DNA from: a virus
IMG/VR virus record: IMGVR_UViG_3300050121_000049
Coordinates: 1-38,049 of that record
DNA: 38,049 bases
Strand: one strand, 5' to 3'
Positions 1 to 38,049 of the stretch are shown here, in pieces; within the stretch, counting starts at the first letter, position 1, and each line of letters begins with the position of its first letter. A model generated the notes under the pieces. The model ran no database searches. It was not told where the DNA came from and saw only the letters and a list, made by a program, of their open reading frames with translations. Both the position numbers and the translations under genes were made by a program.

Positions 1-1242
1 ACCGATATCACGATCGCGGTCGGCCAGACCTTGAGCGGCATCAGCATCACGGGCTCGCCGCTGATCACGGCCCAGATCGCGGGAACTCCGGGCAGCACCG
101 GCACCTATCGCATCAGCGGCGCGCAGCAGCACGTCGTTTCGGAAGCCATGACCGGCGTCGCTACGGCTCCGACCGTGACCTATGACTCGGTCTCCGGCTC
201 CTTTGTCATCACGTCCGGCATCACCGGTGCAGCATCGACCGCAGCTTTCGCCACCGGCACGCTGGCGGCTTCCTTGCTGCTGACCTCGGCCACCGGTGCC
301 GTACTGTCCCAAGGTGCGGCTGCGGCTGTGCCGGCAACCTTCATGGCCGGTATCATCGCGCAAACCACGAATTGGGCGAGCTTCTTCACGTCATTCGATC
401 CGGATGGCGGCAGCGGCAACACCCAGAAGCTGGCGTTCGCGGCTTGGAACAACAGTGTGGCACCGCGCTACGTCTATCTCGGATGGGATACCGACCTCAC
501 GCCGGGCCAGAGCGTGCCGGCGGCCTCAAGCCTCGGCTATGAAGTCACGACAACGCTTGGCTATTCGGGAACGGTACCGCTCTATGAACCGACCGATTTC
601 AATCATGCGGCGTTCCTGTCAGGCGCGATCGCAGCCATCAATTTCAACAAAGCCGGCGGCCGCGTCTCGTTCGCCTATCTCACGCAACCCGGGCTGGCCG
701 CTTCCGTCACCGACATCACCACCGCGGTGAACCTCGGCGGCAATCCGCAGGCTCTCGGCTCCTTCGGCAACGGTTACAACTTCGTCGGCGCCTTCGCGAC
801 GGCCAATCAGGGCTTCGTCAATTACCAGCGCGGTACCATTTCCGGCCCCTACAAATGGCTGGACAGCTATGTCAACCAGATCTGGCTGACTAACCAGTTC
901 CAACTCGCCGCCTATGAGTACATGACGCAGGTCGGCGCCTTTCCATATACACCGGCAGGCTACGCGAATTTCGAAATCGCGATGCAGGATGTCATCCAGG
1001 CCGGGCTCTCGTTCGGGGCCTATTCGGCGGGCGTCACGTTATCGTCCACGGAAATCACCGAGATCAACACCGCGGCCGGCGCCAACATCTCCAGCACATT
1101 GCAGACGCAGGGTTGGTATCTGCAGGTCAAGGACCCCGGTGCCACGGTGCGCGCATCGCGCGGATCGCCGGTTATTACGTTCTTTTACGTAGACTCTGGC
1201 AGTGTGCAGGCGCTCAACATCGGCTCGGTCGCCGCTCAGTAA
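1..1242 (+). CDS. Tail sheath protein (DUF3383-like), 5' end outside window
   Basis: The reading frame is open from base 1, so the true start lies upstream; a TTG at 31 is only an internal codon. The visible 413 residues resemble DUF3383 phage proteins, the contractile sheath of a class of myoviruses. Landmarks are a WASFFTSFDPD stretch and a YVYLGWDTD stretch, with a C-terminal half of mixed alpha/beta type (VNQIWLTNQFQLAAYEYM) like the conserved sheath core. The first ~55 visible residues form a Gly/Thr/Ser-rich beta module (VGQTLSG...GTPGSTGTYRISG...SEAMT) that recurs in the baseplate J protein at 6689. The neighbour downstream is the tube gene, as expected for a sheath-tube pair. Family call is from recalled similarity. 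Confidence 0.8.
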   Translation, partial: TDITIAVGQTLSGISITGSPLITAQIAGTPGSTGTYRISGAQQHVVSEAMTGVATAPTVTYDSVSGSFVITSGITGAASTAAFATGTLAASLLLTSATGAVLSQGAAAAVPATFMAGIIAQTTNWASFFTSFDPDGGSGNTQKLAFAAWNNSVAPRYVYLGWDTDLTPGQSVPAASSLGYEVTTTLGYSGTVPLYEPTDFNHAAFLSGAIAAINFNKAGGRVSFAYLTQPGLAASVTDITTAVNLGGNPQALGSFGNGYNFVGAFATANQGFVNYQRGTISGPYKWLDSYVNQIWLTNQFQLAAYEYMTQVGAFPYTPAGYANFEIAMQDVIQAGLSFGAYSAGVTLSSTEITEINTAAGANISSTLQTQGWYLQVKDPGATVRASRGSPVITFFYVDSGSVQALNIGSVAAQ

Positions 1243-1272
1243 CCCAGCCGCCAATTCGAAGGGGCCAGCCAC

Positions 1273-1698
1273 ATGTCGATAACTGCCGCGAATGCTGTTA
1301 TTCAACTTTCAATCGCGACGATCTTCCCAACGCCGCAGCAAATACAAGGCTTTGCGGAAGGTGATGTCTTCGACGCGACCAGCGTCAAGATCAACGAAGT
1401 GCAGATGGGCGTCGACGGACAGCAGTCCGCCGGCTTCGTCTGGGTTTCGAAGCCGATCACGTTTCATCTTCTGGCGGATTCCGAGTCGAACGACGTGTTC
1501 GATGAGTGGGGATCGCAGATGGAGGCCAACCAGACCGTTTTTCTGGCGAGCGGCCTTATCGTGCTCGACACCGGCGCGAAGTGGACGATGAGCCGAGGAT
1601 CTTTTACCGATTGGCTGTGGATACCTCCCGCGAAGAAGCTCCTGATGCCGCGTTCGCACACCGTCACGTTCGGTAGAATCATCAAGTCGGTGGCCTGA
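1273..1698 (+). CDS. Tail tube protein (DUF3277-like)
   Basis: A 141-residue protein that follows the sheath by 30 bp, with a GAAGGGG Shine-Dalgarno 8-9 bases before the ATG. Size, position and the beta-rich composition match the tube protein that polymerises inside the contractile sheath. It has an FDATSVKINEVQMGVDGQQS stretch and a C-terminal SHTVTFGRIIKSV strand typical of this family, in which the C-terminal strand pairs with the next subunit. The stop overlaps the next ATG (TGATG), which implies coupled translation with the chaperone gene. Family assignment is from recalled similarity and gene order. Confidence 0.75.
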   Translation: MSITAANAVIQLSIATIFPTPQQIQGFAEGDVFDATSVKINEVQMGVDGQQSAGFVWVSKPITFHLLADSESNDVFDEWGSQMEANQTVFLASGLIVLDTGAKWTMSRGSFTDWLWIPPAKKLLMPRSHTVTFGRIIKSVA

Positions 1699-2138
1699 TG
1701 GCGAGGAAAGAAGTTTCAGTAACGATAGTCGATGAAGGTCGCGACCAAGGAAAAGTATTCCGATTAACGGAAAAGTCCGCGATCGATATCGACAAGTGGG
1801 CCAACCGCGCCATTCATTCCATTGTTCGTGCCGGTGGCGTGTTGCCGGACGAAATCCAGAAAATGGGGATCATCGGCATCCTAGCCGTCGGCATGCATCG
1901 GCTGATGCATATCCCGTGGTTGGAGCTCGAACCTCTGCTCGATGAACTTCTGACATGCGTCCAGATCGTACCGACACCAAGCCAGCCCAACGTGGTCCGC
2001 AAGCTGTTCCCCAACGATATCGAGGAAGTCAGCACGCTGCGCACACTACGCGAACAAGTTTTCGTCCTGCATACTTCTTTTATTCTGCCCGTCGACGCAT
2101 CGAAATCCCCCGGCGCGGCGGCGGGCACCATCTCCTAG
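1698..2138 (+). CDS. Tail assembly chaperone, short form (gpG-like)
   Basis: A 146-residue mostly helical protein between tube and tape measure, the standard place for the chaperone that coats the tape measure protein during tail assembly. It starts by TGATG overlap with the tube gene. No catalytic motif is seen. The last codons (SKSPGAAAGTIS) look like readthrough into a sequence whose coding sense lies in the -1 frame, which is the classical layout of lambda gpG/gpGT. The function is inferred from position, size and the overlapping -1 frame ORF rather than from a strong motif. Confidence 0.7.
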   Translation: MARKEVSVTIVDEGRDQGKVFRLTEKSAIDIDKWANRAIHSIVRAGGVLPDEIQKMGIIGILAVGMHRLMHIPWLELEPLLDELLTCVQIVPTPSQPNVVRKLFPNDIEEVSTLRTLREQVFVLHTSFILPVDASKSPGAAAGTIS

Positions 2139-2290
2139 AGTATTCGAACATCACGCCGGCGATCGGTGCGGTCATTTCGAGCCGTCTCGCGACGATGGCT
2201 GATCTGTCGACGGTGCTGTCGATCGAGGACGTCTATGTCCTCCTCGAGATCGCGGCGGTGGATGCGTATAATTCGAGGCCGCAGAAATGA
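1698..2290 (+). CDS. Predicted -1 frameshift product of tail chaperone (gpGT-like)
   Basis: After the gpG-like stop at 2138 there is a stretch to 2290 with no start of its own other than a weak ATG at 2195, but with a protein-like -1 frame (SNITPAIGAVISS...LSIEDVYVLLEIAAVDAYN). This resembles the small T domain of tail chaperones. Its TGA overlaps the tape measure ATG (ATGA at 2287-2290), as expected for a translated frame. A CCCCC run at 2107-2111 lets a Pro tRNA on CCC slip back one base and re-pair perfectly; this is the best slip site I see, though not a canonical heptamer. The fusion would be about 197 residues. The alternative is an independent 31-residue ORF from 2195. Confidence 0.5.
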
Positions 2291-3804
2291 CTACGATAGA
2301 TGAACTTGTCGTAACGCTCGCGTTGGATCCAACCAAGTTCACCAAAGGTCAAAAAGACGCGCTCGACACCTTCAAAAAAACCGACGACGAATTCACCAAG
2401 CGCCTCAAAAACCTCGAGGACCAGAACAAGAAGGCTGGTGAGTCCTTCGGCAACATCACGCACGCCGCGGAAGGCCTCTTTTCGGTGATCGCCGGCGCCG
2501 GCATGGCGTCGTTCGCGCGCGACACCATGACCAGCGTAGCTTCAACTGGGCGCCTGGCGCACAACATCGGTGAGGCCACCGGCGAGCTTTCCGCATTCGG
2601 CCGCATGATCGAGCGCAACGGCGGAAACGCTGATGCAGCGATGGGCTCGCTGAAGGGCTTCTCGGACCAGATCACGCGGCTCAACACGCTCGGCCAGGGC
2701 TCGCAAGACCTGTTCATGTTTCTCGGCACGATCGGCGCCCGCGAAGGGGCCGGTCCGCTCGAAACCTTCATGAAGTTCGCCGAATGGGCGGAAAGTCACA
2801 AGGAAAACCCGCAGCTCGTCAACCTGATTGGCTCACAAGGCGGTTTCGACCAGGGCACCATCAACGAGGCCATGAAAGGCCGCGTGCAGGTTCTCAAGGA
2901 TCTCGCGGCGGCGAGCAAGGGTGCGATCGGCCCCGAACAGGTCGAGGCCCTGACGAAGCTGCAAGGTGCCTGGGTCGGTCTCGACCAGGCGCTTGAGAAG
3001 ACCGGACGAGACATCGTCACCGACGTTGCTCCGGCGCTGACATCGATGGCGACTGCCACAACGGAACTAATCGAGAAAAACCAGAAGTGGGCTGACATAC
3101 TTGGCGAAGTGCTGGCCGCCATCACCGCCCTTACCGCGCTGAAGCCCGCGGCGTGGCTCCTGAGGCTGCTTGGACTGGGCGGTGCCGCTAGCGCAATTAG
3201 CGCGGCAGGACCGCTGGCTGTGGCTGGCGGCCTCGCCTATGCCAATCTACCGACGACGCTCGGTTCGGAGCCCAATATCTATGAAAACGGCCAACTGACC
3301 GACTACGGCCGCAAGATCACCGGCCAGGGCGGCGGCGCTTTCGGCAGCCCGCAGGAAAAAGAGGCCTTCATCCGCGCCTCGGCCATCAAAGCCGGGATCA
3401 ACCCCGATATCGCCATGGCAGTGGCCAAGAGCGAGGGATTTAACAAGTTCTCCGGTGACAACGATACCTCGTTCGGTGCCTTCCAGCTTCATGTCACGCC
3501 AGGCGGCCGCGGTCACGCCGTCGGCGACGAATTCCAGAAACTGACCGGCCTCGATCCTTCCGATCCCGGCAATGAACATGAAGGCATCATGTTCGCGATG
3601 GAGTGGGCGAAACGTCACGGCTGGCACGATTTCCATGGTGCGGCCAACAGCGGCATTGGCGACCAGCAAGGTATCGGCGATGTCACCGTCGTCGTTCACA
3701 CCGACTCCAAGGACCCCCGCGAGCACGGCCGGGTCGCTGCCGACGCCTTCAAGAACCGGGTCAATAGCTCGATCGCGACACAGGCCAACACCGGATTGAA
3801 CTGA
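2287..3804 (+). CDS. Tail tape measure protein with C-terminal muramidase-like domain
   Basis: A 505-residue protein that sets tail length and is ejected at infection. Residues 1-60 are charged and helical (DELVVTLALDPTKFTKGQKD is the common tape-measure opening). Residues 278-320 hold hydrophobic segments. Residues ~355-455 look like a lysozyme/transglycosylase-type domain, with AMAVAKSEGFNKF (candidate catalytic E383), then SFGAFQLHVTPGGRG and a C-terminal WAKRHGWHDFHGA, suited to local cell-wall digestion. At about 1.5 angstrom per residue it predicts a short tail of roughly 75 nm. It overlaps the chaperone frame by ATGA and the next gene by TGATG. Confidence 0.85.
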   Translation: MTTIDELVVTLALDPTKFTKGQKDALDTFKKTDDEFTKRLKNLEDQNKKAGESFGNITHAAEGLFSVIAGAGMASFARDTMTSVASTGRLAHNIGEATGELSAFGRMIERNGGNADAAMGSLKGFSDQITRLNTLGQGSQDLFMFLGTIGAREGAGPLETFMKFAEWAESHKENPQLVNLIGSQGGFDQGTINEAMKGRVQVLKDLAAASKGAIGPEQVEALTKLQGAWVGLDQALEKTGRDIVTDVAPALTSMATATTELIEKNQKWADILGEVLAAITALTALKPAAWLLRLLGLGGAASAISAAGPLAVAGGLAYANLPTTLGSEPNIYENGQLTDYGRKITGQGGGAFGSPQEKEAFIRASAIKAGINPDIAMAVAKSEGFNKFSGDNDTSFGAFQLHVTPGGRGHAVGDEFQKLTGLDPSDPGNEHEGIMFAMEWAKRHGWHDFHGAANSGIGDQQGIGDVTVVVHTDSKDPREHGRVAADAFKNRVNSSIATQANTGLN

Positions 3805-4379
3805 TGGCTGATGGACTTCCCGACCTGCCCATTGGCGTGAATGTTTTCACCGACGCCGTGCTGCTGGTCGCCGACGCCGTTTCGCTGTTCTCCGGTGCGA
3901 CACAGCAATGGGGCATCTTCCTTGACGGCGAGCCGGTGGTGGTGGCCGACAACGTCGTCGCGTTCGGTTTCAAGAAGTCGGCGCGCATCTCGAAGTATCC
4001 GCAGGAACAAGGTGCCTTTGCCAGCTACAACAAGGTTTCGCTACCCGGCGAACCACGGCTGAAGTTCTCGACCGGCGGTTCGGTTGCCGACCGGCAGGCC
4101 TTCATCGACTCGATCGCGCCGTTGATCGACGATCTCAACCTCTATGATGTCGTGACACCGGAAGTGACCTATTCCGGCTACAACGTCGTCAATTACGATT
4201 ATCCGCGCACCGCCGACAAGGCTGGCCTGATCACGGTCGACGTCTGGCTCGAGGAAGTCATCATCGCCGGCGCTTCGGAATTCAGCAACACGGCTTCTCC
4301 GACCGATTCCAGCCAGACCAACAACGGCCTGGTGCAACCGCAGCCATATTCGGGCGCCAATCTCGGCCCGCTTCAGTAA
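3804..4379 (+). CDS. Dit-like distal tail protein
   Basis: A 191-residue protein immediately after the tape measure gene (TGATG overlap). The N-terminal half has WGIFLDGEPVV...FGFKKSARISKYPQE, followed by SYNKVSLPGEPRLKFSTGG; this pattern recurs in Dit-like proteins of simple contractile baseplates, which form the ring joining tube and hub. The last ~30 residues are a Ser/Gln/Pro-rich flexible tail. The assignment rests on recalled similarity plus position before plug, hub and spike genes. Confidence 0.7.
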   Translation: MADGLPDLPIGVNVFTDAVLLVADAVSLFSGATQQWGIFLDGEPVVVADNVVAFGFKKSARISKYPQEQGAFASYNKVSLPGEPRLKFSTGGSVADRQAFIDSIAPLIDDLNLYDVVTPEVTYSGYNVVNYDYPRTADKAGLITVDVWLEEVIIAGASEFSNTASPTDSSQTNNGLVQPQPYSGANLGPLQ

Positions 4380-4388
4380 GGGCGAGCC

Positions 4389-4718
4389 ATGCAAGTCGTC
4401 CCGCTGCAGCCGGTACCGAACCAGACGCTGCAGATCGTGCTCGCCAGCCAGAATTGCCAGATCAATGTCTACCAGGCACCTGGCGGGATGTTCATGGATC
4501 TTCTCGTCAATGACGAGCCGGTGCGGCTTGGCATCCCATGCCAGAATTTGAACCGGGTCGTTCGATCGCTCTATCTCGGATTTTCTGGCGACATGGTCTG
4601 GAACGATACCCAGCCTGATCCGGTGCTAGGCGCGCAAGATCCATTCTATAGCGGGCTCGGATCGCGGTTTCAGCTTGTCTATCTCGCGGCATCGGACCTG
4701 CCGGCGAACGAGGGCTGA
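4389..4718 (+). CDS. Baseplate plug protein (Pam3 gp18-like, DUF6983)
   Basis: A 109-residue protein with the pattern LQ.VLASQNCQINVYQ...GMFMDLLVNDEPVR.GIPCQN.N and FSGDMVWND....DP...GLGSRFQLVY. I recognise this as the small plug domain found in simple contractile baseplates such as cyanophage Pam3, where it seals the tube lumen between Dit-like ring and hub. It sits between Dit-like and hub genes in the expected order. Spacing to the previous stop is 9 bp, with a GGGCGAG ribosome-binding site. Confidence 0.7.
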   Translation: MQVVPLQPVPNQTLQIVLASQNCQINVYQAPGGMFMDLLVNDEPVRLGIPCQNLNRVVRSLYLGFSGDMVWNDTQPDPVLGAQDPFYSGLGSRFQLVYLAASDLPANEG

Positions 4719-4720
4719 TC

Positions 4721-5602
4721 GTGAGTTTTGTCAAACGCGCTCTCGACTTCACTTTCCAACTCGGCACCGGCTCGTTCGGCGACACCGGCGCCAACACCGT
4801 CAAGGTGCCTTCCGGTCTATGGGCCACGGCTCAAATCCAGAAGAACGGCACGCCCTCGATGAACCGGGCGAATATCCGGATTTGGGGCCTGTCGCTCACG
4901 ATCATGAACCAGCTTTCGCGGATCGGTGTATTGCCGACCGCGGTACGCAACAACATCGTCACCGTCATGGCAGGCGAGGCCGGCGGCAACATGTCGCTCG
5001 CCTTTGCCGGCGGCATCCAGGAGTGCTGGCCGGACTTCTCCAATCCGACCGAGGCTGTTCTCAACGTCAACGCCTTCACCGGCTTGCTGGCGCAGATGAA
5101 AACTGCGCTGCCGACGAGCTTCAACGGCTCGACCGATGTCGCCACCATCATGGGCCAGCTCGCCAAGCAGATGGGCTACACGCTGGAGAACAATGGCGTA
5201 TCGGTGCAACTCTCCAACCCGTATCTTCCTGGCACCGCGCGCATGCAGGCACTGGCCGCGGCCGACGCCGCCGGAATCTATGTGGTGTTCGACGACGATA
5301 ATGGTGTCATGGCGATCCTTCCGAAGACCGGCGCCCGAGGCGGTGCGGCGCCAGTGATTTCACCGACCGGCGACATGGTCGGATACCCAACCTATGTCGG
5401 CCCCGGCCAGATCGCTCTCACCGACGAATATAATCCGCAGCTCCGCTTCATGGGCAACGTCATCGTGAAGAATTCGATCGTCGGCGGTGCCAATGGCACC
5501 TGGCGCATCACGAGTCTATCGCACGATCTATCGACGCGGCCTGATGGTCCGTGGTTCTCGCATGTCCAGGGTAACAACCTCTACTCGGCGCAAGGCGCAT
5601 GA
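4721..5602 (+). CDS. Baseplate hub protein (gp41/phage protein D-like)
   Basis: A 293-residue protein that starts with GTG at 4721 after a GAGGGC Shine-Dalgarno. It carries repeated beta folds seen in hub proteins: an N-terminal domain with AQIQKNGTPSMNRANIRIWGLS, a middle domain with TDVATIMGQLAKQMGYTLENNG, and a C-terminal part with FMGNVIVKNSIVGGANGTWRITSLSHDLSTR. Hub trimers carry the spike and connect to the tube. The downstream spike gene overlaps by ATGA. Family call is by recalled similarity and gene order. Confidence 0.8.
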   Translation: MSFVKRALDFTFQLGTGSFGDTGANTVKVPSGLWATAQIQKNGTPSMNRANIRIWGLSLTIMNQLSRIGVLPTAVRNNIVTVMAGEAGGNMSLAFAGGIQECWPDFSNPTEAVLNVNAFTGLLAQMKTALPTSFNGSTDVATIMGQLAKQMGYTLENNGVSVQLSNPYLPGTARMQALAAADAAGIYVVFDDDNGVMAILPKTGARGGAAPVISPTGDMVGYPTYVGPGQIALTDEYNPQLRFMGNVIVKNSIVGGANGTWRITSLSHDLSTRPDGPWFSHVQGNNLYSAQGA

Positions 5603-6207
5603 ACGACGTCACCTCCGACGGCTATACCGGTCGCGCCAATGAAACCACGGGTGCCGACGAGTTCAACGCGCAGACATTTCTGATCAACCAGGTTCTCAGC
5701 GGCAAGTGGACGGTCACGCTTTGTGTTGTCAAAAGTGTTTCTGGCGGCGGCGTCAACGTCCCGCCGATCGTCAGCGTCCAGCCGCTAGTCAACCAGGTCG
5801 ACGGCCAAGGAACTCCGACACCGCATGGCATCATCAACGGTATTCCGGTTTTTCGTCTGCAGGGCGGCACCAACGCTATCATCGTCGATCCTGTTGCCGG
5901 CGACATCGGGCTTCTGGCAACCGCAAGCCGTGACATATCGGCGGTCAAGAACAACAAGGCGCCGTCGAATCCCGGTTCGCAGCGGGTGTTCGATGCGGCG
6001 GACAGTCTCTATCTCGGCGGCTTCCTCAATGCCGCACCGACGCAATACGTCCAGTTCAGCGAAGCCGGTATTACGCTGAAGTCCGGATCTGCCACGATCG
6101 TTGTCGGCAGCGACGGCACCGTTAAAATCAACGGCATCGACTTCAGCACGCACGTCCATACCCTGGTGCAAACCGGCGGTTCCGATAGCGGCCCACCGCT
6201 CGTTTGA
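5599..6207 (+). CDS. Baseplate central spike protein (phi92 gp138-like)
   Basis: A 202-residue protein. Residues ~20-110 fit the gp138 N-terminal OB-fold (VPPIVSVQPLVNQVDGQGTPTPHGIINGIPVFRLQGG...DPVAGDIGLLATASRDIS). The C-terminal part (GITLKSGSATIVVGSDGTVKINGIDFSTHVHT) is a short triple beta-helix of the type that forms the membrane-piercing needle. The HVH triad near the C terminus matches the His-x-His iron-binding tip known from gpV and gp138 spikes. The start overlaps the hub stop by ATGA. Confidence 0.85.
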   Translation: MNDVTSDGYTGRANETTGADEFNAQTFLINQVLSGKWTVTLCVVKSVSGGGVNVPPIVSVQPLVNQVDGQGTPTPHGIINGIPVFRLQGGTNAIIVDPVAGDIGLLATASRDISAVKNNKAPSNPGSQRVFDAADSLYLGGFLNAAPTQYVQFSEAGITLKSGSATIVVGSDGTVKINGIDFSTHVHTLVQTGGSDSGPPLV

Positions 6208-6235
6208 GACAACGATAAAATATTAAGGGGCGGCG

Positions 6236-6688
6236 ATGGCATCTAATTCCACGCTGCTGCTTGATAGTTTGAGTTGGGATTGGGCTGTCGACGCCAACGG
6301 CAATTTCGCGGTAGCGGGTCCGCCCTACTCTCAAGCGCAGGATGCGGCCTCGGCAATCCGGCTCTATCTTGGCGAACTCTATTATGACACTTCCGCGGGC
6401 GTGCCCTACGCGCGCATTCTGGCGCAGCCGCCGAACGTGCCACTGCTAAAATCGTACATGGTCGCCGCTGCTCTGACGGTACCTGGCGTCGTCTCCGCAG
6501 TTTGCTTCATCACCTCGGTAACCGATCGCGGTGTCACCGGCCAGGTGCAGATCACAAACGCGGCTGGCCAAACCGCGGCGGCCTCGATCGCGCCATTCGT
6601 GCCGCCGTTGCCGCCGTTACCGCCTTCCGGCGGACCGTCGCTGGATTATTCGGATCCGAACAATTCGCAATACCTGCCGGGTCTGTAA
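6236..6688 (+). CDS. Baseplate wedge protein (T4 gp25 / P2 gpW / Mu gp46-like)
   Basis: A 150-residue protein with an AAGGGGCGGCG Shine-Dalgarno. The core is SWDWAVDANGNFAV...YSQAQDAASAIRLYLGELYYDTSAGVPY, the conserved gp25/W pattern of a lysozyme-like fold that has no lytic role and builds the wedge-sheath contact. The last 40 residues are a Pro-rich tail (PPLPPLPPSGG). It is followed without a gap by the J protein, the usual W-J pairing. Confidence 0.85.
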   Translation: MASNSTLLLDSLSWDWAVDANGNFAVAGPPYSQAQDAASAIRLYLGELYYDTSAGVPYARILAQPPNVPLLKSYMVAAALTVPGVVSAVCFITSVTDRGVTGQVQITNAAGQTAAASIAPFVPPLPPLPPSGGPSLDYSDPNNSQYLPGL

Positions 6689-8557
6689 ATGACGAATGTG
6701 CCTCAGGTCTCGTTCGGCTCGACCGGCTTTCAGGCGCCAAGCACCACGCAGGTATTGACCGGCGTCATCGCCGATATCCAGGCCGCGTTCAGCGGCAAGC
6801 TCAATCTATCGATCACCAATCTGGCGTCGCTGGGAACATCGCAGGGTCAGCTTGCCACCAGCATGACGGGATCGATCGTCAACGCCAACAATGCGTTTTT
6901 GGTGCAGGCCAGTCAGACCGATCCGGCCTATGCGTTCGGCCGCTGGCAGGATGCCATCGGCAACATCTATTTCCTGCAACGCAATGCTTCGGAGCCGACG
7001 GCGCTCCAGATCGCGTGCAACGGTGCACAGGGCGTCAATATTCCGGTTGGCGCCAGTGTCATCGACGGCACCGGCAACATCTATCTGGCGACACAAGCAG
7101 GTTTGATCCCGGTTGGCGGCAGCATCACGCTGGCCTTCGCGGCCTTCATTCCCGGCCCGGTGGCGGTTCCGGCCACGGTCGCGCCCTATCAGACCATCCC
7201 GGGCTGGGACAGCGCAACCGTAGTCTCCGGAGCGATTGGTCGCAACGTCGAAAGCCGCGCCGCGTTCGAGCAGCGGAGACAGGACAGCGTCGCCGGCAAC
7301 AGCTTCGGCCCGATCGGGGCGATCATCGGTGCAGTCGCCAAGGTTCTGGGCGTCCTCGATTATTACGGGTTCAACAATAACACGGCCAATCCAGTCACCA
7401 TCAACGGGGTGACGATCGCGGCGAACGCGATCTATATCTGTGTCGCCGGCGGTGCACCCTCCGACATCGCCCAAGCCATTCTGTCAAAAAAGGGCGCCGG
7501 CGCGCCGATGACCGGCAACACCACGGTCACCGCGTTCGACAGCAATCCGCTCTATGCGTCACCGCAGCCCTATACCATCACTTACGAAATACCGGCCGCA
7601 CTCCAGCTGCTGTTCAAGGTGGTCATAGCCAACGGGCCTCTGGTGCCCTCCAATGCCGCGCAACAGGTTCAGAGCGCGCTCCTGGCAGCGTTCGCCGGAG
7701 ACAGCCTGTCGGCCAGCTTTACCGGCTCGATCTCCGGCACCACGCTTACGGTCACCGCGGTGGACTCCGGAACAATTGCGATCGGCCAGCTGCTTTCCGA
7801 CCTCACCGGCGGCGTCACGGCTGGCACCGCCATCACCGGGCTCGGCACGGGCTCTGGCGGGCTCGGCACCTATTCGATCAGCCTGTCGCAGACTGTCGCC
7901 AGCGAGGCCATGACCTCGGAATCGCCGGCTGCCGTCAACAGTGTGCCGCGGGCACGGATCAATTCGTTGGTCTATGCCATCCAGTACGTTCCGGCGATTG
8001 CCGCACTTGGTTCATGGGCCCAGGTCGCGTCCATCCTGATCGGCTCCATCAATTCTCCGGATGCCGTGGTCGAGGGGCATATCGTCGGAAACACGCTGAC
8101 GGTCACCTCGGTCACATCGGGCATCATCCTGCTCGTCGACACACTGTTAGATCCGGCCGGGCTGATCGCGAACGGAACGGTCATCACGGCCTTTGTCAGC
8201 GGATCCGGAGGCACGGGCACCTACACGGTAAACAATCCGCAGACGATCGGTGCCTCATTTACCGGATCCGGATCGGGCATAAACATGGCCGTTACGGCGG
8301 TCACCGGCGTCATCGCGGTGGGTGACGTCGTTGTCGGAGCCGGCGTCCCAGGTGGAACGACGATTGTATCGCAGACCAGCGGGACACCGGGCGGTGCCGG
8401 CGTCTATGTGACGAGCGGTGCCACGACAGCAGCTACCGCTGCGCTGACCTCCAACAAGGCGATCACCTGCGCGTCCGCGGATAATTCCTCGGTGCAGGTG
8501 AATGCCAACCAGGTGCCACAGCTCACCGCGACGAATATTTTGGTGAGCACAACGTGA
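6689..8557 (+). CDS. Baseplate J-like protein with three inserted beta repeats
   Basis: A 622-residue baseplate wedge protein (Mu gp47/P2 gpJ type). Residues 1-340 are the J core, with GWDSA...[18 protein letters not shown] at ~172-200 and a [17 protein letters not shown] helix. Three Gly/Thr/Ser-rich beta repeats interrupt and extend it, at ~343-409, ~462-525 and ~525-588. Each reads roughly GxIxGxTLTVTxVxSGxIxxG...GTxITxxxSGxGGxGTY. The core resumes between repeats 1 and 2 ([20 protein letters not shown]), which shows they are loop insertions. J proteins normally lack repeats of this kind, so this one is longer than usual. Confidence 0.85.
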
Positions 8558-9213
8558 GCGGGCCTCCTTATCCGCATCCTGATCCGGCCCCGGGAAGTAA
8601 CGGAATCGGTCTTTTCCAGATCGGTGTCAGCCAAATCGGCGACATCCCATCGTGGGACCCTTGGATCCAAGTGGTGTCGCAATACGCAAATTCGGCCGCC
8701 ATCGACGCCCTGATCCTGTCGTTCAACGATGCGATGGATCAGACCGAAAATATCGAAAACCTTTTCGACTTCGTGTGGAACATCCAAACCGCCGTCGGCT
8801 ACGGACTCGACGTGCTGGGCCGCATCGTCGGTATCAAGCGAACCATTCCGATTCCGGGTGTAGCCACCTATCTCGGCAACGAAGAGGCCGGAAGCTGGAC
8901 CGGGTTCGGTCAAGGCGGCTTCTACAGCGGCGGTGGAACGACAACTAACTTCACGCTGTCAGATCCGGACTATCGGACTCTGATCTATGCCAAGGCAGCC
9001 AGCAACATCACGGATGGTTCGATACCATCGGTCAATCAAATCCTGCTGACACTGTTTCCGGGGCGCGGTGCCTGCTTCGTCGCCGATGGGCTCAACATGT
9101 CGCTGACCTATACGTTCGATTTCGCGCTCAATCCCGTCGAGCTTGCCATCGTGCAGTTCGCCGGAGTGCTGCCGACGGCGGCCGGTGTCATCCAGAATAT
9201 CTCTCACTTCTGA
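8554..9213 (+). CDS. DUF2612 tail protein (Mu gp48 / tail protein I analogue)
   Basis: A 219-residue protein that starts with GTG at 8554, overlapping the J stop (GTGA). The features are [29 protein letters not shown], then [20 protein letters not shown] and [28 protein letters not shown], the standard DUF2612 layout. Proteins in this slot complete the wedge and anchor the tail fibres, which are encoded next. Confidence 0.85.
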
Positions 9214-9239
9214 TTTCAAAAAGACAAGGACCACGACGA

Positions 9240-10364
9240 ATGAAGCGATTTATTTCGTCGCTGCTTCTGCTTGCACTTTCCGCAACGTCGGCGCTGGCGC
9301 TTTCGGATTCTGCCGCGCCACCTAAATTTGGAATTCCATGGGCTGCATCCGCCGGCGTACCCTATATCAATTCGATACCGGTACCGTCGCAGATCGGGAT
9401 CCAGAACTGCCGGGCATCGCTGACCGACGGCTTTCCGCCGCTGACATTTACGCCGCCCGGAGCCGGTGGCTGTCCGCCATTCGGTGCCGACTGGAATGGC
9501 ATCATCAAGCAGATCACGCAGTGGTCTCAGTGGCAGGCGGCTGGAGGCCCCGTATTCTTCGATGGCACATTCGCGACGAATGCGGGCGGCTATCCGAACG
9601 GCGCGAAACTGATGTCGGCCGTGACGCCGGGCACAGTCTGGATGTCGACGATTGATAACAACACAACGAACCCAGACACGGCGGCGGCGGCGAACTGGGT
9701 GCAGGATCCCGGCCAGATCCCGATCGGAACTCCGGTAGCATCGCTGTCCACGACAATCCAATCTGGCTACGTCTCTGCTAATGGTATGACCATCGGCAGC
9801 GCCTCATCGAATGCCACGAGCCGCGCCAACGCCGACACGCAATTTCTGTTCAATTACATTTGGAACAACTGCAACAACACGCAGTGCCCGATCTACACAT
9901 CGACCGGATCGGCGTCGACGCGGGGAGCGACCCCGTGGGCGGACTTCGCCGCCAATAAGGCGATTGCTACCTTCAACCTGAATGGCACCGGCCTGATGAC
10001 GGCCGATTCGCAGAGTGGGACCACGTCGACCAATCTCTCGGGCGTTCCGGTTTCATCTGGAAGCAGAACGGTTCCGGGCTCAATCTTGGGCGAGAATCTT
10101 CATACTTTGACACTGGATGAATTGGCGACCGGGATCACATCATCCGGCAGCAACACGATCAATGTCTCCAGCTTGAGCACCTCCATTTTGAGCGGTGCTG
10201 TATCGAATGGTGGTACTGGAACACTCGGATTGCTTGGTGTCTCAGCCAGCCAGATAAATTCGACCGGCGTCAACATCATCAATGTCACGTCGAGCAACAC
10301 CGGCGGAGGTTCACACAATACCGTCGAACGCAGCATGATAACTTATCGGAACCTGAAACTGTAA
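9240..10364 (+). CDS. Tail fibre / collar-type protein with N-terminal signal-like peptide
   Basis: A 374-residue protein directly after the baseplate genes. Residues 1-20 (MKRF, a Leu-rich core, then SALALS) look like a Sec signal peptide. Residues ~30-130 (GIPWAASAGVPYINSIPV...GCPPFGADWNGIIKQITQWSQWQAAGG) form the conserved head seen in rhizobial phage fibres. The rest is Ser/Thr/Asn-rich beta repeat, and the C terminus (NTVERSMITYRNLKL) resembles the trimerising end of collar-domain fibres. It is likely part of the host-recognition apparatus. The signal-like start is odd for a virion protein assembled in the cytoplasm. It overlaps the next gene by TAATG. Confidence 0.75.
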   Translation: MKRFISSLLLLALSATSALALSDSAAPPKFGIPWAASAGVPYINSIPVPSQIGIQNCRASLTDGFPPLTFTPPGAGGCPPFGADWNGIIKQITQWSQWQAAGGPVFFDGTFATNAGGYPNGAKLMSAVTPGTVWMSTIDNNTTNPDTAAAANWVQDPGQIPIGTPVASLSTTIQSGYVSANGMTIGSASSNATSRANADTQFLFNYIWNNCNNTQCPIYTSTGSASTRGATPWADFAANKAIATFNLNGTGLMTADSQSGTTSTNLSGVPVSSGSRTVPGSILGENLHTLTLDELATGITSSGSNTINVSSLSTSILSGAVSNGGTGTLGLLGVSASQINSTGVNIINVTSSNTGGGSHNTVERSMITYRNLKL

Positions 10365-12943
10365 TGCGCAACATCGGAAAGATATTTGCCGCAATCATTT
10401 TTGCGTTGGCACTGCCGTGCCTTGCGCAAGCGCAAAGCAATCCGGGATGGGGATACAAAGACGTCCCGACCCCGGCTCAATGGAACGCGCAGTGGAGCTC
10501 CAAGCAAGACTGGCTCGGCGCTCCTCCAATCCTGACGACCGGCGGTACCTTGACCGGGCCGCTGATCACGGTCCCATCAACCGCGTCTATCTCTGGCCTC
10601 AACATTCCGGCAGGTGCCGCTCCGACCTCGCCGAATAACGGTGATTTCTGGTCGACATCGGCCGGTTTCTTCGGGCGCGTGAACGGATCGACCGTTGGCC
10701 CGTTTGTTTCAACGGCAACCATCGGCGACGCGACCAATTCCGCGAAGGGCATCTCGCAGTGCGATGGGGTCACGATTACTTGCTCCGGTGGCGTCATCAC
10801 CGCAATTGGCGCGGCTGCCACATCGATCGCCGTGGGTTCCACCACGATAAGCTCCGGCACGTCGGGAAATATCCTCTACGACAATGCCGGCACTCTCGGA
10901 AACATAGCGACGACCGGAACCGGGAACGTAGTGCTGTCAGCATCGCCGACGCTGACGGGCACGGCAACGCTGGCAGCGGCCACCTTCAGCGGCCTCGTCC
11001 AAGTCGGAACATCGAATTTTGAGAGCAACGGGAACGTTATGACGTTTCCAACGACGACAGCGACGCTTGCACGGACGGATACTGGTCAGACATTCACTGG
11101 CACCAATACCTTCGGTGCCGTCAATCTGAATGCAGGAGGCGCACTCTCCGGTACCTTCTCTGGCTCCCCGACCCTTTCCGGATCTAACTTCGTCACGCTC
11201 GCCAATCTGACGCAATCAACGGCCGGCGCGCAATTCCTCGGCGTCACTGGAGCTTCGGCTGGCAACTATGCTCCGTTCACGCTGGCAAGCCTGCCGAATC
11301 TAGCGGCCCCGAATGCTACGTTCGATCTTATTCCATGCGTGGATCACACTACCGGGACGATCAAGAATTGCACGCCAAGTGGAATTGCGGCCTCTGTAGT
11401 GTCCGGAGTGTCTTCCTATAATCTTTTGACCGGTGCCGTTGCTGGCTTTGCTTCCGACAAGCGCATCTATGTCTCCACATCGGGCAACGACATCAACAAC
11501 GGTCTGAGCCCTGAAAGTGCGAAGCTGACGCTGCAGGCGGCGGTCAACGCCGCAAACCCAGGCGGCACCGTCGATGCTGGCGCGGGAATTTTTACGCTGA
11601 CTTCGACGCTTGCGATGCAGCCCGGCGTCACACTGACTTGCTCTCCCGGAACCATAATCACGCAGGGCAACGCGCAAAACCTATTAAACGCCATAGATTT
11701 CTTCACCAACACAGCGACAGGCGCGCAGCTCGATCATTGCACCATTGACGGCAATCGCGCCAACAATACCGACAATTCCAGCGTGGATTTCGTTGACATA
11801 TCGACAACTGCTAACGTCAAGTTGACGTGGAATACCTTTCAGAACATTCCAGGTGTCGCGGTCGGCGTTAACGGCGGCCAATACGTCACCATCGAGCATA
11901 ACATTTGTAAGAACCTGCACGATTTCTGCATAGGGCTTTCCGGCACCGTCGCGAACACGGCGCTTCACGCTCAGGTTCATTATAATACTGCTATCGGTCC
12001 ATACTCTAATTGCATTTATGTTCTTCAGACCGATTACAACGATATCTCTCACAATGATTGCAATCCTGGCGTCGTGATAGGCGGTCGCAATGCGATGAAC
12101 GTCACGATATCGGGCACATCGGTGTCGTGGGTCAGTGGCGTCAACTTCACTGGCGCGACTCCGGGTCAAATTCTCGTCGTCAATGGCGGCACCGAACTTA
12201 CGATCGCGGTCGTCACATCACCTATTGCGATGACGACAACGACATCGGGAGGATCGCTGACAAATGTTCGAGCGGCCATTGGTGCGGCCGATCAGATCAG
12301 CCTGAACAATCCGTCCTATAACCGTGTTTGCGAAAATACGATCAACGGCGGTGCGACGGGTGGAATCGTATTGTCGAATGAGAGCGCATCGACAGAAAGC
12401 CTGACATCTAATATCATCTGCAACAACACGACCACCAATACAGGTGCATGGGGTATTGCTATCGAGGGCAGCGCGTCATTCGGAACAACCTTCGTTCTGG
12501 ATACGATCCTAATCGGAAACCACGTTACAGACCCGGGACAGGCGGGTGTAGCTGGTGTTGATGTCGGCGGATATCAACTCTATTCGGCATCGAGCGGCCG
12601 AGTTAACGGCATGTTGATTGATGGCAATTATGCACTCGATCAGTTCACCCAAACTGGTGGTTATTGGTTAACGGGATCAGGTCAGAATCTCGCGACGAAT
12701 GTAACATTTGGATTCAATCATGCGAAGGGTTTTGCCAATAACTTTAAGATGAATGGATATCCCACATTCGCATCACTTCCGGTATCCGCCATCGGAAAGT
12801 TTGCCTATATCATCGACGGAAATGCGTCGTTCTGCGGTGATAGCTCATGCACCACATGGGGCACCATTGTCACGGCAGGCGGCGGCTTATTGCCATTGTT
12901 TCTATTCAATGACGGTGGAAATTTTACTTTGGCAGCGAAATAA
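10364..12943 (+). CDS. Tailspike-like protein with right-handed beta-helix and signal-like peptide
   Basis: An 859-residue protein. Residues 1-24 look like a Sec signal peptide (MRNIGK, hydrophobic core, AQAQS). Residues 30-115 are an attachment-like head (YKDVPTPAQWNAQWSSKQDW). Residues 120-345 are low-complexity Thr/Gly/Ser fibre repeats (SPTLTGT, GTFSGSPTLSGS). From ~366 a pectate-lyase-type beta-helix begins (RIYVSTSGNDINNGLSPESAKLTLQ), with recurring N-x-x-x-x-N turns, the fold of glycan-degrading tailspikes. No catalytic residues can be assigned by eye. The C-terminal third is clearly AT-richer than the rest of the gene, which suggests exchange of the receptor-binding domain. Confidence 0.8.
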   Translation: MRNIGKIFAAIIFALALPCLAQAQSNPGWGYKDVPTPAQWNAQWSSKQDWLGAPPILTTGGTLTGPLITVPSTASISGLNIPAGAAPTSPNNGDFWSTSAGFFGRVNGSTVGPFVSTATIGDATNSAKGISQCDGVTITCSGGVITAIGAAATSIAVGSTTISSGTSGNILYDNAGTLGNIATTGTGNVVLSASPTLTGTATLAAATFSGLVQVGTSNFESNGNVMTFPTTTATLARTDTGQTFTGTNTFGAVNLNAGGALSGTFSGSPTLSGSNFVTLANLTQSTAGAQFLGVTGASAGNYAPFTLASLPNLAAPNATFDLIPCVDHTTGTIKNCTPSGIAASVVSGVSSYNLLTGAVAGFASDKRIYVSTSGNDINNGLSPESAKLTLQAAVNAANPGGTVDAGAGIFTLTSTLAMQPGVTLTCSPGTIITQGNAQNLLNAIDFFTNTATGAQLDHCTIDGNRANNTDNSSVDFVDISTTANVKLTWNTFQNIPGVAVGVNGGQYVTIEHNICKNLHDFCIGLSGTVANTALHAQVHYNTAIGPYSNCIYVLQTDYNDISHNDCNPGVVIGGRNAMNVTISGTSVSWVSGVNFTGATPGQILVVNGGTELTIAVVTSPIAMTTTTSGGSLTNVRAAIGAADQISLNNPSYNRVCENTINGGATGGIVLSNESASTESLTSNIICNNTTTNTGAWGIAIEGSASFGTTFVLDTILIGNHVTDPGQAGVAGVDVGGYQLYSASSGRVNGMLIDGNYALDQFTQTGGYWLTGSGQNLATNVTFGFNHAKGFANNFKMNGYPTFASLPVSAIGKFAYIIDGNASFCGDSSCTTWGTIVTAGGGLLPLFLFNDGGNFTLAAK

Positions 12944-13095
12944 AAGGAGCGCCAGATAGACCAATCATGGCTCTATAAGCCACGGCCCAAGATAGGATTC
13001 ATAAAGCAGGTTGGTAATCTGATGGTAATTACGGTCAGTAAACAAAGCTGACGGTCGCAGCAGCAATAGCAACCTGACCGCGAACAAGCCTGCCC

Positions 13096-13115
13096 GCCGC
13101 CTTTTGGCGGCTTTT
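13096..13115 (+). terminator. Rho-independent terminator after tail fibre genes
   Basis: GCCGCC (13096-13101), loop TTTT, GGCGGC (13106-13111), then TTTT. A perfect 6-bp GC stem with a short T tract between the tailspike and the lysis genes; it probably reduces rather than abolishes readthrough because the T run is only four bases. Confidence 0.65.
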
Positions 13116-13130
13116 CATTGGAGAATCGTC

Positions 13131-13193
13131 ATGGTCGACGCCGTTTCCGCGGGCGCTCCCGCTTTGCCTACAAGCCACGATCTCAATCTTTAG
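13131..13193 (+). CDS. Possible 20-residue leader ORF before endolysin
   Basis: ATG at 13131, preceded by GGAG at good spacing, and a TAG at 13191-13193, twelve bases before the endolysin ATG. The peptide (MVDAVSAGAPALPTSHDLNL) matches nothing I recognise. It could be a leader peptide that couples translation of the endolysin, or chance. Confidence 0.25.
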   Translation: MVDAVSAGAPALPTSHDLNL

Positions 13194-13205
13194 AGGAAAA
13201 GTCAC

Positions 13206-14111
13206 ATGGCAAACCTCATTGCTCTGCAAGAAGCTAACGGTAAGCGATGGAAGATTGCAAAACTGACAGGACGTTTGCCAGTCGATGCGACGACTCAACG
13301 GCTGTTTTCAAACAAGGCGCGCTATCTCAAGATCGTGCATATGTTGCAGGCACTCGGATCGAACATGCCAGACGAGGCATGGGTGTTCATCGCAGTGACG
13401 CACGAGCGCGAGAGCGGCGGCAACTTCAACACTCATTTGGGGCAAGGTGATCCCCTCACCGACCGGCACGGCAATCCGATCAAGACCGTGCATGTTCCGG
13501 CGGGGCGCGGGCCATTCACCGGGCCAGAGGCGTTCGAAAATGCAGCAGTAGATGCCCTCTGGTACTGCGCGCCATATGCGGCTAAGAACAACAAGGACTG
13601 GTCAATCTCCGGCATGCTCACCTACGATGAGCGGTTCAATGGTCTTGCCTACGCCAATGTCGGCAGGCCGAGCCCCTATGTCTGGTCAGACACCACGGTC
13701 TATGATCCGCCGACTGGCCCTGGCGGCAAGGTGCTGGTCGATCATGGGCCGATCACCTCGACCGTGGACAAGCAGATCGGGGTCGCCGCGCTGTATCTCA
13801 AGATCGACGCGCTGGATGACACGATCAATTTCGGCGAGATGCCGGACGCGCCATTGCAACCAACATTACCGGAGCCCGACAAGATTCCGGTGGCCGACGT
13901 TTACGATGCCGTTTGGCTCCAAGCATCATTGAATCGTCTCGGCGCGACCCCGCCGCTTACTGTGGACGGCATCAACGGTGCAGCCACGCGAACCGCGGTG
14001 CGCGCATTCCAGACAAGCAAGGGGCTAACGGTGGACGGCAGGGTTGGTCCGTTGACCATCGACGCGATCAAACAGGCTGTTGCCGAGATCAGTGCAGCGC
14101 CCGTCACATGA
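13206..14111 (+). CDS. Endolysin: lysozyme-like domain plus peptidoglycan-binding domain
   Basis: A 301-residue protein. Residues ~40-215 form a lysozyme-like catalytic domain, with AVTHERESGGNFNTHLGQGDPL (candidate catalytic E67) and the long loop VPAGRGPFTGPEAFENAAVDAL typical of rhizobial phage endolysins. Residues ~233-290 are a PG_binding_1 domain (WLQASLNRLG...LTVDGINGAATRTAVRAFQ...GLTVDGRVGPLT). There is no signal peptide, so export would need a holin. It degrades the cell wall at the end of infection. Its stop overlaps the next ATG (ATGA). Confidence 0.9.
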   Translation: MANLIALQEANGKRWKIAKLTGRLPVDATTQRLFSNKARYLKIVHMLQALGSNMPDEAWVFIAVTHERESGGNFNTHLGQGDPLTDRHGNPIKTVHVPAGRGPFTGPEAFENAAVDALWYCAPYAAKNNKDWSISGMLTYDERFNGLAYANVGRPSPYVWSDTTVYDPPTGPGGKVLVDHGPITSTVDKQIGVAALYLKIDALDDTINFGEMPDAPLQPTLPEPDKIPVADVYDAVWLQASLNRLGATPPLTVDGINGAATRTAVRAFQTSKGLTVDGRVGPLTIDAIKQAVAEISAAPVT

Positions 14112-14317
14112 CGCGCGCCGAAGCGCAGAAGGCGGTTGATGCTGCCTTCCTCGAAACGCTGGGCGGCGAATACCGCAACCTGCTCAACGCGGTTTTTTCC
14201 GAGAAGCCGACCACAGAGACCACAGACACGGCCTTCCGCAAGGCGCTTGCCATGAATCTAGCCGCGCACAAGATCGCTTCGCGCGCGGTTGCGGAAAATA
14301 CCGATCTCAAGGACTAG
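14108..14317 (+). CDS. Small helical protein in lysis cassette, function unknown
   Basis: A 69-residue protein whose ATG at 14108 overlaps the endolysin stop (ATGA). It is Ala/Glu-rich and predicted helical (MTRAEAQKAVDAAFLETLGGE at the start), with no membrane segment. Coupling to the endolysin suggests a role in lysis or its timing, but I do not recognise a family. The same frame is open upstream to 13913, but that part is the shadow of the endolysin. Confidence 0.65.
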   Translation: MTRAEAQKAVDAAFLETLGGEYRNLLNAVFSEKPTTETTDTAFRKALAMNLAAHKIASRAVAENTDLKD

Positions 14318-14320
14318 ATC

Positions 14321-14476
14321 ATGATCCGAGTGCTCTTAGTCATGACATCGCTGATCTTCATCGTTGCCTCATTCTATTTTGTTTTTATTCCGCTCTACGA
14401 GCTCGGGAGCGCGATGGGACCATGCCATCCGAATTCCGCTGGCAACTGCAGCTTCACTCTCGGCACGATGGGCTGA
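14321..14476 (+). CDS. Small single-pass membrane protein
   Basis: A 51-residue ORF with one strong hydrophobic segment at residues ~4-24 (VLLVMTSLIFIVASFYFVFI) and a short C-terminal part containing two cysteines (MGPCHPNSAGNCSF). It lies 3 bp after one gene and 1 bp before the next, so it is part of the same coupled run. Position and form suit a holin, antiholin or spanin component; none can be assigned. Confidence 0.6.
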   Translation: MIRVLLVMTSLIFIVASFYFVFIPLYELGSAMGPCHPNSAGNCSFTLGTMG

Positions 14477-14477
14477 C

Positions 14478-14969
14478 ATGATCAACATTCGGTTCGTCCG
14501 CAGCAAGGGTTTCACGTCGGACATGATCGTGCTGCGGGAGAAAACCTGCATGCCGTTCACGCCGTCGCATACCGAATGCGTGACCCCGGAAGGCAAATGG
14601 CTTGGTCAGCACTCGGATGGTGGAATGCAGGCGCGGGAGCCCGGCTACGACCACGACGATGTCGCGATCATGAAGGATGGACGCCGCTGCGAGATCATCG
14701 TTCCGCTGCCGTGCACACAGGCACAGGCCGACGCCTTCTATGCCGCCGCCACAGCCGCGATCGGTGAGCCCTATGACTGGAAAGCCATCGTCGGATTCGG
14801 CGTGACCTTCCACGAACATCAAAAATTCCACGCGATCTGCTCGGCCAAGATGCTGCTGCTGCTGCGCGCCTGCGGATATTTCCCTTGGCCCATCGTGGTT
14901 CCGGCGCACCTCGTCGATCCTCGCGATCTGTTCTTGATCCTGTCAACCCACGTTGAAATCCCGCATTGA
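14478..14969 (+). CDS. Papain-like (NlpC/P60 superfamily, YiiX-type) hydrolase
   Basis: A 163-residue protein. I place the start at ATG 14478, one base after the previous stop, although the frame is open further upstream. H31 in FTPSHTEC and C121 in HAICSAKMLLLLRACG are the likely His and Cys of a circularly permuted papain-like domain, and GEPYDWKAIVGF is the conserved central motif of this group. Such proteins cleave peptide or amide bonds, and some cut peptidoglycan peptides. In a lysis cassette a second wall-active enzyme is a reasonable guess. Confidence 0.7.
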   Translation: MINIRFVRSKGFTSDMIVLREKTCMPFTPSHTECVTPEGKWLGQHSDGGMQAREPGYDHDDVAIMKDGRRCEIIVPLPCTQAQADAFYAAATAAIGEPYDWKAIVGFGVTFHEHQKFHAICSAKMLLLLRACGYFPWPIVVPAHLVDPRDLFLILSTHVEIPH

Positions 14970-14981
14970 AGGAGTCCAGTT

Positions 14982-15974
14982 GTGAAGCTTACACCCATGC
15001 AGATTATCGGAATCATTCTCGTCGTGAACGGGGCACTTATCGGAGCGACGGCCCAACTAACCGACGCGTTCGGTGCGCAAGCGGTGAAGTTCATCGTGCT
15101 GTTTGCCAGCCTCGGAAATTCGATATTCGGCGGCATCATCACGATGTTGTCGGGACAAGGATCGATGGTGAGAAGCGTGCTGGCGATGCCTGGTATCGAG
15201 AATATCGATGTCAATGGTCAGGCCAGCTCGGCACTCGCCACGCTTGCCGTGGACCCGGAGCAGAAAAAGATCGGCCCCACGGAGGCGGCGATGGCTACTG
15301 TCACTGCAACGGCCAAGGCTGCCGCCTCAGTCCTGTTCGCATTCATCGTACTGTCGATGTTTATGGCAAGCGGTCCGGCGCAGGCGCAGGGTCTCAGGAA
15401 GCCTCAGATCACCGGCGATTTCGGGGCCGACGCCAAGGTCAATCTCGGTATCGGAACGGCCGTCCCGGCTAATGCCACCACCACACCATCAGGTACCAAG
15501 CTCGGTGACAGCGGCTGCAAGGCGACCGGAGACCCGATTGGTGATCTGCATTGTGTCATCAAGGCCGGCGGCGCCAAGCTGATCCTGCACCTCAAACAGA
15601 GCTATGCGCTGGCCTCGGCGCCGGGTTCGGCGGCTGGCAGCCTGACCGACAATACTTCCGCGACATGCACCAAGGCACTCGTCCCGATCTTCGATCTCGT
15701 CATCAACGGCCCGAAGGCGGGGACGATCGCAGCCGGCGACCCGATGGCGCTCACGCCAGACGAAGTGACACTGGCTGCTAATCCTAGCGAAATCGATGGC
15801 CCGATCGTCATCATTGAAAAGATTCGCATCCTGCGCCTCGCCATCCAGAGCCCGGCGCTGAACGACGCATGCGGCGCATTGGTGCAGGACGAGGTGAAGA
15901 ATGCCCAGAGCCTCGTCGGCAAGGTGACGAGCCTGGTTACCGGCGCCGGCATTCTTGCCCCGCTGGGGCTCTAA
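14982..15974 (+). CDS. Holin-like N-terminal region fused to exported protein of unknown function
   Basis: A 330-residue protein starting with GTG at 14982 after an AAGGAG site. Residues ~6-58 contain two hydrophobic segments (QIIGIILVVNGALIGATAQL and IVLFASLGNSIFGGIITML). Together with the following VLAMPGIENIDVNGQ stretch, these resemble stand-alone holin-like proteins of rhizobial phages. Residues ~108-128 form a third hydrophobic segment ending GPAQAQG, which looks like a signal peptide. The rest is a Cys-containing secreted-type domain. This reads as two genes joined in one frame. Function of the second half is unknown. Confidence 0.6.
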   Translation: MKLTPMQIIGIILVVNGALIGATAQLTDAFGAQAVKFIVLFASLGNSIFGGIITMLSGQGSMVRSVLAMPGIENIDVNGQASSALATLAVDPEQKKIGPTEAAMATVTATAKAAASVLFAFIVLSMFMASGPAQAQGLRKPQITGDFGADAKVNLGIGTAVPANATTTPSGTKLGDSGCKATGDPIGDLHCVIKAGGAKLILHLKQSYALASAPGSAAGSLTDNTSATCTKALVPIFDLVINGPKAGTIAAGDPMALTPDEVTLAANPSEIDGPIVIIEKIRILRLAIQSPALNDACGALVQDEVKNAQSLVGKVTSLVTGAGILAPLGL

Positions 15975-16090
15975 TTGATCGACACCGAAGCGGTCGCCGC
16001 CTCGTTAGCGACGGCCGCAGCCGTTCATAGAGTTGATCCCCGATCGTTTCAGGCCCTGATGGGAGCAGTCGCGAGAAGGGGACGACAAAG

Positions 16091-16531
16091 ATGCCGGACT
16101 TCGTCAACGAAGCCCTCAAGGGCATGGGGCCCGCTGGTGCCGCCATCTCTGTACTGCTGACGTTCATCGCGGGCCTCGCCACCGCGGTCGTTGTACAGTG
16201 GCGACATGCCAATAAGGTCTACGGCTACCGGCTCGCCGAACGCGATACCCTCAACAAGGCTTTGACCGACGGCACCGCCGCCCTCAAATCCATGACCAGG
16301 GCGACGGACGAGCGCAACAAGGTCACCGAGGAGCTTGCGGCCGCTATCAACGCGCATGCAAGCGCCGGGGCACATCTCCGCGACATGCAACAGATGCAGC
16401 ATGTGATTCTAAAGGATGAGATCCAGCGTCAAGGCATGGTCATCAGCGCCGGTGCCGAAGCAACCCGGGTTAACTCCGGCATCCTGACCGACATCCGCAA
16501 CTATGTTCAGCAGCGCAGGCAGCCCCGATGA
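16091..16531 (+). CDS. Membrane-anchored coiled-coil protein (spanin-like by layout)
   Basis: A 146-residue protein with an AAGGGGA site. There is one membrane segment at ~15-37 (AAISVLLTFIAGLATAVVVQW), then a long charged helical region rich in Ala/Glu/Lys/Arg. Such an N-terminal anchor plus periplasmic coiled coil is the layout of an inner-membrane spanin (Rz), but it could equally be a generic phage membrane protein. The 115 bp before it hold only a doubtful TTG-started ORF. Confidence 0.6.
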   Translation: MPDFVNEALKGMGPAGAAISVLLTFIAGLATAVVVQWRHANKVYGYRLAERDTLNKALTDGTAALKSMTRATDERNKVTEELAAAINAHASAGAHLRDMQQMQHVILKDEIQRQGMVISAGAEATRVNSGILTDIRNYVQQRRQPR

Positions 16532-16755
16532 GTTGCATCAGTCTTTTGCAGAAGATCGGTCTGTTGCCGGTCGTGAGACATTCAGAACTTGAAGACGCTG
16601 CGGCCGAAAACGTCCAGCGTAACGCTCTCGATCATAGCGATGCGGTGCAGCGCGTGACGGTTTCGGCGCAGAGGATCAACGAAAGCAATCGGCGACTTCG
16701 AGAGAGTATCGGGCGGTTGGCGTCGATCTCGACGGTTCATCACACCATTGAGTGA
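16528..16755 (+). CDS. Small helical protein, function unknown
   Basis: A 75-residue protein coupled by ATGA to the previous gene. It has a short hydrophobic start (MSCISLLQKIGLLPV) and then a charged helix with heptad-like spacing (VQRVTVSAQRINESNRRLRESIGRL). No lipobox is visible, so an outer-membrane spanin role is not supported. Unknown. Confidence 0.55.
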   Translation: MSCISLLQKIGLLPVVRHSELEDAAAENVQRNALDHSDAVQRVTVSAQRINESNRRLRESIGRLASISTVHHTIE

Positions 16756-16762
16756 GAAAAAA

Positions 16763-17413
16763 ATGGCCTCTACTAGACAGAAACGTCGTCCTACAAGAGG
16801 GCGCACGAACGGAGAAAGCGGCGCGGGGGTCGCCGTCGATACATACGGGGGTCCGGCCGTCGATCCTACAGAGAACGTTCTTGCTCTGGTCGATGCCGAA
16901 ACAAAGTTTCAGAACGGAATGCGGGAGGCATCGGAAAGATTAACTCTTCAGTTAGCCGATGCGGAATCCCGGCGCATTGATGATCTCGCAGCCTTGAGGC
17001 TTCAGTACGACACGCAGGTCTCGGAAAATCTTCGTATCCAAGTTAAGACGACATCGGAGCTGATCTCGACGCAATTGGACAAGGTGACCAATTCTCTCGG
17101 GGCACAAATTACTGCTCTGACCGCAACATTCTCCAGCCAGATTGCGACCGGGATAACCGCGCTTGGTGATCGTATCGCCGACCTGGAAAAATTCCGCTGG
17201 GAGGTTGGCGGTAAAACCAGCGTTTCTGATCCGGCGCTTGCCGATGCCATGAAGGAAATGGCGACAAGTATTCTAAGTCTCAAGACAGGCGAAGGAAAGT
17301 CGATCGGAAAGACTGAGGGCATCGGCATGATTGGCGCGCTGATTATCGGCGCGTCGTTCGTCATCTCGGCGGGAATTTCCATTGTTACGTTCATCCTAAA
17401 CCACGCGCGTTGA
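16763..17413 (+). CDS. Coiled-coil protein with C-terminal membrane anchor
   Basis: A 216-residue protein. I prefer ATG 16763, with GTGAG just upstream, over the TTG at 16748. Residues 1-30 are Arg/Gly-rich. Residues ~40-150 form a long amphipathic coiled coil with many Gln/Leu/Ala (TSELISTQLDKVTNSLGAQI). A single membrane segment lies near the C terminus (IGALIIGASFVISAGISIVTF). A tail-anchored coiled coil in the lysis region might contribute to envelope disruption; nothing more specific can be said. Confidence 0.65.
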   Translation: MASTRQKRRPTRGRTNGESGAGVAVDTYGGPAVDPTENVLALVDAETKFQNGMREASERLTLQLADAESRRIDDLAALRLQYDTQVSENLRIQVKTTSELISTQLDKVTNSLGAQITALTATFSSQIATGITALGDRIADLEKFRWEVGGKTSVSDPALADAMKEMATSILSLKTGEGKSIGKTEGIGMIGALIIGASFVISAGISIVTFILNHAR

Positions 17414-17414
17414 C

Positions 17415-17585
17415 ATGCAATTCGTGGCCAAATGCGCCGCGGTGGTTTCTAAAAATGGATCAATGTTTGTGCTGTTGAAATTCGCCGGCCATCTGATCGG
17501 AGAGATACCGAAAGAGCTTGGCGAACTTGAGTACGGTGAAACGTACGACGTCACGATACAAAAATCGAAACGCAGTGAAGGATAG
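17415..17585 (+). CDS. Small basic protein, function unknown
   Basis: A 56-residue ORF starting one base after the previous stop. It reads like a small beta-rich domain (CAAVVSKNGSMFVLLKFAGH...GELEYGETYDVTIQKSK). The neighbouring coupled genes on the same strand support it over the overlapping antisense ORF. Family unknown. Confidence 0.5.
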   Translation: MQFVAKCAAVVSKNGSMFVLLKFAGHLIGEIPKELGELEYGETYDVTIQKSKRSEG

Positions 17586-17590
17586 TAGTC

Positions 17591-17812
17591 ATGGGATTTT
17601 TTGAAGCACTGATCCGCGCGTTGATCTATCTTTGCCTGATCGCGCTGGCGTTTTTCCTCTGTCTTTGGGTTCTGTCCTCGCTGGGAGTGGCACTGCCATC
17701 GATGGTCATCGTGATCTTGAAGGTCATCTTCGTCTTGGTCGCGATCCTGATCCTGGTCCGGCTGTTCATGCCATTCGTGTCCGGCACTACTTGGTTCCCA
17801 CCGCGCACCTGA
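17591..17812 (+). CDS. Small two-segment membrane protein (holin candidate)
   Basis: A 73-residue protein with an AAGGATAG site. It has two strong hydrophobic segments (residues ~8-33 and ~36-60) and a short polar tail. Size, topology and location in the lysis region fit a class II holin, which forms membrane lesions that release the endolysin. The N-terminal part of the 14982 gene is a competing holin candidate. Confidence 0.6.
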   Translation: MGFFEALIRALIYLCLIALAFFLCLWVLSSLGVALPSMVIVILKVIFVLVAILILVRLFMPFVSGTTWFPPRT

Positions 17813-17816
17813 AGCC

Positions 17817-18065
17817 ATGCAGATTATCCGGCTCATCGGTGTGGCGCTGTTGCTGCTCGTCGTCCTTGCCTTGATTATCTGGGCGGTATGGGACGTTTCG
17901 CCGTCCAGCGATCGCAGCAGCATCTTGTCGTTGTCGCCCCAGGAGCAGCGGGAAGCATGCCCCTATTCGGGCGGTGTTTCCAACTGCCCATATCCGCGGG
18001 AATCCGAGGTCGACCAGCTGCCGCCCGTTCCACCGGCGCCCAAGAGCATCTGCCGTGACTGCTAG
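17817..18065 (+). CDS. Small membrane-anchored Pro/Cys-containing protein
   Basis: An 82-residue protein with an N-terminal hydrophobic segment at ~4-25 (IRLIGVALLLLVVLALIIWAV) and a periplasmic-type tail with four cysteines and a Pro-rich stretch (QLPPVPPAPKSICRDC). There is no lipobox. The stop overlaps the next gene. Possibly part of the lysis set; no family recognised. Confidence 0.55.
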   Translation: MQIIRLIGVALLLLVVLALIIWAVWDVSPSSDRSSILSLSPQEQREACPYSGGVSNCPYPRESEVDQLPPVPPAPKSICRDC

Positions 18066-18252
18066 TATGATTGTAATTGCGGCGATGCTGGCCGCAACAC
18101 CCGCCATCGCCAAGCCGATACCGTGCTGGATGGTCAAGGCCGCGATCGTGATGACCGGCAGCGAGGACGGCGCCGAGAGGGAAGCCCTGGCGCACGGCTA
18201 CACCAGGGAACAGATCGCGGAGGCGCGGAGGAAGTGTCTCAAGACGACGTAA
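18055..18252 (+). CDS. Small exported protein of rhizobial phage type
   Basis: A 65-residue protein if it starts at GTG 18055, or 61 residues from ATG 18067. It has a signal peptide (MIVIAAMLAATPAIAKP), then two cysteines framing a helical domain that ends GYTREQIAEARRKCLK. I recall small periplasmic proteins of this form in rhizobial prophages; no function is known to me. It is the last gene before the terminator at 18351. Confidence 0.6.
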   Translation: MTASMIVIAAMLAATPAIAKPIPCWMVKAAIVMTGSEDGAEREALAHGYTREQIAEARRKCLKTT

Positions 18253-18350
18253 CTTTTTGATGTCTCGTTTGTGAGTTTCGGCGCTTCGGCGCTGTTCGAA
18301 ACCTCGGCGCCAACACGCCGTGGTGCCCCTTGTGGGTTCCTCCCAGACTT

Positions 18351-18399
18351 AGCCCGCCATCCGAACCCGAAAGGGCTGAGGGTGGCGGGCTCTTTTTTT
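18351..18399 (+). terminator. Strong rho-independent terminator of the late operon
   Basis: AGCCCGCCA (18351-18359) pairs perfectly with TGGCGGGCT (18383-18391), enclosing a 23-base loop that can itself pair partly, and is followed by C and seven T. It ends transcription of the tail/lysis block before the convergent integrase. Confidence 0.85.
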
Positions 18400-18562
18400 G
18401 TCTAGATTTCCACAATCCCGCTCCGGTCGCTTCGGCACCGGGGCCTATTTTTTTGACCAAATTTCACCAGGGCGGCTCGCCCATCGATTATTCCGGTACG
18501 GATGCAGCGTTGTGCCGGTCGATTGGATGGACGCATGGGCGGGGCTGTTTGTGGCCTTCTGG

Positions 18563-18671
18563 CGGTTAGTCACTTTTCGGGCGGACTGATATTCGTCAAT
18601 GGGTTAGCTATCGCGGTTTTGCATGGGTGAGGCGATCTAACCGACTGATTTTGTTGCGACCGTACTAACCG
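18563..18671. repeat. Cluster of GGTTAG/CTAACC words (candidate integrase arm sites)
   Basis: CGGTTAGT at 18563-18570 is the exact reverse complement of ACTAACCG at 18664-18671. GGGTTAG at 18601-18607 and CTAACCG at 18637-18643 are further copies. Two lie in each orientation within 110 bp beside the integrase. This resembles arm-type binding sites of a tyrosine recombinase. The assignment is inference. Confidence 0.4.
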
Positions 18672-18758
18672 GCATCTTAATTTTTCGGAGATGAGTAGGA
18701 TTGATATTGCTACATTTTTTGATACGAATTGCCTAATTCTGGGATCGGTTCGGCAGTC

Positions 18759-19790
18759 TTAAGTTCGCCTTTTTCCCCGGAACGCGTCCTGAGCGAGCCG
18801 TCTTTGATCTGCGGCAGCGGTATATCGCTCGATCTCGCGAAGGGTCTTGTGGCCGGATACCGCTGCGATCTGCTTTTCGGTGCGGCCGTCCTCGGCTAGT
18901 CTCCGCATCGCCGCCTTCCTCAGTCCGTGGGGAACACATTTAGCCGGGAGGTCCGCTGCGTCGATGGCTGACGCCATGAACTCGGATAGGCTGCGGGCCG
19001 TCAACGGCCGACCGTCCTCTCGACCGATCAATGTCATGCCCTTTGCCGGGTAGGCGCGCATCGCCAGCTCGAGCTCCGGCACCACGGGCAGATAAAGTTC
19101 CGCGCCCGTCTTTTCCTGGAGGACATGCAGCTCGCCAGCAATGATATCGGATCGCTTCATTTTGGCGACGTCGCCCACACGTTGAGCGGTGTAGAGCAGT
19201 AGCGCGTAGGCAAGCCGCTGCCGGGTTCCGAGCGGCCATCGCTGCTCGAAGGACCGCAGCTCGCCCTCCGTCCAGGTATGATGGGTTCCGGTCTTGAAAG
19301 GATCGATTCCGATAAAGGGGTTGTCCTGTCGCCGCTTGGCCTTGATGGCATATTTCATCAAGTTTTGCATGACCGCCTTGGTCAGGTTTGCCATCGACGG
19401 TCTGTCCTCGCCGATTTTGGCAATCACCTTCGCTGCTTCTAGATGGGTGATCTGCGCGGTGCGGTGACCGTGTGCGCGAGCTAGCGGTTCCAAGACTCGG
19501 CGGTACGTCTTGCGACTGGATGGTTTGAGGTCGCGGAATTGGCGCGAGCCATAGAACTCCGTGATCAGCGCGCCGAGGCTTCCTTCTGGTTTGGCGAGCG
19601 ATGCAGCCGGAAGTGGCTCTGCCGCGCCACTGAGGTAGCCATGATAGGCTGCCATGAACTCTGGCGAGCCGACGTCGCCGGGGAGTGGTCCGCGCGTCAC
19701 GCCACGGCGAAAGTATCGCCGCAGCTTGCCGTGACGGTCTAGATACTCGTTGACGTACTTGAGTTTTAAGATGGCCACAGATCCACTCAT
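18759..19790 (-). CDS. int: Tyrosine recombinase integrase
   Basis: A 343-residue protein if it starts at the ATG at 19790, which overlaps the upstream stop (TGATG); an ATG at 19805 in the same frame is less likely. It has an N-terminal arm-binding-like region, a core-binding domain (~70-160: SLGALITEFYGS...KPSSRKTYRRVLEPLA) and a catalytic domain. Catalytic residues are R204 in YTAQRVGD, K227 in QEKTG, H288 and R291 in PHGLRKA, H314 in SGHKT, and the nucleophile Y323 in ERYTA. All are present, so it should be active. It catalyses site-specific integration and excision at att sites. Confidence 0.95.
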   Translation of the reverse strand: MSGSVAILKLKYVNEYLDRHGKLRRYFRRGVTRGPLPGDVGSPEFMAAYHGYLSGAAEPLPAASLAKPEGSLGALITEFYGSRQFRDLKPSSRKTYRRVLEPLARAHGHRTAQITHLEAAKVIAKIGEDRPSMANLTKAVMQNLMKYAIKAKRRQDNPFIGIDPFKTGTHHTWTEGELRSFEQRWPLGTRQRLAYALLLYTAQRVGDVAKMKRSDIIAGELHVLQEKTGAELYLPVVPELELAMRAYPAKGMTLIGREDGRPLTARSLSEFMASAIDAADLPAKCVPHGLRKAAMRRLAEDGRTEKQIAAVSGHKTLREIERYTAAADQRRLAQDAFRGKRRT

Positions 19791-19978
19791 CAGGCATCGT
19801 CCCACGATGCGAGGGTGATCTTCGGGCTGTCCATAGCGGGAAGCGAGTTTTCCCCGCTGTCTACCACGATTGATCCATCAGGCTTGACAGTGATGCTACG
19901 AACGCGCAGCCCCGCACTTTCCGCTGCCTTGACGGCGCGGCGGACCTGAGCCTGTGTGAAGGAAGGTGGCCGACCCAT
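19790..19978 (-). CDS. Small protein paired with integrase (possible excision or accessory factor)
   Basis: A 62-residue protein directly upstream of and coupled to the integrase. The N-terminal part (PPSFTQAQVRRAVKAAESAGLRV) is a helical, basic stretch, followed by a beta hairpin (ITVKPDGSIVVDSG) and an acidic end. I recall the same small gene before integrases in many rhizobial prophages. A recombination directionality role is plausible from position but not shown; it lacks an obvious winged-helix Xis pattern. Confidence 0.65.
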   Translation of the reverse strand: MGRPPSFTQAQVRRAVKAAESAGLRVRSITVKPDGSIVVDSGENSLPAMDSPKITLASWDDA

Positions 19979-21529
19979 CTAGCCGCCCCTCAATCCCGGC
20001 ATCCCGTTATGCTCAACTCCGTCGAGAAGGCGACCGTTCTTGCCCTTCGGTCGATGGAACATCATCCGCGGCCGCTGCATCTCGTTTCGACCAAAGCAAT
20101 ATCCTTGGTGCACCGGATGGTCCGCGAAGATCTCGCCGCATGACGCCCAGTAAGCGTCTGGCTCTCCTTGATCGGACTGCGGGGCGAATGAACCCCATTG
20201 TTTGAAAAAATAGGGAACGCCTGCCGCTTTACACCAATCGCGGATACTGCAGGCCCAGTCGGGATGCATCGGTCGCGCGCCGGGACCGCTCTCACCGCCG
20301 ACTATCACCCAGTCAAGTTTCGCTGTCGGTTCGTTGTGGTAGCCTTCCGGGCTGTCCTCTGGAACGCAGCGCTGGCCGCGTAGCGCATCGCTCGGCATTG
20401 GCGTGTGCAGGTTCAAGGCATGGAAGGCGATGTGACCAAGCAACGGCTCGGCGCTGACGAACCGGACCGCCGCCGGCGTCTGGAGGAGCAGCGGAATCCG
20501 CTCGTCGGCTTCCTGCTGGCGCTCGGTCGAGACGCCGAGCCAGCAATTCGGCAAGGGCCATCGCGGAAGCGGGTTGGCCCAGACGTCGCCAGATTCGATC
20601 ATGCTGATTAGGGAACGAGATACACCATACCGATCAGCAATGCTTTGTTGAGTTTCAGCGCCGACCTTTCGGAGCGAGCGGATCTCCGTGACCTGCTCTA
20701 GCGTAAGTTTCTGCGGGCCGCCGATCGCTCCATGTCGGACTTTGTCGTTCTGATTTTCAGATCGCGTGCCCCATATCAGGTTAGCGAGACGATTGTCCTC
20801 TCGAGCGCCGTTGCGATGGCGCGCTTCGTGGCCTTCTGGCGGCAACCCTCTGTGAGCCATCAGAACCAGTGCGTGCACGAACCACGTCCGCGACTCTCCC
20901 TTGTTCCAGAGAGTTACCTGCTCGCGGCCGAACTTTTCGTTCATCCCGGTCGAAAGGGCACCCTTCGCTGATCTGACATTACCGTGCGACGAAGCCTCAT
21001 ATCCTTCGTAACCTGGTATTGTCGCCCATCGTTCAACCGGATCGTGATCTCGGTCGACCTCTATGGCATCAATGGTCTTGGCAATTCTGTTGGGTAGATC
21101 AGGCGCGGTCATAAATGACTGCATCCTGGCTGCACGTTTTGTGAGACATTGGAACGTATGCTGCGGTGACAGCGCCATGACGGCGAAGACCTTGTCGATC
21201 CATTCGTCGGGGCAGTCTTCGTGGAAAAGATCGCCCATCGAATTGACGAAGTAGGTGGTCGGCGCGCGGCGCGAGAGCGGCTTCAGGAACAGCTTGTCGG
21301 GCGCCAGCGCCAGCTTGCCGGTCCAGACCGAGCTTCCCTTCACGCTCTTCGTGGTCCCGTCATAGTGGTTGACATATTTCGAGTTGCTGCCGCCCGTGCG
21401 GTTCATCTTCTGAATCCGCGCGGCCATCTTCATGGCGTAGCAATTGGTGCATCCGGGCGAGACGATGCTACAGCCGACGATCGGATTCCAAGTCGCATCC
21501 GTCCATTCGATGTTCGATTTCCCGGCCAT
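19979..21529 (-). CDS. Phage Gp37/Gp68 family protein (DUF5131) with in-frame HNH homing endonuclease insertion
   Basis: A 516-residue protein. I choose ATG 21529 (MAGKSNIEWTDATWNP, the canonical family opening, after GGTGAGGGG) over 21556. Residues 1-~160 and ~325-516 are DUF5131, a TIM-barrel, radical-SAM-like family common in phages, with C20, C27 and C30 (GCSIVSPGCTNCYA), FQCLTKRAARM, WPLPNCWLGVSTE, FVSAEPLLG, WVIVGGESGPGARP and PYFFKQWG. Residues ~165-322 interrupt it with NUMOD4 (WATIPGYEGYEASSHGNVRS), an HNH core (EARHRNGAREDNRLANLIWGT) and a helix-turn-helix (QQSIADRYGVSRSLISMI). The function of DUF5131 is unknown. The intact frame suggests the host fold may tolerate the insert as a loop domain. 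Confidence 0.85.
   Translation of the reverse strand: MAGKSNIEWTDATWNPIVGCSIVSPGCTNCYAMKMAARIQKMNRTGGSNSKYVNHYDGTTKSVKGSSVWTGKLALAPDKLFLKPLSRRAPTTYFVNSMGDLFHEDCPDEWIDKVFAVMALSPQHTFQCLTKRAARMQSFMTAPDLPNRIAKTIDAIEVDRDHDPVERWATIPGYEGYEASSHGNVRSAKGALSTGMNEKFGREQVTLWNKGESRTWFVHALVLMAHRGLPPEGHEARHRNGAREDNRLANLIWGTRSENQNDKVRHGAIGGPQKLTLEQVTEIRSLRKVGAETQQSIADRYGVSRSLISMIESGDVWANPLPRWPLPNCWLGVSTERQQEADERIPLLLQTPAAVRFVSAEPLLGHIAFHALNLHTPMPSDALRGQRCVPEDSPEGYHNEPTAKLDWVIVGGESGPGARPMHPDWACSIRDWCKAAGVPYFFKQWGSFAPQSDQGEPDAYWASCGEIFADHPVHQGYCFGRNEMQRPRMMFHRPKGKNGRLLDGVEHNGMPGLRGG
20561..21037 (-). mobile_element. In-frame HNH homing endonuclease domain inside the DUF5131 gene
   Basis: Approximate limits of the inserted NUMOD4-HNH-HTH module. 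On either side the DUF5131 protein would read continuously from ...ARMQSFMTAPDLPNRIAK to PRWPLPNCWLGVS. There is no stop, no intein splicing motif and too little extra sequence for a group I intron, so it appears to be translated as part of the protein. Confidence 0.75.
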
Positions 21530-21669
21530 TATCCCCTCACCTTCCCGTCCCAACAATTAAAACAAATCTGCGCCTCGAACCTGTCCATCTCCGGACGGTA
21601 CGCATCGCAGCCGCAGCGCAGGCAGTTGAAGCGTCGCGGCTGGCGCGGGTATGTCGAGGGCTCCCTCAT
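21529..21669 (-). CDS. Tiny zinc-ribbon protein
   Basis: A 46-residue ORF coupled on both sides: its ATG overlaps the previous stop (ATGA at 21669-21666) and its TAA overlaps the DUF5131 ATG (TAATG). It has two Cys pairs, FNCLRCGC near residue 15 and ICFNCWDG near residue 38, which form a classic zinc ribbon. Its steady place before the Gp37/Gp68 gene suggests a partner role, which is inference. Confidence 0.7.
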   Translation of the reverse strand: MREPSTYPRQPRRFNCLRCGCDAYRPEMDRFEAQICFNCWDGKVRG

Positions 21670-21869
21670 TTGCCACCCTCACGATCCCACGCCGGGACCG
21701 AAACGGCCTTTTTCAAAAACGCTTTCATTTCATCGTCGTGGTAGTATTGGACGCACGGACATTGGACTGAGCTGCACCAAGTTTCCCCGGCGCGATCCTC
21801 GCAGATCATGAGATCGCCTTTCCCGTGACAGTCGGGGCAATCAGGATCTATGATTTCTCTGAAGATCAT
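21666..21869 (-). CDS. Small zinc-finger-like protein (DnaJ-type CxxCxGxG)
   Basis: A 67-residue protein. CPDCHGKGD matches one DnaJ-type zinc repeat, and WCSSVQCPCVQYY provides further cysteines. Likely metal-binding; role unknown. It is coupled to the tiny zinc-ribbon gene downstream. Confidence 0.65.
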   Translation of the reverse strand: MIFREIIDPDCPDCHGKGDLMICEDRAGETWCSSVQCPCVQYYHDDEMKAFLKKAVSVPAWDREGGK

Positions 21870-21878
21870 TTGCCGCCC

Positions 21879-22085
21879 TCACTTTCCCGACGACAAAGCG
21901 ATGGCCAATTGCTCGCGCAAATCAGCTATAACCTTTGTTTGCTCCATGACGGTTGCGGCATCGAAGTTGCCGCAATCGCACTTCGGGCAGATCGGGGGCC
22001 CACCACATGAAAGATTATAGTTGGTATCGCCGCAGACCACGCAGGGGCCGGATTGTCTTGGGTGCATTATGAATGCGCCGATCAT
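21879..22085 (-). CDS. Small cysteine-rich zinc-binding protein
   Basis: A 68-residue protein. The start at 22085 overlaps the stop of the previous gene (ATGA). CVVCGDTNYNLSCGG...CPKCDCGNF forms a zinc ribbon, followed by a helix (EQTKVIADLREQLAIAL). Unknown function; third member of a run of small zinc-binding proteins. Confidence 0.65.
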   Translation of the reverse strand: MIGAFIMHPRQSGPCVVCGDTNYNLSCGGPPICPKCDCGNFDAATVMEQTKVIADLREQLAIALSSGK

Positions 22086-22795
22086 GACTTGTTTTCCTGC
22101 GCCGTGACCACAGGCCACATATGTTCAACAGCCTTGGCGCGCGTCCAGCCATAGTGCTCGATGACGCTCTCAGCATCCTGCTTGCGGGCGAAATGAACCG
22201 CTTTATCGTGATCCATGGTCCAATCATCATCGTGCTCAAAATGGAAATAGACCGGACTAGAGGTCGCGCTGTCGTTGATCTCGATTAACCAGGCCGAATA
22301 GTCGATCACTTGGGCAGGAACAGCATAGAGCGGAATCACGCATCCATCATTTTCGTTTGCCTTGGCCGTCGCTTTAGCAAGGCCTTCGAAAAGTTCTGTA
22401 CGGGACGTATTTAGGCTTACCCAACATACTCGCCAAGCTACCGGCTTCGCCGTCCCCTCGGAACGTGGCTGCGAGGCGAGGGCGGCGGCCATACCGGCGA
22501 TGACGTGGGCGCTCTGCTCGATCCGCTTGCGAGCCTCGTCGATCTGGCCCTGCAAGACGCAGATTGGGTCGACCTTCGGTTCGTCCTCGATGGCGCCGGG
22601 CATGAGGTCCCGCTCCCCCGTTGCTACTGCGGAGAGAAGGGCGAGGATGGCGTCGGCGGCCTTTTGATGCCCCACGATGTCTGGATGGCCGTCCGAAGCG
22701 TACAACCAATCCAACTCAATGTGCTTGTGGAGAAGATCGAGGATAGAATCCGCTGTCATGGCTTCCCCGTTCCCACTGAAGGACCGATCAGTCAT
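22082..22795 (-). CDS. Conserved phage protein of unknown function
   Basis: A 237-residue protein. I choose ATG 22795 (GGAG site, TGATG overlap with the small gene upstream) over the longer frame to 22942. The first half is helical (DSILDLLHKHIELDWLYASDG...HQKAADAILALLSA), with a mid-region helix (LQGQIDEARKRIEQSAHVIAGMAAAL). The second half is alpha/beta with many aromatics and acidic residues (SPVYFHFEHDDDWTMDHDKAVHFARKQDAESVI). Not assigned to a family. Confidence 0.6.
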   Translation of the reverse strand: MTDRSFSGNGEAMTADSILDLLHKHIELDWLYASDGHPDIVGHQKAADAILALLSAVATGERDLMPGAIEDEPKVDPICVLQGQIDEARKRIEQSAHVIAGMAAALASQPRSEGTAKPVAWRVCWVSLNTSRTELFEGLAKATAKANENDGCVIPLYAVPAQVIDYSAWLIEINDSATSSPVYFHFEHDDDWTMDHDKAVHFARKQDAESVIEHYGWTRAKAVEHMWPVVTAQENKS

Positions 22796-22935
22796 CAATA
22801 AGCTCCGAAATTGCAGTGCGGAAAGGCCGTTGAGAAGCCGCCACAGAAATTGTAAAATTGGATCAATATGAAAACACCCCACGCTAAGGCCGCAGTCATC
22901 GCGAGCAAAATCGCGGCGGTGAGGGTGCGGGTCAT
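22795..22935 (-). CDS. Tiny single-pass membrane protein
   Basis: A 46-residue ORF with a hydrophobic segment (LTAAILLAMTAALAWGVFILI) and two cysteines in the tail. Start and stop are both tied to neighbours (previous stop at 22939, TGATG into the next gene), which supports translation. Role unknown. Confidence 0.55.
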   Translation of the reverse strand: MTRTLTAAILLAMTAALAWGVFILIQFYNFCGGFSTAFPHCNFGAY

Positions 22936-22938
22936 GGC

Positions 22939-23262
22939 TCAATCTCCGTATTCATATTCGGGATAATAGGTGTGATCCTCGCTGCAAATCTCTTGGTAGA
23001 TGTCGTCGTCATTTGCGATGATGTCGCGGACCCAATCCGGCGCGGGAAAGTAGTTTTCAGCCTTCGCGGTTTTCGGGTCGGTGTCGGTCGTATTGAGTTC
23101 TATCGTCACGAACTCAACTTCGGCGGGGTCCGCGGGATGGCCTTCGTAACTGAGCGAGCCATAGTGCGCGGGGCTTCCGGCGCTGAACGTGTATTCGGCG
23201 AACAAAAGAACCTTCTTGCTGCCGATCTGAAATTCAGTTTCATAGAAGTGCGTTGCGGCCAT
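22939..23262 (-). CDS. Small acidic phage protein, function unknown
   Basis: A 107-residue protein. The start at 23262 sits 8-10 bases after GGAGGG; the in-frame ATG at 23274 lies before this site and is unlikely. Beta-rich first half (FYETEFQIGSKKVLLFAEYTFSAG), acidic and aromatic C terminus (DDIYQEICSEDHTYYPEYEYGD). No recognised family. The acidic, small form is common among DNA-mimic or inhibitor proteins, but nothing specific supports that. Confidence 0.55.
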   Translation of the reverse strand: MAATHFYETEFQIGSKKVLLFAEYTFSAGSPAHYGSLSYEGHPADPAEVEFVTIELNTTDTDPKTAKAENYFPAPDWVRDIIANDDDIYQEICSEDHTYYPEYEYGD

Positions 23263-23263
23263 C

Positions 23264-23449
23264 TCACCCTCCAATCATTTTCCAAGCTCTAACAATCCTG
23301 ACGCCGACGCATTCCCATGCAACCATCGCGACGAACATCGGCAGCAGGATAAAAAACATCAGCACCAAATTCAGCCATGCCGGAATCGGCTTGGACGGGC
23401 GATAGGGCGTCGATGGCTTGCGAGTTTCGGCGGCGTAAAACGGTCCCAT
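23264..23449 (-). CDS. Small membrane protein
   Basis: A 61-residue protein starting at 23449 after GGAGGATGAG. One membrane segment (WLNLVLMFFILLPMFVAMVAW) follows a Pro-rich N terminus. Its stop lies within the ribosome-binding site of the next gene. Role unknown. Confidence 0.55.
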   Translation of the reverse strand: MGPFYAAETRKPSTPYRPSKPIPAWLNLVLMFFILLPMFVAMVAWECVGVRIVRAWKMIGG

Positions 23450-23500
23450 CTCATCCTCCAATGCTTGCAGCCCAAGGCTGATAAAGAGAAATTGCCTTCA

Positions 23501-23881
23501 TCACGCGCCTTCTTCGTTGTCGAGGTCATCTTCCTCGCGGCCGCTGAAGCTGGCGTCATCGTGTTGGAATCGATCTTCGCTGTGATCGCGGAACGGAATC
23601 GCCGGCGTGTATTCGCGCTCGGCGTACTTCATCACCGTGCGCTCGTCGGTCGGCGTGAATGAGAAGATGGACGATCCGCCGTAGAAGTGGCTTGACCATG
23701 TGACGTCTTCCTTGCCGGGACCTAGCTTTGGTACGTCGATCCTGCAGAGTTTGGTACCGAACTTCTCGACCTCGATGGTGCGGCCGACGTGCTTGCGGTG
23801 TCCGTAGATTTCGACGATGGCCCAAATCCATCCGTCGTCGATCTGCTCTGCCGGTTGTTCTGCTGTTGCGGTGTTGTTCAT
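23501..23881 (-). CDS. Conserved phage protein of unknown function
   Basis: A 126-residue protein coupled by ATGA to the previous gene. WIWAIVEIYGHRKHVGRTIEVEKFG and WSSHFYGGSSIFSFTPTDE are landmarks I recall from a widespread hypothetical family in phages of Alphaproteobacteria. The C terminus is acidic. No function is known. Confidence 0.7.
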   Translation of the reverse strand: MNNTATAEQPAEQIDDGWIWAIVEIYGHRKHVGRTIEVEKFGTKLCRIDVPKLGPGKEDVTWSSHFYGGSSIFSFTPTDERTVMKYAEREYTPAIPFRDHSEDRFQHDDASFSGREEDDLDNEEGA

Positions 23882-24288
23882 AGGTGGTCGTCCTCTTCAA
23901 AATCATCATCGATCCAACCGTCATCGCAATCGGCGGCCTCTTCCTCAAGTCTCTCGTTTTCCTTTTTCACGCAGCCACCGCACACCCGATAAACGCGCCC
24001 CGTCATCCCTTCCTCGAAGTCGCGGCGGTCGCGAAGATCATCGGCCGGGTTCTTGCACCACTCGCAAACTCCTTTGCGATACTCGGCGGCTTCCGGCGAT
24101 TTTAGGTATGAGCGATGCTCGTCGAGACATTCCTGGCACATGTCGTTCAGCTCGCAGCCGAAGGAATCCGTCTCTCCCTGGATGCGCGCGACGGCCTTGC
24201 GGCGCGGATGCCGGTCGCACTTTGCACCGTCTGGCACAGCGTGGCTGGCACCAGGTAGCGTTGAGATTGGTCCGGTGACGTCGGCCAT
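23878..24288 (-). CDS. Cysteine-rich, acidic phage protein (zinc-binding)
   Basis: A 136-residue protein with start at 24288 (TGATG). Three Cys clusters (CELNDMCQEC, CEWCKNP, VCGGCVKK) suggest two zinc sites, and the C terminus is strongly acidic (EEEAADCDDGWIDDDFEEDD). Function unknown. Confidence 0.6.
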   Translation of the reverse strand: MADVTGPISTLPGASHAVPDGAKCDRHPRRKAVARIQGETDSFGCELNDMCQECLDEHRSYLKSPEAAEYRKGVCEWCKNPADDLRDRRDFEEGMTGRVYRVCGGCVKKENERLEEEAADCDDGWIDDDFEEDDHL

Positions 24289-24599
24289 CACGCATTGCCC
24301 TCTGCCGGCATGTTGCGAACCTCAAAATCGACAATGAAGCCGCGAAGCTCCTTGTCGATCAGGTTCATGCGATCAAGATCGTCGTCAGTCGGTTCAGCAC
24401 CAGGATCGAGAATCGTCATGATGCTTGTGAAAAGATGCTGCGCGCCGGCAAAGAATGCATTGCGCATTTCAGAGAGTTGGATCGGCGGAGCGTCGAGCGG
24501 GATCGCCGCGAGCCGCAGTCCGATCCAGCCGGCCTCGATCAGCTTTCCTGCATCGGTGAGGCGTCGTAACTCGCGTTCCAGAAATGCCTTGTCGGCCAT
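24288..24599 (-). CDS. Small conserved helical phage protein
   Basis: A 103-residue protein with a GAGGTAG site. Almost entirely helical (ERELRRLTDAGKLIEAGWIGLRLAAIP...QLSEMRNAFFAGAQHLFTSIM). I recall it as a recurrent hypothetical in rhizobial phages next to ParB-like genes. Role unknown. Confidence 0.65.
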   Translation of the reverse strand: MADKAFLERELRRLTDAGKLIEAGWIGLRLAAIPLDAPPIQLSEMRNAFFAGAQHLFTSIMTILDPGAEPTDDDLDRMNLIDKELRGFIVDFEVRNMPAEGNA

Positions 24600-24601
24600 G
24601 G

Positions 24602-26236
24602 CTACCTCGCCTTCTTCTTCGCGGCCTTAGCCTTCGCGACCGGCTTGGCAGCCTTCGGTCCATCATATTTGGACGTCCGCATTTCCGGCGGCAGATACCC
24701 GGCCTTGCCGCCAGCGTTGGACTTCTTGACGAGATCGGTCGCCAGCTTTGCCAGCTCGGATTTCTTTTCCTTGCCGGTGATCGGCTGCTTCGGATCGCAG
24801 AGCGCGATGGCTTCCTTGCAGGCTTGTGCCGTGACGCCGGCGAAATAGTCCGCTGCATCGAAGCTGGCGCGGAGTTCGGCGTTCAGCTTCTTCGCATCGA
24901 GGGCTTCGAGCAGCGCGCGATCCTCGTCGCGATCTTCGGCAAGCGGCAGCATGTGCTGCACGCTACCGCCGAGGTCGAGCGCGGATGCCGCCAGACCGGC
25001 GAGAATGCGGATGAGCTGGTCAACCGGCTTCTTGCGGAACATAGCAAGCTGTTCGGCAAACTCGCTGTCGTCCTCGCCGCGGTTGTGTTGGATGCAGACC
25101 GGACCATCTTCCGATGTCAGTGCGGCCGCAATAGCTGCCAAGCCGAGATTTGAGTCGAGCGCCAGGACAGACTCGGCCGCCGTGGTGATCTGCGCCGATA
25201 TCCTACCGGCCAGCGCGGCAGAGATCATTGGCGCGGCAGCTTCACCTTTGGCGACAGCCTTCTTCTTCTCCGTCGCCTTCTTCTCGGAAGGCTTCTGCAC
25301 GCCGTACTTTATCTCGATCTCGCCGTTGTGCTGCTGCCCGACGATGACACCATACTTCTCGCGGTCTCCGGCTGTGATCTGGCCTTTCGGCAGGCTGGCC
25401 CACCATCGCGCACCGTCAGGCAGGTCGCTGCCGTCAGAAACCCACTTCCAGCCCTCGCCTTTCAGCCGCTCAATGGTGGTCGCGATCTTTTCGTCGGCGA
25501 GCTTTTTGAGCAGCTTGAGATCGGTTGCGACCAGTTCCGGATTATTCTCATGCGTGAACAGATCCTCGGTGGTCGCTCCGCCAGCCGTCTTGTAGGCCTC
25601 GATGCCGACCAAGCGCAGCAGCCCGGCAGTCTGGTGAGACTCGCCCAGTATCTCGCCTCGGATTTCATGACAGCTGGTGTGCTTGCCGACCTTCTTGAGA
25701 ATCGCCACCTGCCGTTTCAGATCGGTTTCCAGCGTGAACGCGCCGGCCTCATCCTCGTCGAGATCACCCTTGCGCCAGGCGGCACGGACCTCCGGAGCAA
25801 GCCGCCCCAGCGCCAGCGATTGCTTCACGGACTTCGCCGATAGTCCGTAATCCTTCGCAATCGCCTCAGGCGTCTTGCCGGCATCGACCAGCTTTGCGAA
25901 GGCCTCGAACTCATCGACGGGATGCATCGCGGTGCGGATGTAGTTTGTGGTCAGCGACGTGTCGGCAGCAGCGGCCTCGTCATCCTCTCGCAAGATGCAT
26001 GGCACCGGCGCGGCCTTGTCGTAATCGCCGTCGCGGGCCAGGATGTGCAGGGCCTGTAGCCGCATGCCGCCATCGGTGACGAGATAGCCCGCTCCGTTCT
26101 TGCGGACGGTCAGCGGCACCAGCAATCCCTTTTCGCGGATGCTGGCGAGTAGGCCTTCGTCCGGGGCCTTATCGGTCTGGCGGACGTTGGAGGGGTCGAT
26201 CTTGAGGTCGGAAAGTTTGGCTTCGATGATTTGCAT
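24602..26236 (-). CDS. ParB/RepB/Spo0J family protein
   Basis: A 544-residue protein. Residues 1-100 are the ParB N-terminal nuclease-like domain (LKIDPSNVRQ...LLASIREKGLLVPLTV...YLVTDGGMRLQAL, then TNYIRTAMHPVDEFEAF). Residues ~122-150 hold a helix-turn-helix (TPEAIAKDYGLSAKSVKQSLALGRL). The long C-terminal region is phage-specific and ends in an Ala/Lys-rich basic tail (AKAKAAKKKAR). There is no parA beside it, so partitioning is unlikely; phage ParB-like proteins can act as DNA nicking or regulatory proteins. It starts by TAATG overlap with the gene upstream. Confidence 0.85.
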   Translation of the reverse strand: MQIIEAKLSDLKIDPSNVRQTDKAPDEGLLASIREKGLLVPLTVRKNGAGYLVTDGGMRLQALHILARDGDYDKAAPVPCILREDDEAAAADTSLTTNYIRTAMHPVDEFEAFAKLVDAGKTPEAIAKDYGLSAKSVKQSLALGRLAPEVRAAWRKGDLDEDEAGAFTLETDLKRQVAILKKVGKHTSCHEIRGEILGESHQTAGLLRLVGIEAYKTAGGATTEDLFTHENNPELVATDLKLLKKLADEKIATTIERLKGEGWKWVSDGSDLPDGARWWASLPKGQITAGDREKYGVIVGQQHNGEIEIKYGVQKPSEKKATEKKKAVAKGEAAAPMISAALAGRISAQITTAAESVLALDSNLGLAAIAAALTSEDGPVCIQHNRGEDDSEFAEQLAMFRKKPVDQLIRILAGLAASALDLGGSVQHMLPLAEDRDEDRALLEALDAKKLNAELRASFDAADYFAGVTAQACKEAIALCDPKQPITGKEKKSELAKLATDLVKKSNAGGKAGYLPPEMRTSKYDGPKAAKPVAKAKAAKKKAR

Positions 26237-27225
26237 TATATTCTCCGCATTTGGCTGGTATTTTTCGTTTGCTTGACGGCCGCATCGGCCATGATTGCCG
26301 TGACGCAGGCTTTCATCTTTGAGACGGAAACGGCGTTGCCGATCTGCTTAACCTTCTCGGTCTTCGTGCCCGCAAACTCATAGGCAGCCTCGTCACTATC
26401 GAACCCCATCGCAGCGGCGAGCTCGTGCGGCTCAAGCATCCGGAATAGAATGTCGTATTGCGGAGTTGCTTCGATCAGATTGATGTGACCGGTGGCGCAT
26501 ATTGCCGGCGTTGGATCATCGATGCCGTGCACGCGCGGGGCCTGGCATTCGCGCTCGCCGAACTGTGCCGCGATGAAAGCTAGTTCGCCGCGGTGCGCCG
26601 TCGTCAACGTGGGTAACGGATCGGTCTCAACATCTCTGGCGCGCTGGCTACCGTCGTCGTGGGTGACTGGAACCACCATGCCGAACCGGCCCTTCGAGGT
26701 GACGGTAGGCAAGGGATTTTCGACGCTCTGGCATGTCTCGCCGGAACCTGAACCGTAGTAGGGCGAGATCAGGCAGTGGCTATGTTTTGCCACCTGCGTT
26801 GGGGTCGGTTCTTCGACCGATCGTGGCGCACCCTCGCCATGGCGGGAGAGCACGAACGGCTCGATCAGATAGCCGGCACCGCGACAGTTTGCCGTGGGTG
26901 TCGGATCCTCGACAGAATGCGACCGCGTCTCGCCGTACCCATCACCATGACGGTTGAGAATGAAAGGCTCGACTAACATCGGCCGCGCGCAGCCGTTGTG
27001 ATCCCGTGACCCGGCCCCTCCGGTCGTGATGGTTGGAAGCGGCTCATTGGTTATGCGTGGTGAGCCTGTGCTTCCGGGCGCCATCACGAACGGTTCGGCC
27101 ATGTAAATATGAGCAGCGTGCGAGGTTTGCGTAGGTAGCGGAACATCGATGCTGTCGGCCTTGATCTCGGCGACGAGCTCGGCGTCGTCTTTCTCGATCA
27201 TGGTGTCCCAGTGGTCGGTCATCAT
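26236..27225 (-). CDS. C-terminal half of a cytosine-C5 DNA methyltransferase, catalytic half missing
   Basis: About 329 residues from the ATG pair at 27225/27222; an ATG at 27252 is also possible. The region carries seven spaced PLPT/PTPT-type motifs (VPLPTQT, EPLPTIT, DPTPTAN, EPTPTQV, NPLPTVT, DPLPTLT, DPTPAIC) alternating with EPFILNRHGDGYGE-like stretches, as in the variable part of large phage C5 methyltransferases. The end (RMLEPHELAAAMGFD...QIGNAVSVSKM) matches the last conserved motifs. The cofactor motif, the PCQ cysteine loop and ENV are absent, so it cannot methylate alone. The upstream DNA encodes a membrane protein instead. It may work with a separate catalytic chain outside the window, or be a remnant. 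Confidence 0.75.
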   Translation of the reverse strand: MMTDHWDTMIEKDDAELVAEIKADSIDVPLPTQTSHAAHIYMAEPFVMAPGSTGSPRITNEPLPTITTGGAGSRDHNGCARPMLVEPFILNRHGDGYGETRSHSVEDPTPTANCRGAGYLIEPFVLSRHGEGAPRSVEEPTPTQVAKHSHCLISPYYGSGSGETCQSVENPLPTVTSKGRFGMVVPVTHDDGSQRARDVETDPLPTLTTAHRGELAFIAAQFGERECQAPRVHGIDDPTPAICATGHINLIEATPQYDILFRMLEPHELAAAMGFDSDEAAYEFAGTKTEKVKQIGNAVSVSKMKACVTAIMADAAVKQTKNTSQMRRI

Positions 27226-27632
27226 GTGCCACCAAAGCGGACGAGCGGACATACTCTCTGCTTGATGCTCTTGAGATATTGCCAAAGCAAAGAGAAGAAG
27301 CCGACCTTGCTGATGCCAATGATTGCAAAAACTAAGCATCCCGCTAGAAGCGCCACACCCAAAACGAATGCCTCTGGAAAGAAGTACGTTGCCACATCAA
27401 CGAGCGGGCCGGCGTCGGAATGCGATCTCATAAACCCATTATGGAGCCCTACGTGAACAGCGCAGATTACAAGGATGGCAAAGCTAGCTATTGCCACGCT
27501 GAAGAGAGGCACCCAGAGGATCGACCAAAATATGTGGCAGAGCGTCGTTCCCTGCTCGATGTAGTGTGCGCCGTTCCTGCTGCGCTCTATATTTTTGCCA
27601 TCCTCCTTGACAGTGTACCAAGCCGTAGTCAT
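27222..27632 (-). CDS. Membrane protein of unknown function
   Basis: A 136-residue protein from ATG 27632 (MTTAWYTVKEDGKNIERS). Two membrane segments (LWVPLFSVAIASFAILVICAVHV and FVLGVALLAGCLVFAIIGISKVGFF) are separated by a polar loop, with a basic C-terminal tail. It overlaps the methyltransferase remnant by ATGA. Its sequence is AT-richer than its neighbours, and it occupies the place where the methyltransferase catalytic domain would be expected, so it may have arrived by recombination. Confidence 0.55.
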   Translation of the reverse strand: MTTAWYTVKEDGKNIERSRNGAHYIEQGTTLCHIFWSILWVPLFSVAIASFAILVICAVHVGLHNGFMRSHSDAGPLVDVATYFFPEAFVLGVALLAGCLVFAIIGISKVGFFSLLWQYLKSIKQRVCPLVRFGGT

Positions 27633-27717
27633 GGGGAGGTGATCGCACGACCACACGAAATATCGAGCGAGCACCCCACCGGATTCCAAGCTGATCATTT
27701 TAATTTTCCTTTGCTGT

Positions 27718-28428
27718 TCATGCGCCTACGCGCCGCTTCTGCTCAAGCCAGTGCTTGGCGGTGAACTTGGTGTCGACGTCCATGTCGGATTTGTTGACGA
27801 GCCAGGACAGGTAATCGCCGGGCAGCTCCGACCATGCTTGGCCGCGATGCTTGCCGAAGGTCACGCGGGGCAACAGTGACGGTGCCGAGCTCCACGCGAT
27901 CATGTCCTCGACGGTGACGAGCTTCAGCGCTTCCATCAGGATGAAGCCGGTTACGTAAGCGTCCGGACTCGCGCGGTGCGGCGGCATCGCCAACGCTTCG
28001 TCCAGTTCGACTTTCAGGAAGTACCGCAAGCATTGATTGGTGTGGCTTGGGCATTCGGGCCAGAGACGGCGCGCGACTTTTAGTGTGCAGATCCAGGGGG
28101 TTTCACCGCCGGTGAAGAACTCCATTTCGAATCGCGCATTATGGGCGACGAACGCGGTCGGGAAACCATCCATCAATTTGCGGAAGCCAACTTCGATTGG
28201 AGGTGCGCCAACAAGATCGGCGTCGGAAATATGGTGAATTGCCCTCGCTTCCGGCGGCATCGGTCGGCGCGGATTTACCAACATGCCTTCCGGCTCGCCT
28301 ATCTGCCACTGCATCAGACCGGTGGTGGGATCGGCATCGCGGCCAACAACGTCACAAAACCCTACCTCGCAGACGCGGGCGTCTGGCGGCATTCCATCAG
28401 TCTCGAAATCGATGACTCTCAGCCGCAT
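27718..28428 (-). CDS. DEDDh-type 3'-5' exonuclease (DnaQ-like)
   Basis: A 236-residue protein from ATG 28428 (TGATG overlap with the HNH gene); the longer frame to 28644 is the shadow of that gene. Exo I: VIDFETDG (D7, E9). Exo II: VAHNARFEMEF (with E101 where Asp is usual). Exo III: HRASPDAYVTG (H151, D156). Residues ~188-215 (VTFGKHRGQAWSELPGDYLSWL) form a DUF3820-like module that often follows phage exonucleases. Likely proofreading or recombination-related 3' end trimming. Confidence 0.85.
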   Translation of the reverse strand: MRLRVIDFETDGMPPDARVCEVGFCDVVGRDADPTTGLMQWQIGEPEGMLVNPRRPMPPEARAIHHISDADLVGAPPIEVGFRKLMDGFPTAFVAHNARFEMEFFTGGETPWICTLKVARRLWPECPSHTNQCLRYFLKVELDEALAMPPHRASPDAYVTGFILMEALKLVTVEDMIAWSSAPSLLPRVTFGKHRGQAWSELPGDYLSWLVNKSDMDVDTKFTAKHWLEQKRRVGA

Positions 28429-28970
28429 CAGACATGTCTCCATGTTCGTCCGTCGTGAATGGCTTGCACCGTTGTTTTCCCGATGCCGTACAGAACGGCG
28501 AGTCTGGCCTGAGAGAGATTTCCTTTTTTTCGCTTTATCGCGGCAGCAGATTCGGCGGTGAGCCTCGTCATGTGGTTTTTCAGGCCCAGCAGTTTTGTGC
28601 CGTGCCGTTCTTGGTCCGCTAGATTTGCGATGTGAGTGTCCCAACGAAGGTTGGTGAGGCGATTGTTGCTCGGCCTACCGTCGCCGTGACAACCTTCTAG
28701 GCCGTCGGGGGCTAGCGAAACGAATGCCTCCAAGACTAGAGTGTGGACTCTCGCCGTTCGCTTCCGGCCTAACTGAACGTGGAGATGTCCACTCTTTTGC
28801 CTTCCGGGCCTTAAAACTCGGCCTCGGCATCTTTGCTTAACTGTGTGGACGCCACCGCGACCGTCTCTCTTCATATAAGAGATAACCCGATCCACACTCC
28901 GAACGCGCCCAAGGTCCGAGACCTCATACTGCCCCTCAAATCCGACAACCGGTTTCCAGTTCTCGACCAT
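28428..28970 (-). CDS. Free-standing HNH homing endonuclease (NUMOD4-HNH-HTH)
   Basis: A 180-residue protein. NUMOD4 at ~5-27 (WKPVVGFEGQYEVSDLGRVRSV), an HNH core at ~85-115 (TLVLEAFVSLAPDGLEGCHGDG..SNNRLTNLRWDTHIAN), and a C-terminal helix-turn-helix (LSQARLAVLYGIGKTTVQAI). Such enzymes cut DNA lacking the insertion and spread by repair. It is joined to both neighbours by TGATG overlaps, so its arrival left operon coupling intact. Confidence 0.85.
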   Translation of the reverse strand: MVENWKPVVGFEGQYEVSDLGRVRSVDRVISYMKRDGRGGVHTVKQRCRGRVLRPGRQKSGHLHVQLGRKRTARVHTLVLEAFVSLAPDGLEGCHGDGRPSNNRLTNLRWDTHIANLADQERHGTKLLGLKNHMTRLTAESAAAIKRKKGNLSQARLAVLYGIGKTTVQAIHDGRTWRHV

Positions 28971-29161
28971 CAGACAATCTCCGGTGCTGGATATTTCTTC
29001 ACAAGCGTATCGAGGCCGAGCTGGTATTCCGCCGGCTCAAGCTTGCGCTCGGTGGTCGCGACAATCGGCAAGTCATGACAACCGACGCGCGGCTCGAAGA
29101 TGATCTGCGGAAACGGAACGCCGTTGCGGGAAACGTAACAGAAGGTGCGGGGACGGTTCAT
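28970..29161 (-). CDS. Small phage protein, function unknown
   Basis: A 63-residue protein from ATG 29161 (ATGA overlap). Beta-rich start (TFCYVSRNGVPFPQIIFEPRVG), helical end (AEYQLGLDTLVKKYP). The longer frame to 29281 is a shadow of the neighbour. No family recognised. Confidence 0.55.
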   Translation of the reverse strand: MNRPRTFCYVSRNGVPFPQIIFEPRVGCHDLPIVATTERKLEPAEYQLGLDTLVKKYPAPEIV

Positions 29162-29394
29162 ACGATCGACTCCATGGGAATGCCGAAGGCGCCACAATAA
29201 CCGCGCCTCTCGCCGTCGAGCTTCGCGCCGCGGTAGGCTTCCCAGCGCCAGGCCATGCAGGCAGAGGCCATGCAGAAGCAATCCACGTCGGGTGAGTTGC
29301 CGCAGCGGTTGACGGCAACTCGATATTCGCTGTGGTTATCTCCGGCGCGGGCGTGCGGGCACCACTTGGTCTTCGCCTGATCTTCAGTCAGCAT
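29158..29394 (-). CDS. Small cysteine-rich phage protein
   Basis: A 78-residue protein, start at 29394 (TGATG). WCPHARAG...CGNSPDVDCFCMASACMAWRWE...GYCGAFG places several Cys and a His suited to binding a metal or cluster. I recall similar short proteins in rhizobial phages. Role unknown. Confidence 0.6.
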   Translation of the reverse strand: MLTEDQAKTKWCPHARAGDNHSEYRVAVNRCGNSPDVDCFCMASACMAWRWEAYRGAKLDGERRGYCGAFGIPMESIV

Positions 29395-29636
29395 CACGCC
29401 TTCCTCCGATAAAAGTAGACTGTGCCGCGTGGACCTTGCGCGCTGGTACGCTCGATCATCCCGGCCTCAGCCAGCATCCTGACGCAGTAGCGGATGGCGC
29501 TGTCGTCGCTTGGCCGATGCAGCTTCTCCGCGATCGCGGCGACGTTGCACCACTGGTCGGTGAGCGCGGCCAGGATCGGCGCCTGTAGATCGGCCGACTT
29601 GTTCGGTGCGTAGCGGCGGGCGGAGAGTGTGGTCAT
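29394..29636 (-). CDS. Small winged-helix DNA-binding protein
   Basis: An 80-residue protein. ADLQAPILAALTDQWCNVAAIAEKLHR.SDDSAIRYCVRMLAEAGMIERT...GTVYFYRRK is a typical winged helix (helix-turn-helix plus a C-terminal beta wing). Likely a local regulator; it follows the tas-like gene in the operon. Confidence 0.7.
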   Translation of the reverse strand: MTTLSARRYAPNKSADLQAPILAALTDQWCNVAAIAEKLHRPSDDSAIRYCVRMLAEAGMIERTSAQGPRGTVYFYRRKA

Positions 29637-29680
29637 TTGCTCGGTCTCGTCTTCACGACGATGATCACGCCAGGATGTGG

Positions 29681-30649
29681 CTACTCAGCCGCCTGTTGAT
29701 GATGGTGAGGCAGATGGCCAAGTTTCCCGATGGCGTATGGATCGGTCACGGGCAAGCCCTCAAGCGCGCGCCATTTCGCCCATAGATCGGCCAGAAACAT
29801 TTTGACCATGTAGCGGATGGCAGCATTTTTGATCCGACCGGGAGTCCACACATTTCGGAGATCGTCGCCGGCCTTGTGCATCTTCTTCCATTCTCCGACC
29901 GTGATCTTGATCCTCGCCGGGTCGCTATTGATCCGATGGCGATAGCTGTCAAACGCCTCGCGCCAGGGCGAGTTAGATCGCAGGAATGAAGGCCCCATCG
30001 CGCCTAGCAGTTTCATCTTCAGCCATGGATTATATGCCGTCGAAAGCCGCGTCGCGGCGTTGCCATTCTTGTCGATGTATTCGCGGTCGATCAGATGCTC
30101 GGCTCTGCGCGACCTGCCGGCACCATCGGACCCGACGTCAAGGCCGGTGTATTTCCAGAACGATGATGCATGACGCGCCTTGGCTGGGTCTAAATATGTG
30201 ATCAGTACGGCGGCTAGCGCGGGACCGATGCCGCGAACGTCGGCGAGATATTCGGTATAGATCGGAATTTTCTTGAGCGTGTGAACGAGCTGACCGAATT
30301 GAGATGTCTCCTGCGACTCCAGCCGCATATACTGATCGATCAGCATCAACTCTGTGTAGTCGGAAATCAGCTCGTCGCCGGTGAAGCCGGACTCGAGAGG
30401 GATCGTGCGGTTGCGGGCGACGCCATCCGTCAGCCGGCGATATGACGCCTTGAGCTGATCGATGATCTTCACCGCGTCAGCCGACAGTTCATCTGTAACG
30501 ACGCCATCTTCGTCGACGATCTCTTCTTCGGTCTTAAGCTTGGCGCGGAAATTGGCGCAGAGGCGAAGGCCGGCCTGCATTCGCAGGGCTTGGAGATCGT
30601 ATGATCCTCGGACCATCAACTTGAGAAGTCGGATATTTTCTGCTGACAT
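29681..30649 (-). CDS. Tas-like protein: coiled coil plus IS110/Nop-type RNA-binding domain, no nuclease
   Basis: A 322-residue protein directly beside the 36-bp array. Residues ~5-130 are long helices (coiled-coil-like). Residues ~131-235 carry the IS110 Transposase_20/Nop-like signature (YLADVRGIGPALAAVLITYLD at 134-154, then SFWKYTGLDVG). Residues ~265-295 (VWTPGRIKNAAIRYMVKMFLADLW) complete it. The DEDD/RuvC-like domain of IS110 transposases is absent, and so is any HNH domain. Coiled coil plus Nop domain is the plan of Nop5-like proteins and of TIGR-associated (Tas) proteins, which bind short tandem-spacer guide RNAs and pair them with DNA. Without a nuclease it might block DNA rather than cut it. 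The start has a weak ribosome-binding site lying in the last array repeat. Confidence 0.75.
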   Translation of the reverse strand: MSAENIRLLKLMVRGSYDLQALRMQAGLRLCANFRAKLKTEEEIVDEDGVVTDELSADAVKIIDQLKASYRRLTDGVARNRTIPLESGFTGDELISDYTELMLIDQYMRLESQETSQFGQLVHTLKKIPIYTEYLADVRGIGPALAAVLITYLDPAKARHASSFWKYTGLDVGSDGAGRSRRAEHLIDREYIDKNGNAATRLSTAYNPWLKMKLLGAMGPSFLRSNSPWREAFDSYRHRINSDPARIKITVGEWKKMHKAGDDLRNVWTPGRIKNAAIRYMVKMFLADLWAKWRALEGLPVTDPYAIGKLGHLPHHHQQAAE

Positions 30650-30654
30650 TTTAA

Positions 30655-31149
30655 TAACTCGCTTTCAGGGTCTGGGTTTCTGCTGTTCCATGGCTCGCTC
30701 TACAACTTTGGTGTTCTGTAAGTGGCTGGCTCGCTATTCTTCCGTGGGTTGCTCCGCGTCTCTGGCTCGCTATCGCTTATTGGGTTGCTTCATTAACGTG
30801 GCTCGCTGCATCAGCATGGATTGCTAAGCTGCTTTGGCTCGCTCCGATGGCTTGGGTTGCTATTTTCCTTTGGCTCGCTGCGCATCTTTGGATTTCTGGA
30901 CGGAAGTGGCTCGCTGTAGTGGACTGGGTTTCTCTCACTTGCTGGCTCGCTACTGGACCTTGGCTTTCTTCAAGCGCCTGACTCGCTGACGCTTTATGGG
31001 TTACTCAGATCTCCTGGCTCGCTTCGGTGGATTGGGTTGCTAAGAATCACTGGCTCGCTGGCAGGGACTGGGTTACTCCGCAGCGGTGGCTCGCTAAAAA
31101 CGATTGGATTTCTTACACTCAATGGCTCGCTTGCGAACTCTGGGTTTCT
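30655..31149. repeat. TIGR-like array: 14 units of 36 bp with alternating edge and loop repeats
   Basis: On the + strand each unit is edge repeat TGGCTCGCT (9 bp), a unique 9-bp spacer, loop repeat TGGRTTNCT (9 bp) and a second unique 9-bp spacer. Edge repeats start at 30655, 30691, 30727 and every 36 bp to 31123; loop repeats start at 30673, 30709 and so on to 31141. Spacing is exact throughout. Twelve edges are identical; the first is TAACTCGCT and the one at 30979 is TGACTCGCT. The loop copies vary more. All 27 internal spacers differ. The array fills the gap between a gene stop at 31166 and the tas-like ATG at 30649, so it is probably transcribed on the - strand with the operon. A 36-nt unit with two spacers equals the reported size of tigRNAs. 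Confidence 0.9.
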
Positions 31150-31165
31150 GGCGGGAGACGGCATT

Positions 31166-31663
31166 TCACGGCCATGAATTCTGCATCAGGCCGCCTGGAC
31201 TCGCCGCGAACTCGGCACGATCGGAGGAGCGGGGGATTATAGACGACGCCACCTCCGGCATGCTGTCCCTGCTCGCGACGAGTTTCTCTGGATTTGGACC
31301 TGCCACGGGCTCCGCATTCGTTTCCTGGCTTGTGAGTTCAGGCGGCGAGATGTTGAGGGAGCCCGCAGCAGGTTTCTCGGATTTTATCTTCGGCTTGCGT
31401 AGTCTCTCGATCATCGGGTCGAGCTGCGCCGGCGTCGCCAATGCCGGTATCAGCCGTGACACGCCATAGCCCTGTCGAGATCCATCAAGGAAGCGCCAGA
31501 AACCGTTGCGAGGAAAGAACGAAACCCTGTCGGCAACGCGATATTTGATACCGTCAAGGTCGGTAACAGTGAGGCCCTTGCTCTCAAGCGCCCTGATGTT
31601 GCAAGGCACGATGGTCCGCGCAATCATTCGCCGGCTCTGGACGGAATCGATGATCAGGTTCAC
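31166..31663 (-). CDS. Conserved phage protein of unknown function
   Basis: A 165-residue protein starting with GTG at 31663, which overlaps the upstream stop (GTGA); ATG at 31627 is an alternative. The conserved-looking part is residues ~1-90 (MIARTIVPCNIRALESKGLTVTDLDGIKYRVADRVSFFPRNGFWRFLDGSRQGYGV). The rest is Pro/Ser-rich and probably disordered. Its stop lies 17 bp from the last loop repeat of the array. Function unknown. Confidence 0.6.
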   Translation of the reverse strand: MNLIIDSVQSRRMIARTIVPCNIRALESKGLTVTDLDGIKYRVADRVSFFPRNGFWRFLDGSRQGYGVSRLIPALATPAQLDPMIERLRKPKIKSEKPAAGSLNISPPELTSQETNAEPVAGPNPEKLVASRDSMPEVASSIIPRSSDRAEFAASPGGLMQNSWP

Positions 31664-31920
31664 GGCGCCGGCCTCCTCGGATCGTTGCGAAAATCGGCCC
31701 ATGCAGTGAAAGCGATATCGGGATCGTCGAATACAGCCCCGTTCGGAAGTTCGTAAACCTGCGAAATCGGTTCAAGCTCGCCTTCGACGTCTACCGAGAT
31801 GCAGATGACCTGTAGGCCGGGGCACGGTAAAACGGAAAACGTTTGGCGAATGCTGCCGTCGCGAAGCGCTTCAGTTTTTACCAACTTCGATGCTAAAACT
31901 CGTTCCGAATGTAACGTCAT
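31660..31920 (-). CDS. Small phage protein, function unknown
   Basis: An 86-residue protein from ATG 31920 with an AAGGAA site. The frame is open upstream to 32280, but that part only translates the pentamer array and is rejected. The protein is beta-rich (QTFSVLPCPGLQVICISVDVEGE...YELPNGAVFDDPDIAF). No family recognised. Its ribosome-binding site is the first normal sequence after the array. Confidence 0.6.
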   Translation of the reverse strand: MTLHSERVLASKLVKTEALRDGSIRQTFSVLPCPGLQVICISVDVEGELEPISQVYELPNGAVFDDPDIAFTAWADFRNDPRRPAP

Positions 31921-31933
31921 ATCGAAATTCCTT

Positions 31934-32340
31934 GCCTGCTGTGCCTGTCCTCGCCGTGCCACTACTTGTCCAGACTTGCCTTGCCTGCACTGCTTAGCCG
32001 AACCCGGCCTCGCCGCTACTCGCTCTGCCATGCCTCGCCTGCCTTGCCCGTCCTCTACATTCCGCTCCACGCCATTCCACGCCACGCCTGCGTTGCCGAT
32101 CCGAGACCTACCTCTCCGCTCCAAACCATGCCTCGCCTGCGCTGCCACTCCAATGCCCGCCTGACCTTTCCACGCCGCGCCTCGCCTTGCCTGCATCGCC
32201 TGACCGGGCCCTGGCGTACCTTGCCAGGCCGTGCCACGCCTGCATCGCCTCTCCTCGCCGCTCGACCGATGCCGCTCCATTCCATGCCTGCATTGCCTCT
32301 CCGAGCCTTTGCTGGCCAGGCCGTGCCCTTCCTACGTCGT
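31934..32340. repeat. Pentamer array: GG every 5 bases on the - strand, superperiod about 49
   Basis: On the + strand CC recurs in 5-base steps (on the transcribed - strand GG), with GCCTGC marking a 4-base step once per superunit. GCCTGC starts at 31934, 31983, 32037, 32086, 32135, 32189, 32238 and 32286, so intervals are 49, 54, 49, 49, 54, 49 and 48 (multiples of five plus four, with one near-exception). The sequence between the fixed GGs varies, which suggests selection on spacing of GG rather than on a protein. It separates two genes in the early operon and has no believable ORF. Confidence 0.75.
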
Positions 32341-32610
32341 CGCCTCAAGCTGCTGCACTGAAGGCGACCCCGTTACTTGCTCGACCTTGCCGATGCCGTG
32401 TTCCGCGCGTGTCAACGCGATCACCTGACGGAGTTCGTCAAGCTCAGGCAGCGGGTGAAGATCGAGAATTGAAGAAATACGGTTGAGGATCGCGCCGATC
32501 AGGGCGCGTCTCTTGTCGGGATTTGCTAGGATGACCTTTGTCTGAGTGTATCCATCCGCGCCGCCATGTCTTATCGAGCATGTGGCAATCCTTCCTGTAA
32601 TGTGAGTCAG
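32332..32610 (-). CDS. Small phage protein with unclear start codon
   Basis: The frame ending at 32332 reads like a real protein from about 32610: HITGRIATCSIRHGGADGYTQTKVILANPDKRRALIGAILNRISSILDLH, then LPELDELRQVIALTRAEHGIGK. There is no ATG, GTG or TTG near the RecT gene end at 32622. The possibilities are CTG 32610 (AGGA upstream) or ATT 32589 (GGAAGG directly before). About 85-92 residues. Similar nearby start ambiguity is not seen elsewhere in the operon. Function unknown. Confidence 0.45.
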   Translation of the reverse strand: MTHITGRIATCSIRHGGADGYTQTKVILANPDKRRALIGAILNRISSILDLHPLPELDELRQVIALTRAEHGIGKVEQVTGSPSVQQLEATT

Positions 32611-32621
32611 ATCATCCTGTT

Positions 32622-33767
32622 CTAGGATTTGTCGGCGTCCCTGACCTCGGCGCACTTCGCGGCCAGCTTTTCCTGCAGGGACTCGCGGGCATCGGCGCCG
32701 ACGTTGGCTTTGTTGCGGATGGTCTTTTCCGATTTCCAACGAGCCTCGCCAGCATCGGCATCGGTCAAGTTGACGATCCAGATCGTGGTGGCTTCGACGT
32801 ATTCCTTCTCATTCGTCGGTGTCTTGCCGGCGGCCGTGGCCGCCCCCTTTTCCGTGCCTGCCTTGGAGGGGTCAGCAGCAGTTGAGGGAGCGGCCTGGCC
32901 TGACGCATCGGACGGTCCGGGATGGGCGTCCTTCTGCGACGAAGCTGAATTGCTGGCGGGGCTGGCCCTGTCAGGGTCCTGGGTTTCCTGGGCTGAAGGG
33001 TGGGCCTGCCCCGCCTCCGACGCGTCGCCAGATTTCTCTCCGGTGGCGGCAGACGCGGCGGAATTAGATTGTTCGGTGACTTCGCCGGTTTCAGGGTCAT
33101 GGTCGACCTGGTTGGCGGTCGACGCAGCGCCACTGGCGAAGTCATCCAGCGACCGGCGCATAGCCGGGCTGATGTCGCGCATCGGCGCCGGCTCCATGGT
33201 CTCGATCTCCTCGATCACCGGCATGCCGAGCATGACTTCCGGCGCATAGAGCCGAATCAGCATCGCCGCCGATCGCCAACGCAGCATGTGCTCCGGCATT
33301 GAGGTATACTTGGCGTTCTTCGTCCAGTTCTCGGCGCGCGCCATCTTCATGTCGCAGGTAACCGAGATGGTCTCGCCGGAATCCGCGAGCACGGCGCTGG
33401 CGGTGACGGCCAGAGCATCACCCTCGCCCGACGGTTTCCAGCTGATGCGGTTCTTGAATACGCCGGCCTTGTTGGCGCGCGCGATCACGTATTCGGTTTT
33501 CCAACCAGGCCGACCGCTGACGACGTAGATGTTTTGGAACACCGTGAGCGGCTCCTCGTTGAGCCGGCGCGCGATCTGATAGGCGATCAGGCAATCCGCG
33601 ACCTGGCCCTTGAGATGCGGAGGCACCAGGTTCGACGAGGCGAACACCTTGGCGACGCGCTGGGCGTGCTCGAACGATGCGGGATCGGAGAAGACATCGG
33701 TGGTCGAAACGAAGTGACGTGTTGCAGGAAGGTGAACGACTTCGGCAGTTGCGGCTTCTTCGGACAT
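32622..33767 (-). CDS. recT: RecT family single-strand annealing protein
   Basis: A 381-residue protein with a GGAG site. Residues ~20-215 carry the RecT core (QRVAKVFASSNLVPPHLKGQ..DCLIAYQIARRLNEEPLTVFQNIYVVSGRPGWKTEYVIA...GVFKNRISWK, then MPEHMLRWRSAAMLIRLYAPEVMLGMP). Residues ~215-325 are a Ser/Ala/Asp-rich linker, longer than usual. The C-terminal ~55 residues are helical (EYVEATTIWIVNLTDADAGEARWKSEK). It anneals single strands during phage recombination and pairs with the YqaJ-type exonuclease at 34565. Confidence 0.9.
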   Translation of the reverse strand: MSEEAATAEVVHLPATRHFVSTTDVFSDPASFEHAQRVAKVFASSNLVPPHLKGQVADCLIAYQIARRLNEEPLTVFQNIYVVSGRPGWKTEYVIARANKAGVFKNRISWKPSGEGDALAVTASAVLADSGETISVTCDMKMARAENWTKNAKYTSMPEHMLRWRSAAMLIRLYAPEVMLGMPVIEEIETMEPAPMRDISPAMRRSLDDFASGAASTANQVDHDPETGEVTEQSNSAASAATGEKSGDASEAGQAHPSAQETQDPDRASPASNSASSQKDAHPGPSDASGQAAPSTAADPSKAGTEKGAATAAGKTPTNEKEYVEATTIWIVNLTDADAGEARWKSEKTIRNKANVGADARESLQEKLAAKCAEVRDADKS

Positions 33768-33799
33768 AGAAAAGCTCCTTGATGTTGACGCGTCGGTTG

Positions 33800-34561
33800 C
33801 TACCTAAAGCGGGCTTTGGTGTCGGGGAAAATGCGGGCACCAGTGATCTGGCGTCGCCCGGATTTGACGAAGGCGCGGAGCGCTTGTTCGATCGCGGTCT
33901 GTAGCATGAACGGGCGCAATGCATTCAGATCGATGATGTTGAGATCTTCGATTTCGAATGACCACGCTTCTTGCAGGGTCGAACTGCCCGCTGCCGTCTG
34001 CGTCCGCGCCAGCTCTGACGGTTTCGCGTTGGCAGCATCGGCAGCTTGATCCGCGCGCGTCTCTTGCTCATCGGCCTTCGCCTGGGCGAGCGCGGCCTTC
34101 TCGACGTTGCCGGCCTTCACGGCTTCGGCCGCTTCGCGCTGTGCCTTGGCGGCGGCTTCGCGGGCTACGGCTTCCTCGGCCTCTCGCCTGGCCCGCTCCG
34201 CAGCGGCTTTCTTTCGCAGATATGCGGTGGCACGGGCACCGAGCATTGCCTGGGCCTTGTCGGCGCGCGCCATGAAGCCCTTGAAGAAACCATCGATCAC
34301 GCGCTTGGCTTCAAGATGCGGTCTGCCGGTATCGTCGCGTAAGGCGTCGCAACGCTTCGAGGCCGAGCCAAGTTTTACGGCCAGTGCATTGACCGTTTCC
34401 ATATCCAGATCATCTTCGATCACCAGCGGAGACTCGGCGGCTGCCTTCTCCAGCTCGGTAATGAAGGCCTCGACCTGAGGAAAATCCTTGGCGAGCTGAT
34501 CGGTTGTGATCATTGCCGGACGGTTGTCGCCGGCCACTGGTGTCTTTGCAGCTACGTTCAT
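33800..34561 (-). CDS. Coiled-coil phage recombination-region protein
   Basis: A 253-residue protein between RecT and the exonuclease. Residues ~20-110 (DQLAKDFPQVEAFITELEKAAAESPLVIEDD...LEAKRVIDGFFKGFMARADKAQ) form a helical domain, ~110-190 an Ala/Glu/Arg-rich coiled coil (RKKAAAERARREAEEAV), and the C-terminal part a small alpha/beta domain (WSFEIEDLNIIDLNALRPFM). This type of protein is common beside phage RecT-exonuclease pairs, but its role is not known to me. Confidence 0.65.
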   Translation of the reverse strand: MNVAAKTPVAGDNRPAMITTDQLAKDFPQVEAFITELEKAAAESPLVIEDDLDMETVNALAVKLGSASKRCDALRDDTGRPHLEAKRVIDGFFKGFMARADKAQAMLGARATAYLRKKAAAERARREAEEAVAREAAAKAQREAAEAVKAGNVEKAALAQAKADEQETRADQAADAANAKPSELARTQTAAGSSTLQEAWSFEIEDLNIIDLNALRPFMLQTAIEQALRAFVKSGRRQITGARIFPDTKARFR

Positions 34562-34564
34562 GGC

Positions 34565-35497
34565 TCAAATCCTCTTAACTGCTAGGCGACGATGCTGAGA
34601 AACAGACGCCTCTTTTGGCTTGTGATTGACGGTGATGACCGGCCATGTGGCCTTCCACCCCTGGACACAAAATCCAAGCGCATCGCCGATCTTTGATTTT
34701 ATCTCCGTCTCAAGTTCGGAGACGCGATCTTCCTTCTTCTTGATCTCGGCCTTGAGCGCTTCGCGCTCGTCTAGGAACATCGGCATCGCGTTATCACTTC
34801 GAAGATCGAGAATCGTTCCGTCGTCGCGGCGGAAAAGACGCTTCACCAAATCAGCATCGCGCGTCGGATCGATCGGCGGCTGCACGTTCGCGTCGAGATA
34901 ATCGCGGCAGAAATCCAGGACGCATTGTCTGATCTTGGCCTCGGCGCCGGGGTTGCGTTCGACCGGGAAAACCTTCAGCTCCCACTTGAACGTATCGACG
35001 ATCAGGACAGCAATCATGGCCCAGGGCGCATCGGCAAGCATCGCTTCGGTGAGCGTCTGCAGTTCGTAGGCCAGCGGAACGACGGCCTGATCGTTGTCGT
35101 CGAGCCAATGCGCCTCATACCAAGGTCGCGAAACAGTCTTGCACTGAATTATGCCGACACCTTCGCGGCCGGGGATCACGGCTGCACCGTCTGGCGTCGC
35201 GCCGAGTCGGCTCTCACGGTCGCAAAGGAAAACGCTGGCGGGCTTTATTTCCCATTGCGGAAAATGCCATTGGAGAGCGCGGAACACTGCTGGCTCGCCG
35301 ATGATGCCGCGAAACATTGCATCGTTCATTTCCTGAGGCGGAGTGAGGCCCTTTTTGTCGGCCCACACCTTGGCGGCAGAGCCGAACAGGCCCTCGCCGC
35401 ATACAGCCGGGACATCAGAGGCGGTGACAAAGCCGCGTCGATAATCCAGCCACGCGTCGCGGTTCTTTACCGGATCAATTGCGATTCTTTCGATCAT
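34565..35497 (-). CDS. YqaJ-type viral recombinase exonuclease
   Basis: A 310-residue protein with ATGA overlap to the gene before. Nuclease motifs are DAWLDYRRGFVTASDVPAVCG (~14-34), RGIIGEPAVFRALQ (E68), LGATPDGAAV (D103), VGIIQCKTVSRPWYEAHW (Q118-x-K120) and PLAYELQTLTEAML. Most lambda-exonuclease-like enzymes have E-x-K where this has Q-x-K. The C-terminal ~80 residues are a coiled coil (ERE..KAEIKKKEDRVSELETEI). It should resect DNA ends to load RecT. Confidence 0.85.
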   Translation of the reverse strand: MIERIAIDPVKNRDAWLDYRRGFVTASDVPAVCGEGLFGSAAKVWADKKGLTPPQEMNDAMFRGIIGEPAVFRALQWHFPQWEIKPASVFLCDRESRLGATPDGAAVIPGREGVGIIQCKTVSRPWYEAHWLDDNDQAVVPLAYELQTLTEAMLADAPWAMIAVLIVDTFKWELKVFPVERNPGAEAKIRQCVLDFCRDYLDANVQPPIDPTRDADLVKRLFRRDDGTILDLRSDNAMPMFLDEREALKAEIKKKEDRVSELETEIKSKIGDALGFCVQGWKATWPVITVNHKPKEASVSQHRRLAVKRI

Positions 35498-35826
35498 CGC
35501 CCCGCCTCCAACTTGACATGCTTGCCGGTGACGTCGGACAGTGTCGTCGCCATCATCTGCGCCTGCCCGATAGCTCGCTTTGCGCGTTCGATCTCGCCGC
35601 GATACCGACCCGACGCGGCATGCATTTCCTGCAGGTTCTGCGTCGCGCGGGCCACCTTCACGTCTTTGATGTGGACGGCCGCCGCCAGCAGCATGTTCGC
35701 TGCGGCGAGAATGACTTCCTCGCTCTCATCGATGATCCAGACGGTACCGACGAACACCGGTTTCGTTGCCTGGTCGCAGGTCGCTTGAGCGTGCGCGACG
35801 GAAAGGATTGAGACAACGTTGTTCAT
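35494..35826 (-). CDS. Small helical phage protein, function unknown
   Basis: A 110-residue protein coupled on both sides by ATGA. Mainly helical, with a hydrophobic central stretch (SEEVILAAANMLLAAAVHIKDVKVARATQNLQEM) and a C-terminal helix (ERAKRAIGQAQMMATTLSDV). Located just before the exonuclease gene. No family recognised. Confidence 0.6.
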   Translation of the reverse strand: MNNVVSILSVAHAQATCDQATKPVFVGTVWIIDESEEVILAAANMLLAAAVHIKDVKVARATQNLQEMHAASGRYRGEIERAKRAIGQAQMMATTLSDVTGKHVKLEAGR

Positions 35827-36011
35827 CGGTCACCCCATGAAGAATCTGCGCTGTGGCAATCAGCGTCGGCGCGCAATGTGATTTCGTTGAGAACTCGAAC
35901 GAGGGCCTTCTGTTTGGAAGCCGCCGGTTCGGCGATCTTTGCAGCAAGCGCATGATTGATCAGCACCAGCTTTTTCAGAACGATAACTTCAACTGGGGTG
36001 ATCTCGATCAC
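35823..36011 (-). CDS. Small phage protein, function unknown
   Basis: A 62-residue protein starting with GTG at 36011 (GTGA overlap, GGAGGGCGAG site). Helical (VIVLKKLVLINHALAAKIAEPAASKQKALVRVL). The frame upstream of 36011 is a shadow. Unknown. Confidence 0.5.
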   Translation of the reverse strand: MIEITPVEVIVLKKLVLINHALAAKIAEPAASKQKALVRVLNEITLRADADCHSADSSWGDR

Positions 36012-36151
36012 GACCTCGCCCTCCGCCGATGAATGCTGATGATTGTCGCGGAGTCCTCGGAACGCCGCGCCGGCAGCGGCTTGAAGTAGAGCGCGGCGGC
36101 AACGATGGCGTTGAAGGCTAACCATGCGGCGATGGCGGCGATCCAGATCAT
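36008..36151 (-). CDS. Tiny single-pass membrane protein
   Basis: A 47-residue protein from ATG 36151 (TGATG). One membrane segment (MIWIAAIAAWLAFNAIVAAALYF) and a basic tail. Unknown function. Confidence 0.5.
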   Translation of the reverse strand: MIWIAAIAAWLAFNAIVAAALYFKPLPARRSEDSATIISIHRRRARS

Positions 36152-36444
36152 CACACCACCACGCCTTTCGGAGCCGTCAAACCGATCCATTTGCGAAAGG
36201 CAGTCAACGCATCGACGGCCGCCATTTGATCCGGCGCTTCTGGAACGCCAGGGACAAGCAGAGTTTCAGTACCGGGTATTTTGGTCGGTCGACCGTTCAC
36301 AATCTCGGTGCGGTATCCGTGGCGAGCGCGTACTTCGATAAAATCGCGCAACACCTTCGCTGGGCCACGCGCAACTGGCAGTGCGCCATCAGGCATCGCG
36401 CGGCCGAACTCGATCAGGCCTGAGGCGTAGCAATATGCTCTCAT
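36151..36444 (-). CDS. Conserved phage protein of unknown function
   Basis: A 97-residue protein from ATG 36444 (ATGA). MRAYCYASGLIEFG..MPDGALPVARGPAKVLRDFIEVRARHGYRTE is a pattern I recall in rhizobial phage hypotheticals, followed by LVPGVPEAPDQMAAVDALTAFRKWI. Role unknown. Confidence 0.6.
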   Translation of the reverse strand: MRAYCYASGLIEFGRAMPDGALPVARGPAKVLRDFIEVRARHGYRTEIVNGRPTKIPGTETLLVPGVPEAPDQMAAVDALTAFRKWIGLTAPKGVVV

Positions 36445-36683
36445 GACAGCCACTCCCGATGTGCGACGGAACTCAGCCTACGATCTCGGACAGGCGGCAG
36501 ATCCGGCACGTCGCCGTGGACCCCCTCCTGCTTCAACCGCATCCAGCCGCCGACCGTCCGCATGGCGGTTTCGTAGCCGATGCACCAGCCGATGATGCCA
36601 AGTGGTCCGCCGAAGCCGGTGGCGCCGATGGCGAGGCCGGCGTAGAACGGATGCAAGATGGCGAAGGCGATGAGGTCGGCCAT
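36441..36683 (-). CDS. Small membrane-associated protein
   Basis: An 80-residue protein from 36683 (TGATG). Hydrophobic, glycine-rich N-terminal half (IAFAILHPFYAGLAIGATGFGGPLGIIGWCIGY) and a polar tail. Unknown. Confidence 0.55.
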   Translation of the reverse strand: MADLIAFAILHPFYAGLAIGATGFGGPLGIIGWCIGYETAMRTVGGWMRLKQEGVHGDVPDLPPVRDRRLSSVAHREWLS

Positions 36684-36910
36684 CACATCGCCCTCGCCGC
36701 TTTGAGCGCCGGATACGCGCGGCTCTCAACCAGCCGCCAGAGTTTCTCGGCGGTCTCGTCGTCGCGCAGTACGAACCATCGGTAAGGATCGGTCGCGAAC
36801 AGGCACCACATCGTGAAGTCGTTGGCGCCGATGACGCCAGCCTCGACGAGCTCGTGCCGGTCGATCGAGCGGAGGATGCAGAGGCGGTTGCGGAATTCTA
36901 AGCGGGTCAT
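36683..36910 (-). CDS. Small phage protein, function unknown
   Basis: A 75-residue protein coupled by ATGA to the gene before. Helical and aromatic (NDFTMWCLFATDPYRWFVLRDDETAEKLWRLVE). No recognised family. Confidence 0.55.
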   Translation of the reverse strand: MTRLEFRNRLCILRSIDRHELVEAGVIGANDFTMWCLFATDPYRWFVLRDDETAEKLWRLVESRAYPALKAARAM

Positions 36911-37248
36911 TGGGACACCGCTTTTTCGGCGGCTCGAAATTCGTCGCTGGTGCTCGTCTTACGCCCGGCGGCGACCATCGCGTCGTAGGCTTCGAGGGCC
37001 CTAACCGCTTTCGAGAGGGCCTTTCGGAGGTCCAGCATGTCGCCCGGGTGATGATCGTAGTCGCTTCTGCGGCGCCGCATCTTGAGACCGCCGATTTCCT
37101 CGATCATGTCCGTCGCGGAGCCGACGATGGCGACCGACAGGTGAATGAAGTTGTCGTAGGTTTCCGGAGCGATGTGAACTGTCCGACCATCGTGCTTGCG
37201 CTGGTCGCGAGCGTGATCGGCGGTTTCGTCGGCTGTGGCGGCGCGCAT
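36907..37248 (-). CDS. Small phage protein, function unknown
   Basis: A 113-residue protein; I prefer ATG 37248 to 37284, because the tiny membrane ORF upstream ends at 37250. Basic and His-rich start (ETADHARDQRKHDGRTVH), then helical (MLDLRKALSKAVRALEAYDAMVAAGRK). Unknown. Confidence 0.5.
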   Translation of the reverse strand: MRAATADETADHARDQRKHDGRTVHIAPETYDNFIHLSVAIVGSATDMIEEIGGLKMRRRRSDYDHHPGDMLDLRKALSKAVRALEAYDAMVAAGRKTSTSDEFRAAEKAVSQ

Positions 37249-37249
37249 C

Positions 37250-37357
37250 TCAAATCCCCCAAACGAGGAACGAGAGCGCCGCAACCCCGGGCGCCGCGAT
37301 CAGCGCCAGAAGTGTCGTGATGAGGAAGATGTGGATGTCTGAGGTGGTGGAATGCAT
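37250..37357 (-). CDS. Tiny single-pass membrane protein
   Basis: A 35-residue ORF whose ATG overlaps the previous stop (TGATG at 37359-37355). It is almost wholly a membrane segment (IHIFLITTLLALIAAPGVAALSF). Tight coupling supports it as real. Unknown role. Confidence 0.5.
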   Translation of the reverse strand: MHSTTSDIHIFLITTLLALIAAPGVAALSFLVWGI

Positions 37358-37857
37358 CACGGCACCACCTGAAAGGCCGTGTCACGCACCTCGCCCCAAG
37401 CGTAGCTGTCGATCGGGCGGTAGAAGCCCGCCTTCGATAGCGCAGCCAGATAGCTGCGGAACGACTTGTCGCCCATGCCAGCAGGCCGAGCGTTGTCGAG
37501 GTAGACATCGCGCCACTCGCCCGTGGACGGCCCCTCTGCATGCTGGCAAAGGGATTCGAGGACTTCCTTGGCTTTGGAGGTCAGCTCTGGCTCGACCGCG
37601 GCAGCGCCCAGCGAGCGCAGTTTGGGTTCCGGCTCTTGCTGCCGGGTGTCATCCGAATTGAAAACCCGGAGCTGCCGGCCATCCTCGTAGGACCTCCAGG
37701 CCTGCATCGTCTTGTTGGCCTGATCGAGCAAGGCCGCTTTCGGCATCGAGCCGGCCCGCACCAGCTTGTTCTCGTCGATGAAAGCGTTGCGAACTTGCCA
37801 TTCGCCGCCAGGTGCGCGGGACTGAACGTTGATCGTTGTTTCGGTGTGGGAATGCAT
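37357..37857 (-). CDS. First gene of early operon; winged-helix-like phage protein
   Basis: A 166-residue protein from ATG 37857 with a GGAGGG site; an ATG at 37869 lies before that site. The C-terminal ~75 residues (SKAKEVLESLCQHAEGPSTGEWRDVYLDN...GDKSFRSYLAALSKAGFYRP) look like a winged helix. The N-terminal part (WQVRNAFIDENKLVRAGSMPKAALLDQANKTMQAWRSY) is unassigned. As the leading early gene behind an operator-controlled promoter it may be a regulator or replication protein. Confidence 0.6.
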   Translation of the reverse strand: MHSHTETTINVQSRAPGGEWQVRNAFIDENKLVRAGSMPKAALLDQANKTMQAWRSYEDGRQLRVFNSDDTRQQEPEPKLRSLGAAAVEPELTSKAKEVLESLCQHAEGPSTGEWRDVYLDNARPAGMGDKSFRSYLAALSKAGFYRPIDSYAWGEVRDTAFQVVP

Positions 37858-37880
37858 GGGACCCTCCAAGGCGATGGAGG

Positions 37881-37903
37881 GAAGTTACACCTATCGAAAC
37901 TTC
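37881..37903. promoter_or_regulatory. Repressor-type operator 1
   Basis: GAAGTT, 11 bases, AACTTC: an exact inverted repeat with CCTATCGA inside. It overlaps the early promoter spacer and -10, as expected for repression. Confidence 0.65.
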
Positions 37904-37911
37904 CATGTCAA
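37882..37911 (-). promoter_or_regulatory. Sigma70-like early promoter
   Basis: Reading the - strand: -35 TTGACA (37911-37906), 18-bp spacer, -10 TAACTT (37887-37882), giving a start near 37875 and a leader of about 18 bases before the first early ATG at 37857. The -35 is perfect and the -10 is a 4/6 match. Operator 1 covers the spacer and the -10. Confidence 0.7.
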
Positions 37912-37915
37912 GCGG

Positions 37916-37938
37916 AAAGTTTAGCCTATCGAAACTTT
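37916..37938. promoter_or_regulatory. Repressor-type operator 2
   Basis: AAAGTT, 11 bases, AACTTT: same arm spacing and the same CCTATCGAAACTT half as operator 1, 35 bp centre to centre, just upstream of the -35. A further inverted CGATAGG lies at 38007-38013 and may belong to a third site. The repressor gene is not in the window. Confidence 0.65.
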
Positions 37939-38049
37939 TGCCTCGATGCGGCACCGCACCACGAATTTCGAGTTAACGGCCTCGAAAAATCGGCGACATC
38001 GATTCGCGATAGGAAAGGGGCTGCCAGAAAGGGAAACGAGCTCTCCCAA

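Follow-up and report, generated by a model that had tools for sequence, protein, structure and literature searches.

An HNH homing endonuclease module lies in frame within a viral DUF5131 gene

The window analysed here, a viral record of 38,049 bases, carries on its minus strand a single reading frame that stays open without a stop from 19979 to 21556, and within it we place a gene of 516 amino acids (19979–21529, minus strand), whose likely start, ATG 21529, is preceded by a Shine-Dalgarno-like GGAAGGTGAGGGG. The gene passes the DUF5131 profile (PF07505) with 293.1 bits against a curated cut-off of 28.9 (E = 2e-87), and the whole model is covered, with the match split in two: profile positions 1 to 127 fall at 21089–21520, positions 124 to 243 fall in the C-terminal part, and NUMOD4, HNH_3 and helix-turn-helix (HTH) motifs lie between them. 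The N-terminal DUF5131 part (21062–21529, minus strand) runs from the conserved cysteine motif to the LTKRAARM helix and the start of a loop, and the C-terminal part (19982–20566, minus strand) runs from NPLPRWPLPN to the end. The inserted homing endonuclease module (20567–21061, minus strand) comprises a NUMOD4 motif (20960–21034, amino acids 175 to 199) and an HNH_3 nuclease motif (20750–20881, amino acids 226 to 269), both above their Pfam cut-offs (27.2 bits against 23.4, and 39.7 against 24.8), followed by a C-terminal HTH (20585–20713, all on the minus strand) with sub-threshold matches over amino acids 281 to 325 (about 282 to 324 in Pfam) and three helices in the model. These observations confirm the sequence-only reading, which had described a complete NUMOD4-HNH-HTH module read in frame, with no stop, inside a protein of the DUF5131 (Gp37/Gp68) family; its borders of 20561–21037 were close, and alignment places the module at about 20567–21061 and a tract of foreign composition at about 20543–21151. 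From this arrangement, the product in the phage is probably a single long protein of two parts. Assembly error or chance as the source of the fusion is ruled out by a separately assembled contig (L088), which is 100% identical to the window over 5,686 nt, and by the same arrangement in a distant virus (L089). With its tail sheath, baseplate and integrase genes and a row of RecT-like, exonuclease and RecE-like genes (32622–35497), the window looks like a temperate myovirus; a protein at 29681–30649, among the replication genes, matches a PHROG labelled transposase (E = 1.3e-33).

With respect to the insert, alignment with 30 relatives reveals that the module spans a free-standing endonuclease from just past its start (...EIWKPIPGYEGYEAS) to its usual end (...W-K-H-V stop), with neither a start nor a stop codon, unlike the whole free-standing relatives. 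As judged from this alignment, the insert is a whole free-standing homing endonuclease gene minus its start and stop. The catalytic residues are intact, with H63, H82 and N94 invariant in the 31 aligned endonuclease sequences. A sequence search of solved structures returned I-HmuI (1u3e) as the sole match (E = 1.5e-8), and the module modelled alone (mean pLDDT 89.5) superposes on it with Z = 13.9 and an rmsd of 2.0 over 103 residues; the HNH core is of low confidence in the full-length model, although it is good when folded alone. The NUMOD and HNH fold is common to I-HmuI and the insert, but I-HmuI is made as a protein of its own from a gene in a group I intron, whereas the module is an internal domain with no intron. 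Alignment with relatives and structure prediction were among the checks proposed at the outset, and they returned, respectively, the module borders given above and an I-HmuI-like fold set in a radical-SAM-like barrel.

The host protein continues on both sides of the module without a recognisable intron or intein, as originally proposed. There is no match to an Rfam family (group I or II intron) in the window and no spare DNA beside the module, and an intron is rejected; neither Pfam nor NCBIfam gives an intein family for the fused protein, whereas they do for another locus described below (L210), and a recognisable intein is rejected on the lack of a splicing (Hint) domain in an insert that NUMOD4-HNH-HTH fills, leaving no room for one. 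As far as its sequence indicates, then, the insert appears to be unspliced. Between the host helix and NUMOD4 there is no ATG, GTG or TTG in the window or in L089, so an intact endonuclease would be made only within the long chain; independent translation of the HNH from M145 or M149, both in the host helix of the window's gene, is rejected, as they are poorly spaced from any Shine-Dalgarno-like run.

The DUF5131 part is modelled with high confidence in the full-length prediction (core pLDDT > 90). Radical-SAM enzymes usually carry a cysteine spacing of C-x3-C-x2-C; the host part has three conserved cysteines with the spacing C-x6-C-x2-C, which is not canonical. Its barrel matches the fold of spore photoproduct lyase, a radical-SAM DNA repair enzyme (PDB 4fhc; Z = 12.4, rmsd 3.1 over 206 residues), at 10% identity and with the differing cysteine spacing, and further structural matches are to NifB and viperin. 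We therefore describe the host, on the strength of the model, as resembling a radical-SAM-like barrel. Of the 89 alignment positions at which at least 90% of 74 insert-free rows agree, the window's host part keeps 87, with two changes at conserved sites, and the divergent host part of L089 keeps 67, so that the DUF5131 activity of L089 may be altered.

In the model, the insert is preceded by a helix (residues 133 to 140) and followed by a strand (residues 329 to 334), and it thus occupies an alpha-to-beta loop. Such loops lie on the barrel face away from the active site, and the secondary structure of the model suggests the same for the insert relative to the predicted active site. The loop is hypervariable, since insert-free relatives range from 32 to 91 residues between LTKRxxRM and WLGVSxE with hardly any residue in common; the same stretch measures 208 residues in the window and 209 in L089.

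We observe the in-frame fusion in only two viral species, the window's phage and L089, in 2.9 million viral contigs, and no similar fusion was seen in 50,697 phage records, which agrees with the rarity that had been proposed. The contigs were scanned for a pattern of an HNH core followed by PNxWL after 154 to 336 nt, which recovered the window's phage, L089 and one further DUF5131 locus (L009, below) and no others with DUF5131; such scans undercount, as a second locus (L195) was missed because its motif is PGVW. In 385 genomes of one class, DUF5131 was matched 58 times, and none of these matches was split within an open frame as long as the fusion. Five phage records and one plasmid record cover at least 80% of the query, and the three that were opened (EnalisNailo, Twister6 and a Streptomyces californicus plasmid) lack the fusion and have an HNH gene as a separate neighbour. 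Free-standing HNH genes adjoin or lie near DUF5131 in L003, L006 and L171 (Gordonia phage EnalisNailo, Microcystis phage yong2 and a Streptomyces plasmid), and DUF5131 may therefore be a frequent target of homing nucleases.

The insert in L089 lies in frame in the same DUF5131 loop and is about 57 to 58% identical to that of the window, while the two host parts are 40% and 48% identical. About 150 DUF5131 loci, some of them redundant, are free of any insert. In a tree of the host part, the window groups with the insert-free L008, its closest relative (support 100/94), L009 falls in another supported clade, and L089 and L195 sit elsewhere on long, uncertain branches. The possibility that the HNH is ancestral to the family, which had been named as an outcome that would count against the fusion, is ruled out by these insert-free loci and the host-part tree. 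Because the tree scatters the insert-bearing loci and groups the window with L008, the insert is, on phylogenetic grounds, derived rather than ancestral, and such gains occurred more than once. Upstream of DUF5131 in L008, at 1902–2750, lies a highly repetitive GYGDGCGDG open frame, which may encode a low-complexity protein or be a repeat at the DNA level.

Comparison with L008 also reveals a tract of foreign composition (20543–21151, minus strand) that exceeds the module. DNA identity to L008 is 0.86 to 0.97 up to codon HTF and drops past it to 0.63 over ten codons, with the protein still 90% identical, and directly after PNCWL it is 1.00 over 36 nt; the loop of L008 itself is unrelated to that of the window. 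Within the tract, GC3 is 0.50 to 0.59, compared with 0.84 and 0.72 in the flanks, and codon scores are poorer. The foreign codon usage and abrupt loss of identity resemble a co-conversion tract left by homing. The pattern is explained if a donor allele was copied together with its flanks, which is a signature of homing, but ordinary exchange of a recombining loop could also produce it.

The same loop of DUF5131 also holds HNH genes that are out of frame. In two other viruses, nested in the +1 frame, are an HNH gene at 3446–4015 within the DUF5131 gene of L009 (2995–4608) and one at 1969–2574 within that of L195 (1602–2960); these match HNH_3, are 50% identical to each other and are of another HNH type than the window's module, and the DUF5131 frame remains open through about 570 to 600 nt of nested HNH. 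A third case lies in a phage terminase intein (L210, 1966–4104), where a NUMOD4-HNH gene (2345–2902) is out of frame and the intein frame is open. Shuffling of synonymous codons gives chances of an open outer frame of 0.029 (L009), 0.00025 (L195) and below 0.00005 (L210, where 13.4 stops are expected and 0 are seen), and nearly all free-standing relatives carry stops in the corresponding frame. As these frames are open where chance rarely allows it, the outer protein of all three loci appears to be selected through the insert. By analogy, this supports the view that the fused protein of the window is used as such.

We consider it probable that the window holds a homing endonuclease that is tolerated in a permissive DUF5131 loop, is translated unspliced as part of the chain, leaves the host active and homes on insert-free alleles. 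A free-standing NUMOD4-HNH-HTH gene would have entered the DUF5131 gene at the hypervariable loop after the LTKRxxRM helix, lost its start and stop codons and come to be translated solely as an internal domain of an unspliced chain. The host barrel would tolerate this domain on its alpha-to-beta face, away from the predicted active site, and could retain its enzyme activity. Where a co-infecting phage carries a DUF5131 allele that lacks the insert, the fused HNH domain may then cut that allele close to the conserved borders of the loop. Recombination, for which RecE-like and RecT-like genes are present in the phage, would copy over the insert with some of its flank. A selfish homing gene in a permissive loop fits because the start and stop are lost, the foreign codons have sharp borders and an unrelated HNH occupies the same loop elsewhere.

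The fusion had been proposed to make a DNA-cutting version of DUF5131, which is possible. Under this explanation the HNH-HTH module was domesticated, and it was kept because the phage gains from a DNA-acting DUF5131 enzyme that can bind or cut specific sequences. In its favour, the window has both parts intact, the host fold resembles a DNA-repair enzyme, and a second, distant virus (L089) has the same fusion at 57% insert identity without a frameshift. We nevertheless find it unlikely, as only two viral species were found, the nearest host relative (L008) lacks the insert, the foreign tract has sharp borders, and the unrelated HNH out of frame in the same loop speaks for mobility and a tolerant loop, not for a function in common. 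Such a useful bifunctional enzyme is thus possible but not indicated, and we favour selfish homing in a permissive loop over a DNA-cutting DUF5131 serving the phage. A wider version of the idea, in which the HNH-HTH was selected because it guides or helps a radical-SAM enzyme that acts on DNA, or directs that enzyme against rival phages, and in which the DUF5131 loop is a general docking site that captures mobile nucleases, overlapping or in frame, seems improbable to us.

Homing genes inside coding genes are usually removed, and from sequence alone a new splicing device is conceivable, so that unrecognised splicing or ribosome bypassing could take out the insert at the RNA or protein level, in the manner of an intron, an intein or the stretch that ribosomes bypass in T4 gene 60. 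The lack of an Rfam match or intein family and a module that fills the insert argue against this, as does a frame that stays coding and open, which RNA-level splicing does not need; we hold it highly improbable. The least probable explanation is a recent dead-end insertion, which would have left a fusion protein without function and a gene in decay. DUF5131 does seem dispensable in phages, given its patchy presence, and two conserved sites of the host part have changed in the window, but neither fused gene (window or L089) has a stop or frameshift, 87 of the 89 conserved residues are kept in the window, a distant virus has a parallel fusion, and the outer frames of the three out-of-frame cases are open as rarely happens by chance.

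A homing endonuclease tolerated within a host protein has precedents, and the initial statement that homing genes usually reside in introns, inteins or between genes is incomplete, as unspliced insertions inside coding genes have been published (PMC9957025, PMC11855218). Arsenault, Gosselin and Gogarten described the ShiLan domain, an unspliced insertion that hides an out-of-frame HNH gene in a mycobacteriophage DNA methylase (PMC11855218, 2025), and in some of these methylases there is also a second domain, of the LAGLIDADG type, that comes with no splicing domain (PMC9957025, 2023). Like ShiLan, the window has an HNH gene inside a phage enzyme gene with a host frame that no stop interrupts across the insert, no intron or intein found as a splicing element, a patchy distribution and a host that is plausible as a folded protein; the differences are that the ShiLan HNH is out of frame, separately translated and set in a methylase, whereas here it is in frame, part of the chain and set in DUF5131. 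Closer to ShiLan in this respect are the out-of-frame HNH genes of L009, L195 and L210, and those of L009 and L195 have a start and stop of their own, which the window's module lacks; by sequence, L009 and L195 are further cases like ShiLan, both of them new and set in an unrelated host gene. In the methylase of phage Taj, the second LAGLIDADG endonuclease domain lies outside the intein and is reported to follow host descent for the most part (PMC9957025). This methylase shares with the window a homing endonuclease domain in a host protein without a detected splicing domain, but differs in nuclease type (LAGLIDADG versus NUMOD4-HNH-HTH) and in host. Among the papers searched, none names DUF5131.

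While unspliced insertion of the ShiLan type is known, what is new in the window is the in-frame HNH, the host protein and the use of one loop by two HNH types and both frame solutions. Few homing genes are known to reside unspliced within coding sequence, and the window contributes a clear example with an in-frame HNH. Two HNH types have entered the same loop of the same protein, each with its own reading-frame solution, alongside an intein (L210) whose nuclease lies in the other reading frame. This makes testable the question of whether a homing gene inside a gene must carry a splicing device or whether a permissive loop suffices, and it illustrates how a selfish gene may reside within another gene with no need to be spliced out.

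What the first reader, a model, noticed from the sequence alone, without database searches (positions are those of the whole stretch)
30655..31149. TIGR-type guide array in a phage early operon
Fourteen 36-bp units, each with two different 9-bp repeats and two unique 9-bp spacers in exact register, abut a gene for a Nop/IS110-like protein. From memory, TIGR-Tas systems (Faure and colleagues, 2025) use arrays with edge and loop repeats and two spacers per 36-nt guide RNA, with a Nop-domain Tas protein. The match in unit length, repeat alternation and neighbour is very close. An example inside a rhizobial-type temperate phage, embedded in its recombination operon, may be undescribed.
Basis: partly seen in the sequence, partly recalled or inferred. 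Interest (0 to 1): 0.95.

Follow-up and report, generated by a model that had tools for sequence, protein, structure and literature searches.

The report
TIGR-TasA guide array in temperate phage
A bacterial virus carries a 14-guide TIGR array directly in front of the gene for its nuclease-free partner protein TasA; it is a clear new member of an RNA-guided DNA-targeting family described in 2025, whose natural targets remain unknown.

Summary
Fourteen 36-nt units lie on the minus strand at 30655-31158. Edge repeat is AGCGAGCCA, loop repeat AGMAACCCA, with two unique 9-nt spacers per unit. They end 14 nt before the start codon of a 322-aa protein (29681-30649, minus) in an early recombination operon.

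The TIGR-Tas reading is supported. The protein's only significant PDB relatives are TasR and TasH. Its AlphaFold2 model matches TasH (Z 19) and TasR (Z 18), above IS621 (13) and Nop5/Nop56 (7). It lacks any nuclease domain, so it is TasA. Of 89 distinct contigs with relatives, 86 carry a dual-repeat array beside the gene, on the same strand. The experimentally studied Salicola phage array uses the same edge repeat. Edge positions 2-7 and 3-6 covary as RNA pairs over 77 loci.

Corrections: the strand is minus; the array is 9-15 nt longer than reported; the 'rhizobial' host is unproven. A search for natural spacer targets found nothing beyond chance.

Verdict: a new member of a known kind. Side findings: related arrays share, shuffle and point-mutate units, suggesting growth by duplication and drift; and the last half-edge sits at the tasA ribosome-binding region, allowing processing-based feedback (untested).

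The parts
30655..31158 (-). TIGR array: 14 guide units (spacer A - loop - spacer B) joined by edge repeats, 36-nt register; transcribed leftwards with the operon
31159..31164 (-). probable 5'-truncated edge repeat (ATGCCG) that opens the array, 1-2 nt after the stop codon of the upstream ORF
   Evidence: matches the 'begins with 5' truncated edge' rule in PMC12045711
30691..31131 (-). 13 full edge repeats AGCGAGCCA (one AGCGAGTCA), every 36 nt: 30691-30699 ... 31123-31131
30673..31149 (-). 14 loop repeats AG(A/C/T)A(A)(C/T)CCA, every 36 nt: 30673-30681 ... 31141-31149
30655..30660 (-). 3'-truncated terminal edge repeat AGCGAG (then TTA instead of CCA), in the ribosome-binding region of tasA
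29681..30649 (-). tasA: 322-aa solo Nop-domain (TasA-type) protein, ATG start
31166..31702 (-). 178-aa ORF of unknown function immediately upstream of the array, same strand (operon member)
32622..33767 (-). RecT-like ssDNA annealing protein gene, same early operon
   Evidence: phrog_561, E 1.4e-59
33800..34561 (-). exonuclease-like gene (phrog_10477), same operon
34565..35497 (-). YqaJ/RecE-like recombination exonuclease gene, same operon
29394..29636 (-). 80-aa winged-helix-like protein, next gene downstream of tasA
   Evidence: weak hits

Best explanation
It is a dual-repeat TIGR-TasA locus of a temperate contractile-tailed phage. The minus-strand early transcript carries the array in the 5' leader of tasA. 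TasA dimers recognise the edge and loop repeats (box C CCA, box D-like AG; pairs G2-C7 and, in edges, C3-G6). The precursor is cut in the middle of each edge into 14 tigRNAs of 36 nt, each with two 9-nt spacers. Spacers A and B pair with opposite strands of an 18-bp DNA target (target strand 5'-A-revcomp(B)-3', gap 0-2). Because the protein has no HNH or RuvC domain, it should bind, unwind and bend its target rather than cut it. I think the likeliest outcome (about 50-55%) is repression or replication block of non-self DNA, such as rival phages or plasmids. Shown here: array anatomy, strand, protein family, fold, absence of nuclease, repeat covariation, and no above-chance match to its own phage genome. 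Inferred from the characterised TasA/TasH/TasR systems: processing and tandem-spacer binding. Guess: the biological role. The confidence given is for the identity and the RNA-guided binding mechanism, not for the role.
For: Array: exact 36-nt register, score 266 vs shuffle maximum 18.5. Protein: phmmer best PDB hits TasR 9mty (5e-10) and TasH 21kl (2.5e-9); the family profile hits only these two, 6e-27 and 5e-18; Pfam shows only the IS110 C-terminal domain, no HNH/RuvC/DEDD. AF2 model pLDDT 87, pTM 0.81; VIA-align Z 19 TasH, 18 TasR, 13 IS621, 7 Nop5/Nop56, with model residue 1 aligning at TasH residue 63, past its HNH domain. Synteny: 86 of 89 distinct contigs encoding a relative carry a same-strand dual-repeat array beside it; the three exceptions are contigs cut near the gene. 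Positive control: Salicola phage CGphi29, whose TasH/tigRNAs were studied experimentally (PMC12045711), has edge AGCGAGCCA and loop AGACAACCA in 36-nt units. RNA signature: over 77 loci edge positions 2-7 are GC/AU/GU and 3-6 are CG/UA; loops keep 2-7 only, as in the TasR structure described in the paper. Naked array RNA is not structured (z +1.65), as the paper expects. No self-target above chance.
Against: No RNA evidence. No natural target found: exact composite targets of 5 of the 14 guides in IMG/VR gave 0-20 hits each, in unrelated or low-complexity genes, and an orientation-agnostic test over 2.5 Mb shows no peak once the loci fetched by those patterns are set aside. No terminator follows the array, although most described arrays end in one. 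Box D reads AG instead of the UG of TasR arrays. TasA function is unknown in the literature read.
Confidence: 0.93

Rival explanations
1. The gene is a degenerate IS110-family transposase and the repeats are leftovers of its bridge RNA or of target duplications.
For: Pfam PF02371 (IS110/IS116 C-terminal) and PHROG 'transposase' hits; IS621 is a structural match at Z 13.
Against: No N-terminal DEDD domain: the model aligns to IS621 only from residue 124 on, and no Pfam DEDD hit in 54 relatives. TasH/TasR score clearly higher in sequence and fold. A multi-unit guide array next to 86 of 89 relatives is not an IS110 feature; the gene is intact and maintained in phage early modules.
Confidence: 0.02
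2. The repeats are an array of DNA-binding sites (iterons) for a replication, partition or regulatory protein; the neighbour is incidental. A ParB-like gene and a winged-helix gene lie in the same operon.
For: Regular 18-bp spacing of similar 9-mers; ParB-like protein at 24605-26236, small winged-helix protein at 29394-29636.
Against: The array beside the gene keeps one polarity relative to the Tas gene in all loci. Edge positions covary as RNA pairs, and loops differ from edges in the way the TasR structure predicts. The same repeat is known to be processed to guide RNA in Salicola phage TIGR (PMC12045711).
Confidence: 0.03
3. TIGR-TasA is right, but its role is regulation of the phage's own or its host's genes, or assistance to the phage integrase or recombination, rather than interference with rival elements.
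For: Sits in the recombination operon with RecT and exonucleases; Faure et al. suggest TasA-induced DNA bending could aid phage integrases.
Against: Guide pairs of the window and its nearest relatives match their own phage genomes no better than re-paired guides. Fourteen unrelated guides, with turnover between related phages, suit changing non-self targets better than fixed self-regulation. Host genes could not be tested.
Confidence: 0.35

Closest known systems
TIGR-TasH of Salicola phage CGphi29 (SpTIGR; HQ634153)
   Same: 36-nt units, identical edge repeat AGCGAGCCA, near-identical loop AGACAACCA, Nop-fold effector matched over 54% of the query at 29% identity, same strand
   Different: TasH has an N-terminal HNH nuclease and 8-nt spacers, and its array lies downstream and ends in a terminator; here there is no nuclease, spacers are 9 nt, and the array lies upstream in the tasA leader
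TIGR-TasA (e.g. Flavonifractor plautii FpTIGR; Faure et al. 2025)
   Same: solo Nop-domain protein, dual-repeat array, 9-nt spacers, 36-nt units
   Different: direct sequence comparison not made (sequence not identified in the databases at hand); FpTasA array is described as downstream
TIGR-TasR (PDB 9mty)
   Same: Nop fold (Z 18), box C CCA, tandem spacers, loop with an A-rich tetraloop-like centre
   Different: RuvC nuclease in TasR; box D is UG there, AG here
IS110/IS621 bridge-RNA recombinases
   Same: shared Nop-like RNA-binding domain (Z 13)
   Different: no DEDD catalytic domain here, no single bridge RNA, no transposon ends
archaeal/eukaryotic box C/D snoRNP (Nop5/Nop56)
   Same: distant fold similarity (Z about 7), box C/D-like motifs around two guides
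   Different: no fibrillarin, L7Ae or K-turn; guide array rather than single RNAs

Membership tests
TIGR-Tas, dual-repeat type | two distinct alternating 8-12-nt repeats separated by ~9-nt spacers, ~36-nt units, several units | tested here: met
   14 units, exact 36-nt register, 9+9+9+9; score 266 vs shuffle maximum 18.5
TIGR-Tas, dual-repeat type | adjacent gene for a Nop-domain (Tas) protein | tested here: met
   PDB profile hits only TasR/TasH; AF2 model Z 18-19 to TasR/TasH, ~7 to Nop5/56
TIGR-Tas, dual-repeat type | array begins with 5'-truncated and ends with 3'-truncated edge repeat | tested here: met
   ATGCCG at 31159-31164 and AGCGAG-TTA at 30655-30663 on the minus strand
TIGR-Tas, dual-repeat type | box C/D-like motifs shared by edge and loop, with covarying pairs and an extra pair in edges only | tested here: met
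   edge 2-7 GC/AU/GU and 3-6 CG/UA across 77 loci; loop 2-7 GC only. Box D is AG, not the UG of TasR arrays
TIGR-Tas, dual-repeat type | rho-independent terminator after the array (typical in the paper, not defining) | tested here: not met
   no terminator-like site between array and tasA; here the array leads straight into the gene, an 'upstream' placement the paper also describes
TIGR-Tas, dual-repeat type | processing into 36-nt tigRNAs bound by Tas | not testable with these tools
   needs small-RNA sequencing
TIGR-Tas, dual-repeat type | tandem-spacer DNA targeting | tested here: inconclusive
   no natural target above chance; biochemical test not possible
TasA subtype | Nop domain without HNH or RuvC nuclease | tested here: met
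   Pfam finds only PF02371 in 54 relatives; model aligns from residue 63 of TasH and residue 112 of TasR
IS110 transposase | N-terminal DEDD (RuvC-like) catalytic domain | tested here: not met
   absent from Pfam scan and model
CRISPR-Cas | identical 25-36-nt repeats with similar-length spacers and cas genes | tested here: not met
   two alternating 9-nt repeats; PADLOC scan of tasA and seven other genes of the window gave no CRISPR effector or adaptation hit, only a generic DEDDh exonuclease model

The most novel reading that the evidence does not exclude
The array is built into the tasA leader so that its last half-edge overlaps the ribosome-binding region. TasA-dependent processing of that edge would then cut the tasA message and make the system self-limiting. 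At the same time the arrays of this phage family diversify not by CRISPR-like acquisition but by unit duplication, point drift and recombination.
Probability: 0.25. Interest if true: 0.6.

Novelty: new member of a known kind. Interest (0 to 1): 0.42.

Why it matters
TIGR-Tas was described in 2025; natural targets, the role of nuclease-free TasA and the way arrays change are open. This locus is compact (1.5 kb), intact, in a temperate phage's early operon, with an edge repeat identical to that of an experimentally studied system, so it is a practical test bed. The family data gathered here (about 2,000 guide units from 142 array-bearing records) show drift and duplication of units, which makes the array-evolution question testable by comparison. 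They also show that PHROG 'transposase' family phrog_4285 matches this TasA strongly (E 1e-33).

Tried and rejected
Spacer targets: composite 18-mers in both geometries and gaps 0-2 against the phage's own sequence, sister contigs, relatives and two jumbo phages, with re-paired guides as control: no excess. Exact scans of IMG/VR for 5 of 14 guides: one hit in a phage dam gene (unit 5), none (unit 11), eight (unit 14), two (unit 6), twenty (unit 10). The hits fall in unrelated genes or alanine-rich repeats, so they were judged chance. An orientation-agnostic search peaked only at loci fetched by those same patterns. Host: no tRNA, no close phage relative by DNA; the window is an IMG/VR record, not a bacterial genome. 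Plasmids: no TasA. Rfam: no match in the window. Conserved neighbours: relatives lie among DNA polymerase, helicase and exonuclease-like genes, but none of the clusters of neighbouring ORFs found in 6 or more loci includes a window gene, and one apparent cluster was antisense reading of the arrays. TasParB: a ParB-like gene is in the operon about 4 kb downstream but not adjacent, so not claimed as TasParB.

Full report
What was checked. The window is a 38,049-bp IMG/VR virus record. A dynamic-programming scorer gives 266 against a maximum of 18.5 in 2000 shuffles of the segment. All six frames contain stops, so it is not coding.

Strand and ends. On the minus strand, the strand of the neighbouring gene and operon, the repeats are AGCGAGCCA and AGMAACCCA, both ending in CCA, the box C of the TIGR literature. 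Only in this reading do the ends make sense: a 5'-truncated edge (ATGCCG) and spacer A1 at 31150-31164, just after the stop codon of the upstream ORF, and a 3'-truncated edge (AGCGAG-TTA) at 30655-30663, followed by TTAAA and the tasA ATG at 30649. That gives 14 guides of 9+9 nt. No promoter or terminator stands out between array and gene, so the array is most simply the leader of the tasA message in the early operon, which also holds RecT-like and two exonuclease genes.

The protein. The 322-aa product hits Pfam's IS110 C-terminal domain weakly and PHROG 4285 'transposase' strongly (1e-33). Its PDB relatives by sequence are TasR (9mty) and TasH (21kl), 5e-10 and 2.5e-9 alone, 6e-27 and 5e-18 with a family profile. 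The AlphaFold2 model from 54 relatives (pLDDT 87, pTM 0.81) matches TasH at Z 19, TasR at Z 18, IS621 at Z 13 and Nop5/Nop56/Prp31 around Z 7 (Foldseek). The match begins at TasH residue 63 and TasR residue 112, past most or all of their nuclease parts, and no nuclease domain is found in the family. It is a TasA. The 'transposase' labels are misleading: the DEDD domain is missing.

Relatives. A profile scan found 149 IMG/VR loci, of which 80 were fetched, besides twelve from a first scan and two genome contigs. Eighty-six of 89 distinct contigs carry a same-strand 36-nt array beside the gene; the three exceptions are contig ends. Arrays lie downstream in 37, upstream in 17, both in 10 of 65 loci. 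The window's exact edge-N9-loop-N9-edge pattern occurs in 98 IMG/VR stretches (a few are loci already held). Salicola phage CGphi29, the TasH system whose RNAs were sequenced by Faure et al., has the same edge AGCGAGCCA and loop AGACAACCA. This serves as a positive control for both the array finder and the membership claim.

RNA signature. Across 77 loci the edge consensus keeps pair 2-7 as G-C (42), A-U (25) or G-U (10), and pair 3-6 as C-G (68) or U-A (7); the scorer did not look at position 6. The loop keeps only 2-7 with an A-rich centre. This is the pattern the TasR structure paper describes: a box C/D pair in both repeats, one extra covarying pair in edges, and a tetraloop-like A-rich loop (PMC12045711). 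The naked array folds worse than shuffles.

Targets. Guide pairs were searched against the phage's own genome, a sister contig that is 100% identical over window 18367-38049, related phages and two jumbo phages, with re-paired guides as control: no excess. Exact scans of IMG/VR for five guides gave hits compatible with chance. An orientation-agnostic search over 2.5 Mb showed no peak outside the loci fetched by pattern. The natural targets therefore remain unknown; self-targeting by these guides is not supported.

Array change. Related arrays share whole units in partly shuffled order, and other units differ by one to three letters in the spacers. Within arrays there are 37 unit pairs with at most 3 of 18 spacer letters different, against about 4 expected after re-pairing; separations of one or two units are the commonest (the first count, included a spurious chain in L039). 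This suggests growth by unit duplication followed by drift and recombination. The window array itself has no near-duplicate units.

How it most likely works. Shown: anatomy, strand, family, fold, lack of nuclease, repeat covariation, no self-target. Inferred from characterised relatives: TasA-dependent processing to 36-nt tigRNAs and tandem pairing to both strands of an 18-bp DNA site. Role (about 50-55%): non-cutting interference with non-self DNA by blocking transcription or replication; host-gene regulation or help to recombination is the main rival. A possible extra is feedback, because the terminal half-edge sits at the tasA ribosome-binding region in the window and the last repeat lies within about 8-45 nt of the start codon in most of the 27 loci with upstream arrays; this is untested.

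Verdict. It is a new member of a known kind. The host label 'rhizobial' is unproven, and whether this very locus was in the 2025 survey could not be checked.

Noticed in passing
window 31930-32350 (minus strand): About 420 bp with a strong 5-nt periodicity (GGCAN/GGCGN-like units, also 44/49/54-nt lags) between the early ORFs and the RecT gene; no match in the phage collection or Rfam. Unexplained.
   Followed up: partly
L008-L012 (jumbo-phage contigs of 172-315 kb), upstream of tas: Relatives carry chains of 85-118 repeat sites (about 42-59 guides) upstream of a TasA with two large insertions; guides shared, drifted or replaced between the contigs.
   Followed up: partly
L026/L028, L046/L049, L054-L058, L075/L078/L082: Units of related arrays differ by 1-3 spacer letters, are reordered, and near-duplicate units occur within arrays: array growth by duplication and drift rather than polarised acquisition.
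   Followed up: partly
G002 (IMGVR_UViG_3300027898_000002) 5449-5749 and 18934-19332: The nearest diverged relative (77% identical TasA) has two same-strand arrays about 13 kb apart with looser repeats and 8-11-nt spacers.
   Followed up: partly
PHROG family phrog_4285: Labelled 'transposase' but matches this TasA at 1e-33; likely a mislabelled Tas family.
   Followed up: no
antisense of TIGR arrays in 45 relatives: Because 36 nt is 12 codons, antisense reading of arrays yields spurious repetitive ORFs (GSL..GFL..) that cluster as a false protein family.
   Followed up: yes
window 24605-26236 and 26236-27339 (minus): ParB-like protein next to a C5 cytosine methylase-like protein in the same leftward operon; the published TasA partner TasParB is also ParB-like, but this gene is not adjacent to tasA.
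   Followed up: no
window 18367-38049 versus IMGVR_UViG_3300050120_000208: A sister contig is 100% identical over this half, including the array, and extends 15.5 kb beyond the window's right end.
   Followed up: yes
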